64,000 nucleotides of DNA, taken from the NCBI GenBank assembly GCA_027405735.1, contig JAPEHQ010000003.1, forward strand, positions 1,984,001-2,048,000. Reading direction: 5' to 3'. The translations under genes and the position numbers were made by a program. The notes below the pieces were generated by a model. The model made no database searches, was not told where the DNA came from, and was given only the letters and a program-made list of their open reading frames with translations. The DNA comes from Mucor racemosus (taxonomy: Eukaryota; Mucoromycota; Mucoromycetes; Mucorales; Mucoraceae). This document shows positions 1-64,000 of this stretch, piece by piece (within the stretch, counting starts at the first letter, position 1; each line of letters opens with the position of its first letter).

Positions 1-319
1 AGAAAGAGGAAAACAAGAATATATATATATATATAAAGCGATACAATTATCTAGTAACTTGTCCTTGCATTGTCATTAAATATCATTCCAATTATTGGTA
101 CATTACGATGAAAAGCTTCGTATAATTAAGTAAAATAGGCCTGTGGTGGTGTTGACCAGCTCGCTACAGTTTAAAATCTTCAAAGCCAAGCAGCATAAAA
201 GTTAGACAAAAGATAAATTTATATTTATTAGGGGTTTAATGATATGTACATTTAGGTAAATAGTAATATATTATATACAACATCGCATACATTGATCTCT
301 TACGTGGATCTCCATCCTA
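1..319. other. intergenic left edge
   Basis: No gene is visible. A short (AT)n run lies near positions 20-36. The rest is AT-rich 3' flank of the minus-strand gene that ends at 320. Confidence 0.6.
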
Positions 320-1852
320 TTACTTCATGTATTCATCAGGTTGAGATATAGGTGAATAATCAAGTTTTTTGATACTAACGTATTCGCTGAGCATGCATTT
401 TGAAACAATGGCAGCATGATGTAATGGAGAATACGGCGTAAATGGGAACATGGGCTCCACAGTAACGCCTGCTTCACCACCTAATGTAATTCCTGTAGAT
501 AGATCTCCTTCAATACATACGCGTTTAAAAGTTTGAGGAAATTGTATTGCCATTGTACTAAATGACAGGTATTTTTCAGATGTTCGATACCAGCGTTCTG
601 CTTTTTCATACTCTCTCAATAATCCTTCAGAGACCTGAATACAAACACGACTTGAGGAAGAGCTTTGATCGTCATCGTGAGCTAACTGTTTTGCTAATAA
701 TACCCTTGTTGAATCGATCATTCGTTTGTAAATGTAATAACGTACTAAAGATATTAAGCGTGCACATAATCCATATAGATCAAAATGTTGGTGGGATTCT
801 AGCTTAGAAAGCAAACTATCCGTAAACGGAAATAAACTTTTCCACGCCACTGATGCTTGTTTAAATGATACTTTATCACTGCTGCTCTTGTCCACATAAT
901 AAAAATTTAAAATGTAATCGCACAATGCATGGAAATGGTCAATCATGCCAAAAACTAATTCGGTTTGGCCATCACCTCTTCTTTTGTTTGCATGCGCTAA
1001 TTTGTTGAACCTATTGAAGCGGATATTTTATAAGAAATTTGGTCAATTCAACCCACTTTTTTGATCCACTTACATGATAATGAACAATTTGTATTGCTCT
1101 GGTGTTTCAGAATTAGGAGCAGTAGCGGAGACGGATTTTGATTTACTGTTATTGTTGTCTTTTGACAAGGTTCTACTAGGTGTGCCTGATTTTTCTATTG
1201 AATTATCTCTCTTATCTCGAGGGGAACGTCTACGTTTATTGCTTTGGCTATCAGTGTCGGAGTTTTTGTTGTTATTGCCATTACTTCTCTCGGAACGAGA
1301 TGGTGGTGGTGATCGACGTTTTGAAGATTCTGACCTATTTGATTTAGTGTCTGGCGAACGATTTCTAAATTTTCTACTAGGAGGTGTTCGTGAGCGAGAT
1401 GTTGACCTTGACTTGGAATGATAACGACTAGAACGATATCCTTTGTCTCTTCTTTTATCTAGGCTAGATTTTCTTCTACTATCGCCATCATTATCGCTTT
1501 CATGCCTGCTACTTCTATGTCCTTGGCGCGCAGTTGATCTTTTATTATCTTCACGTCGTCTGCTGCTTGTATGTCTACTTGGAGATCTTTCTTTTTCTTT
1601 AGTAGTCTCCCTTTTAATTGCATCTTTGCTTTTTTCTGAAACTTTAATGATTGTATGTCTAGGGGATGGTGATGGACTAATAGTTTCTCCTTCTTCTAAT
1701 TCAATATCGGATGTTTTGTATTGCTTTGATGACTTTAATGATCTTAAAAAAGAGTTTGATTTCGAATTATTTTGGGTGTCTGGCTCTTTCGTTGGATGTT
1801 TTTGTATTTTGTCAACAATATTTTGACTTTTTAGGGTTGAATAGTCGCTCAT
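320..1852 (-). CDS. RS-rich nuclear protein with possible AF4/FMR2-like C-terminal domain
   Basis: Two exons, 1852..1074 and 1010..320, with a 63-bp GTAAGT...AG intron; the join keeps the frame and gives 489 aa. Residues about 40-255 are low-complexity Arg/Ser/Lys/Asp with many RS, SPS and RSP pieces, as in nuclear splicing or transcription factors. The C-terminal ~235 residues are ordered and helical. Around the splice (YKLFIIMFNKLAHANKRR) and in YGLCARLISLVRYYIYKRM they resemble the helical C-terminal homology domain of AF4/FMR2 scaffold proteins of the super elongation complex. The resemblance is from memory of the family and was not searched. Start: the first ATG after an AT-rich leader. 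The promoter is shared with the divergent ACT-domain gene at 2562. If the AF4 call is wrong, it remains an RS-rich nuclear protein of unknown function. Confidence 0.7.
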
Positions 1853-2561
1853 TTTTCTATATTATTCATATATTTCAACGATATTGGTGTAACTAAAGTA
1901 TTTTAATGTTTTTCCTTCTGTCAATTGAGTAGCAAGCACTTCTATTTTTTGCCACTTTCTAGATGTTGTTGACCCTTTTTTTTGCAAATAAATGAACAGG
2001 AAAGAAATAAGATTAAAAAAAAAAAAAAAATTAGTTGTTGGTCATAATAAATATTACCGGTTAATTTTAAAGGAGAGCTTTTTTTTTTTCTATTTTTGTG
2101 AGACACAAAATTACGAATAAATCTCTGCTGTCCTGGCGAGATTATATCCCTTTTTTATATATGATTGACGTTTGATATATGCAACATTCAATGTAATCCT
2201 AAAAAATAAAGTAGTTTATACATCTTTATACCGTCAAATATGACTGTATCATCTTTAATGCAGCATCTCATGTCTCCTGCAAATTAGTTTACATGTACGA
2301 GGAGGTTAGATTGTTAGCATGTTGCGTTCCACACACACGCACGCACGAAACGCTCAAAATATGCGAAATCCCGTAAAGAATATATTTTACAAACTCAATC
2401 ATCATTTGCACTTCATGTTCATCCTTCAGATTATTAGTCATTTTGACCTTGTAAGTTTTTACGTAAATACAAGTCAGTTTAGCCTTCGGAGCTTATTGAA
2501 CTTCAACCTTTAAAACGCAAAATAACTGTATTCAACATGCAGATTTACCTTACTTTATAAC
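1853..2561. promoter_or_regulatory. divergent intergenic region
   Basis: About 0.7 kb between two divergent start codons. It holds several A and T tracts (A14 near 2020, T10 near 2080) and a CA/CGCA-rich stretch near 2330. No specific binding site can be named. Confidence 0.5.
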
Positions 2562-2972
2562 ATGTCGACTATTCAATTGAAATTCTTGCCTGACGCTTTC
2601 TCAGTTCATCAATATGATCGCAACTTTCAAATCTCTCCGGATGTTCTCTCTGCCCCATGGTTTACAATTTCCAAGACTGCATCTGAATTGTCCTTAATTT
2701 TACCAACTGAATATCAGTTACCTAATCCTCAACCCAAGCAAACCGAGAATGGTTGGCGCATGTTCCAAGTAGATGCCCAAATGGACTTTGGTCTTGTAGG
2801 CATATTAGCTCGAATTGTAACGCCTCTTAAAGAATATAAAATCCCTGTGTTCGTTGTCAGTACTTATGATACGGATTATGTTATGGTGAAAGATGATAAA
2901 TTGACTGAAGCTATCAAAGTTTTGAATGGTGAACCTAATATGATCGTGAAGCCTGGTGAATCCGTTTTGTAA
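2562..2972 (+). CDS. ACT-domain (CASTOR/ACT_7-type) protein
   Basis: Single-exon gene of 136 aa. The second half (about residues 65-130) reads as a regulatory ACT fold of the kind found in CASTOR-like and aspartate-kinase-like proteins: DFGLVGILARIVTPLKEYKI, then VFVVSTYDTDYVMVKDDKL, then a helix and a short strand. Proteins of this size and layout are widespread in fungi and bacteria and are thought to bind amino acids; the ligand cannot be read from the sequence. The start is the only in-frame ATG near the upstream end and is preceded by AAC. No signal peptide or membrane segment. It is divergent from the RS-rich gene. Biochemical role inferred only. Confidence 0.85.
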   Translation: MSTIQLKFLPDAFSVHQYDRNFQISPDVLSAPWFTISKTASELSLILPTEYQLPNPQPKQTENGWRMFQVDAQMDFGLVGILARIVTPLKEYKIPVFVVSTYDTDYVMVKDDKLTEAIKVLNGEPNMIVKPGESVL

Positions 2973-3789
2973 TAAATAATAAAATACGCATAAAAGCATT
3001 ATCAAAAATTTCCTGGAAAAAATGGCCAAGAAATAGTGTTCTCTACATTAACAAAATAAAATTATAATGTATCAACATTACAACTGCTTCGAAATTTAGT
3101 TTTTCTTCTTTGTATATGTATATTTCTTTTGAACAATTGGGGAATAGAATTTATTTATGTTCAATTAAGTTAATGTATATGTTAAATACGTAGTAGTAAT
3201 TGGTATCACCAATCTCTTCTGCCCATGATGCTCAGTATACAAATGCACGAAAGAAGAAGGAACTCAAGTAGCATAACGTTTAGTCAAGGAAATTGTTACT
3301 TGTAATTATTCAAATATTATGATTCCTTATGGCAATGATAAATAGTACAAAGGGGATAGGTAGCTGATATTTATCTACTTGGTTCTATTTATTACATACT
3401 ACAAAGTTAGAGAATTTTATGGATGCATTTTAGCTGGATTTTTTAAACTTACACATTCAATATATGCAAATTGATCATATAAGCGTATAATTTTTTCTGT
3501 TAAGCATAGTTCAAATATAAATTACGTATTTGCACAGAGGAAATCATTATATCCCCCATTTGCAGTTGCAGAATATACAACTTCTTCAGTTCACGCACAG
3601 TTATTGAAATCGATGATAGATATACAAAGTCTTTGAAAAATGGATGTAGAACATATTTCACTACAACTTTGATTATACATAAAGAGAATGTTTACTTAAT
3701 AATTTCGGTAGTTTTTATTGTCATATATGCTGCTTTTAGCTGGTTTAGTAGTATTTCTAATTCGAAATGTTTTGGTACGTCTTAATCCC
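2973..3789. other. intergenic, nothing recognised
   Basis: AT-rich 3' flank of the ACT-domain gene leading into the repeat territory. No open frame of note, no RNA gene seen. Confidence 0.5.
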
Positions 3790-4330
3790 CTCCCCAGCGT
3801 GAAAAAAAGGGTACATCTTATTGCTACGATTTAATCACCAAATATAGGATAATGCTAAAGTTTTAATTTTGGATAGTGATATAGCTGTAGTATTTACTTT
3901 GAAGCTTTCAGCCAATTTGGATCAATATTCATTACTTACAAGTGCTTTTCCAATTGCTTTATTTTTTTTAAGCAGGATGAAGAGAGATTTTTCTGGAAAA
4001 CATGTGTTAATTTTCTTCAAAAACAGTTGTTAGCTAATGAGTTCAAGATATTTTATTTGTATATTTGCTGTGCATTAAATGCAACTTTAAAATTTAATTT
4101 CGAATTATTATTTGGTTTTATAAAAATTTTCAAAGAATATCGGAAATAACCCATACAATATAGTTTAAACAAGTACGTGTTTTCATTTTCCCATTTTCAC
4201 AGCAACTCGGAAAGGCTGAAACTTTGTAATCCTGTAAATCAACACTAGAGATACAACCTATTATTGCAGCGGGAGCTTATTTGAATTCATATTTGGCGAG
4301 AGATGATGAGCTTACTGACCTTAGTAGGTA
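3790..4330 (+). repeat. R2 repeat fragment (5' part)
   Basis: Diverged copy of the segment at about 47,730-48,260 in the right arm of the large inverted repeat. Shared blocks include AGCTTATTTGAATTCATATT (AGCTTATTTCAATCCATATT in the arm), TTGGCGAGA and GATGAGCTTACTGAC, in the same order. It stops abruptly where R1 copy 1 begins near 4,340. Confidence 0.75.
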
Positions 4331-4339
4331 TATCGGTAT

Positions 4340-5995
4340 ATCATACATTCATTAAAAAACTGCAAAAACGAGCCCGTGGAGCGATACCGTAATTGAGCAT
4401 AGCAAGACTGAACGGCTAAGTCTCTTATACTATGGTATATCTAAGTTTTAAACAAAAAAGCGTTTTTTTTAAAAAACTTTTCTTATATTTAACCACGTAT
4501 GGTCTGAAAATTCAGATTTTATAGCGGACATTTTCGGGACTCATTTCATCCTTACCAACACTCATGATTTTCATAAAAAAACAGAAAAATCAAATTTTGA
4601 TACCAAAATCAACGTTTAAATACATTACATTGTGAGAGAAAATTGTAGCCATGACTAATACATGTTTTATAAGAACTTAATATTAAATGTTAATTAATGG
4701 AAATTTGCACTTTTGCCCCAAAAACGGAATTTTGATTAAAGGATTTTCATGTAATATTTTGCAATAAAAATGCTGATTATTTTTTATTGAGCAAATAGAG
4801 CACTAAATCCCGTATATGTGTTTATTTTTTTGTTTTTATAACTGGTAGTATAATTAACTCTAAATTTGCAAAACCAGAAAAAAAAATTTAAAAAATGTCA
4901 AAATTGATGATCTGGACAAAAATAATTTTCTAAATTAATATTCCGCTTATAAGCTTTGTGAGTCTTAAAAATAAGAGATTTTATAATACTTGAGAAGTTT
5001 TTCAAGAATTTACGATGCTGTACCCACTTGATTCAAGCTTATAACTGTAGATCTTTATACATGTTAATATTGTGTGGTAGTTTCTTTGATGATGATATAG
5101 TTTTACTTGATAATTAATGCGCTAGAGGTGACTTACATTGAGTTTTAATCTTACCTCTCCAATATTATAAACATAAACATGGCCATCACTGGGACCTATT
5201 GCCACCTTTTTACCCTCTTTGTCCCAAACCAATTTATTCGATGCTTTACCAGAACAAACTTACTTTTGATCTATGAAAATTGATTTATTAGTAAAATCAA
5301 TTATTAATTAATAACAAGCTAATAAGTAATGGTTATGGTGTATCTTTGATAGTTGGTAGTGATATACAATACAACGTCTTATTTTCCTCTTCTTAGCTGT
5401 TGGCCACTAAGTAGAAATAAATGCTTTTCAGAAATTAAATAGACTAACATGAGTTTATTTATTCATTCATTCAAATTAAGTCAATACTATACATACTTTT
5501 ATAACCACCAATTTTTCTGCAGGTAGATATTGACTTTAGACCAAAAAAGCATTAATTATAACGTAGATGATGGAACAAATGACTAAGCCCTGGATGCTTT
5601 TTTTGTTCGAGAAAAATATTATAAAGCGCACTAACATTAACAGTTAATAATTTGTTTCCAAATAAACAATAGGAAAAACATGTACTTGTACCTGCTACTT
5701 GATTTCAGTTTATAAAAAATATTAGTCTTTTTGTTGTAGTTTTAAACATATATAAAAGTGTGGAGAAAAAGAAAGAAAAGTAATTCTAAATCAGTTAATT
5801 TTGTGTGTTACAAATTACAAACAGAAATTTACAAAGGCATAAACACTTTTAGCGTTGCCAAACAGGTTGTTGTAGTTGTTCCCATTTGGTCCCCGAAAGA
5901 AGAACATGGGCAGAACTCTTTCAAACCCCAAATTTCAAATTGATATATCTCGTCAATAAGGCAATTCTGTTGAATTATAGTAACTCACATCTGTT
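4340..5995. repeat. R1 repeat, copy 1 (carries dynein intermediate-chain fragment)
   Basis: Begins at CATACATTCATTAAAAAACT and matches the copies at about 7,110, 12,340 and 43,390 over more than 900 bp with scattered substitutions and small indels. It includes the conserved blocks GAGCATAGCAAGA and GTTAATATTGTGTGGTAGTT. After the dynein-like fragment (5155-5258, minus) the sequence agrees with copy 3 only, down to about 5,995. The part upstream of the CATACATTCATT block that copies 2 and 3 have is missing here, so this copy is 5'-truncated and abuts an R2 fragment. Confidence 0.85.
5155..5258 (-). pseudogene. captured dynein intermediate-chain exon fragment (R1 copy 1)
   Basis: On the minus strand this reads NKLVWDKEGKKVAIGPSDGH followed by VYVYNIGE and then GTAAGA. 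That is the pattern of the last WD40 blade of cytoplasmic dynein intermediate chain, ending at an exon boundary with a usable splice donor. Only this exon is left, inside a repeat with no coding continuity, so it is a gene fragment and not a gene. The retained donor suggests capture of genomic DNA rather than of a spliced mRNA. Confidence 0.7.
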
Positions 5996-6523
5996 TTAAA
6001 CCATTCAAATTATCTTTATTATTAATTATATTATGGTTGATATTGCTACAAAAATAGTAATTAAACAAAAAAAGCGTTGCGACTACAATTATAACAACTC
6101 TTTGATATTTATTTAAGATATAAAGTAAAGCAAAGGTTTATGGATTACCATCGCCTTTGTAATATATATACTATTTTCTAATTCTATTAATAATACAGTA
6201 ATAAGATCTTGAAGCAAGATCTTCATGGTTTAGTTTCTAGTTTGGAAGTACCAGTGGTACAATTTGACATTTTAAAGTTTTGTGTGATTTAAAGTTATTA
6301 GATCTTAGATGTTGACTAAGATCAATTTGATTACTAAACAAACTTGGTATATGTAGTTTACTACAGATATAATACTTTAATAAATTGACTAAAAAACCTT
6401 GATCTCATTATTCTGCTCATCTGGGCTGCCTGATCTGCACAAATTTTTTTATTCTGCCCATCTTCTGTGCAGATCATCATCATGCATGCTCATGAAAAGC
6501 ATATTTCGTCCATAGTGCACCGT
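5996..6523. repeat. R1-associated tail with insertion
   Basis: From about 6,370 the sequence matches copy 3 near 14,035-14,150 (AATACTTTAATAAATTGACT and the TCTGCACA block). About 340 bp at 6,030-6,370 are absent from copy 3 and look like an insertion. No gene. Confidence 0.5.
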
Positions 6524-8495
6524 ACGATCAAAACTATGGTAATTAGTCAAGACATTAAATTATCCTTTTTTTTTGTTTCTATAACATTTGAAATTTTATC
6601 ACTTTTCTGGAACATTTCGTGAGTCTGTAGCCAGTTCTATCTTTTTATCAGGTAGATATAAATATCATTGCCTTCGATTTGATCTGATAAATCAAGAAAT
6701 ACGTCCAACAATACAGTAGTAAATAATGATATTTGACCTTAGAATGCGGTTAAATGAAAATATCAGTCTCCAGTATAACGACTGCTACCTATTATATTAA
6801 AAATATTAGATCCTTAAGTTAGCATGCGTATTCAGATACAAGAAAAGAATACCAGATTGATAGTCTGATATGCCTTATCAAACGATGGTAAATATATCCT
6901 TGAGATATGAAAAAAAAAGCGAAACAACACACGCAGAATCGTATTTTCAAGGCTTTACATTATTTCGCGCATTTAAAACCCTGTTAAATTGCACATTTCA
7001 GCCAATGTAAAAGCAGCATTACAGCGCCTGAACTATAAACTAAGCAAAATAGGCAATATCTGCTACTATAATAGCAACATAATATTTTCTATCAGAAAAG
7101 CCGCTTATCATGTCATACATTCACTAAAAAACTGCAAAAACGAGCCCGTAGAGCGACACCGTAATTGAGCATACCAAGATTGAACGGCTAAGTCTCTTAT
7201 ACTATGGTATATCTAAGTTTTAAACAAAAAAGCGTTTTTTTTAAAAAACTTTTCTTATATTTAACCACGTATGGTCTGAAAATTCAGATTTTATAGCGGA
7301 CATTTTCGGGACTCATTTCATCCTTACCAACACTCATGATTTTCATAAAAAAAACAGAAAAATCAAATTTTGATACCAAAATCAACGTTTAAATATATTA
7401 CATTGTGAGAGAAAATTGTAGCCATGACTAATACGTGTTTTATAAGAACTTAATATTAAATGTTAATTAATGGAAATTTGCACTTTTGCCCCAAAAACGG
7501 ATTTTCGGTTAAAGGATTTTCATGTAATATTTTGCAATAAAAATGCTGATTATTTTTTATTGAGCAAATAGAGCGCTAAATCCCGTATATGTGTTTATTT
7601 TTTATTTTTTTAATTGGTAGTATAATTAACCCTAGATTTGCAAAATCAGAAAAAAAAATTAAAAAATGTCAAAATTGATGATCTGGACGAAAATAATTTT
7701 CGAAATTAATATCCCGCTTATAAGCCTTGTAAATCTTAAAAATAAAAGATTTTATAATACTTGAGAAGTTTTTCAAGAATTTACGATGCTGTACCCACTT
7801 GATTCAAGCTTATTACTGTAAATCTTTATACATGTTAATATTGTGTGGTAGTTTATTTGATAATAATATAGTCTTACTTTATAATTATTGCGCTAGAGGT
7901 GATTTAAATTGAGTTTTAATCTTACGTTTTCAATATTATAAACATAAACATAGCCATCACTGAAGAAACCTATTGCCATCTTTTTATCCTCTTTGTCCCA
8001 AACCAATTTATTCAATACTTTACTAGAACCAACTTACAGTAAGTACTTACAAACGGTTCCTTGACATTTGCATTCAAATTCCATAAACTAAATGGACTGG
8101 TTCCATCTACAGTAGTATCAAACGTATCATCAGCCCGCCTTATGACAAATGTCAATCTAAAATCAGAAACATCACATTGTCATTGTTGTAAGCTATGAAA
8201 AGCTTGATTTTTAATAATACAACAAGTAAATACAAGACAAAATGATACTAAGCGCATATGGTGAGTTTTCAACATCTAGTTGAGTTTGATAAAGAATGCT
8301 TTTAAACCCTTTTGAAAATCCTGAAGCAAACACAAAAACTTGGTCCTGTAATTTCTATCCATCAAAATGTTGTGATTTCCACCATACAATGAATACGCCT
8401 TTCATCAATCTTGACCTCGTTTTACATTGAGTATCAGTTTTTTTTTACCAGCTGTATTTTCTTTGATTCATTAATATTCGGCCATATTTTAACGA
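6524..8495. repeat. R1 repeat, copy 2 (longest with two dynein-like exons)
   Basis: Starts at ACGATCAAAACTATGGT, as does copy 3 at 11,744. It runs through the common R1 core (7,110-7,920) and into two dynein-like exon fragments at 7926-8030 and about 8048-8160 on the minus strand, then a stretch shared only with copy 4 (44,420-44,765). The upstream fragment reads VDGTSPFSLWNLNANVKEPF, matching the conserved DGxGxLxLWNLN region that precedes the last blade in dynein intermediate chains. The frame between the two fragments is disturbed, so they are decayed. Confidence 0.85.
7926..8160 (-). pseudogene. captured dynein intermediate-chain fragment (R1 copy 2, two exons)
   Basis: Minus-strand reading gives an LWNLN block followed by NKLVWDKEDKKMAIG and VYVYNIEN, ending at GTAAG. 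There is a one-codon expansion in the IG-SDG turn and a disturbed junction between the exons. Order and content match the C-terminal WD40 part of dynein intermediate chain. Non-functional remnant. Confidence 0.65.
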
Positions 8496-9056
8496 TAGTC
8501 CTGAAGTGAACTAAGCTAGATTCCCATCATAAAATACCTAAATTAAATGTCATCTCATTTGAAACCATGCTATCAAAGATAAGACTATATAGTAAATAGA
8601 CAATTGCATAAAGATAGCAAGGGTATAATACTCAAATAAGAGATGCTAAAATACTACTAAAGTAATGTGGGATATCCTAAATAAAAGATACAAAAAGTAC
8701 ATGCTTATCAAGTAGAACAAGTAAGGGCTGTTCTGAAAGCATGATTGACAAACTATATTTAAAACACCGTTCTTGATCCACCAAATCAATAACCAAACAA
8801 CCCAACATTTATACTCAAAATTAATGGGATCGTTGACAATTGCAATGCAATTGCAAGATAGTAAATAATCACCAAATAATATAAATAGAGACGTAGAATA
8901 ACCATTTTATTGCACATTATCCATATTTTAATAAAGAAGGATTTTAACAGTATTCTTTATCGCTTTTTACACCCATATTTTACTGCAAGTCCATTAAATT
9001 ACAATTTACTAGTATACTGTTGGTTGTTTTTTGTTATTACTTTAAAAGCTTGATTC

Positions 9057-9097
<41 letters not shown>

Positions 9098-9642
9098 GCA
9101 TTGATTATAATTGTCAAACTAATTGATTCATACAGTATATCATATTATTCTTTCGCATTGGTAGAGATTATACAATTGATATCTGCATTTAACAGTGGTG
9201 GATTGGAAAGTTGGTGTCTGTCTTTAGTTTGATGAATAATGCGTACTTTGGTCATCCAGTATAATTTATAATTCTAAGTGTTTCTACTCCTAAAAACTGA
9301 CTTTCCAAATTCAACTGCATCTGTTGAATATCACTTGAGTTTCTGTGCGTTGTAGCTCATGTTGTGCTAACTCCCATTTTGGCAAATATTGCTTTATATT
9401 CATCCATGTTCAATTTTTGTGTTACACATCTTAATATTAATGTACTAACATTGAGTTTTGTCTATACCTCCATCAAAAATTGGCATTTTTTCCAGATGAC
9501 TGTCTACTACCAATTTCTGTAAAGCTTTACTATCATTTCCAAAAAGAAAAAATACACCTTAATTTGCTGTATTTCCCAAGATAGTGAAAAAAAGCTGACA
9601 AACACATGTCTACAAATACGCGGATTAAAATTGTAGACCAAA
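8496..9642. other. intergenic; ATT microsatellite
   Basis: No gene seen. A perfect (ATT)n run of about 13 units lies at about 9,058-9,096; the Leu-rich frame across it is an artefact of the repeat. Confidence 0.6.
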
Positions 9643-9815
9643 GGAGAGCGACAAGCTTAACGGGTAGCGCATGCGCTACAAATGGAGTGCGACACACATA
9701 TTTGTGAGTTCAAACCCGCCAAAGGGGAAGTCCTTTGGTATTAGGATATGAATTTCGAAAGAGAATCTCCGATGACCTTGCTTCTCATCGAATATAATCC
9801 TCCTTTTTTTTTTTC
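9643..9815 (+). mobile_element. tRNA-derived SINE candidate
   Basis: Positions 9653-9663 (AAGCTTAACGG) match the Pol III box A consensus at 10 of 11 sites, and 9708-9716 (GTTCAAACC) match box B completely, 45 bp apart, as in tRNA-derived promoters. The flanking T-arm stem no longer pairs, so this is not a functional tRNA. A roughly 95-bp non-tRNA tail follows and ends in a T tract at about 9,803-9,814. Head, body and T-tail are the layout of a SINE. Only one copy is in the window. Confidence 0.45.
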
Positions 9816-9879
9816 TTAATAAGTTTTGCATATGTCTAGCAAATTTTTTCATTTCTCATTAATGCATATGATATGTATA

Positions 9880-10107
9880 CTTGTAAATTTGGCTGGCAAA
9901 ACCCGGCCCGACACTAATACTACTACCAGCATCGATGGGTCATTTTACGCTCAGTCAGTTCGAGCAACAAGTTGGTTACCTGCTTCTTACACTTACTAAG
10001 ATCAGCAAGCCCATCAGTTCTTCTCAACAAATATGAATTTAAATGACCTCCCGTTGCAATGACAAGTACTTCTAGCGCTGATCCGCAGAATTGCATAAGG
10101 TTTAGCC
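9880..10107 (-). repeat. R2 fragment, reverse orientation
   Basis: About 9,950-10,107 corresponds to 38,180-38,340 of the left inverted-repeat arm (GTTGATTACCTGCTGTTCAC there, GTTGGTTACCTGCTTCTTAC here; both end in GGTTCAGCC or GGTTTAGCC). It is preceded by a 45-bp block (AATTTGGCTGGCAAAACCCG) found again at 16,167-16,196. It abuts R3 directly. Confidence 0.65.
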
Positions 10108-10655
10108 TTGTCGTATATTTTCAGGTTTGGTGAATAATACTTAAAAAAGAATACAATTAAAAGAGAATGAGTAATGAATGAGTTCTTCAACTGTATAATA
10201 AAAACAAGATATCGTTTATTTAAATATAAAAGTATGACCTTTTATATTGATTTGACATTGAGAACCTGAGATGTAATTTACAGCACTATTCAACCATTAG
10301 ATCTGTTTGATAGTGATCTATGTATTTAAATGGATCAATCATAATTTAACCGTTTTTGCAGAGCTTGTGAGTTGTCAGTTGTCAGTTGTATTGTTTCAAT
10401 GCTGCGCTAAATATGCTTCAATGTCGATTTGATTGCTATTTGATTGATTAACCGCTGGGATAAAATAATATAGCGTTATAATTGAGATCCAAGCGTTATT
10501 GGTAATCGCTGGATAAACTTGGTACACTAGGAGTCTTTTATATCCAGTATCAAGAGTTTGCATTTCATTAAATCTCGTAGTCAATAAATTGTAAGATGTA
10601 TTGATACTGTAGAAGGAGATAGCATATGGCACTTGGTGGCATACAACATCGTATA
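10108..10655 (+). repeat. R3 repeat, copy 1
   Basis: About 540 bp, from GTCGTATATTTTCAGG to GGTGGCATAC, similar along its length to 42,568-43,100 (estimated 90% or more by eye). Shared features include GAGAATGAGTAATGAAT, AACCGCTGGGAT and TTGAGATCCAAGCG. No convincing coding frame. Confidence 0.85.
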
Positions 10656-11743
10656 TGATTCATATTTTTGTCAGTGGTCACTCTTCCAAAAAAGCCGAAC
10701 AATCTCTGGAAACGTCCATCTAATTATATTTCCAAGCTTTAAATCTCTAGAAAAAATTACCGGACAGCCCGGATGCAGCTGTTTCAATATTCCAAGCAGC
10801 TATAAAATGCAGGTATTGAAATTTCATACAAAAATTAAGTTTCGACTGTATTGCTGCTATTAGCTACTCAAAGGCTTATTTTAAGTAAAGCATAAATACA
10901 ACTTACAACATTATTAGTCTAATAACAGATTGAACTTGAAAAGTATAAGATGATACAACCGGATTCAAAAAGAGTCATAAAATCACAAGTTTAAAGAATT
11001 TATATATAAAAGCACTACGGCCGACCTATATTGCACAAGATAATTTTTTTGTGCCTAAGTGGGCTGCACAATATGGCCTGATGAGTTGCTGCGCTCACTG
11101 AATAATGGCTAAAAAGATAACAAGATGCTACACATGAGCACAGCAAAAGAAACTGCACACGAGCATAACGAAAAGCATGTATGTACAGAATTATAGATTC
11201 TGTCCATGCGCATAACATTAATCCCATGTATGCATAATAGTAGAATTGCCCATAAGCATATCCTTATTCCTATTTGTGCATAATAATAAAATCTGACCGT
11301 GAGGATAATAACGAGCTGGTCGAATGGGCACAAATTGGTTTCTACATGAGAATCGTGCCGTTCTCAAAATTCCATTGTATTTTTCACTAGAATAAGTTTT
11401 TAAATCACATTTGTTGCTTTTATTGATATAGATTGTAGACAATGCAATTCAATAATACGTTGTTGATGTAGAGTAATACATACAAGAGCCTTCACATTTA
11501 CGATTATTATTATTTGTAAATATGTTTATAGCTATACTGTTTACAGCAACTATAGTTTTTGCTAGAGCATAAACTTAAATAACACCTAGTGCTTAAATTT
11601 ATATGCAAGCCAATTCTAAGATTATAGATGTCACTTTATCACTTATCACTCATAAAATTTAAATAAATTAACTTTCTTTAAACTTACTAATTTAGTTTTT
11701 TACGGATTGTCAGCTGTACAAAGATTTGTTTTCAAGCATGGCT
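10656..11743. other. intergenic with degenerate tandem repeat
   Basis: No gene. About 11,195-11,320 contains two and a half imperfect units of roughly 47 bp (TCTGTCCATGCGCATAAC and related). The remainder is AT-rich. Confidence 0.45.
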
Positions 11744-14170
11744 ACGATCAAAACTATGGTCATTAGACAAGACATCAAACTATTCTTTTTTTGTATTTCT
11801 ATACCATTTGAAATTGTATCACTTTCCTGGAATATTTCTTGGGTTTGCAGCCAGTTCTAGCTTTTCATTGAATAGATACTATAAATATCATTGCCTTCGA
11901 TTTGATCTGGTAATCAAGAAATACGTCCAACAAAACAGTAGTAAATAGTGATATTAATTTGACCCTAAAATGCGGTTAAATAAAAATATCAGCCTCTAGT
12001 ATAGACTGCTACCTACATTGAAAATATTAGTCCCTTATGTTAGCATGCGTATTCAGATACAAGAAAAGAATACCAGCTTGATAGTCTGGTATGCCTTATC
12101 AAACAGTGAATATATTCTTGGAATATGAAAACAAAAAGGGAGAAACAACACACGTAGAAAAGGATTCTCAAGGCTCTACATTATTTAGTGCAATTAAAAC
12201 CCTGCTAAATTGAACATTTCATCCAATGTAAAAGCAGCATTATTACGGCGCATGAACAATAAACTAAAGAATATAGACAATATCTGTTACCATAGAAGCA
12301 TACATCTTTCTACCAGAAAAAACGTCTGTCATATCATACATTCATTAAAAAATTGCAAAAGAGAACCCGTAGAGCGACGCCGTAATTGAGCATAGCAAGA
12401 TTGAACGGCTAAGTCTCTTATAATGTGGTATATCTAAATTTTAAATAAAAAAGCGTCTTTTTTTTTTACTTTTCTTATATTTAACCATGTACAGTCTGAA
12501 AATTCAGATTTTATAGCGGACATTTTCGGGACTCATTTTATCCTTACCAACGCTCATGATTTGAATCAAAAAACAGAAAAATCAAACTTTGATACCAAAA
12601 TCAACGTTTAAATATACTACATTGTGAGAGAAAATTGTAGCCATGACTAATACACATTTTATAAAAGTTTAATATTAAATGTTAAGTAATAAAAATTTGC
12701 ACTTTTGGCCCAAAAACGGAATTTTGATTAAAGGATTTTCATGTAATATTTTGCAATAAAAATGCTAGTTATTTTTTATTGAGCAGATAGAGCGCTAAAT
12801 TCTGTATATGTGTTTATTTTTTATTTTTTTAATTGGTAGTATAATTAACCCTAGATTTGCAAAATCAGAAAAAAAAAATTAAAAAATGTCAAAATTGATG
12901 ATCTGGACGAAAATAATTTTCGAAATTAATATCCCGCTTATAAGCCTTGTAAATCTTAAAAATAAGAGATTTTATAATACTTGAGAAGTTTTTCAAGAAT
13001 TTACGATGCTGTACCCACTTGATTCAAGCTTATAACTGTAGATCTTTATACATGTTAATATTGTGTGGTAGTTTATTTGATGATAATATAGTTTTACTTG
13101 ATAATTAATGCGTTAGAGATGGTTTACATTGAGTTTTAATCTTACCCCTCCAATATCATAAACATAAACATGGCCATCACTGGGACCTATTGCCACCTTT
13201 TTACCCTCTTTGTCCCAAACCAATTTATTCAATGCTTTACCAGAACAAACTTTTGATCTATAAAAATTGATTTATTAGTAAAATCAATTATTAATTAATA
13301 ACAAGCTAATAAGTAATGATTATGGTGTATCTTTGATAGTTGGTAGTGATATACAAGACAACATCTTGTTTTCCTCTTCTTAGCTGTTGGCCACTAAATA
13401 GAAATAAATGTTTTTTAGAAACTAAATAGACTAACAACATGAATTTATTCATTCATTCAAATCAAGTCAATACTATATATACTTTTAAAATCACCAGTTT
13501 TTTTCCAGGTAGATATCGATTTTAGGCCAAAAAAGCATTAATTATAACGTAGATAATGGAACAAAATGACCAAGTCTTGGATACTTTTTTTGTTCGAGAA
13601 AAATATTATAACGCACCCTAGCATTAACAGTTAATAATTCATTTCCAAATAAACAATAGGAAAAACATGTACTTGTACCTGCTACTTGATTTCAGTTTAT
13701 AAAAAAATATTGGTTTTTTGTTGTAGTTTTAAACGTAAATAAAAGAGCTGAGGAAAGAGTGGAGACGAAAAAAGAAAAATAATCCTAAATCAGTCGATTT
13801 TATGTGTTACAAACAGAAATTTACAAAGGCATAAATACTTTTAGTGTTGCCAAACAGGTTGTTGTCGTTGTTCCCATTTGGTCCCCGAAAAAAGAACAAG
13901 GGCAGAGCTCTTTCGAACCCCAGATTTCAAATTGATATCTCCTCGTCAATAAGGCAATTCTGTTGAATCAGAGTAACACACATCTACTTTAAACCATTTA
14001 AATTGTCTTCGTTATTAATTATATTATAATTGATGTAATACTTTAATAAATTGACTAAAAAAAATTGATCTCATTGCTTTGCTCATCTGGGTTGCCTGGT
14101 CTGCACAAAAAAAATCATTCTGCACAGATGTGCAGCACATTATGCTGATGGGAAGCATGGTTTGGCCGTA
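11744..14170. repeat. R1 repeat, copy 3
   Basis: Starts at ACGATCAAAACTATGGT like copy 2, runs through the common core (12,340-13,140) and one dynein-like exon (13,146-13,250, minus, ending in a GTAAG donor), then follows the copy-1 type tail to about 14,170. It is the most complete example of the copy 1/3 subtype. Confidence 0.85.
13146..13250 (-). pseudogene. captured dynein intermediate-chain exon fragment (R1 copy 3)
   Basis: Minus strand reads NKLVWDKEGKKVAIGPSDGH, then VYVYDIG, then a GGTAAG donor. It is nearly the same as copy 1 and isolated from any other exon. Confidence 0.65.
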
Positions 14171-14549
14171 GTGCAATTGCACTACCCTAACATTGGCCTA
14201 ACATTGACCAAAGGTTAATTGTAAAAATTAAGTATCATCTAAACTGAGATTTTTATTTTTTATATTCACAAGGTAGATATACAATTAATTATTTAAAACG
14301 AGCCGAGCTTTTTTATGCCGCCAAGCTTTTTTCAAGGCTCGTTGAAGTTAGAGACGAGCTTACAAAAAAGCTCGTTCACCCCGCACGAGCTTTATTTCAC
14401 CTTTCAAGTGGCAAATATCTAAAGTAAAACAAACTTATGAATGTCAATTGATAATTATCTAAGGTAGTAGTGTCATATCATTTACTAATCATTACTAAAT
14501 TTGAACTTTTTGAAAAGAAGTCAAAAGCTCGGTTTGCGTTTTATAGTTA
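14171..14549. other. spacer with GCTCG-rich cluster
   Basis: About 14,298-14,391 contains repeated CGAGC/GCTCG words in both orientations, interleaved with A and T runs. No gene. Confidence 0.5.
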
Positions 14550-15960
14550 GATATAACTGAAAGCTATTCTGCAATTTTTGTTTTAGCGAAAAATATTGAT
14601 TTTTCGTCGAGATAATCAAAATAATAGTTTATATTACAGCTTAGCCCTATTGTTGCATTTTTAGAAATGAATTATTAGATAGTTTGTTGTTGGTTGGTCA
14701 GGTGTATGACCTAGTCATTGTTATTTGTTTCTTTTTTTTTGATTCTTATATAAATACTTCGTAGGCTTGCATATGCTTTTGTTCCTTGTCTGTTCAAGTG
14801 AATAACAAGTGTATTGCAGTTGCAATTTCGTTTAGCGTAACAGATCAAACTCCAAAACTTAAATTTAATCGATTTTATACAATTCAGTATAATTTCCCAG
14901 AAACATTTTATCCACGCAACACTATAGTAACGGGGTTCTAAAATTAATTTGAAAAAAATGATCGAAAAATGATGAAAAAAACAAAATCGTTTACAAGCTC
15001 ATGAACTGCAAAGTAAGTAGACCTAGTGCATTAAATAATTTTTGAACAGTTTTAAATTCTGCGTCCATCTAAGCAAAATTCAGGTAAATGTGTCATATTA
15101 AATTTTGCGTAAAATTCAATTGAAATTTTACAGCTTTTTTGAAGGTACACATCGCTTTTTATAAACATGTTTCAAATAAAAGTTATGAAAATAATGCATA
15201 AAAAAATTATCTATCAATCGAGCCATTACTGAACCTTTTAGATGCATTTTTCGTAGAGGAAACGAGATTTCTGTTCAAATTTTTTCAGATTCAGAATTTA
15301 GAATAAGGGTATACAAGGGGAAAATGGAAGCCAGAAATGAAGGGGTCTTTTTATACACATTTTTAAGGATATCTCCACGAAAAATTAATATTTTAAAAAA
15401 AAAACTAAATAGGATCCGAGAGAGCGCAACTAGCTTAATGATATGAATGCAAAAAAAATGTTGCTCAATTTAACCAATATTTTGAAACCTACTATAGAAA
15501 TGCCAAAAAAAAAATGAAAAAAAATAAAAGTACTCAGAATTTTTTTATATTAAAATATGTTATAGAGCACTTTAAAAAAAGTAAGTTTTATTATTAAAAG
15601 TGTTAGTATAGCTAAATTTTTTCTAGAGATATGAAGCCTCAAAGTTTTCAATCCATTAGCAGTGAAATACGCGTAAAAAATCTGAAACCTTAGCACTGAA
15701 AAATTAATACCACCTGCAAAAAATAGGATATTTTTGGATACTTATTTTTGAATTAAAGCTGAACATCTCAGGTACATGGGCATATAATTTTTTCTTGCTG
15801 TTATTTAGTGAAAAAAAAAATAGAGCAGGAATGAAAAGTGAGAGCCAGTTTTCGAGGGAAAAACGGAGAATTTTACTTGTTTTTGGATCTTTCGTGAGAT
15901 ATAGAATAAATTTAGGAATAGGTAGCATAATGCGACCAATTCATATTTGTTTATATAGAA
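14550..15960 (+). repeat. R2 repeat, copy A (degenerate)
   Basis: Matches the right inverted-repeat arm from about 48,880 to 49,960: AAATATTGATTTTTCGTCGA, CTATCAATCGAGCCATTACT, ATATCTCCACGAAAAATTAA, GGATCCGAGAGAG and CGTGAGATATA occur in the same order. The reading frame that is open in the copy near 36,861-37,283 is broken here by stops and shifts. Confidence 0.8.
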
Positions 15961-16764
15961 GTTTCTAAGATATATCCTAAAATCTGCTCCATATGAGATT
16001 AGTTATAGAAAAGAGGGTACGCTTCGATTTTAAAGATCAAAAACTATGAAAATTCAGTTTTTGAAAATTCAAATTTTTCTTGAATAGGTATATATGTACA
16101 AAGAAATATGGAATTTATTTTAGCGTATGGAGGAGTAGGGATGTGTCGAGCCCAGCTTATACTAGTAAATTTGGCTAGCAAAACTCGGCTCGACACCAAT
16201 ACTGGTATAAAGTGTAAATTTTTCTGTGTATCAGCGTCAACAAAGTTCGTCGGCTATGGAGTGTACCTATTCACTTCCAATAGAAAATACCGTATATAAA
16301 AAATTATTTTTATTATTGTCATAGTTGTAAAAATTAGTATATCAGATATTGTAATAAGTAAAAAGAGAAATTATATATAGCTAATATATGTGATTATGCG
16401 TGCATGCGCTGTAAGCAAATAAGTTAGTATATTTGTATGTAAGTAATTATGATGAAAGATATGCATCATTTGTTCAAAAATTAATAGTAATCAGTTATTG
16501 GTATATTGTCTTGTGAGTAGACTGCAGTTGCAGATAATGAGGGGGAGGACGTAACAGTGAATTCTTTTAGTACCACCAAAGCTTCACTGTATCCTATCTG
16601 GTTTAATTTTTTTTGGAAAGCCATAGATATTCGAAAGGCAGGTTTTATCATTTTCTTTTTTATATTACCACCATTATCATTGTTTATTGATATAAATGCA
16701 AGTTTTTTTTCGATTAAATCTATGTCTGTATATTACAATTTAATTAAGAATGATCTCTATTATT
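15961..16764. other. intergenic, 10-bp inverted pair
   Basis: Perfect inverted words GTGTCGAGCC (16,143-16,152) and GGCTCGACAC (16,187-16,196) flank the 45-bp block also seen at 9,880-9,920. The rest has no recognised content. Confidence 0.5.
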
Positions 16765-16932
16765 TTAAAAAGAGCAAATACCTTGTTCATTTTTATTTTT
16801 TGTTAATTTATCGTACAATACATGTTTACCTTTTGTTCGAGGTAGAGTCCACTGAAAACCCAGTTGATTCAACTCACATTCTGAACAAAAACATTGAACC
16901 AATCGACCTAGTTTAAGTTGTGATTCTTTCAT
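16765..16932 (-). pseudogene. short Cys-rich frame, possible transposase N-terminus remnant
   Basis: A complete ATG-to-stop frame of 55 aa containing QCFCSECELNQLGFQW, a CxCxxC knuckle followed by an aromatic/basic stretch. Such knuckles occur at the N-terminus of fungal transposases of the Plavaka/KDZ-like type, but the identification is a guess from the motif. The frame ends in low-complexity Lys/Asn and nothing extends it downstream. It lies at the edge of the repeat territory, 216 bp from the divergent CMC2 start. It could also be a small real gene or chance. Confidence 0.3.
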
Positions 16933-17148
16933 TTATATTTGTGAAACAAAAGGAAAGAGAGAAAAAAGGGAAAACTGGTGCCTTGCACCCCCCACTTTGT
17001 GCAGGAAGTTGGAAGCAAGCTATCCACACTACTTTTGATACCTGTACCCCGCCATGTCAATTTGAGCAAAATTCTGCACCAGGGTCTGGTAACTTGTTTC
17101 TTGTTTCTTTTTTTTCATTCTTTTACATTAAATTATTATATTAAAACA

Positions 17149-17472
17149 ATGCATCCCCCTTTAGAAGCTCATAGACATGAAGGTTGTGACAAAGTGATTG
17201 AAGCTTTGGAAGATTGCCATAATGCCGGCACTTTTAATAAATTTATTGGTACTTGTAACGCAGCAAAGAGAGCAGTGGATGAGTGCTTGAAGGAAGAGGT
17301 AAATATGAGCTGCATAACAAAGTAAAGCATTACTTTAACATAAATATAGTTTCTTATCATGCGTGCAGCAAACAAAGGAAAAGCTCAAGAAAAGAGAAAG
17401 AGAATGGAAGCTATTTGGAAAGAAATTGATGAGCCACCTGCTGAACTCAAAGAAGCTTCTGCTTCACAATAA
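17149..17472 (+). CDS. CMC2: Cmc2-type twin CX9C mitochondrial protein
   Basis: Two exons, 17149..17298 and 17350..17472, 90 aa. MHPPLEAHRH is the classical Cmc2 start. The twin CX9C motif is complete: C13-x9-C23 and C36-x9-C46. This predicts import into the intermembrane space by the Mia40 disulfide relay, where Cmc2 acts in cytochrome c oxidase assembly. The intron (GTAAAT...TATAG, 51 bp) must use the acceptor at 17,349: it gives CLKEEFLIMRAANKGKAQEK and the basic C-terminal helix usual for the family. The acceptor 19 bp further on would put the second exon in a different frame. The gene is 231 bp upstream of the mannosyltransferase, on the same strand. Confidence 0.9.
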
Positions 17473-17703
17473 ATTTATTTGTGTTGCCCTACACCCTCCA
17501 AAAAATCTTTTTGGTAATCCAACCAAGTTCCAATGGGTGTTAAGGAAGACCAAAAAAAAAAAAAAAAAAAACGACGATCTTTTAATAACCTTGTGTATCC
17601 TCAAAACATTGATATAAAATTGTACAATAATATCTCTCTTTTCTCTCAGGAACATCCCCCCTGTTTTCTTAATAAAATCCGTATTCTATTCACTCAAAAA
17701 TCA

Positions 17704-19089
17704 ATGTTCAAAAGAAAAAATTTTATAGCCAAATATGCTATCATTTTATGCTTAATAATGTACATTTACATTTACATTTACATATTACCTTTTCAAAAAC
17801 AGCAATTGAACCTTCCATCAACGATAGAAGAACCCATTGTAGAAAAAACAAACATTTATTCAGGAAATTGTCTTGGTGCAAACGTTGAAAGAAATGTTGA
17901 TAACAACCATCGAGATAACAATAGAGCTTATTGGAATCAACTCACTGACATTTCGATTGATAGATATAAATTTGGATGGAAAGACTTTATTCGAAAAGAA
18001 AGAGAAAAACCACAACCTACAAGCTGGAAAGAAAAGAGAGGAATTGTCTTTGTGGCGGGCAATGATGATACATTGAAGCGCACTGTTGGCACTATTCGAC
18101 TTTTGCGCAAATACATGTGTGTGCTTCCTATCGAAATTTGGCACATGGAGCATGAAGCTCTAGTTGCCGCTACATTTACCACCCAACTTGAATCTTTAGG
18201 CAACGTGAGGTTGCGTGATCTGTCTGAGTTTGGGTTACCCAAATCAATTAGTAGAATGAGGAACCGAGGCAAACAGTAAGTTTACCATTCATTGTATAGT
18301 AATTGTGTATATTAAATAGTGTATAGATTTCAAGTCAAAGCAGCGGCTATCATTAATTCTCGGTTCCAACATGTTCTCTATCTCGACTCAGACAATATTC
18401 CAACCCGTGACCCTACCTTTCTATTTGATACAGCTGAATATAAACGACAGGGCGCAATATTCTGGCCTGATTTTTGGAAAACAGCAGCAGAAAATAAAAT
18501 ATTTCGACTATTGGAAATTGACTGCATCGATACATGGGAACAAGAATCTGGACAAATCGTGGTTGATAAAGCAAGGCATTGGATCCCTTTGCAGCTTAGT
18601 TGGTTTATGCAATATTTTCATGAAGTTTATTTTCGACTTTTAAATGGAGATAAAGATACATTTCAATATGCATGGAGAGCCTTGAATGCACCATTTCATC
18701 GCATCGAGACTTTTGTAGGTATGGGAGGGTTGATGTTAAATGGGACATTTTGCGGTCATAGTATGCTTCAGTATGCAGCAGTGGGTGATCAGCAGCAACC
18801 TTTATTTGTACATGCGAATTTGATGAAACAGATTCCAAAATCAATCTTTGATGATGTGAATGAAAAGCAACGTCCGTGGCATCTCATAAAAAGATATAGA
18901 GATGATCGATCCAACACTTTCTTGAAACCAGAATTTTATACAGTGGAAAATACAACCATTGGATGCATGAATTTTGCAAGCAGAAAATTTGAAAATGAAT
19001 CGCCTAGTTATGTTGAATCATTTGATGAAGTTTTACCATTATTTCAAGACGAATATTTTAGATTAGGAGGGATTGGAGGTTATGAATAA
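17704..19089 (+). CDS. Mnn2/Mnn5-like alpha-1,2-mannosyltransferase
   Basis: Two exons, 17704..18275 and 18327..19089 (51-bp intron, GTAAGT...TATAG), 444 aa. The N-terminus is a type II signal anchor: a basic MFKRKNFIAK followed by about 20 hydrophobic residues including a YIYIYIYI run. The lumenal part has the Mannosyl_trans3 layout: GIVFVAGNDDTLKRTVGTIR, IEIWH, then YLDSDN (the DxD-type metal and nucleotide-sugar site) followed by PTRDPTFLFD, and FVGMGGLMLNGT further on. The family adds alpha-1,2-mannose branches to N-glycans and cell-wall mannoproteins in the Golgi. The ATG at 17704 is chosen because it places the anchor at the very N-terminus; the in-frame ATG at 17533 would add a lysine run encoded by a poly-A tract. 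Acceptor specificity cannot be read. Confidence 0.88.
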
Positions 19090-19277
19090 AACTGTTTATT
19101 TTTTTTATTTTATTTTTTTTTTAGTTATAATAAGATATTTTATATATTTGATAAGTTCATAAGTGATAGTTAATAGCATAGTCAGAAAGAAAAAGAAAAA
19201 AGCATGAAATGAATCGTATAATAAATGAATGTTGTAAATAATCAAGGAAAAACTATAGTTCATATTTGTTTGTTTTT

Positions 19278-20985
19278 TTAATATTCATTCTTGTTGTTGT
19301 TATTGTTGTTGCTAGTAGAATAAAGTTGAGAATATGTATATTGAGCTTTTCTTGTCAATTCTTGCTTGTCATACATGCTGAAAGCTAATTCTTCCAAAGG
19401 AACAGTATCTAATAGACGAATGGTAACTTTTGGAGCATGTTTAACACCTGTAGCCTAGTGGATAAAATGTTCAATATTCAGTGATCCTTTATACAAAATA
19501 TATATTACTTACTCTGACATATGGAAAGAAAATATCACCAAATACACGTTTCTTTTTATTCATTGTCATCCCTTCTAATGAACTCAAAATAGCAGTTGCT
19601 GAATTGAAACCATTGTTAGCTGTTTGATCTGCTAATTGATGAGGTACAAGAGAAGGTGTTGTCGACATTGAAGAGACTTGATGCTGCTGCTGTTGTTGTT
19701 TTTGTTGCTGTTGTTGCTGTTGTTGCTGTTGTTGCTGTTGTTGACTATTGGGAGCATTTTGAAACAAATAAAGTGCTTCATAAGCTTCATCGATTTTTTG
19801 CTTTAAAAAGGTAGGATTAAAAAAACAAAGTGATAAATCCTTCTTTTTCAAAGACTGAATCAAATCAACTAAATCATTCAAATCTTTTTGTTGATAATCT
19901 TTTAAATGAGATGATACAGCTGAACGAATCTTTTGTAGTTGAATTTCACTAGTAGTGATGGCGTTGGTATCATTTTCTTGAGGTTTTTGATAGTACACAG
20001 GAACATTAGTAGCTGATGTTGCTAAATCAATCAAAGGTGGACTATTATTGGGTGACACCATTACGGACGCATTTGTTGTTGTATTTGTTGTTGTTGGAGG
20101 TACTGCAACATGCATCGATGAAGTATGGTACGCATGATAAGGTACAACAGGAGATTTATGTACCCAAATACCAGTTTCAGTCCATGGATTATGGTTTTGA
20201 TGAGAAGGCAAGTTGGGCTGTGGAAAAAAAAAAGAGAAAATAAGGGAAATCAGTAACCATGGTAAATTTTTTATAAAAAAAAAAGGGGTCGGTTGTCATG
20301 GTAACCATTTAAGAATAATAACAAAAAACTAGTGCTTATTTGTTTGTTTTTCTCTCTAGAAACATGTTTCTAAATAATAATTTACCTTTGTGGGTATATT
20401 ATGATGTTGTTCTGGAACAAAACCATAAGAAGGGGGGGTAGTTGTAGTATTATGATGGTGGTAAGGTGGAGATGGTTGAGATGAATACATGTTATTGTAA
20501 GTATTTGTAGTAGTTGATGCACTTGTAGGAGGAGATAAATTGATATACTCTTGCTGTCTTTTAGATTGTTTTTGTTGTTGAGGAATAGATTTTTTATGTG
20601 TATGAAATGTAACATTAATATTCTTTGAATTTAATAAAGCACCATCCATATTTCGTAAAGCTTCATTTGCTTCATCCATATGCGTAAAACTAACAAATCC
20701 ATAGCCTTTGGAGATACCTGTCACTGTATCTTTCATAACTCTAGCAGAGATGATTTTACCGTAAGCTTTAAATCTTTTAAATAAATCATAGCTAGTAACT
20801 TCAGAATCCAAATTCTTTATATACAAGTTGGTATAATCAATCATTGCAGTCGTAGTAGTAGTTATATTTTCATGACTACCTCGAACATCTCTTGCAGTAG
20901 TGTTATTTAAATGAACATAAGGGGCCGTAAGCTATTATAAAATATGAGTAAATAATACGTAAAACAGTGATAGAATACGTACCAT
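19278..20985 (-). CDS. RNA-binding protein with one RRM and two MLLE/PABC-like domains
   Basis: Four exons: 20985..20983 (ATG only), 20931..20386, 20217..19513, 19454..19278. All joins are phase 0, 476 aa. A canonical RRM lies at about 35-110, with RNP2 LYIKNL (37-42) and RNP1 KGYGFVSF (76-83). A Thr/Asn/Pro-rich linker follows. Residues about 278-335 (VDLIQSLKKKDLSLCFFNPT, KIDEAYEAL) and 403-466 (FGDIFFPYVR, KVTIRLLDTVPLEELAF) look like MLLE/PABC peptide-binding folds, separated by poly-Gln (about 342-362). An RRM plus several MLLE domains recalls Rrm4, the endosomal mRNA-transport adaptor of filamentous fungi, but Rrm4 has three RRMs. It is divergent from ATG1 with 492 bp between starts. 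Poly-A-binding-protein-like alternatives exist. Confidence 0.85.
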
Positions 20986-21477
20986 ATTTGCGTAAAAAAA
21001 AAAAGGTACAGAAAATGAAAAAAAGAGAAATTTAATTTAGTTGCTAGGCAACGAAAAATTAAAAGTTTAAATAGATCTATGAAATCTGCGATAATAAAAA
21101 AAGCACATGATCTTACACAAATAATAACCCGCTTTTAAAGCAAAAAAAAAGGATCTTGGATCTAGTTGCAATGTGCTTCAAAGTAAATACTTGGCTTATT
21201 CCATTTTAATGATTATTTCCATGAAAAAAATCATGCATAAAATGGTAAAATTACAATTTCTGTTTCTTGGGTTATTTATAATCGGCGTCAGTTTTTATCT
21301 GTGTGAGTTATTGATAGTAAATGACTCTATTCTTGCACATGATTGAAAATGAGCCTTCCAATCATATATTGATATAATCATTTAAAATATTTCCCTTTGA
21401 CTCTCCCCCTTTAATTTGCTTTTCTTCTTTTTTTCCTCGTTTATTATATAACATCATTATACCTAAATTATTAAAAT
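20986..21477. promoter_or_regulatory. divergent intergenic region (RRM gene / ATG1)
   Basis: 492 bp between start codons, AT-rich with A tracts on both sides. Nothing more specific can be named. Confidence 0.5.
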
Positions 21478-24276
21478 ATGACTTCACCACATACATCTTC
21501 AGATAAAAAAATTGAATCGGTTGGGGATTATCAAATAAAAAACCGTATTGGACAAGGATCTTTTGCAGTAGTCTATAAAGCGCAGCATAAAGTAAAATGA
21601 AAAATAAAGATAAGCAAAAAGTACAAATTATTAATTCAATTGTTAGGATACTCATAAAACGGTTGCAATTAAATGTGTAAAAAGATCCAAGTTGACAAAG
21701 AAATTATTGGAAAACCTTGAATCAGAAATATCAATCCTTACAGCGATAAGACATGACAATATTGTTGGTTTGATTGAATGTCAGGTAAATTGTTTATGCT
21801 TTATTTTTAATGCAATGGAAAACTCATTTAAAGGTAGAAAACTGATGCACACATCTATTTGGTAATGGAATATTGCACAATGGGTGATTTATCGCATTAC
21901 ATCAAAGAAATTCGTTCAAATAAATCTATGAAAGGTCCTGCTGGTGGATTACCAGAGAGAGTTGTTCGCCATTTTTTAAAGCAATTAGGTATACATGAAA
22001 AAATGTTGGATACATGAATCAGTCTAACTAAATTTATAAATTAAAGCAAATGCATTACAATTCTTGAGATCAAAAAATCTCATTCATAGAGATATCAAAC
22101 CTCAGGTAATTTACAAGCAATTTCCAACATTGAACATCACGAATGACTAATATTTCCCACCAAAAGAACCTATTGCTGACTCCTTCAAATCCCCACAGCG
22201 ATGATTTACCTATATTAAAAGTAGCTGATTTTGGCTTTGCTCGGTTTTTACCCAATGCTAGTTTAGCTGATACCCTCTGCGGTTCACCATTGTACATGGG
22301 ACCAGAAATTTTATCCTATAAAAAGTATGACGCTAAAGCAGATTTGTGGAGCGTTGGTGCTGTTTTATACGAAATGGTCACTGGACGACCTCCATTTCGA
22401 GCGCAAAATCATATTGAATTACTAAAGAAAATCCAAGAGAATAACGATAAAATACATTTTCCAGATGAACGCCATAGCGAAATTGTAATAGGGAGTGATT
22501 TAAAAGATTTAATTCGAAAATTGCTCAAAAAGAATCCAGTTGAGCGATTACCATTTGAAGATTTCTTTAATCATCCTGCTGTTGTATTACAACAGCAGCC
22601 TCAGCAGCAACCCCAACCGATACATAGAAGAACAAGTGTTCAAGTACAAAGATCATCATCTAAACAAATACAATCTCAATCTGCTCCTTCGCAACACCAT
22701 CATAAAACGGGCAGTTATGAACCACCGCCATTTGCACAAATATCTAGTAATAAATTAGATCAAAGAAGATGGTCATCTACCAACGTGAGGTACATAGTAT
22801 ATATACGAATTTTGCATGAATTTCATCTAAACTTTTTTCTTTTTCGTACCAACCTAAACACTATTGAAACAAATAGGAATAAAAGCCCTGATTCCATTTC
22901 GCCGCTTTATTCGCAAGGTCGTCCTACGAAATTTGAGCCAAAAGATCAGCAGCCTTGGACACCGTCGTCGCCGTCCCAACCTAATAGTTTGATTAATTCA
23001 GGCACCAAACGTCAAGGCAATAAAAAGGAAGAAGAAGACATGTTGCAAGAATATGTTGTGCTTGATCTTCGTTCGATTGAAACAAATCAATTTGCTGATG
23101 GTAAGTTTTTTTTTTTTTTTTATATATATATATTTGCATAAATGAAACAAATTCGATTTTTGTAGAACTGAAAGCCACACCTCCTCGATCAACTCCATTA
23201 AACGAAAGAAGGTTATCAAAATCACCAAGTAGTGCTGCTACATCACATGCTGTCAATATACCTACTGCCACAACTACAACAAGTGCAAATATATCTCCTT
23301 CTTCATCCCCATTTATTAGAGAAAGAAAATCAAGCACAGGCTCTTCTGCTGGTTCTGCACTCGCAAAAGCAATCAGTAAAGCATCTGTCAGATTATTTGG
23401 TACAAGCATGCCTTCGCCACCAAAGGAGCCTTATCATTTAATAGGTTCACCTCATGGGTTTATGTCATCATCACACGATCACCATCATCATCGGCATCAT
23501 CACCCTACAAACCACACGATAAAACGCATTGAAGGTATGGCATGTATGGCACATGCTGTGGCAAAATACGGCGATCAAAAATTCGATCTATTACAAAATG
23601 GTGGTGGTGGTGGTGGTGGTAGTGATTTGAAGAATCTATCAGAGGAAACATCAGCATTATATCTCAAAGCGTTAGCTTTAATAGAAGTGGGGTTAGCTGT
23701 TGCACAACAATACTGGAGTTCAGATTTGATTGATATAGAAGATGAAGAAAGAAAAATTGTGGCGAGTAGATTATATGATGCAGTACAATGGATGCGAGAG
23801 AAGTTTAATGAGACATTGGAAAGAGCAGAATCTGTTGAAACTGATATGAATGCATCTGCCAATCTTAATAACACTCCATTTGTTGACAAGTTATTGTATG
23901 ACCGAGCATTAGAAATGGTAAATAGCAAACACTGGGACCTTATTTTGGGAATATACTAAAAAAATTTTGACATGTATTATAGAGTCGGGCCGCAGCGGTT
24001 CATGAATTGGTTGGAGAAAATATAACTGAATGCGAACAAGATTATCAAACGGCGATATGGATGTTGGAAGCCATCTATCAAGTCCGTCCTAAAGGTGAAA
24101 TGACAATTGATGAGAACGATCGGCTCATAATAAACAAATGTAATAGTATACAATTTGCTTTTTTCACATCCTTTTTTTACTAAATACAGTTTTTTTCACA
24201 CAATGTTTTAGTTATCAATTCTATTCGTCATCGTATAACTGTTCTGCGGAAAAAGATGGTATCGGAACGAGTATAG
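21478..24276 (+). CDS. ATG1: Atg1/ULK autophagy serine/threonine kinase
   Basis: Nine exons: 21478..21591, 21647..21784, 21838..21988, 22047..22105, 22167..22789, 22877..23100, 23166..23917, 23983..24139, 24212..24276; 760 aa with consistent phases. Kinase domain about 17-300: glycine loop [16 protein letters not shown] lysine K47, [20 protein letters not shown] hinge, catalytic HRDIKPQN (D150), DFGFAR (D175), [17 protein letters not shown] and the hinge wording are typical of Atg1/ULK. A long Ser/Gln/Pro-rich middle holds Q, H and G runs. The C-terminal ~190 residues ([20 protein letters not shown]) fit the EAT/MIT-like domain that binds Atg13 and Atg17. The kinase starts autophagy at the phagophore assembly site under TOR control. 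All key kinase residues are present. Confidence 0.93.
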
Positions 24277-25686
24277 AGCTCAAAAACACCACCAATTAAA
24301 AAGAATATGCCTAAATAATTAAACTCTGTAATGTTTGCTATCATTTAATCTCCGTTTACACGGAATCTTCATCTACACTCCCAGTTGTGCCTCTCTCCAA
24401 AAACTCCCTTCGAATCTTTACTTGAAAAATCACCCTTAAATCCATCTGTGTTATAATAAATAAAAAAAAAAAAGATACATATATGATGTATATCTGTGCA
24501 AAGAAAGTAAATAAACCAAGCACATACATACAAAAAAACGTGGTTACTAATCGGAATTTAATCTCAGCTTTCAACATTAATTACATTTTACATGATAAAC
24601 TATCAATTGAAACTTCATTTTTTATATATATGGGATACGTCTCAAAAGTTAATTGGTTTTTTCTCTTTTGGCTACGCTTACATATCGAGTTTTTTTATAG
24701 TTTAGTATTATAAAAGTTTTTTTTTTTGTCATGTTTCGTCTGAGTTGAATGTCCGAAGCAATCTCGTTTTTTTTTTTTTTTTTTTTTTTTTTTTTGTAAT
24801 CAAATAGATTTAGATTTCTTTTTGTTCAGGCTTTCTTTTTTTTTTTCTTTTTCATACAACATATACAAAAATTATTTTGTAACGCAAAAACAAAATATTT
24901 GAAAGAAAGATTATCACAGTAAGTTAAGACTCCTTTTGAACACACATCATGATATTATACATCTTTTTTTTTTTAAATTATTTGATTTTGATGGTTAAAA
25001 ATTGTTGTTATCTCTTGGCGAAATATTGTCAATATTGTATCTTTTGCCTGGTTATTTTTACCCTATTTTTCTCGAGCCATTTTTTAAAATGTAATCTCTC
25101 ATCTGGTTTTTATTGAAAACTGGATGATTTATTCATTTTAGATTTATTCAAAACATCAAGTCAGATTACAGCGGCGATGTCCTTGTACACAAATGTTGAA
25201 TTTGGCTTTTTCCCTTTTTGTAATTGACAAATATATCATGTACATGGACATATTTATTTTGTTTATGTGTGTGTGTACATGTTGATCAATTATTTTTTAT
25301 ATTTTTTCCCCCTTTTTTTCTATGAATAATGGCATTTTATTGCTCTCGGTCCATGGCGAAAATGAGCCATTGCTCCCCCAATTTTTGGTTTTTTATAAAT
25401 CCTACCGAGCAAAAGATACTTCATTGACATACTAACCGAAAAAGATTTATAACTTTTTTTAATCACATTTAAAAAAGAAAAAAAAAAAGACGTAACGTTA
25501 AAAAAAAATCAGAAAAATTTTTTTTCGACTTGGAGAAACCCTTGCAGCAAAAAAAAATTATTATTTTATTTTATTTTTTTATATCCCTTTCTTTTTCTTC
25601 TCTTTCTAATCCAGTTTTTCTCACATTCATTATTAGGAACTCCTCTATTTTCTCAGTTTTTATCGTTCTTATAATCAATAATTAAA
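24277..25686. other. intergenic / long T-rich leader
   Basis: 1.4 kb with many T tracts, including 29 T in a row at 24,767-24,795. A minus-strand frame at 24,356-24,444 preceded by an AACACAG acceptor-like site ends in TTGSVDEDSV, but nothing upstream joins to it. The T/C-rich stretch just before 25,687 is probably promoter and leader of the Zn2Cys6 gene. Confidence 0.5.
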
Positions 25687-26922
25687 ATGCAATCCATGCC
25701 ATACTACCAACAACAACAAGGTTATCAACCTCAAGCTCCTTATCAAGCCCAACCTCAAGCACCTAATGTCTTGAATAATGGTCCCATGATGACTCATCCT
25801 AATGGACTTCCCCCCATGCAACATCCCGGTATTCCTGATCAATCCCAACAAGCTGTTACCTCTGGTTCTCAACAAGCTCCCAAGAGAAAGCAAGTAAAGA
25901 ACGCATGTAGTAAGTGGATTTCTTTATTTATCATTTTGTGCTATTGTTTATATTATATTTTTGTTATACATATTAATTTTTTTTTTTTTTTTTTTTTTTT
26001 AAAAGCCAACTGTCAAAAAGCTTGTAAGAAATGTGATGATGCCAGACCCTGTCCTAGATGTATCAAGTATGGTATCGCTGAAACCTGTGTAAACTCTGTT
26101 AGAAAGGAACGTAAGAAGGGTATCAAGCGTGGTCCTTATAAGAGAAGACAAAAGACTGGTGGTAAGTGTTTGGGAAAGGAAAAAATGATGCGATATGATT
26201 GCACAATGTCAAAAAAAAAAATTTTTTTTTTTGACATGTAATTTTTCTACGCGTCTCGTTATATATGGTTATCTAATTATTTTTTAGAGGAAAAGCCTCG
26301 TAAGAATGCTGCCGAGATGAACACTCCTGATCAAAATGGTCAACCTGCTCAATATGCTCCTGCTATGCGTGGACCCGCTATGCCATTTGGTTATCCTAGC
26401 AACTTGAATCAATATGGTCAACATTACGATCCCTATGGTCAATATGCTAATTATCACAAAGATCAAATGATGCCTCAACCTTATGTTGTTAACCCTGTTT
26501 ATCCTCCTATGGGTTACCCCGTCATTGTTCCCGGTGGTGATAACAATAATCAACAACAGCAACAACAGCAACAACAACAACAACAACAACCAGGTCAACA
26601 ACAACCCCAATATCAACACAATAACTATATGATGCATCAAGGTACTCCTCAACAAGCTCCTCGTCCTCCTATGATGGGCCAACATGGTGAACATGTCATG
26701 CATCAATCACCTGCTGGTAGTCCTCAAGTCTATTATCAACCAGGTCAACCTCAGCAAGGTCAACCTCAACAACAACAACCTCAACAACAACAAACTCAAC
26801 AACATAGCCAACCTCCTTCTCAAAGAAATAGCCCTCATTTGTCTGAAGCTGTCAAGACTGAGCCTGTTCCTTCTGCATCTACATCAACCAACACCACCTC
26901 ATCTCCCGATTCAGGTAATTAG
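25687..26922 (+). CDS. Gln-rich Zn2Cys6 transcription factor
   Basis: Three exons, 25687..25909, 26006..26161, 26288..26922, 337 aa. The first intron splits the zinc cluster after its first cysteine; joined, it gives CTNCQKACKKC then CPRCIKYGIAETC, the C-x2-C-x6-C-x5-C-x2-C-x8-C Zn2Cys6 pattern, followed by the basic linker RKERKKGIKRGPYKRR. Both flanks are Gln/Pro/Tyr/Met-rich with a 12-13 Gln run, as in activation or prion-like domains. No fungal_trans middle-homology domain is present, so this is a short member. It is expected to be nuclear and to bind DNA; target genes unknown. The last exon is read to TAG at 26922. A GTAATT donor-like site overlaps that stop, so one more exon cannot be excluded. 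Confidence 0.85.
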
Positions 26923-29900
26923 TGAAGGAGGATGTTTTTTTAAAACAACAACAACAACAACAACAAAAAACCTTGTTCTGCTATTCTTTTTTCTTTAAAA
27001 ACACACATTTACAAACACAATTTCAACGCACTTTTTTTTTCTCATTTCATGATTGCTTTCAATATACAAATATTTAATTATTTTCTTGTACTATTTCTTT
27101 CTCTTTTATTTTTTTCTTTTTTCTCTTTTCTCTTGCTTCTTTTTTCTTCCATGACAATCTTTTTTTGAAAAAAAAAATTTCTTTTTTAGCAGAACAAATT
27201 CCACTACCAAAAAAAAAAAAAAAAAAAAAATTCCCCTTTTTAAAACACATGTACACAACACCACAATACAACACACAAGCCAAAAAATCACATAAACAAT
27301 TAATAAATAAATTTAGAATTATATATATACATATATCAATACAAAATGTGTGTACTACGACATTGTAACGCGCGCGTGTTCTGTTTCATACGTTTTATTT
27401 ACACAAAGCAATCTAATCGAAAACATCATCTGTTTCGTCTTCCGCCTTAAACTAAACTGAAAAAAAAAACTGGATTTAGAATGGCATCATTCTTGAGCCA
27501 TCAGATAAAGAAGAAATCTCAGTTTGTGTATTTTGTACACAATAATACACAATAATACACACAGACATTTTTCATTTCCCTTGTATACAATGACCGAAAT
27601 GTTTAAAATCATCAGATGGAAAATTACAAGAATCTTAATTGAAAGAATATTTTTGGGAAACTATCATTTCTTATTACCATTTTTCTAGTTACCGAAATGT
27701 TCCGTAACATCTTTGCTATCTTTGTATCATTTTTTTTTTGTAAATTTCGTGTAATACCATCCTGTAAACAAGTGGTCCATCCCAAGGTGCTTAATGGAGC
27801 GGAAAGTGTAAGTTTTAAGTTTATGTATCTCATGTGATAATTTATCAAAAGTAGCTGCACTTTCATCATTAGATTACACTGGTTCGCGCTCATTTTTTAA
27901 GCTATTACAATTTACTTTACCTTGGAAACTGATCGAGAAATGTGAGAGCTGTCAGCTAAATTCTCTTATTTTCCATATATATACTGCTTATTTTTTGAAT
28001 TTCCGCTAAATCCCAAATGGGAGCGTCGTTTGATGAAAATGCCACAATTTAGATTTTGTCGCACATTTCCAGGATTATCTCGAGAAATCTTATAGTAACC
28101 ATATATTGCGCTTTAATGGTTTTCTGTAGAGATTCTGACAGCAAATCTAATGGTATTATTTAAAATTAAACTTTACACTAAAATTTTTTTGTAATTTGGA
28201 TAATTCAAAATAACGGTTTTTAAGGGAAAAGTCTAAAATCTCAATAAAAAATAAGCAATTAAAAAATTGTATATAATAAAGTGAAAAATTACACTCATTT
28301 TGAGCTTAGGAACACTATATTTACTTCCATTTTTTTGCAGTGAAAAATCCAATCATCTGATTTTTTCGATTTGGACGTATAGTAGCAAGGATGGCGAGAG
28401 GTCAACATGAGGTATTTTCATATCTGAGTAAATTTGAACTAATGCAACAGAAAGCAACTATGAGATGAGAGAAATAGTTCTGACTGACTCTGGGCTCCAG
28501 GAACTGCTTAAAGACATCAAATTTACATCATCAAAATTGGCGACTAATAGTTGTTTTTCTCAATAAATTATAGATTTAATGATCACTCGTATAATAAATT
28601 GTTTCCGTTTATTCCTTTCAATGATGTTTAAAGTATATGAGAGTATATTCCCATCCAAAAACTGGGCTTTGAAGCGCCTCTATCTGGGACCATAGCTGTT
28701 GTTGCTGTTGTTGTCACGTACCTGGATTGACTAAAAATGCATGATTTAGAGCCATAATTCTTTTCGGCGACCCACAACTGCTTTGTCGGTGGAGATAAAG
28801 CAATTACGACTTGTTAATATATGATTGTTCGACATGTATCGTATCTAGGCATATTTGGTGTACCGTATTTGTTACGCAAAAATGCAGTACTACTATAACT
28901 TGAAAAGATAAGCTTTACTAAAAACTATTTTAGGGCACCATTTTTCCTTATTTTTTCTAAAAAAAAAATCCCATATTATATTTTATATACTACTAATTAT
29001 ATTCAAAGAGCTTTTTTTTCTTTAAAGTGTTTTGCATTTGATCAAAAATCCTTTAAAAAGAATTAAATACTAGTTCATTACAGTAAGAAAAACTAATTTA
29101 AATTCCGCTTGTTGCACGTTCGATTTTTTTTGTTCATTTTTTACAAAATTTGACAATCTTTACATTTGATCGCGAATTTCTCAAAATTTAGTATGAAAAG
29201 CAATTAAAGCTTAATAAATAAAATCTGTGCAACGTTTGATTGCGAATTCAATGGTGCCCTTTACTCACAAATTTTTCACTAAAAATGTGTTTCAAATCAA
29301 GAAAGTATGAAAATCAGTAATTCGATGAAAAGTCAACATTACCAATAATAAGATATCAAATAATTAACTTGGTATAAATAAGTAAAAAATTCTAATTATT
29401 TTTGATTTGCGATTTTGGCGCTAAAATTAAGATTTAGCGATTTGGAGCGATTTGGAGCGATTCGGACGTGTAGTTGCAAGGGTTTGAACGGCGAATTTTG
29501 ATGATCCCAAGAATTTGAGGTTCTAAAAATGTCTAAAAGCGCGGCAAAAAAATTCGTGTTTTAGGTGAATTTCGCAAATAAAGCGCGATCATGATATATT
29601 GCACATACTACCATCAATCAAGCATTGATATATTTATTCAAACTTGGCTTAAATGATTTTTTTTTAATGGAAACAAGCCGTTGATTCTAAAAATTTAAGC
29701 TTTTGGATTTTCAATTACAGTTGTTTCAAGGCCACAAGATGTTTGTAAAAATGTAAATGTAGACCAATATATATGTTCCGTATATGTTTTATACATGCTA
29801 CAACACTTGATTCAAAGAAAAAAACTTTATTTTATCTTTCGAAAAAAATTCCCATTAAAATTACACTCTAAATGAAATCTCCTCCCCACATTTTATTGAA

Positions 29901-29929
29901 TTTTATACATATTTACTCCAAACTCTTAT
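26923..29929. other. intergenic, decayed repeat sequence
   Basis: 3 kb without a supportable gene. A 22-A run lies at 27,209-27,230. A short minus-strand frame near 27,725-27,860 (TFDKLSHEIHKLKTYTFR) has coding-like composition but is bounded by stops and may be a transposon relic. Two similar pieces, CGATTTGGACGTATAG (28,369) and CGATTCGGACGTGTAG (29,458), suggest old duplicated repeat sequence. A GCGATTTGGA triplet repeat lies near 29,436. Confidence 0.45.
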
Positions 29930-30790
29930 TTATTCTCTACCTAATTGAGCAGCCAACTCCTTACTACGATCAGTAGCAGCAAACACAGCATTTTTCAAGA
30001 TACTTTCAATATTAGCTCCTTGCATAGACTTAATAGCAGCCTCAGTTGTACCGTTAGGAGAAGTTACTTTTTTGCGTAACGTTGTTAAATCATCTTCTGA
30101 TTCTTGGGCCATACGAGCAGCACCCAAGCAAGTTTGTAAAGTTAAAGCTTTAGCATCCTCACGAGTCAAACCAGCATCCACACCAGCGTTCTCAATAGCC
30201 TCCATCATTAAAAAGAAATAAGCGGGACCACTACCGCTGACGCCAGTAACGGTATCAATCAAAGATTCAGTCTCGACCCATGATAAAACCTTGGAAACAG
30301 AACCCAATAAACGTTCTGTCAATTCCTTTTGCTGTTGTGTAACTGCAGATGTAGCAAATAAGCCTGTAGCACCTTCTCCAATCAAGGCAGGTGTATTGGG
30401 CATAATTCTGATCAAAGGAGCTTGATAGTCTTTAGCATCTAACCAGTTCAAAATAGCAGATGTTTCAATACCTGCTGCAATGGAAATGAGTAATGCAGCA
30501 GGGTTTTTGTGTAATGTAGGGGCCAAGCCTATAACTACAGGACGCAATACTTGAGGCTTGACAGCAAAGATGACGATATCAGCACCATCTACAACTTGAT
30601 CATTAGAGGCACTGTTGAAAATACCAGGATATTTTTCGCTCATAAAATTACGACGTTCATCTAAAAGCTCAGAAAAACGTAAATGTGATTTGGGATGTCC
30701 ATTGTTACAGAGACCACCCAACACGGCTTCAGCCATGTTACCAGCACCGATGAATGCAATTACGGGAAGATCATTTGAAGCAGAAACCAT
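29930..30790 (-). CDS. PRO3: pyrroline-5-carboxylate reductase
   Basis: Single exon, 286 aa from the ATG at 30790; an in-frame ATG seven codons upstream (30811) would add MIIQFIS. N-terminal Rossmann fold with VIAFIGAGNMAEAVLGG binds NAD(P)H. VIFAVKPQ and LIRIMPNTPALIGEGATG follow, and the C-terminal dimerisation domain carries the P5CR signature VSGSGPAYFFLMMEAIENAG...LTREDAKAL. It catalyses the last step of proline synthesis, reduction of pyrroline-5-carboxylate to proline, in the cytosol. Full family length, nothing missing. Divergent from ARF6 (599 bp between starts). Confidence 0.96.
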   Translation of the reverse strand: MVSASNDLPVIAFIGAGNMAEAVLGGLCNNGHPKSHLRFSELLDERRNFMSEKYPGIFNSASNDQVVDGADIVIFAVKPQVLRPVVIGLAPTLHKNPAALLISIAAGIETSAILNWLDAKDYQAPLIRIMPNTPALIGEGATGLFATSAVTQQQKELTERLLGSVSKVLSWVETESLIDTVTGVSGSGPAYFFLMMEAIENAGVDAGLTREDAKALTLQTCLGAARMAQESEDDLTTLRKKVTSPNGTTEAAIKSMQGANIESILKNAVFAATDRSKELAAQLGRE

Positions 30791-31389
30791 ACTGATAAAT
30801 TGAATAATCAAGGTATTTTAACAAGAGGAGAAAAAAAGAGAAAATCAAAAAGAAGAAAAAAATTTAAAACATATTAAAACGATCAGTGATAAAACTGCGG
30901 TCAGCATGTATTATTGGCTGGTCATGATGAGTCGTATCTTTTAAATTACTATTTATGTCAGCTACATTTACGGTACACATAATCTCTTTTTTTCTCCACA
31001 ACAATCTTTTTATGGTTGTTTTCCACGACCAGCTGTTAATTGGTTCATTTCAACATGTTTTAAGGGGATGCAATAAGTTAATATACAACATAAAGTTGGG
31101 GGGAAGGATTTCATAGTCAATGACATGATCTCCAAATGAGTGATGTTTTACCATGCTTTTTTTTCCCTCTTTCTTGTTTTCATATAAATTAACTGATGCT
31201 ACTACTGCCTGTTGCTGCAGTTCTATTTAAACCTCCTTTTCCATGTTGCACTAAATATAATATTTATTTCGGACTTGGATGATTGAATATTGTTTCGTTT
31301 TTCTTTCAACTCGAAATAACAAAAATATACACCCCCCCCTTCCCTTCCTTTTTTTTTTCTCTTCTTTTAACAAATAAATAATACAAGAA
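30791..31389. promoter_or_regulatory. divergent intergenic region (PRO3 / ARF6)
   Basis: 599 bp between starts. A pyrimidine block of CCCCCCC, TTCC and TTTT runs (31,333-31,368) directly precedes the ARF6 start, a common fungal core-promoter feature. TTCATATAAATTAAC near 31,178-31,192 is TATA-like. Confidence 0.45.
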
Positions 31390-31991
<602 letters not shown>

Positions 31992-32174
31992 AATCAATAT
32001 GTAGTTGCTCTTTCCTCCTCCTCCCCTCCCTCTTTGCCTTGAAATGCTCCTTTTTCCTTTGATCTCCTTAATATTATACTATTTTTCTTATACGCTCTTA
32101 TTATCCTTATTATTATTACTATCGCCAATTTTATTATTTACTATTACTATATCACAATCAAATTTAATAAAGAA

Positions 32175-33450
32175 TTATTTATTCAAATGATGTACATGTT
32201 TTTCAAATGATTCATAACATACATGAATGGATTGTATCCAATCTGATGCTACACATTGATCAATTGTCCAACGTGTAACAGGATTTGGATCAAACATGCC
32301 ATATAAGCATTCTTTTTCATCTTGATTACATTTAGATAATGGCAACCAACCATTTTTAGGGCAAGTAGAATAAATGACATATTGTGGATCTTCTTTACAT
32401 GCTTTAAAAAAGGGTATTTGTCGGTAAATCAAGCAATGCCAAGTTACTGCACAACTCCAGACATCTAATGCTCTGCCATCATATTCATCATTATCAAATA
32501 ATTCGGGTGACCAGTAAGGTTCGGATCCACAATGTCCCTGAGATAAACGAGGCTCTACATCAAAGCAAGATTGCACTACATCGGCAACTCCAAAATCAGC
32601 AATTTTAAGTATGCCGTCTGTTGTCATGACAAGATTTTCAGGTTTAATGTCACGATGCGCCACACCGCTTTGATGAATATGCTGTACACCTAGTAATAAT
32701 TGTTTAAATAAACAATCAATCTCTGCATCTGTAAGATCAAATTGTTGCAAGATTGAGAAAACGTCACCGCCTGCACACTAATCATTATATTATAAGTAAA
32801 ATGTATGCATAATATAATATATAAAAAGATAAGCCTACATATTCCATTACTGAACACCATCGCCCTTTCTTATCTTTTAATAAATCAAATACTTGTATCA
32901 CATGCTGATGGCCCAATGTCTTTGAGATACAAAATTCACTTGACATTCGCTTGTCATAACCTTTTCGGCTTTCTTGTCCATCTCGTTTACGAAATGTTTT
33001 GATAGCAACTACTTTTTTATCATCCGTTAGTACTCGAAGTTTAGCTGTTGCTCCACGACCAATTGTTTTTCCTTTGCGATGATTTTTATATTTATCTTGT
33101 AGACAAGATGGTTGTGCACGTTCTGATGTAGGCGTAGAACATGCAGATGACGGTGAAGGGGGAAGATATAAACTGCTATTACTGTTACTTATAATTGGTG
33201 TGGTTAATATATTGGAGCTAATGATGGGCGCTTCGTCCGGTAATAATAAAAAATTGGACTCCAATGTGCCCGGTCTTGGAGAAGGGGGAGATGATCGTAA
33301 GGATAAATTTGATAATTTTCGAGTGAGAGATGCAAATGGTTTATGCGAGCTTGATGTCAATGAAGGTGATGGTGATGGAAGTTTATCATATCCATCATCT
33401 GGAGATGGTGGTGCTGGTGATAATAAGATAACTGGTTGTATAGTTGACAT
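32175..33450 (-). CDS. Hal4/Sat4/Npr1-type fungal serine/threonine kinase
   Basis: Two exons, 33450..32839 and 32777..32175 (61-bp intron), 404 aa. About 125 Ser/Pro-rich N-terminal residues precede the kinase: IGRGATAKLRV loop, VVAIKTF with K151, MEYCAGGDVFSIL, HRDIKPEN (D247), IADFGVAD (D265), then GHCGSEPYWSPELFDNDEYD and LDVWSCAVTWHCLIYRQIPF. The CAGGD hinge, the GSEPYWSPE segment and the WSCAVTWHCL wording belong to the fungal-specific Hal4/Hal5/Sat4/Npr1 group, which stabilises nutrient and ion transporters at the plasma membrane. The ATG at 33450 is preferred; the in-frame ATG at 33525 would add a hydrophobic MLQRICYRFAV leader. Which paralogue it is cannot be decided. Confidence 0.9.
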
Positions 33451-33722
33451 TATAGAAAAGAGAAGAAAGAAGAAAAAAAGAAGAAAGGGATAGACGGCAA
33501 ATCTATAACAAATTCTTTGCAACATATATTTATATATAAAATATCACTCATTTATTTATTTGTATAGGCTTATCTGCCCTTTCACACTCACTCTCACTCT
33601 CTACCCCCCTTAGTTGAGAGAGAAACTCCTGTTTTATTCATTTATTTCCCTTAAACCTAACCGTTTTTATATATAACATGGCATGCATCATGCAAGCTGA
33701 TAAGAATTTATTTATTCGGCTT

Positions 33723-34223
33723 TTAAGGTGCTGATGATGATGATTCTTCCAGATTTGGCATACGAAGTACCTTTTTATCTTCATTTTTAGCATGTTGAGT
33801 TATCATCTGCAATACCTTGGAGTCTTGCCATTTTTGTGGAACAGGCTTCTTGTTTGTAGACCAATAAAAGATATCCCAATCTGGTTCATCCAACAATTTA
33901 TCGTATTCTTCCAATTGTTCATGACTGAATTTAGGCAACCAAATTTTGGCAAATGTTGATAATAGGAGGTCAGTTTCTAAAATGCCTCGCTTACGACTTT
34001 GGTAAGTCAATCTACGACGTTTATTTTCTGTTTCTTCATTTGGACGAGGAATGGGTGGCAGGTTGGGATATGAACTGTCCAAGGCTGCTTCGGAAGAGTG
34101 ACGAATAGCCAAGTCGGGAAAAGGATCTTCACTCTTTCTATTAAACAAAGGACGCAATGTGCTGATAGAACGAGACACTGGGCGTGCTATCATTTGGACT
34201 TTTCTTGCTCTGGAAAGTAACAT
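33723..34223 (-). CDS. SDHAF2: succinate dehydrogenase assembly factor 2 (Sdh5/SDHAF2)
   Basis: Single exon, 166 aa from the ATG at 34223 (an in-frame ATG 12 codons upstream is less likely because it breaks the presequence). MLLSRARKVQMIARPVSRSI is an Arg/Ser-rich amphipathic mitochondrial targeting sequence. The domain reads RRLTYQSRKRGILETDLLLS, LPKFSHEQLEEYDKLLDEPD, WDIFYW, the SDHAF2 fold including the RGxLExDLLL helix. The factor promotes FAD attachment to the succinate dehydrogenase flavoprotein in the matrix. It lies 272 bp upstream of the kinase start on the same strand, with a separate promoter. Confidence 0.94.
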   Translation of the reverse strand: MLLSRARKVQMIARPVSRSISTLRPLFNRKSEDPFPDLAIRHSSEAALDSSYPNLPPIPRPNEETENKRRRLTYQSRKRGILETDLLLSTFAKIWLPKFSHEQLEEYDKLLDEPDWDIFYWSTNKKPVPQKWQDSKVLQMITQHAKNEDKKVLRMPNLEESSSSAP

Positions 34224-35766
34224 CGTGGTTTGATGAAAAAAGAAGGTGAAAAAACTCAAATCTCACCCCCCAGACTACTAAGCAGGGCCTGCTTTGTTTT
34301 AACTAACATTTAGCCAATGAAATATGCTTGAACCAGTCCCCAGTGAAAAGCATGCGCTTATCATATAATATACAATTGATAATTAAAGTTGAAACTAACA
34401 AAAATAACTTAATGAGATAATTTACAGAAATATCAACTAATTACGGGATATATTCTCAATTTTGGAATAAAATGCATCAAGTCTGTGTAAACGAATTTTA
34501 ATCAAATATGAAGCTGGTGTTACTATTTTTAAATTGCCTTTTCGACGATGAAAAAAGAAAAAGGATATTGTTTTGATTTTCATTAAAACCGAATGTTTTT
34601 AATCAAATGGTCATTTATAAAAGTCTTGGCTATTCAAAAGAGCTTGTGTAGTTCAGGTTTATTTGATATTAGCCGTTGAATTGAACAATGTAGATCAACA
34701 TTTACAGGTAAATGTTGCGGGGTATTTATTTACTGAAATCACGTAAATCTATATACTGAATGGTAAATAGCCTTTGTGTTTCCAAAAAAGATATATTCTC
34801 ATTTCAATTTAGTGATTACTATGGCATTGATGGCATGGAAATTTGTTTTTGTTATATTTTATTGAGTCGAACTTTTCTAACGAAGAAAAAACACTGTATA
34901 TTAATCATGTTGTATAGTCAACCTGTAACATATTTGGAGATTTATAATTGAATAGCTTTGATAAAAAAGCTTCAATTAAATTGAAGCAGCTTTTTTTTTT
35001 ATATATATGAAAGATTTATTCCATATGATAATTGGATGTTAATACTTTTTTGTGTCTCGATGCATGTAGTAGTTAAAATATATATATCATGTCTATTACT
35101 GTATGTATACAGAATACAATATCATGCATAAATAAATCATACATATTATAATTTAGACAGCTAATACGTTGTTTTGGGTTATTGTCTCAATGCTGTATAA
35201 ATATATCATGTACGTTGGTTCCATAATTTGTTTTCATTTCCGTATATATCGAATATTGAATTATGTAATGAATCAAATCATCACTATAATAATTTACAGC
35301 AGTAGTGCTCATCTCAAATGTTCCTATAAATACTACAAGGAAATCTTTCCATAATTTCTTGTAGAATTATCTATCTTTCTTCCTCTTTACATCCTTATTT
35401 ATTTTCCTTGATAAATACCTAATTCACAAATAAGAACATTAACCTTCCTTCAACCAATGTTGATCGATCTCTAATATTTAATATTAAAAACCATATCATT
35501 AACATATCATTCTGACCTTAATATATAACCAAGATCGCAGATCGTTACAAATTAGACCCTATACCAATATCAAGATAGACCGAACAAATTACAACAATTT
35601 TTTATGGCAAATTATTTGTGTTATTAAAATCACTTTCTCCTTTGTTTCTTATCATATCAAAGGTCATCTTACAACTACAACAAAAAAACAAAGGCGAAAT
35701 ATCACGTGATTATAAACGCATTTATGTTGTTTATATTTTATTTTAAACAAAAAAAAACACAGCAAG
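34224..35766. other. intergenic
   Basis: 1.5 kb AT-rich with no gene. A perfect 9-bp hairpin at 34,969-34,987 is followed by a T11 tract. It leads into the tRNA gene. Confidence 0.55.
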
Positions 35767-35839
35767 GCTTCCTTGGCTCAGTCGGTAGAGCGTTAGTCTC
35801 ATAATCTGAAGGTCGCCAGTTCGATCCTGGCAGGGAGCA
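35767..35839 (+). tRNA. tRNA-Met (CAT), elongator type
   Basis: 73 nt, no intron. Acceptor GCTTCCT pairs with AGGGAGC (one G-T), followed by genomic A. D-arm GCTC...GAGC, anticodon loop CTCATAA with CAT, T-arm GCCAG-TTCGATC-CTGGC paired completely. The T-T at the base of the anticodon loop and AGTCTCATAATCTGAAGG are the same as in elongator tRNA-Met of other fungi. A U-rich terminator, six T, follows at 35,843-35,848. It is the only functional gene in a 16-kb gene-empty stretch. Confidence 0.95.
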
Positions 35840-35842
35840 TCC

Positions 35843-35848
35843 TTTTTT
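35843..35848 (+). terminator. Pol III terminator of tRNA-Met
   Basis: Run of six T starting three bases after the last tRNA base. Confidence 0.85.
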
Positions 35849-36559
35849 GCATATTTTTGGATTTGTAGTGTATGAAGCCATATACCAGTTTGTTGAGCAT
35901 TTATAATAATAGTATAGATATTAGAACTTAAATGTCAAACTTAATAAAAATTGTCTTTTAACTTATAACAGTATTTGTCTCATTACATTATTATTATCAC
36001 GACAATAATTTCATGAATTAGTTTCAATTGCATATTTTATATGAATATGCAAAAAATGTTAAGTCAGATACTGAACATTAGTAAAAAAATATCTGTTCTA
36101 TTCTTTTATCTATAATTTTAACCAAATTGTAATAGATCAATTGGTTGTCAATCTGGATATATAATATGGAGGGTTATTATGCGAGGTTGGTGTTATTAAT
36201 TGTAATTGCTATTGCTAGTATACGATCATTACCTATTGTTGATTATATGGGATTATATAATAATTGGTTATAAGTAATAATATATATTTATTTGGATTGT
36301 GGTTATAAGTATAAAAAGGGAGAAGAAAGAACAGATAAATTCACTAATGTGCACTTGATCCGTTCTTGGTTATTATTTATATATGCGATTTGCTTATGTA
36401 ATGTAACTGGATCACTACACAAATAAACTTATTAAACACAATCATAACTGACCTAATTACTTAATACTACTTGTAACATACTAATCACACTAAATACATA
36501 GTAAGTATTGATCAAAATAATAGTCAATTACAATTAAAAACGCCAACAACGTCCACTTA
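35849..36559. other. intergenic, LTR-like composition
   Basis: No gene. TATAAAAAGGG at 36,311-36,321 and AATAAA at 36,422 lie 100 bp apart, as in a fungal LTR, but no convincing TG...CA ends or target duplication were found. Confidence 0.4.
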
Positions 36560-39500
36560 TTACATTTTTCCTTGAAATCTGGGTCCCATTTTTTACCCCT
36601 ACTCTACTTTTTCTTTTCATTAAATAACATCAGGAAAAAATTATATGCCAATGTACCTGAAATTATTAACTTTAATCCAAAAGCAAGTATCCAAAAATAT
36701 CCTGTTTTTTGCAGTTGGTATTAATTTTTCAGTGCTAAAGTGTCAGATTTTTACGCGTATTCCACTGCTAAAATTGAAAACTTTGAACCTTCATATCTTT
36801 GAAACAAATTAAGCTATACGAACATGTTTTAATAGTAAAACTTACTTGTTTTTAACCACTCTACAACATATTCTGGTATAAAAAATTTTTGAGCATTTTT
36901 ATTTTTTTCATTTTTTTTGACACTTTTGTAGTAGGTTTTAAGATATTTGTTAAATTGAGCAATACTTTTTTTATATTCACATCGTCCCCCTTATTGAGCC
37001 CTCTCGGATCCAATTTAGTTTTTTTCAAAATATTGATTTTTCGTGGAGATATTCTCAAAAATGTGTCTAAAGAGATTCTTTTGTTTCTACCTCCCAATTT
37101 CCCCTTGTATACCCTCATCCCAAATTCTGAATTTGAAAAAAAAATTGACAAAAATCTTGCTTTCTCTACGAAAAATACAGCTAGAAGGTTCAGCAATGGC
37201 TCAATCGATAGATAATTTTGTTGTGCATTATTTCCATAAACTATTTTTAAAGTATGCTTATAAAAAGTGATGCGTATCTTCAAAAAACCTCCAAAATTTC
37301 AATGTCATTTTGTGCAAAATTTAATGCGATACATTTGTTTGAATTTTATTTAGCTGGATACAGAATTTAAAACTGTACAAAAACTATTTAATAAGCTATT
37401 TCAATTTACTTTGCAGTTCAGGAGCCATAAAGCAATTTTGTTTTTTTGATCATTTTCAGGTCGATTTTACAAATCAATTTTGGAGCTCAGTAAGCATAGG
37501 GTTAAGCTGTAATGTAAACTATTACTTTGATTATCTCGACGAAAAATCAATATTTTTTGCTGAAACAAAAACTGCAAAGTAGCCTAAAGTTGGATCTATC
37601 TTGTAAATACAAAAAACCAACACTTTAATTTAGGCGTTCAATTTTTTGTAACTTATTTTAGGTAAATCGTGGTAAATTATGGTCAACATTTGACCAGTGC
37701 ACTTATATTCTGGTATTAATATTTCTATTTTCCGAGAAATATCAATGGCTTATAGAGTGAAGGGTGAACGAAGGTGTACATCTCCTTCGAAGATTTTATG
37801 TGATTCGACTCAATATTAAGCGAAAACATTTGAAAATTATTTAAAATTCATCTGAAGCCTCCTTTCCTACAGCCGTAAAAACCGACAACAAAAGTCTTAT
37901 CTCAATGAATTTCAACCCTATCAACTTTCAAATTTACATGAAGGTAGGTACACACCTTGGATGCAATGGCCTCAAAGGGCAACTTCCACAACCTATTGTA
38001 TATCGAGAAAATTAATGCGAAAGTGCACCTATACTTTACGGCGCCCTTTTAATGAAAAACAATCAAAAATCAGATCTTTATAAATAATGATCCAGGCAAG
38101 CTGCCACTCTACATGAGTATAGGTATGGGTAGTAGTAGATATTCCAAGTATATTCAATATCAGCTTGCATAAATCATCGTGTATTCAGTAAATTTGAGCA
38201 AAGTGTTGATTACCTGCTGTTCACACCCACTAAAGTCAGTAAGCTCATCACCATTTCTCGCCAAATATGGATTGAAATAAGCTCCCATTGCAATGGTAGG
38301 TATTTCCAGTACTAATCCACGGAATTTCAAAAGGTTCAGCCTCCACGAGTTGCTGTGGAAATGGAAAAATCAAAACTCGTACTTGATTAATCTATTTGTA
38401 GTATGTGCTGTTTTAGATATTCGGATTATTTTATAAAATCAAATAATGGTTCAAATTTGAATTTGAAGCTGTACTTGATACGTAATAGTGGATATACAAA
38501 GGACATATCTTGATTTCATTAGCTAACAGCTGCTTTTGAAGAAGTATATTATCATTTTTGACAAGAAACCTCTCGTCCTCTACTTAAAAAATTGAAGGAA
38601 CTGGAAAAATGCTTGTAATAATCAATAAATATTGATTCAAATGGGCTGCAAGTTTCAAAATATACAACAGTATAACATTAGCCAGCGCTAAATAACTCTA
38701 GTATCCCATGGATTTGCTTGCTAGATAAATCGTAGGAATCAAGAGTACCCTTTTCCCAAATGGGATTTGCTGCTAAATAGACAATTTGAAATTAGAAATA
38801 GCAGCGCCCTACTAAATCAGTGAAAATCAGCATATACGGAAATGAGGACACTAAACTTAATAATTAAACGTCGTGCTTATACATGACCAATGCTGTCGTG
38901 TAAAGTTCAATGTGCTTTGAATTTATTTTTCAAAAATTTTAGGTTTTAAATATTGATTTACAGTAAGTAACTGTAAGCAAATAAATATTAGAAAATAAAA
39001 AACCTTTTTATTTCTTGAATAAACTAATCTACTAATAATCCTCAGTAAATAGCCATCATATTTTATGCAACTTTATCTACTAGATGATTTTTAAATTTTC
39101 AAAAAATATAAATTTTTCATCGAGTTATAGATAAATTAAGATTTGATGAAAGGTAGTTGACTTAAATGCAAAGCTGTGGTGCATAAAAAATCTGCATTTA
39201 TGAAAAAAATTTTGAGCAAAATGTTTTATTTAAAATCGTAAATTCATGCAGAATTAGATGAGCTACAAAAACCATTTAATGGTCAAGTGACGGTAAATAT
39301 ACAGTTTTTTGTCAAATATTGGAAATATTTCCTAATTTCCAATATTTTTCACATTTATAGCTTAAAAATAGACTACAGCTTAAAGCGCGCGATTTCATTT
39401 AAAGTCCGAGAGTGTCGAATTTTGAAACAAGACATTAAATTTTTTTTTTCGAGATTTTGATAGAACGATATGGTTGGCCGATTTATAGCCCAGCAAAAAT

Positions 39501-40933
39501 TGACACTCTTTCAAATTTCAAGCAATATTAGTGGCTCCCGTCATTTGAATCATTTTGTAAGGATGTTTTTCGATGTTATATCTGTCATTACTCCATGAAA
39601 AATGTAGTTACAATTAAGAAAAAAGGTGGAAATGAAAGCGGCGCATTTTGCGCACATTACAGTACTAAAAAAACAGAAATGCAAATGCTTTAATGTTTCG
39701 TTTTGGAGTGATTAAAATCATTGGTCATTTAGTCAATTTTTATAAATCTTGATATAATGCATCATTACTCGATCAAAATTGTAGCTAGAATCCAGTAAAA
39801 TAATGCAAATAAACAAGAAAATGCTGCATATTTTGTATTTTTAAAAATAAAGATCTACAAGTGTCTTCATGTTTCAATTTTAATTAATAAAAATGATTAA
39901 TCATCTACCTAACTTTTAAAGATTTCTGTATGATGTATTGTTACTCGATCACAAAAAATGCGCTTATAATAAATCAAAACAGTACAAATAAAGCTGTACA
40001 TTTGCATCAAAGTGAGGTATTATAAAATACAGCTTGAAAAAAGACACAATGCTGTTTATTGAAACTTTGCGAATGACCAATTATTTGACAAATTTGGCAT
40101 CATTTCTGGCTATTGCAAATGTGAAACGCTTTTATCAGGCTTTTGAATGTAAAGTAACTACTTTTCCAATATGCATATTTAATTTGGTGTATAATAATGG
40201 TTTGTAAAATATATGTAATTGGTAGAGATATCAATAAATCAAGAGTAAAAAATTTTGTATTTTTGAATATTACTGTATATGATGTGACAAAGGCAATTTC
40301 CAAGTAAAAATTAAGAGAAATGGATACGTGATAATAATGATGGCATTAGGATTATGTATTTTCTGAGAATATATATTCTTTTAGAGAGAATGTTTTCCAA
40401 TGAGTCAAATATGTGACACTTTGGATTATTGCCATTAGATAGAAGAGGATAAAATAGATATAATATCTTTGTTGATAATTTCTTGAGTTCTGTTCACTGT
40501 TGACCCTCGATAAAAGTTTTGCTCTGTATAACACAGCATTGAGTCAGGGTACTTGTTCCTAATCGTAGACTTTTGAGATATAATTCTTGAGGATTATTTG
40601 TATTTAGATCTTTACGTATAGATCTTTTAGTTTTAAGTTGATACCGATTCGAGATTGTTACATAGTAGTGATGCAGTATTCATTAAAGACGTATTTGGAC
40701 ATATCAATTACTATGATAGTTTGATAGTTTATTTTTGTATGACGAAGAAGAACGTTATATGATGTATATCATCAATATTTTGAATGTATCTACGTAGAAA
40801 AACTGTTTATTTAGCTTCACTGTATACATGGATTAAAACCGTCATGTGTCCCATTAGCTTTATTTTGTATGTGCTTGTTGTTGTTATTAAATGTAAGGGA
40901 AGATGGTTCAATATAGATTTACATACAGGCTAC
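36560..40933 (+). repeat. left arm of 4.37-kb inverted repeat (outer part is R2)
   Basis: Mirror of 45,542-49,915. Paired positions add up to 86,475 through most of the arm (40,534 with 45,941; 40,100 with 46,375), changing to 86,474 near 36,889/49,585, so indels are very rare over 3.6 kb. Two short frames, 40,352-40,534 and 40,100-40,303 (minus), are repeated with the same translation at 45,941 and 46,172 (plus). The outermost ~100 bp (36,560-36,670) is clearly less similar than the rest. The outer ~1.5 kb is R2 in reverse orientation. Confidence 0.95.
36861..37283 (-). pseudogene. open frame of the R2 repeat (140 codons)
   Basis: Lys/Ile/Phe/Asn-rich frame containing FFVEKARFLSIFF, GMRVYKGKL and FLRISPRKINILKKTKLDP. 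The same frame is open in copy D (58,854-59,198), where FLRISPRKMNILKKTKL is kept, is split by a one-base shift in the right arm, and is broken in copy A. No known domain is recognised. It is listed as an element-derived relic. Confidence 0.4.
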
Positions 40934-41635
40934 TTTGGTTTTTTCTCAAAAGCCATCAGTTAGTAAAATAAATTTTACCTCAATATTATTAACTATTATA
41001 TAGAAAATACTTCCGTGATAAGCTTACAGTGGTGCAAGATTGGTTTGTTAAGGGTTAAAGATATATATATTATTTTTAATTATTGAAGTATTTAATATTT
41101 ACATACTACTGTTATTTAAGCTTTCAAAAACATTAATGCTGATTATTTTTAACAATAAAACTAAATTTTCAATGAATATTGATTAAGCCGATTATTGAAA
41201 CCGTCCTCTTCTTGCGAATTACAATACAATTTTACGTACACATGTGAAATGACATAAAAATTATGTGCTTATTTAATATTTTACATACATTTGATGAATG
41301 TGGATTTAAAAGCAAATAATTCAAAACATGAATGGGTACAGTATACTAAAGAATACAAAAACAAACGAGTAAACTGTATTCGTATATTTTATATATCAAG
41401 ATATTAATGGTAATGCCATAATGTCACAGTAACTTGTTTCCAGAATACATTGTACATTAATAAGCATTTAATCATGGAAGCAGGTTTTAATGACTATTTG
41501 AATAAAACTATTGGCATGTAGGAGGAAAAAATATGTTGAGATAATGAGATAATAAAGGGAAATACACGTATTAATAAAACATACTTGAAAAAGATTTTCA
41601 ATCAGGTTTACAAATGTAATTATACATTATGGAGA

Positions 41636-41753
41636 AAAAATTTCTTAATTCTCTTAATTGTGCCTTATTAAGGAAAATATGAAAAATTTCACTGCTTATT
41701 TTTTTTTGAATTTTGTGCTACTATGGCACAATTAAGAGAATTAAGAGATTTTT
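41636..41753. repeat. foldback hairpin (MITE-like)
   Basis: CTTAATTCTCTTAATTGTGCC at 41,644-41,664 and its exact complement at 41,725-41,745 are separated by 60 bp. Pairing extends outward over AAAAAT with one mismatch, giving about 29-bp arms. Confidence 0.8.
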
Positions 41754-42567
41754 GCTTCATAATGAAACGAATTTCACTTTACATAACTATATCATAATAG
41801 CTATATATCAATATGGCTCTATTATAGCTTATTTTTTTATAATAATTCAAGTCAAGAAACAAGCTGTTGCAGGCTTTTTATTTACCAATTATATGGATTT
41901 ACCGGCTTGTCATTGAGGATTTTTTTATCGTACATCTTCTCTTCCTGATTGATTAAATTTATATTATTTTACTGTACTACATGACTTTCTACTATAAAAT
42001 GTAATAATAGATATCGTCCAGATGCTTGTCAAAAATATATTTTAATGCGTATCTTCTATTATAAAAGAAGGGAAAATATGAATACCTTTATATAAAGCGA
42101 TATAGGATGTTATGATAAATGCAGCATCACACCATTTAAGCAATTTATCAAAATACAAAAGACACTAGGGTGGTAAGGCGTATGAGACACGAATTTAGTG
42201 TACATAATTTTTATTATGCATAAAGGTATGAGTTACATCCATACAATTATATGCGTTGAATTTTGCATAGTACATTGTTGTACACATTACGTGCAATAAA
42301 ATTATAAATTTTTATCGACTTTCTTTGATTTATACAGTATACATTATGGAGGCCACAATAACGAGATCCTAAGCAAACATTTATGACAAATAACAAATAA
42401 CATACAATAATAAATAAATTCAACAAAAAACTAAATAATAAGCATCACAAATAGTCATTTTTATTATTCAAAAAAAGAAATTTTCATTTACAATTTCTGG
42501 TACGTAAATCAATCAACGATGTTAAAATAGTCTCTCGACCTTATTCTCTTTAAACTAATTAATCACT

Positions 42568-43104
42568 GTCGTATATTTTCAGGTGATGAATAATGCTTAA
42601 AAAAGAATACAATTAAAAGAGAATGAGTAATGAATCAGTTCTTCAACTGTATAATAAAAACAAGATATCGTTTATTTAGATATAAAAGTATAGCCTTTTA
42701 TATTGATTTGACATTGACATTCTGAGATGTAATTTAAGGCACTATTGAACCATTAGATCTGTTTGATAGTAATCTATGGATTTAAATGGATCAATTATAA
42801 TTTAACCGTTCTTGCAGAGCTTGTGAGTTGTCTTGTTTCAATGCTGCGCTAAATGTGCTTGGATGTTGATTTGATAGCTACTTGATTAGTTAACCGCTGG
42901 GATGAAATAATAATATGGTGTCATAATTGAGATCCAAGCGCTCCTGGTAATTACTGGATTAAACTTGGTACGCTAGGAGTTTCTTACAGTATATAAGATA
43001 CCAAGACTTTGCACTTCAGTACATGTCGTAGTCAATAGATTGTAAGATGTAGTGATAATGTCGAAGGTGATAACGTATGATACTAGGTGGCATACTGTAC
43101 AACA
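42568..43104 (+). repeat. R3 repeat, copy 2
   Basis: Second copy of the element at 10,108-10,655, same orientation. Here it is joined directly to R1 copy 4. Confidence 0.85.
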
Positions 43105-44765
43105 ATGCGTATTCAGATAGAAGAAAAGAATACCAGATTGATAGTCTGATATGCCTTATCAAACGGTGAACATATCCTTGTTGGAGGAATATGAAAACAA
43201 AAAGAGATAAATAACACACGTAGAAAAGAATTTTTAAGGCAATGCAATTAAAACGTTGCTAAATTGCACATTTCAGCCAATGTAAAAGCAGCATTACAGC
43301 GCCTGAACTATAAACTAATAAGCAAAATAGGCAATATCTGTTACTATAATAGAAACATACAATTTTCTACCAGAAAAACCGCCTGTCATATCATACATTC
43401 ATTAACAAATTGCAAAGGCGAGTCCGTAGAACGACGCCGTAATTGAGCATAGCAAGATCGAACGACCAAGTCTCTTATACTATGGTATATATCTAAGCTT
43501 TAAATAAAAATTCGGTTTTTTTTTAACTTTTCTTATATTTAACCACGTACGGTCTGAAAATTCAGTTTTTGTAGCGGACATTTTTGGAGTTCATTTTAGC
43601 CTTACCAACACTCATGATTTTAATCAAAAAACAGAAAAATTAAATTTTGATACCAAAATCAACGTTTAAATATGCTACATTGTGAGAGAAAATTGTAGCC
43701 ATGACTAATACACATTTTATAAAAGCTTAATATTAATTGTTAAGTAATGAAAATTTGTACTTTTGTCCCAAAAACGGATTTTTGGTTAAAGGATTTTCAT
43801 GCAATATTTTGCAATAGAAATGTTTGTTATTTTTTATTGAGCAAATAGAGCGCTAAATTCTGTATATATGTACATTTTTTATTTTTTTAATTGGTAGTAT
43901 AATTAACTCTAGATTTGCAAAATCAGAAAAAAAAAATTAAAAAATGTCAAAATTGATGATCTGGACAAGAATAATTTTCGAAATTAATATTCCGCTTATA
44001 AGCCTTGTAAGTCTTAGAAATAAGAGATTTTATAATACTTGAGAACTTTTTCAAGAATTTACGATGCTGTACCCACTTGATTCAAGCTTATTACTGTAAA
44101 TATTTATACGTGTTAATACTGTGTGGTAGTTTCTTTGATGATAATATAGTTTTACTTTATAATTACTGCATTGGAGGTGACTTACATTGAGGTTTAGCCT
44201 TATCTCTACAGTATTATAAATATAAACATGGTCATCATTGGAACCTATGGTTACCTTTTTACCCTCTTTATCCCAAGCCAATTTATTCAATGCTTTACCA
44301 GAAGAACCAACTTAAGTACTTAAAAATGGTTCCTCGGTATTTGTATTCAAATTCCATAAGTTAAACTGACTTGCTCCATCTACAGTAGTATCAAACGTAT
44401 TATCATCCCGCCTTATGATAATGTCAATCTAAAATTAGAAATATCCCACCATTGTCATTGTTATAAGCTATAAAAAGCTTGATTTTTAATAATACAGCAA
44501 TTAAATAAAAAACAAAATGATACTAATAGCATATAATAAGTATTCAACATCTAAGTAATTCTGATGAAGTATCCTTTTAACCCCTTTTAAAAATCCTGAG
44601 GCAAACACAACATCTTGGTCCTGTAATTTCTATCCATCAAAATGTTGCGATTTCCACTGCACAATGAATGCATCTTTTATCAACCTTGACCTCGATGTAC
44701 ATTGGGTATCAGTTTTTTACCAGTTGTATTTTCACTGATTCATTAAAATTCAGTCATATTAAACG
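43105..44765. repeat. R1 repeat, copy 4
   Basis: Starts inside R1 at GCGTATTCAGATAGAAGAAA (6,825 in copy 2) and runs through the core into two dynein-like exon fragments, then the tail shared with copy 2 (CATCAAAATGTTGCGATTTC). The copy 2/4 subtype is defined by this tail. Confidence 0.85.
44206..44435 (-). pseudogene. captured dynein intermediate-chain fragment (R1 copy 4)
   Basis: Minus strand: a block with VDG and FNLWNLNTNTEE (about 44,330-44,435), then NKLAWDKEGKKVTIGSNDDH and VYIYNTVE. The donor at the exon end has changed from GTAAGA to ATAAGG. Decayed copy of the last WD40 part of dynein intermediate chain. Confidence 0.65.
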
Positions 44766-45541
44766 ATGATTTGTAGTATTGCCAAAAAAAAAAAGAATAA
44801 ATGCTTCAAGAGTTTTCTGCATATCAAATTATGCAACTTAGTAGTAATGATTGCACTTACTGTAACTATTATCATGCTTTTTGAACCTACTGTACTTGTT
44901 TATATATATATATATATATATATATGTATAAGGAAAAAAGGATGAAGATGTCAAACTATGAGTATAAAGATCAGGTATTTATATGTTTTAGGAGCGCGGA
45001 TATAGGGTATAACATTTGGTAGTTAAATCTTGATTTCATAAGTTGGACGACCAGTTGTATGAGGTTTTGATGGGAATAAATTTGACCCAAACCAGTTCTG
45101 ACAAGGACGAGGCAAATTTAAGTAGATAGGATATTCTTTGATGATTGATTAAATGGGAGAATATTATTTATAACAGAAAAAATCAATGTGAATTGCAGGT
45201 AAAGATTTACATTGGCTCAGCTTAAATAATATAACATCATCTTAGACTAAACATAATATATAATATAATCACTCCACCTTATTCCATAATTGAAATAAAG
45301 TTGATATGCATCATTCCTTACAGTTCCTAACTCTAATAATCATGTCCAGATAACCTATTAAGAACTTACGATAAATCACACCTTCTGCGCTTATTATTAG
45401 TATTACATATTACATAATCCAGCTCAATATTTAGTCAGTACCTTAAACATATAATACGTAAGTAAATCAACGATGTTAAAATAGTCCCTCGCTCTTATTT
45501 TCTTTAAACTAATTGATCACTTTCGAAAAAAAATATTTTAG

Positions 45542-48500
45542 GTAGCCTGCATGTAAATCTATATTGAACCATCTTCCCTTACATTTAATAACAACAACAA
45601 GCACATACAAAATAAAGCTAATGGGACACATGACGGTTTTAATCCATGTATACAGTGAAGCTAAATAAACAGTTTTTCTACGTAGATACATTCAAAATAT
45701 TGATGATATACATCATATAACGTTCTTCTTCGTCATACAAAAATAAACTATCAAACTATCATAGTAATTGATATGTCCAAATACGTCTTTAATGAATACT
45801 GCATCACTACTATGTAACAATCTCGAATCGGTATCAACTTAAAACTAAAAGATCTATACGTAAAGATCTAAATACAAATAATCCTCAAGAATTATATCTC
45901 AAAAGTCTACGATTAGGAACAAGTACCCTGACTCAATGCTGTGTTATACAGAGCAAAACTTTTATCGAGGGTCAACAGTGAACAGAACTCAAGAAATTAT
46001 CAACAAAGATATTATATCTATTTTATCCTCTTCTATCTAATGGCAATAATCCAAAGTGTCACATATTTGACTCATTGGAAAACATTCTCTCTAAAAGAAT
46101 ATATATTCTCAGAAAATACATAATCCTAATGCCATCATTATTATCACGTATCCATTTCTCTTAATTTTTACTTGGAAATTGCCTTTGTCACATCATATAC
46201 AGTAATATTCAAAAATACAAAATTTTTTACTCTTGATTTATTGATATCTCTACCAATTACATATATTTTACAAACCATTATTATACACCAAATTAAATAT
46301 GCATATTGGAAAAGTAGTTACTTTACATTCAAAAGCCTGATAAAAGCGTTTCACATTTGCAATAGCCAGAAATGATGCCAAATTTGTCAAATAATTGGTC
46401 ATTCGCAAAGTTTCAATAAACAGCATTGTGTCTTTTTTCAAGCTGTATTTTATAATACCTCACTTTGATGCAAATGTACAGCTTTATTTGTACTGTTTTG
46501 ATTTATTATAAGCGCATTTTTTGTGATCGAGTAACAATACATCATACAGAAATCTTTAAAAGTTAGGTAGATGATTAATCATTTTTATTAATTAAAATTG
46601 AAACATGAAGACACTTGTAGATCTTTATTTTTAAAAATACAAAATATGCAGCATTTTCTTGTTTATTTGCATTATTTTACTGGATTCTAGCTACAATTTT
46701 GATCGAGTAATGATGCATTATATCAAGATTTATAAAAATTGACTAAATGACCAATGATTTTAATCACTCCAAAACGAAACATTAAAGCATTTGCATTTCT
46801 GTTTTTTTAGTACTGTAATGTGCGCAAAATGCGCCGCTTTCATTTCCACCTTTTTTCTTAATTGTAACTACATTTTTCATGGAGTAATGACAGATATAAC
46901 ATCGAAAAACATCCTTACAAAATGATTCAAATGACGGGAGCCACTAATATTGCTTGAAATTTGAAAGAGTGTCAATTTTTGCTGGGCTATAAATCGGCCA
47001 ACCATATCGTTCTATCAAAATCTCGAAAAAAAAAATTTAATGTCTTGTTTCAAAATTCGACACTCTCGGACTTTAAATGAAATCGCGCGCTTTAAGCTGT
47101 AGTCTATTTTTAAGCTATAAATGTGAAAAATATTGGAAATTAGGAAATATTTCCAATATTTGACAAAAAACTGTATATTTACCGTCACTTGACCATTAAA
47201 TGGTTTTTGTAGCTCATCTAATTCTGCATGAATTTACGATTTTAAATAAAACATTTTGCTCAAAATTTTTTTCATAAATGCAGATTTTTTATGCACCACA
47301 GCTTTGCATTTAAGTCAACTACCTTTCATCAAATCTTAATTTATCTATAACTCGATGAAAAATTTATATTTTTTGAAAATTTAAAAATCATCTAGTAGAT
47401 AAAGTTGCATAAAATATGATGGCTATTTACTGAGGATTATTAGTAGATTAGTTTATTCAAGAAATAAAAAGGTTTTTTATTTTCTAATATTTATTTGCTT
47501 ACAGTTACTTACTGTAAATCAATATTTAAAACCTAAAATTTTTGAAAAATAAATTCAAAGCACATTGAACTTTACACGACAGCATTGGTCATGTATAAGC
47601 ACGACGTTTAATTATTAAGTTTAGTGTCCTCATTTCCGTATATGCTGATTTTCACTGATTTAGTAGGGCGCTGCTATTTCTAATTTCAAATTGTCTATTT
47701 AGCAGCAAATCCCATTTGGGAAAAGGGTACTCTTGATTCCTACGATTTATCTAGCAAGCAAATCCATGGGATACTAGAGTTATTTAGCGCTGGCTAATGT
47801 TATACTGTTGTATATTTTGAAACTTGCAGCCCATTTGAATCAATATTTATTGATTATTACAAGCATTTTTCCAGTTCCTTCAATTTTTTAAGTAGAGGAC
47901 GAGAGGTTTCTTGTCAAAAATGATAATATACTTCTTCAAAAGCAGCTGTTAGCTAATGAAATCAAGATATGTCCTTTGTATATCCACTATTACGTATCAA
48001 GTACAGCTTCAAATTCAAATTTGAACCATTATTTGATTTTATAAAATAATCCGAATATCTAAAACAGCACATACTACAAATAGATTAATCAAGTACGAGT
48101 TTTGATTTTTCCATTTCCACAGCAACTCGTGGAGGCTGAACCTTTTGAAATTCCGTGGATTAGTACTGGAAATACCTACCATTGCAATGGGAGCTTATTT
48201 CAATCCATATTTGGCGAGAAATGGTGATGAGCTTACTGACTTTAGTGGGTGTGAACAGCAGGTAATCAACACTTTGCTCAAATTTACTGAATACACGATG
48301 ATTTATGCAAGCTGATATTGAATATACTTGGAATATCTACTACTACCCATACCTATACTCATGTAGAGTGGCAGCTTGCCTGGATCATTATTTATAAAGA
48401 TCTGATTTTTGATTGTTTTTCATTAAAAGGGCGCCGTAAAGTATAGGTGCACTTTCGCATTAATTTTCTCGATATACAATAGGTTGTGGAAGTTGCCCTT

Positions 48501-49915
48501 TGAGGCCATTGCATCCAAGGTGTGTACCTACCTTCATGTAAATTTGAAAGTTGATAGGGTTGAAATTCATTGAGATAAGACTTTTGTTGTCGGTTTTTAC
48601 GGCTGTAGGAAAGGAGGCTTCAGATGAATTTTAAATAATTTTCAAATGTTTTCGCTTAATATTGAGTCGAATCACATAAAATCTTCGAAGGAGATGTACA
48701 CCTTCGTTCACCCTTCACTCTATAAGCCATTGATATTTCTCGGAAAATAGAAATATTAATACCAGAATATAAGTGCACTGGTCAAATGTTGACCATAATT
48801 TACCACGATTTACCTAAAATAAGTTACAAAAAATTGAACGCCTAAATTAAAGTGTTGGTTTTTTGTATTTACAAGATAGATCCAACTTTAGGCTACTTTG
48901 CAGTTTTTGTTTCAGTAAAAAATATTGATTTTTCGTCGAGATAATCAAAGTAATAGTTTACATTACAGCTTAACCCTATGCTTACTGAGCTCCAAAATTG
49001 ATTTGTAAAATCGACCTGAAAATGATCAAAAAAACAAAATTGCTTTATGGCTCCTGAACTGCAAAGTAAATTGAAATAGCTTATTAAATAGTTTTTGTAC
49101 AGTTTTAAATTCTGTATCCAGCTAAATAAAATTCAAACAAATGTATCGCATTAAATTTTGCACAAAATGACATTGAAATTTTGGAGGTTTTTTGAAGATA
49201 CGCATCACTTTTTATAAGCATACTTTAAAAATAGTTTATGGAAATAATGCACAACAAAATTATCTATCGATTGAGCCATTGCTGAACCTTCTAGCTGTAT
49301 TTTTCGTAGAGAAAGCAAGATTTTTGTCAATTTTTTTTCAAATTCAGAATTCGGGATGAGGGTATACAAGGGGAAATTGGGAGGTAGAAACAAAGGAATT
49401 TCTTTAGACACATTTTTGAGAATATCTCCACGAAAAATCAATATTTTGAAAAAAACTAAATTGGATCCGAGAGGGCTCAATGAGGGGGACGACGTGAATA
49501 TAAAAAAAGTATTGCTCAATTTAACAAGTATCTTAAAACCTACTACAAAAGTGTCAAAAAAAATGAAAAAAATAAAAATGCTCAAAAATTTTTTATACCA
49601 AAATATGTTGTAGAGTGGTTAAAAACAAGTAAGTTTTACTATTAAAACATGTTCGTATAGCTTAATTTGTTTCAAAGATATGAAGGTTCAAAGTTTTCAA
49701 TTTTAGCAGTGGAATACGCGTAAAAATCTGATACTTTAGCACTGAAAAATTAATACCAACTGCAAAAAACAGGATATTTTTGGATACTTGCTTTTGGATT
49801 AAAGTTGATAATCTCAGGTACATTGGCATATAATTTTTTTTTTGGTGTTATTTAGTGAAAAAAAAAGTAGAGTGGGAATGAAAAGTGGGAGTCAGTTTTC
49901 GAGGGAAAAGCGGAA
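45542..49915 (-). repeat. right arm of 4.37-kb inverted repeat
   Basis: Reverse complement of 36,560-40,933. Identical translations of two short frames and a nearly constant coordinate sum show very high identity in the inner part. A handful of substitutions and a one-base shift appear in the outer R2 part (RNKR against RNKG, GLNK against GLNE). Confidence 0.95.
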
Positions 49916-50337
49916 AATTTCGCCTGTTTTTGAATGTTTCGTGAGATATATAAATTTAGGATATATTATTGCAATCGATTTATATACATCTTTAAAAAGA
50001 AGTTTTTTAATAAATCTCCTCTCCTATCATTTTTCATGATCCAGAGTAAAGGAGTACATATACCCAATACAACTAAGCATCTAGCACAACAACTGCAATA
50101 AGTTCCAGATTATATCATAATGTGAGCTTTTATATCAGTTCCTTTATACTAGGGGTATCTACTGTTGATAATTCTACATTCATTAGTATTTGTATATATT
50201 GTTAATCTACGTAAACGACTATTTGCCGTTATAATGATTATTGAAGACGTGGAAAACAATCATAAGAATTACAATTCATTATTTAATAATTCACTGATTA
50301 TTGGTATATTTTATTGATACATAAAAGAGATTTCGAT
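49916..50337. other. intergenic, R2 end and flank
   Basis: The R2-like similarity to copy A (CGTGAGATATA) continues to about 49,990; after that nothing is recognised. Confidence 0.5.
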
Positions 50338-51263
50338 TCATTTTCTACCAGACGACTTTTCTCGATTACCTTCATGGCGATAGCTTCGATGACGATTGCC
50401 TATACGATATTTATGAGAAGAGTCAGTTCTATATCGATGCGGATAGCTGTCATTTGAAGGCGACCTTCTACTCTTTTGATGTCGGGATCTACTATCTGTG
50501 GGAGACCTTGATCTATATCTTTTAGAAGATTCTCGCTGATGATCAGGACTAGAAGGAGACCTATGTCTTTTTGGTTTTTCCTCAGTATGATGATTTGTCC
50601 AGTTATCTGAGAATTTTTGCTCGTATGGTATCCGTAAATGGCTCGACGTTGGCTGCTTGAACGGCCTATCTCTGGCACCAAATCTTAATTGACCGCTCTC
50701 CTTCTTACCACCAAAACCGCCACCCAGTCTTCTCGGTATCCAATCTTTCATCACTCGACCTCTTTCAAAATCAACTAAAATCACACATGCATCTAATGTT
50801 GATTTGTGGGCATTTTTGTAGGCAATTTTCGCATCTTTGTATGATGTATATGTTATAAATCCATAGCCTTGTGATAATCCAGTAACTAAACAACATAATT
50901 GAGCATTTGATCTATCAATGCTAAGCAACCAATTACCTCGATTTCTTATTATTGTAACACTTGCAAGATCACCATATTCCTCGAAATGCTTTTTTAATGC
51001 TGATTCCACGGTATCAAAACTCAATCTGCCAACAAATAATGTGCAGTTTGGATCTGATTTGAAATGATGCGGTGGGCGGTCTTTCAAGAGATGTAAAATT
51101 TTTTAGTGTTTGGTATTACTTTTATGTGAGAGTAAATAACATTCTTACATTGAGATTGAGATTGAGATTGAGAAGCTCGTTCGATTGCAGCATCATGTGG
51201 CTCAGTATCAGTACCATCAATTGACCCAGCTTGTATGGGATTATATTCTTTTAAATACCACAT
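50338..51263 (-). CDS. SNRNP35: U11/U12 snRNP 35-kDa protein (minor spliceosome)
   Basis: Three exons, 51263..51149, 51080..50937, 50885..50338 (68- and 51-bp introns), 268 aa. The N-terminus [18 protein letters not shown] is the conserved start of SNRNP35. The RRM has RNP2 LFVGRL and RNP1 SQGYGFITY. The block after it, [20 protein letters not shown] followed by FGARDRPF, is diagnostic of SNRNP35 and is not found in U1-70K. The C-terminus is RS/RD/His-rich. In the U11/U12 di-snRNP this protein replaces U1-70K and helps recognise U12-type introns. Exon 1 ends in a (TCTCAA)n run giving SQSQSQSQ up to the splice donor. Divergent from eIF1A with 214 bp between starts. Confidence 0.94.
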
Positions 51264-51477
51264 TTTATAATCAGTAGATCAAGTACTATTTAACAACGTT
51301 GCTGAATGTGGTTTGAAGTGTTTATTTAGCAGGAAAACAAGGGTACAAGCCACGGAAATATGAAAAAGAACGTTGAAGAAAACCAACAAGAAACTAGCCG
51401 CAGTTTCAATAAGCCTAATACAATTTTTTTATTTTGTTTTTTTTTTTCTTTTCTTCCTTTCTATACTAAAGTCCAAT
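51264..51477. promoter_or_regulatory. divergent promoter SNRNP35 / eIF1A
   Basis: 214 bp between start codons, with a T/C-rich block (51,424-51,462) directly before the eIF1A start. Confidence 0.5.
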
Positions 51478-52072
51478 ATGGTTAAAAATAAGGGAAAAGT
51501 AAGATGGATTTTAAAAAGATGATGATTTTACAGATTTTAACTCGGCAATTTTTGATTTTAGGGTGGTAAATCCAGAAGAAGAGGAAAGAACGACACCGAA
51601 AATGACAAGCGTGAACTTGTTTTCAAGGAAGAAGGCCAAGGTAGACAGAAATATTTGATTTTTAGATTATTTCTTTTATTTACAGTGTTTTTCTAGAATA
51701 TGCTCAAGTCCTCAAAATGTTGGGTAATGGTCGTGTTGAAGCACAATGTTTTGATGGTGTTAAACGTTTAGCGCTTATTCGTGGTAAATTGCGTAAGAAG
51801 GTTTGGATTAACCAGGGTGATATTGTTTTATTGTCTTTGCGTGATTTCCAAGACGAAAAAGCTGATGTTATTCAACGTTACAACCCTGACGAAGCCAGAC
51901 AATTGAAATCTTATGGTGAATTACCTGATACTGCCAAGATTAACGAAACTGACAATAACTTTGGTGGTGAAGAAGATGACGAAGTTGAATTCGATTTTGA
52001 TATTGATGATGTAAGTATAAAATGCGGCTTTAGGTATTTCATCGTTTATTAACATCTCATTATTAGATTTAA
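51478..52072 (+). CDS. TIF11: translation initiation factor eIF1A
   Basis: Four exons, 51478..51498, 51562..51640, 51697..52010, 52067..52072, 139 aa. [18 protein letters not shown] is the basic N-terminal tail; the OB-fold reads [50 protein letters not shown]; the acidic C-tail runs [15 protein letters not shown]. The last exon codes only Ile and stop (ATTTAA) after an ATTAG acceptor. It restores the DDI end usual for the family, whereas reading through the GTAAGT donor gives an unrelated tail. eIF1A binds the 40S A-site region and governs start-codon scanning. Convergent with the EBP gene. Confidence 0.95.
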
Positions 52073-52300
52073 ATTTTCTCTTTTTTTTTTCTTTCTTATC
52101 CATTCATTATTTTTTACAAGCATCTTTCTTTTGATTACAACGGGGAAGAGCTTTCCCCTTTATTAGAATTTTTTTTACCAAAAAAATAAAAAAAATCATA
52201 TATATAGTAACTATTTTGATTTACTTTTTACATGAACTGCATGATCTAAATATTGGTAGCTTTGATTCAACAAACATAAAGGCACCTAATTTATATTTCA

Positions 52301-52972
52301 TTAGTTATATTCCAAGAAAATAACATCTATACGTACAATAATCCAAGGACTATTGAATCCTACAAAGTAAATGTAAAAATACACATGACTAGATACACAA
52401 TGTGAAGCTTCGGGCAAATCCATGATAAAATAAAGAGAGCATGAGAACAAATGGCATAATGATGCTATTAACTGAAATATGTACTGTTTGGGAGAATTGC
52501 GTAAAATGTAGTACGCTGATGCTAAACAAAGTGGACCCCAAATGAACTACAAGAAAAAATTCATTTAGTGCATTATTCAGATATAAATTTTTACGCATTT
52601 TACAATTGTCATTATCTCTAACGTCAGCAGCAATTCATCATTCACTAAATACCGAGAATCTCCATGAGCATACTCTTTCCACAATTGAGCAAAAATATCA
52701 TTCTGACCGGCTATGGTGGCCCTATTCCATAGCCAATAACCTTCAAATCCACAATGCATTAAACCACAAATGAAAAACCAAATAAATCTAGTAGTAGATG
52801 TGGTGTTTTTGGAGAATGATGAGCGAGAAATTGCATAGCTTAATCCAACAAGCATTGTCATAATACCACCAGCAATAATTAGTAACTCGGATGTGCTCTT
52901 CTCATTTGGCACATAATGAGGTATCTTCATCTCAGCTGGTGCGTATGGATGACTGATCAGGCTGTCCATCAT
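52301..52972 (-). CDS. EBP: emopamil-binding-protein family sterol delta8-delta7 isomerase
   Basis: Two exons, 52972..52604 and 52546..52301 (57-bp intron), 204 aa. Several hydrophobic helices. Family residues are present: HCGFEGYW (catalytic-type His and Glu in helix 2), LWKEYAHGDSRYLVND, then LEIMTI joined to FIWGPLCLASAYYI, and YFYIYFVGFNSPWIIVRIDV at the end. EBP shifts the sterol B-ring double bond from C8 to C7 in the endoplasmic reticulum. Most fungi are known for the unrelated Erg2 isomerase at this step, so the substrate here needs care; non-catalytic EBP-like proteins exist. The first of two adjacent ATGs is used. Confidence 0.88.
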
Positions 52973-54627
52973 GTATAAATATATTTTTTATAGTTACAAA
53001 TACAAAATCCAGGACCTGAAAGAAAAAGTAGTAAAGGGATTTCTATAAATTCTTAAATTTTGAATGCACATTGATGTGACTAGTTGATTAACAATACTAA
53101 TAGCCTGCTTTTCGCATTCATATCGTTACGTTTATTACTTTTTTCAAAAGCATCTGCACTAAAAAATATCCCAGAATCAAGATTTTATGTACCTGTTATT
53201 TGATAGAATTGTTTATTGAAGAGAAACTTATTGTAATTGTACTGTAAAGGTTTTAAACTATTAATAGGAACCTGAAAGACGCTGAGCTCATCGGAGATCA
53301 ATCGCCCTTAATTTTGCAGATTTGACGTTTTGGACAAACTTTGAGGTTTAAAGAATTTTTCATCCCAAAATAAATAAGAAGAACAGTTACTAACTTTAAG
53401 TAATACAACACTGTTTCTGCAGAAATGTTTGATACTATTTTTTCATGAAATAATTTTTGAAGAAAAATCAAGAAATCTGAAGTATCATTTGTTTGGTAAA
53501 GAACAAAGGAAAATGGCTTTCGTAGTTATTTAAATCAATATTTCATGATGAAAAGTCTCGAACTTTAAGTTGACAGTCGAAATGTCTTCAAAATGTCACG
53601 AAACCTCGACCAAAATTACGATTAATAGATGAATCAGCATCAAAAAGCACTAAATAGCGAGATATGCGCTCTTTGAAGTGCATATTTATGCCATTTCTTG
53701 TGAAACAAAAAGCTTTCATTGAGGTTTCTAAAAAAAAAAAAAAAAAAAGGATTTTCAGCTCATTTGTACTATATATAAAGCTATAAAATTGCATAGTTTT
53801 CTATTGTCTGTATTGATTATAAAGCAGCTAAACTTGTCTATAATGTTTTACTGCAGTTTGAAAATCGATAGCTCGTTATCACAGTGTTCAAATTTCTTCC
53901 TAATTTTTGCGTCTACATGCATAGATACAATACATGAATATAGCAGCTAACAAAGAAAAGAACTTTATAGTATATCACACAAATACAAATCTCCAAAAGC
54001 AAACATTTGTGATTTCACTTCAAACACAGGTACCGGAGTTTTGGGCCCCGACGTTAAAAGCGACCTTCGTATGGTCTACTCCAGGAAGCTCTCAAGATAC
54101 TTAATTTTACTAAAACTATTAAAAAAAAAATACAAGCATATAATATATAGCAATTAAAGCCTTTTTATTTGTTTGAAACTTTATATAATTAATCCACCAC
54201 TTAATAAAGAATCTTTAAGCCATAAAATGAAGATTAAAAGTTAAATAGCCGATTTCAGTTGAAATCCATGTAGATCTGTTGTATTTCATGAAATAGGATT
54301 GACTACATAAAATACCGTAAAAAAAAAACGCTCATTATATAGCGAGTTGCATTCCTAAAATTCATGTCGCAAATACGACCAAATCTTCTTATTATATTTA
54401 TGTTGTTCAAATATTTAGATACTTTTTGTTTGATGATACGTTGACACATTTAGTCAAATGTAACAAGCGCCTCAGCTATCCAAGCTCGTCACACTGTATC
54501 TCAATCAGGTGATGGACAGCTCGTATGTAAAGCAAAAAGGAAAGAAAAAGCAAAGCCATTCCCCCCTTTTTTTGCCCATCTTTTCCTTTATTTCTTACTT
54601 ACTCCAATTTGCTGTATATACCAACGC
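52973..54627. other. intergenic, nothing recognised
   Basis: 1.65 kb of AT-rich sequence with an A19 run near 53,731-53,749 and no coding frame of interest. Confidence 0.5.
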
Positions 54628-55881
54628 ATGTTTAACTCATTTACAGCTATATTCGTTATAGGAATTATCGTATTTTTTATTATCACCATATTCCTTCTTT
54701 GCTTTACAAGGTCTTCTATTGAGTTACCGATATCACTTGGTAGTTATTCAGAGTTTGACGAATGGCCGCTTGATTCTGATGATTCAATAGCGTGTCTACC
54801 AGAGGACGCAAGATTGAGCTACGACAGAGCAAAAAGTATTTATATTTTGTAAAGATTTTATTTGTTATGAAACTAACAATGGCATGGATACACAGTTTGG
54901 CAAGATAGACATCCACCAGATAGTATTCCAACAGACATAACTCCACCGCAATTCCTTTCGATTCAGGAGAAGGGGGTTTCTGCGTTTGAATTTGAGGGAG
55001 AGCCTGACGCAAATATCTACGTAGCTGGAAGAACAGAACTGCAATTCATTGATGGTGAATGCTCTATCCAAACAAATCTACCATTGCCTAGACATCAAGA
55101 GGTCTATTACTGGGAGGTAATATACAATTCATGCACTCAAAAACAAAAAAATCTTATTAGATTGAAATAGGCTAAAATGTTTGAAAAGCCGGAAACAACC
55201 ACCGTCTCTGTGGGTGTTGCAACAAAACCATATCCAACATGGAGATTACCAGGTAAATTCAAGGAATATAAATATATTTTCATGCTACATGCATATTAAT
55301 TTGATATCAAAGGTTGGAATCGTTATTCAATTGGCTATTTCTCAAATAACGGATGTAAATATTTCTCTTCGCCATTTAATGGCAAGCCATATGGCATCCC
55401 ATTCAATCATGGCGATATCATTGGGGTTGGATATAGACATAGAACTGGCACAGTGTTTTTCACACGTAATGGCAGAAGGTTAGAGGATGCTTATACTGGA
55501 CTACGCTGGAATTTATTCCCTACAATTGGAGCAAATGGTCCATGTCAAATTCATGTAAATCTGGGTCAATCTGGTTTTGTATTTGTGGAAGCCAATGTTA
55601 AAAAATGGGGTTTAGCACCGTCTCAGGGCACACTAGCACCTCCACCTGCTTATGGTATTGAAAATGATACAATCCTACTAGCAGCCGCTGGTGGACAATT
55701 ATCGTCCTCTTCATCTAGTAGACAACTCCATTTAGAAAATGATAATTATTCAATGCATAGTAATCAACAATCCAGTACATTAATCACAGTTGATCATGAC
55801 GATGAAGATGAGAATCAAACAATACCAGAACCACCACCATATTCAAATAATAATAACGAGAGAAATGATTTGTTGGATTAA
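54628..55881 (+). CDS. Ssh4/Ear1-like SPRY membrane adaptor for Rsp5-type ubiquitin ligase
   Basis: Four exons, 54628..54835, 54896..55116, 55171..55252, 55313..55881, 359 aa. One transmembrane helix at about 6-26 (FTAIFVIGIIVFFIITIFLL). A SPRY/B30.2 domain follows at about 110-255: YYWEAKMFEKPETTTVSVGV, SIGYFSNNG, GDIIGVGYRHRTGTVFFTRN, LFPTIGANGPCQIHVNLGQS. The tail has two PY motifs, PPAY (281-284) and PPPY (344-347), which bind WW domains of Nedd4/Rsp5 ligases. This order is that of yeast Ssh4 and Ear1, which recruit Rsp5 to membrane cargo on endosomes and vacuoles for multivesicular-body sorting. Its stop is 56 bp from that of the convergent UBX gene. Confidence 0.9.
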
Positions 55882-55937
55882 GATATTATACCATAATTCC
55901 TTTTTTTTATTTATTTCTTAATCATAATCTAATCATT

Positions 55938-57115
55938 TTAAATGTATGCTAAAACAAGAGCAGCAGATGGTACCAAATCTATTTGAAATAAAATCAATAA
56001 TTGACCACAATTTTTGTATTTGTGAAAACTTACTCAAGTCTTTTAATGATTTTTGTTGATCTTCAGAGCTAAACGTCTTTCTTGGAAAAGTAGTTGATAA
56101 AGTAAAAGGGTTTACTAATCCTTGAGATTGTAAATAAGCGAAAATTTCGCTCAACGTTGCGTTTGCATCAAATGTATGAGTAATAGGTCCTGATCCAGGA
56201 GCTCGGATTTGGATTCTTGCTTCATTATATTCCTTTTTAACGGTTGGCTGAGCTGCTGCAACTGCTTCTGCTTGAGCTTGAGCTTGGTGAACTTGTTTAG
56301 CTGCTTCTCTTTTTGCTGCACGTTCCTTTTTATCTTGTTCAATTTGTGCCTTAATCTTTGCTTTAGCAAGCTTTTCTTGCTCCTTTTCTCTCTTTTTCAT
56401 ATCCAGTGCTTTTTTTATCTCTTTGGCTTCCATAGCTTCTTTAGCATTTGTAACTTCTTGTCCTGCCTTTCTTCTGATCTTTTCAGATTGCTTACGATCT
56501 TCAATCTCTTGCTGCTCTCGGGCAGCACGTTTTGCTGTCATGCGAGCTCTCAATTCAGACAATTTCTCCTTCTTTTCCTCATCTGTCAAGGGTTTAATTG
56601 CTTCTGTACTTTCTGCAAAATTTTGATGGCCTGTGAAAGTAGCATGTCTTTCGGCTCCAGTAGCATCGCGGAATAATTTCTGACAATCGTTACAAATTAA
56701 ACTTTGAGCAGTTTGTTCACCATCCTTGATTTCACCTAAATTGTTGTTAGATGATCAACCAAATTTTGAGTTATGCAATATTACCTTCTTCTTCATTATT
56801 GGTCGAGGGAGTAACACTACTAGCTGTTCCCAATGCTTGGGGAGGAGTAGCTTCTTCTTCAGGCTCATCAGAAACTTCTGGATGAGCAAGAATCCTATTG
56901 ATGGTAGGAAATTAATTGATGAATCACTAATTTAATATGTCTTTCATACCAATCCATGGCAGGTTGAAGACCAGCACTATTGGTTGCTTTCATTGCCTTC
57001 TTTCTATTATGACAACAAAAATAATCAATAATCGCGTCTAGTATTTAAACACATAACCTTACACTTTAGCAAGGGAAAATCCCATGCCAACAAGGGTATC
57101 AATATCATTTGCCAT
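55938..57115 (-). CDS. UBXN1: UBA-UBX protein, UBXN1 (SAKS1) type
   Basis: Five exons, 57115..57063, 57003..56950, 56894..56785, 56735..56034, 55978..55938, 319 aa with matching phases. UBA domain at 1-40 (DIDTLVGMGFSLAKV joined to KKAMKATNSAGLQPAMDWIL), acidic linker, a C2H2-like finger CNDCQKLFRDATGAERH at about 85-108, a long charged coiled coil (EKKEKLSELRARMTAKR onward), and a C-terminal UBX domain (ARIQIRAPGSGPITHTFDAN to LNLVPSAALVLAYI). UBX binds the N-domain of p97/Cdc48 and UBA binds ubiquitin, so the protein links ubiquitylated clients to Cdc48 in proteasomal or ER-associated degradation. The last exon, 13 codons, is needed for the final UBX strand. Confidence 0.93.
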
Positions 57116-57301
57116 GTTATTTCTTGTTTATTTAATTGCTAAAAGAAAAGAGCATAATAATGCATGCGATTACGAATGCTACATTTGGTTTCCTATTCGC
57201 CCCCACCGTCACGTAAAGCCTTCAATTATCATCAGAACGCAGTGTTACAACGACGTTTACAATAGTGAAAATCCTATTAAATCCGCTTTGTACTAATGTA
57301 T
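57116..57301. promoter_or_regulatory. upstream region of UBXN1
   Basis: Short spacer between the UBXN1 start and the candidate small gene upstream. A frame open on the plus strand here is short and has no recognisable motif. Confidence 0.35.
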
Positions 57302-57659
57302 TCAATTGACTTTATCTATTTGATTGCTCTCGACGCAGTTGCTTAAATCATCTGTTGGTTCAGCAGCTTGTTTCAGTGTTTTTGCTTTCATTAGTGTTCC
57401 CTCCATAACTTGAAGTTGAATCTACAAACATACTTGAAAATTGATAATATGATCCGTCGTGACTAAGAGGTTGTACACCTTAATCTGAACGATGTATCAC
57501 AACAAAGATGTAAATAGTCCAGTCTCTACTAAAAGAATGATTGCTCAGGACTTGATAAGATATAATAGTTTGCAATACATATTAATTTAATTGACATTTA
57601 TCTTTATCCCTGATTTTTTGGCAAAGAACTGCAATAGAAATTTCATTCCAATTCGCCAT
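57302..57659 (-). CDS. possible small spliced gene, unresolved
   Basis: A minus-strand segment 57,421..57,302 is preceded by a TTTGTAG acceptor and reads IQLQVMEGTLMKAKTLKQAA, EPTDDLSNCVESNQIDK to a stop, with coding-like composition. Upstream, an ATG at 57,659 opens MANWNEISIAVLCQKIRDKD. No set of canonical splice sites that I could find joins the two in frame; a middle segment near 57,480-57,530 carries a stop in the needed frame. It may be a short coiled-coil protein, a decayed gene, or two unrelated pieces. Not recognised. Confidence 0.3.
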
Positions 57660-58139
57660 GTGCAGTATAAAAGGTTTAAGGAAAGAAATTACATAAATCA
57701 GAATATTTAAATAGCTAGAACGTGGTATATTTGTTAAATATCAATAATGTAAAACTAGCATAATGTTTTGTATTTATTATTTAAAAATTGAGTTTTCTTG
57801 ATCGATCTTACGACAACAATCAAGAATTCGTATGAAATGTTGAAAATTATTGCAGTTGTCTCTTGAGCTGGAACAACCTGTGTTGTAATGAAAGAATGAA
57901 CGTTTTATATATATATCATAATAAAGTATAAAATGAATGTTAATATCAATTAGTGTTATACATAGTATACGATATTTATCCTCAGCTAGAATACCTTGGT
58001 TATTTATGGTTTATACAGTATTCGTAATCTCTTATTTGAATTGCATGGCATGATTTCAAATGAGATGGCTTTTAATTTATTATGTGGGGAAATACTACCT
58101 AGTTCAGCACATTATTAATTTCTTTCAATATAAGTGTGC
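57660..58139. other. intergenic
   Basis: AT-rich, nothing recognised. Confidence 0.5.
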
Positions 58140-59360
58140 CAGTAAGCTATGGGTGCATTTTGGCGATGATTTTATTATCGAAACATAGTATGTTGTGGAA
58201 GTTGCCGTTTGAGATCATCGTGTCAAAAATGTGTACCTACTCTCACGTAAAGTTGGAAGTTATTAGGATTGAAATTTGCCGAGATAGAGTTTTTGTTGTT
58301 GGTTTTTTATGATTGTAAAAAGTAATGTTTAGATGGTTTCAGATAGTTTTCAAGTGGATTTTGAATGTTTTCGCCCGATATTGAATTAAATTGCCTTAAA
58401 ACTTCAAAGATGATGTACTTTTTTTCTATGGGCCATTGTACCATTGATATCTGCAAGGAAATAAAAGAGTTGGTCAAAATTAACTTAAAGTCGATTGTAA
58501 AATTAAGCACCTAAATTGAAATGCTAATTCTTTGTATTCACAAGATAGATCCAACTCAAAGCTATTCTACATTTTTTGTTTCAGCAAAAAAAAAAATTGA
58601 TTTTTCGTCGAGATAATCGAAATAATAGTTCACATTACAGCTTATGGCCTATGATAACTGAATTCCAAAATCGATTTGTAAAATCGATCAGAAAACCAAT
58701 TTGGTTTAATAGTCCATGAACTGCAAAGTAAGTTGAACTAGCATATTAAAAAGTTTTTAGACAGTTTTAAATTCTGCATCCATCTAAACAAAATTCAGAC
58801 AGATTTTTTACATTAAATTTTTTGCAAAATACGATTGAAATTTTAGAGGTTTTTTGAAGATACACATCACTTTTTATAATTACGTTTTAAAAGTAAATAA
58901 TGAGAATGATGCGCAGCAAAATTATCTATCAATCGAGCTATTGCTGAACCTTATAGCTACATTTTTCGTAGAGAAAACGAAATTTTTGTCAATTTTTTTT
59001 TCAAATTCAAAATTTGGGATGAGGGTATACAGGGGAAAAATTGAACCTAGAAGCGAAGTTATCTCTTTGTACACATTTTTGAGGATATCTCCACGAAAAA
59101 TGAATATTTTGAAAAAAACTAAATTGGTTCCGATAGAGCTCAACGAGATTGATGGCATGAATTTAAAACGAATGCTGCTCAATTTGATGAAAATTTGAAA
59201 TCTATTATAAAAATGTCAGAAAAAATGAAAAAAAAAATAAAAGTGCTCAGAATTTTTTTATACTAAAATATGTTATAGAGCACTTTAAAACAAGTAAGTT
59301 TCATTATTAGAAAGTGTTAGTATATTTTAATTTTTCGTAGAGATATGAGGTCTCAAAGTT
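58140..59360 (+). repeat. R2 repeat, copy D
   Basis: Diverged full-order copy of 48,440-49,690: GGTTGTGGAAGTTGCC-like start (ATGTTGTGGAAGTTGCCGTT), the motif TTGATTTTTCGTCGAGATAA at 58,598, an open frame at 58,854-59,198, and ATATCTCCACGAAAAATGAA at 59,085. It ends near the block AGATATGAGGTCTCAAAG. Confidence 0.8.
58854..59198 (+). pseudogene. open frame of R2 copy D (114 codons)
   Basis: Aligned without gaps to the R2 frame at 36,861-37,283 in its first ~110 codons, roughly two thirds identical by eye (FFVEKTKFLSIFFSNSKFGM against FFVEKARFLSIFFSNSEFGM). No domain recognised. Whether it was ever translated is open. Confidence 0.35.
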
Positions 59361-59614
59361 TAGATTGTGAAGCGATGAAAACTGCAAATTCTGGTATTCA
59401 AAGGATTTATTCTAGTGAATAGCAAATAATTGAATGGTATCCGAGATACGACGCCGAAGCGAGATATGTAATTGGTGGTTTTCCAGGTGAATATTTATAA
59501 TGCAATATCGGAATGATCCAGACAATGACTAATTGCGACAAAAAGTAGAAAACAGATGAAAAATTCCTAGTCAATTATGATATGACAATGGTATTATGAA
59601 TGATCCACGTACGT
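59361..59614. other. short spacer after R2 copy D
   Basis: Nothing recognised. Confidence 0.4.
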
Positions 59615-60034
59615 TTATAAGAACTTGCTGTACGGAAAGGCTAAAATGGATATGCACATTACTTACCAGGGCGCCTATCATAGAAAAAAGGTCCAGAACA
59701 TACAAACCAGAAAAACATTTTAGCATAAATAGATAATTGAAAAAAAAAAATGCTTTTCCACACTGTAAGCTCATAAATAATAACAGAATTTATACATACA
59801 TGTATAATTCTGTTTATCGTATCTTCGACTATATATCAACAATAACAATAGTATAAAAGAAGAATATGCAATTTGAACATATGGCTTTTTGAAGCGGCAT
59901 TTGGGATCGGTTTGGATTGCCAAATTCAGTAATAACAAATATAGGAATCCAGCTTTTTGATTTGTTAAAGCGTCCATTGAACCGGGTTCCTCAATGAACT
60001 GATTCAGTAAGAGTGGGTTTATTGAACGAGTCAA
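59615..60034 (-). CDS. hypothetical small membrane protein
   Basis: Candidate with three exons, 60034..59800, 59762..59667, 59640..59615, joined by canonical GTATGT...CAG and GTAAGT...TAG introns, 118 aa. It has hydrophobic stretches AGFLYLLLLNLAI, IAYSSFILLLLLIYSRR and a third near IYAKMFFWFVCSGPFF. The second exon begins with a run of 11 T, so the frame depends on its exact length. An overlapping ATG 42 bp upstream opens another frame (MMAKAARLFNDFDSFNKPTL) that ends after 25 codons, so the start is uncertain. Function unknown; it could be chance in AT-rich sequence. Confidence 0.35.
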
Positions 60035-60153
60035 AATCGTTAAATAACCGCGCTGCCTTGGCCATCATGTTTTATGTATCAATCACATTTTTTTAGTGTA
60101 ATATGTGAGGGGAGGGGGGTTTTATCAGGACATTAAAATGAAATCCAATTCGA

Positions 60154-60160
60154 TATAAAA
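60154..60160 (+). promoter_or_regulatory. TATA box of the gene at 60221
   Basis: TATAAAA 61 bp before the start codon, in an otherwise suitable upstream region. Confidence 0.5.
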
Positions 60161-60220
60161 GAGCATTATTTTCATTCTAAAATTTACTTCTTTCTCATTC
60201 TAATTATACAACCATAAATC

Positions 60221-60922
60221 ATGACATCAAATCATTTAACATCCTTTTTTCATCCAAAATCAAATTATTTAACGAGAAGTGCAACCATTAAATCAAATTC
60301 AACAGATTCACAACAATTCAATGCTGACAAGAGTGAAAGTTCTAAAGCAATCAAACGTGCATCTACATTATCAAAAGTAAAGAGATTTGGATCCATGTTG
60401 GTTAGAAATAAACAAAGGCCAATGATTGATACATCATCAGTAACATTATCTAATTCTTGTTCATCTTTAACATCATTATCATTTACAACAAATGATGATT
60501 CAGAAGAAGAGGAACATGTTATTACACCCAATGCTTCTACAACACAGTTCAAAGATTTATCGATTACGGTCATATCGCCCACTGTCAGCCAAATGGATCT
60601 GGGCATGATGTCTGTAACACCAAAAAACCAATCCAATCAATTATCAGCCATGGTTGAAACACTCGAACCATCATCATCATCGGCGGTGCAACAGGCTATT
60701 TTAAATCAGGAATTGCGTAACAATGTATCCCTAAAACCAGAGCTTACAAAGCTGGAAAAGTTTTTCCCAAAGAAACAGGAACCGATATCTGACGTGCTTA
60801 TGATCAAAGATCAATTGAGAATGGCTTTTGAACAAATTGACCTGGAAATAGAACAAGAATTTGAATTTAGTCATAATCAAATGTTGGAATCAATCAAAAC
60901 TACATCCCGTACATTATATTAG
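60221..60922 (+). CDS. Ser/Thr-rich hypothetical protein
   Basis: Single exon, 233 aa, clear ATG context and TATA box. The first 150 residues are Ser/Thr/Asn-rich and probably disordered, with a basic patch KRASTLSKVKRFGSMLVRNK and an acidic DDSEEEE patch. The last 50 residues (MIKDQLRMAFEQIDLEIEQE) form a likely amphipathic helix or coiled coil. No signal peptide or membrane segment. I do not recognise the family. Composition suggests a regulated cytoplasmic or nuclear phosphoprotein, which is inference only. Confidence 0.75.
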   Translation: MTSNHLTSFFHPKSNYLTRSATIKSNSTDSQQFNADKSESSKAIKRASTLSKVKRFGSMLVRNKQRPMIDTSSVTLSNSCSSLTSLSFTTNDDSEEEEHVITPNASTTQFKDLSITVISPTVSQMDLGMMSVTPKNQSNQLSAMVETLEPSSSSAVQQAILNQELRNNVSLKPELTKLEKFFPKKQEPISDVLMIKDQLRMAFEQIDLEIEQEFEFSHNQMLESIKTTSRTLY

Positions 60923-61354
60923 TCGTTATGTATATTTCTTTGTAACATATAAAATAAAGAAGTTTAGCTGGTCTAACAATCATACACATCCTTTTTCGGG
61001 CTTATTATCGGTTTATCAGAGCATGATCATGAAGCATATAGCCAAGAAAATAACGGATATACAACACAAAAACGGTCGTTTTGCTTCAAGTATGCACATA
61101 TAAATGCTTGTTGTGTACAATATGCTATTTATACGATTTTTTAAAGAATTTAGCATTGTAGCTTACACACAATTGTATCAGTGTTTAGTACATGTTACAT
61201 TTAAATCCCATTAATTATTGTATAATATTTGAAAAGAATAAGCATGGATATCTAATCTAAAGTTTATTTCAATAGATATACAAGAAATAAGGTAATAAAA
61301 TATGTAATAATAATAATATATAAAATGATAATAAGATAATGGTTATAAAATGAT
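60923..61354. other. convergent intergenic region
   Basis: About 430 bp between the stop codons of two convergent genes; A/T-rich with several AATAAA-like signals. Confidence 0.5.
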
Positions 61355-64000
61355 TTAATCTTCTGTTGTTACAGCATCAGCTTCGTCTGTTTCTTCTGTA
61401 GTCTCTTCGGGTACTGTAGTGATAGAGGGTGTCGAAGCGCCACTGGCTGATGCAGCTGCCCTCTTTTCAGCAAACAGGGCCTTCATCATTTCTTCATCTT
61501 TTTGTTTACGTAATCTATCAATCTCCATTGCTCCACCCGTCTTTTTCAATTTCTTCGTTTCAACAAATCCAACCAATTCCTTTTCAAAATCATCGATTCG
61601 ATTAGATAATTCTCTTTGTCTCATTTTCTCTGCTTGTTCTAATGCACGTAAACGACGTGTATGATCAACATCGATTGTAGATACTTGTTTGAATACACTG
61701 GCCATGCCTTCAAATCCTTCCTCAGCAGGTGTTACTCTGAATTCACGTGGTTGTGGTCTAGTATTTGCTTGATAGGCATAAATCTTTTCTAACTGTTCAA
61801 ATACTTCCAATAAAGCATCCAAATCATCCTTCATATCTGACAACAAATATTCTTGATCTTTAAGTGTTTGTTGCTCCTTGACGATAGTTTGCAATTCTAA
61901 TTCCCATGTCTTTTTCCATCTTGGTTTCACTTGAGCAATGTATTTACCAAACTCTTCAATTTCCTCAGAAAGTGCTTTACGTTCATTAGCACAATGTGTC
62001 ATTTGTGCTTCTGAAGGACGACATTTACGTTGAGTAACATCCAATTTGAGTTGATCAATGGTGTCCTGAAGATCTTCTAAACGACTAGTTACCTTATCAG
62101 ATTTCTCTAATAAGCTCTGTTTACCCTCTTCTAAATGAGAGCGAGCAGTTGAGGTTTGATTTAACTCTGCGTCTGCTTTTTTGATAGCTTCCTCCTTGAC
62201 AGCTTCTGCTTTTTCTTTGATTTCTGTAATAACTGTAGCCGTACCTTCACGAAGTTCTCTTTCTAATTGACGAAGTACTGCAACATCTCGTCGTAATGTC
62301 TCGATTTCTGAACGTTGAGATTCGAATTGCTCTTTGGAAATGGAGGGACCTGAATTCTGAACAATTGGTATAGCTGTGATGGTGGGTGCGGGCTCATCAG
62401 CATCTTGTTCTGGTATTATCTCCTCTTTATCCTCTTCTTGTTCCATTGGCTCTTCTGGTTGAGGTTTTGATTGCTGACGTTGATTCAAGATGGTTGTAAC
62501 CTGCTGAATCAAATTTCGTTCTTTTTCTTCATCTGCTGATTGATTTTTAGCATTGGATTCTAAGATCTGCTTTTTGATTTCATCCATTTGCTCTGTAAAC
62601 ATACGACGAGTTTCACCAAGCTCCTTATTGAATGCAGTAGTAACTTCTGATAACCATTCTTTTTGAGATTCTTTCCGATCTTCTTTTTCTTTAAAGAAGA
62701 AAAACATGGTTAGTATAAAGGAAAACCTGCATAGTGATAATTAAAAGCGTTTATAAATACCATTGATATTGAAAGACAGCATGGATTTATTTCGAACCTC
62801 TGACAAGTCTTCTAATTCATAAGATACACCTACAGCAGGATCTCGAATGTATATTTTAGGAAAGTCATTTTTTCCAACTGAATAACTGAATTTCTCCAAG
62901 AATAACATGTTTAAAGCAGGAATACTAATTTCTCCGTTATATTTAACTTTTTGTACTTCTTTACCAATCTGAAGAAATAATGTTAAATCTGTATAATAAA
63001 ACAAATATTAGAATTCCTTCAATTGACTCCAATATTTTAGTGTTTACCTCCATCTTCCTTGCTATCCTCATTTTTAGCTTCTGATACCGTATTTAGATTG
63101 TTTGATGTGTTTGTTGCAACTGTATAATCTACATTTTTCAACGGTAATTGATTGTGTACGGGCAATGTAGGTACAGGAGGTACATTGCTGCCTTCATGAC
63201 CTGGTTGAAACATCTGCTGTCCTTTACCTCTAGATATACTGCCACCATTATACTCGCCGCCTGCTCTAAACATGGAAGCACGACGCACTGAAGATCGACG
63301 AGCCAAATTCTCTTGTCTTTTCAAAGCTGCTAATGCACTAGCTGTGTTGGGATCACTTTCGTCAAATGATTGTGTGTCTTGTCTAGTAAGAGGAGTTGTA
63401 GCAGCAGGAATAATGGGAGGTGGTGGGGGAGGCGGAGGAGTTGGCATCTGTTGAGTATTACTACGATTTGAGGAGGTAGAACGAGTAGGTAATGGCAATG
63501 GTTGCTTTTGCATATTTGGTGAATTAGATGGAGAGTATGATCTATGAGCTGATGAACTATTGCGCGGCATCATGCGAGCTGAGAGATCATTCGTAGGCAT
63601 GGATGGGCGTGGCATACCACCTGACCAAGGTTCATATTCTCCAGAAGGAGTCATTCTAGGTGAAATGGGAGGATGGGGTGGCAAAGGAGGTGAAGAAGGT
63701 GAAGAAGGTGGCTGTGGGTGCATCATAATACGCTGTGAGCTACTACCTCTATTTAAAGCGGCTAAAGGTACCTCTCTATTCCAAGATTCAGTGTTGGTGG
63801 ATCTAATAGACCCACGTGATTCTCTTTCTCTCTCCCTTTCTCTTAGCAAAGCCTGCTTGCCTTTGAGACCATGTAATAAATGAACAATAACTTCTCGAAT
63901 ACGAGGTAAATACTGATCTAATCCAGCTGGTGAAGGTGGTTCCAACATGGCAACTGAAACCGAATCACGAAGTTGTCGAGGAATCCATTGCAAATCACTA
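61355..64000 (-). CDS. BUD6: Bud6/Aip3 actin- and formin-interacting polarity protein (5' end off window)
   Basis: Partial: the start lies beyond the right edge. Visible exons: >64000..63048, 62988..62761, 62688..61355 (59- and 72-bp introns), about 838 codons. The N-terminal portion seen includes LPRIREVIVHLLHGLKGKQA, then a long Ser/Pro-rich region with a poly-Pro stretch. The middle exon begins the AIP3 domain: DLTLFLQIGKEVQKVKYNGE, FSYSVGKNDFPKIYIRDPAV, SYELEDLSEVRNKSMLSFNI. The last exon is a long coiled-coil core (WKKTWELELQTIVKEQQTLK) and an acidic tail. Bud6 binds actin monomers and formins and stimulates actin-cable nucleation at sites of polarised growth, fitting hyphal tips. Confidence 0.94.

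Follow-up and report, generated by a model that had tools for sequence, protein, structure and literature searches.

Foldback and Galileo-type transposons have few genes in the middle and inverted ends that are long and of variable length, and arm-to-arm gene conversion is best known from sex chromosomes. In the parts of the cited reports drawn on here, conversion tracts in the human Y palindrome P6 have a mean of 2,068 bp and a maximum of more than 9 kb (PMC3723533). Inverted repeats of Caenorhabditis, in the cases noted, are closely spaced gene pairs (spacers of 126 and 414 bp), whose paralogous arms are more alike than the orthologous ones in a structure common to several species (PMC1803023). 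The centromeres of Candida tropicalis have a core of 2–5 kb flanked by inverted repeats of 2–5 kb, with 93% identity between arms within a centromere and 82% between chromosomes (PMC4741521).

We analysed a palindrome, W, in a 64-kb stretch of a Mucor-like genome (the window; C3:1984001–2048000 of 53.2 Mb in 54 contigs) and compared it with other palindromes of the same repeat family. As in the mammalian sex-chromosome palindromes covered by the relevant sections of PMC3723533, the arms appear to be much too similar for the age of the structure, with multi-kilobase tracts. The mammalian palindromes, however, are sex-chromosomal and many contain genes, whereas those described here belong to a non-coding dispersed repeat on many fungal contigs. 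As in the maintained inverted repeats of Caenorhabditis, in the portion of PMC1803023 concerned, arms within a locus are more alike than across copies, but the spacers here measure about 0.5–12.6 kb, the repeat is high-copy and the loci compared are those of one genome. The layout is like that of the homogenised inverted-repeat centromeres of C. tropicalis in the cited part of PMC4741521. It also resembles foldback and Galileo-type transposons in its long, variable inverted ends and gene-poor middle; unlike those elements, it yielded no clean ends, target duplication or transposase, and its extent varies by locus. The process is of a known kind; what is unusual is to meet it in a fungus, in a dispersed, non-coding repeat that forms many palindromes, and no paper on palindromes of such a kind in Mucor was recognised in the literature searched, which covered few subscription papers.

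Self-BLAST of the window aligned a left arm at 36565–40933 (plus strand) with its inverted copy, the right arm, at 49909–45542 (minus strand), at 99.336% identity over 4,370 columns with 26 mismatches and three gaps. This agrees with the initial annotation, which had reported an inverted repeat with arms of about 4.37 kb around a 4.6-kb core, paired positions summing to 86,475 at the inner end and 86,474 farther out, and very few indels. We use outer and inner for the arm ends away from and towards the core; in the left arm, block O (36565–38475) is outer and block I (38485–40933) inner. The outer end of the left arm is cut off at 36565, and on the right side only, family sequence runs on for about 56 bp beyond this cut-off (49910–49965, minus strand). 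The two identical short frames that had been reported, one in each arm, are 81-residue frames at 40100–40345 (minus) and 46130–46375 (plus).

Differences between the arms of W are concentrated at the outer edge. The outermost 103 bp or so (36565–36667, plus strand, about 84% identical to 49807–49909) hold 16 of the 26 substitutions and two of the three indels, a difference of about 16%; the next 890 bp inward hold nine substitutions and one indel (about 1%). From there, 37560–40924 (plus) is identical to 45551–48915 (minus) over 3,365 bp, with a single further mismatch at 40925. In 218-bp bins from outer to inner, mismatches number 17, 4, 3, 0 and 1, then zeros, with 1 in the last bin, and the outer 654 bp contain 24 of the 26. 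Chance cannot account for the 3,365-bp exact match, and the interior of both arms has probably been converted, whereas the outermost edges seem to differ as separate family copies do. The profile of identity along the arms, proposed earlier as a check, thus bears out a more diverged outermost 100 bp, a few substitutions in the outer arm part and a homogenised inner part.

The core, or spacer (40934–45541), had been described as gene-free. It has no intact gene, but it does contain a decayed solo LTR of a Ty3/gypsy element (42567–43086, minus strand), present as the same insertion in a sister palindrome, E, and a frame with a WD40 exon fragment (44054–44311, minus strand). Among the best matches of this frame to natural proteins are actin-interacting protein 1 and dynein intermediate chain 2 (C-terminal part); the protein query was a composite of residues from several copies, against which designed WD40 proteins score above natural ones, and the label dynein intermediate chain-like is tentative. 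A protein-database search for homologues of the WD40-bearing frame brought up no candidate with enough words in common. Pfam searches of five small frames gave weak WD40 matches for one and none for the other four; the earlier statement that no transposase is present is right for these frames. An imperfect self-inverted segment of 140 bp (a hairpin; 41625–41764) also occurs in locus D, near the inner arm ends. Rfam at gathering thresholds matched tRNA alone. Elsewhere in the window, a glycosyltransferase is 98% identical to a metagenome protein, 90% to one of Mucor circinelloides and 84% to one of Parasitella.

A search for the arms elsewhere in the genome, also suggested by the initial annotation, places them in an old, high-copy, non-coding repeat family. 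The left arm matched at least 55 pieces (40 of 3,960 first-look candidates were scored), which are 77–90% identical to it apart from the window's own two copies, with locus E at 90–92%. Block I, block O and the core WD40 frame are each high-copy, the frame having at least 150 matches (150 scored of 2,948 candidates); all copy counts for arm, blocks and frame are lower bounds. The order of blocks O, I and c1–c5, the successive core pieces defined from the window and locus A, varies from locus to locus. GC content of block I is 0.282–0.306 in palindromic and single copies alike, with no shift seen between them by inspection. We rejected the outer block as an LTR-like unit of 1.1–1.2 kb, its inner limit being ragged as well. 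A further piece of family sequence, from the outer arm end, lies at 58475–59370 (minus strand) and matches the arms at about 80.5% identity.

We read 13 palindromes of the family at the DNA level, W and 12 others (A, B, C, D, E, C24, F, C5 and L043–L046). The loci were chosen for likeness to W or for inverted pairing, and 13 of 13 is therefore no frequency. Locus A (C6, about 1418290–1454420) has 11.75-kb arms, 99.54% identical by BLAST, that take in other repeats; B (C3, 2.58 Mb) has 5.2-kb arms at 97.8%, and E (C3, 1.88 Mb, about 130 kb from W) 2.0-kb arms at 96.4%. In locus C (C23), 1,639 bp contain one mismatch; in locus D (C12), 2,230 bp contain one and a further 817 bp three. The arms of C24, F and C5 run past the ends of the stretches compared, so that their outer ends lie outside. 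The palindrome comprises blocks O to I in W, O and core blocks in B, and core blocks in C and D. The shortest spacer is that of L043 (about 0.5 kb) and the longest that of A (12.6 kb, including a 7-kb retrotransposon). The Ty3/gypsy copy at locus A looks intact: its 530-bp LTRs are identical, it has a target duplication of 5 bp, and it gives matches to gag, reverse transcriptase, RNase H, integrase and chromodomain. A 1.64-kb inverted pair in E was not counted as a second homogenised pair: both of its members belong to a young transposon for which at least about 40 near-identical copies were scored, and close direct pairs made by the ends of this element were left out of the counts below.

The palindromic structure appears to be older than the identity of its arms. 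W and E have both arm/core junctions and the LTR insertion in common and, with gaps disregarded, are 92–95% identical across both arm and core, and their palindrome would therefore predate the W–E split. In block I, the arms of W have one mismatch in 2,449 bp, and W and E differ there by 5–7%. Locus A has both junctions in common with W, as B and C have the one that was compared in each; the inner junctions common to W, E and A lie after CAGGCTAC. If the arms had simply been inherited, they would be expected to group by side; instead, arms of the same locus were sisters in the tree, at 100/100, in all five two-arm loci (W, E, A, C24 and F), and grouping of the W and E arms by side was rejected (p-AU 6e-42 and 9e-5). 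Arm-to-arm identity thus seems far higher than the divergence since the palindrome arose, on the evidence of the junctions common to W, E and A. For an old palindrome whose arms were recently rewritten, arm-to-arm gene conversion is probably the best account; that W and E each acquired a palindrome independently at these two junctions is a conceivable but less simple reading. The repeat had been called very young, which holds for the converted interior and fails for the structure, since sister E (5–8% diverged) and the more distant A share its arm/core junctions.

Mismatches are piled towards an edge in nine of the 13 palindromes (W, A, B, E, F, C5, L043, L045 and L046); none of the remaining four (C, D, C24 and L044) has more than four mismatches. 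In A, the outer 1.2 kb of the arms holds 42 of 52 mismatches (587-bp bins: 32, then 10, two in the long middle and eight near the core). E has 71 of 72 at its two ends (36 in the first 200 bp, 35 at the inner end) and a single one in the intervening 1,600 bp. The inner fifth of B, near the core, contains 72 of 79, and F has zero mismatches over 3.4 kb followed by 40 at the inner end. The last bin of C5 holds nine of 10, the inner part of L043 25 of 27, the inner end of L045 14 of 16 and the outer end of L046 18 of 20. Under a uniform spread, the profiles of W, A, E and B would have chances of 4e-18 to 4e-46, with bins set after the data had been seen. Divergence per bin at the edges is about 14–27% in W, E, F, B and L046, like that of separate family copies, and about 5–9% in A, C5, L043 and L045. 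Unconverted edges at tract boundaries, expected of converted palindromes, thus appear to be present at nine of 13 loci.

Homogenisation also appears to be biased to inverted pairs among those sampled. We scored neighbours within 30 kb among the 150 scored WD40-frame hits (the best of 2,948 candidates) and found 29 inverted and 16 direct pairs. Identical scores, a proxy for homogenised pairs, occurred in 14 of 29 inverted and 0 of 16 direct pairs (Fisher p 0.0006), and all six of the 14 that were fetched are palindromes at the DNA level. When the arm served as query, ten overlapping neighbour pairs within this distance were inverted, a count that includes W itself and one C23 pair twice, and one was direct. 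Two direct pairs of family blocks at locus E are 84% and 90% identical, and the inverted arms there 96%; direct pairs among older, rearranged family copies in the window (3805–16132), which served as a comparison set, are 88.7–94.4% identical by BLAST. Inverted copies about 21 kb apart across genes in the window are about 82% identical and not homogenised. Two cases count against an orientation bias: a close direct pair (C1:4319404/4342186, about 21 kb apart) is 97.6% identical with evenly spread mismatches, and L046 has a third copy 97% identical to both arms, hence a direct partner of one.

We consider it probable, on this evidence, that arm-to-arm gene conversion made the arms of W identical. 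The starting state would be an inverted pair of neighbouring copies belonging to an old dispersed repeat. A break or stalled fork in one arm would be mended with its partner on the same chromosome as template, and the repair, perhaps in several steps, would rewrite stretches of roughly 1 to 9 kb. Edges adjoining non-homologous flank or core would escape and retain their older divergence. Crossovers between inverted copies would merely flip the spacer, so that the pair persists and stays open to further conversion; a crossover between direct copies would delete one, so that direct pairs are lost rather than homogenised. The loci of this single genome, on which the case for conversion rests, show homogenised interiors, diverged edges, an architecture older than the homogenisation and an inverted bias in the sampled pairs; from these we infer the repair pathway, the spacer flipping and the loss of direct pairs. 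A wider reading, in which orientation-specific homogenisation keeps the whole dispersed family in mirror-image pairs and the matching arms are functional, for example as transcribed hairpins feeding RNA silencing, strikes us as quite improbable; the RNA-silencing system of Mucor acts against mobile elements.

Recent duplication, misassembly and a centromere fit the data worse. A duplication begins identical and then diverges evenly. Each palindrome could simply be young, having arisen when part of a family copy was recently duplicated in inverted orientation (by template switching, for example), and for C, D, C24 and L044, which have too few mismatches to tell, this fits equally well. One arm also ends where the other goes on in family sequence (W, A and C), as a new copy would, and the 29 inverted against 16 direct neighbours could mirror births of inverted copies. 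As a general account it is nevertheless unlikely: the nine loci combine near-identical interiors with diverged edges, W and E have both junctions and the LTR in common, and the sole near-identical direct pair shows the even spread expected of plain duplication. The edge profiles of W, A, B, E and F in particular seem to argue against it there. Misassembly or a library artefact, from palindromic reads, chimeras or one arm polished with the other's reads, is extremely improbable, although near-identical arms are a typical place of assembler failure. The arms of W have 26 ordered differences and the flanks outside them differ, spacers of about 0.5–12.6 kb separate the arms in the palindromes read, the same junctions recur in E at 5–8% divergence, and artefacts should not end where shared family sequence ends. 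An inverted-repeat centromere is disfavoured: in the part of PMC4741521 cited, C. tropicalis has seven centromeres with one layout each, whereas C3 alone carries four palindromes (W, E, B and F) and, at 3.43/3.46 Mb, an inverted pair with identical scores.

A non-autonomous transposon whose terminal inverted repeats are very long and come freshly matched with each insertion would account for the high copy number, for the arm/core architecture and for inner junctions common to W, E and A (after CAGGCTAC), where inverted ends with a common inner boundary were indeed found; the host-like WD40 exon in the core is also as in gene-capturing elements. We regard it as very unlikely. When transposon ends and target duplications were sought at the outer edge, the ends proved ragged, fading about 210 bp past the arm, and no target duplication was recognised; palindrome extents vary by locus (W, A, B, C and D), freshly matched ends would leave no diverged edges, and the five small frames tested have no transposase domain. 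The initial annotation had held that an ordinary TIR transposon does not explain the repeat, which agrees with the lack of a transposase in those five frames; the family may still descend from a transposon whose inverted ends were long. The interpretation given in that annotation is, as a whole, partly supported.

Conversion between the arms, if it acts as proposed, carries a warning: high arm identity gives no date for a palindrome. The family offers many readable tract edges, with direct pairs as built-in controls, and would make the effects of tract length, distance and orientation measurable genome-wide. Because the family is non-coding, such measurements would be made with little selection on genes.

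The core of locus A, a palindrome on contig C6 of the host assembly (~1418290-1454420, arms of 11.75 kb), contains a Ty3/gypsy element with a chromodomain and an open frame of 1,875 aa (L031:1048-8103, L031 being the stretch with this core). We conclude that the element inserted very recently, since its LTRs are identical and its target duplication measures 5 bp. Within an arm of the same palindrome lies a 181-bp repeat (stretch L035, ~2378-2558), scored at 10 further places with identities of 97-99% and nested inside an older repeat of ~520 bp; it looks like a small element with recent activity. Elsewhere on this contig, at G000:C6:883507-901227, two family markers are repeated in mirror order with near-equal scores, and the region is possibly a further large palindrome.

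Two copies of a 1.64-kb transposon with inverted ends of ~214 bp were found inside locus E, the sister palindrome on C3 (L041 5039-6678 and 7429-9069); about 40 copies of this transposon were scored, at ~98% identity.

For the core frame with a WD40 exon fragment (window 44054-44311, minus strand, plus 149 further places), most copies scored carry at least one in-frame stop. Nine of the 150, the window copy among them, lack one; these were the best 150 of 2,948 candidates.

Copies of block I, the inner arm part of the repeat family (window 38485-40933), share two common ends (query 19-1788) at four places on G000:C9 (122-507 kb) and at C8:307556. They are ~85% identical to the window; the C8:307556 and C9:122248 copies are 93-95% alike. 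The C9 and C8 copies perhaps form a separate, younger subfamily.
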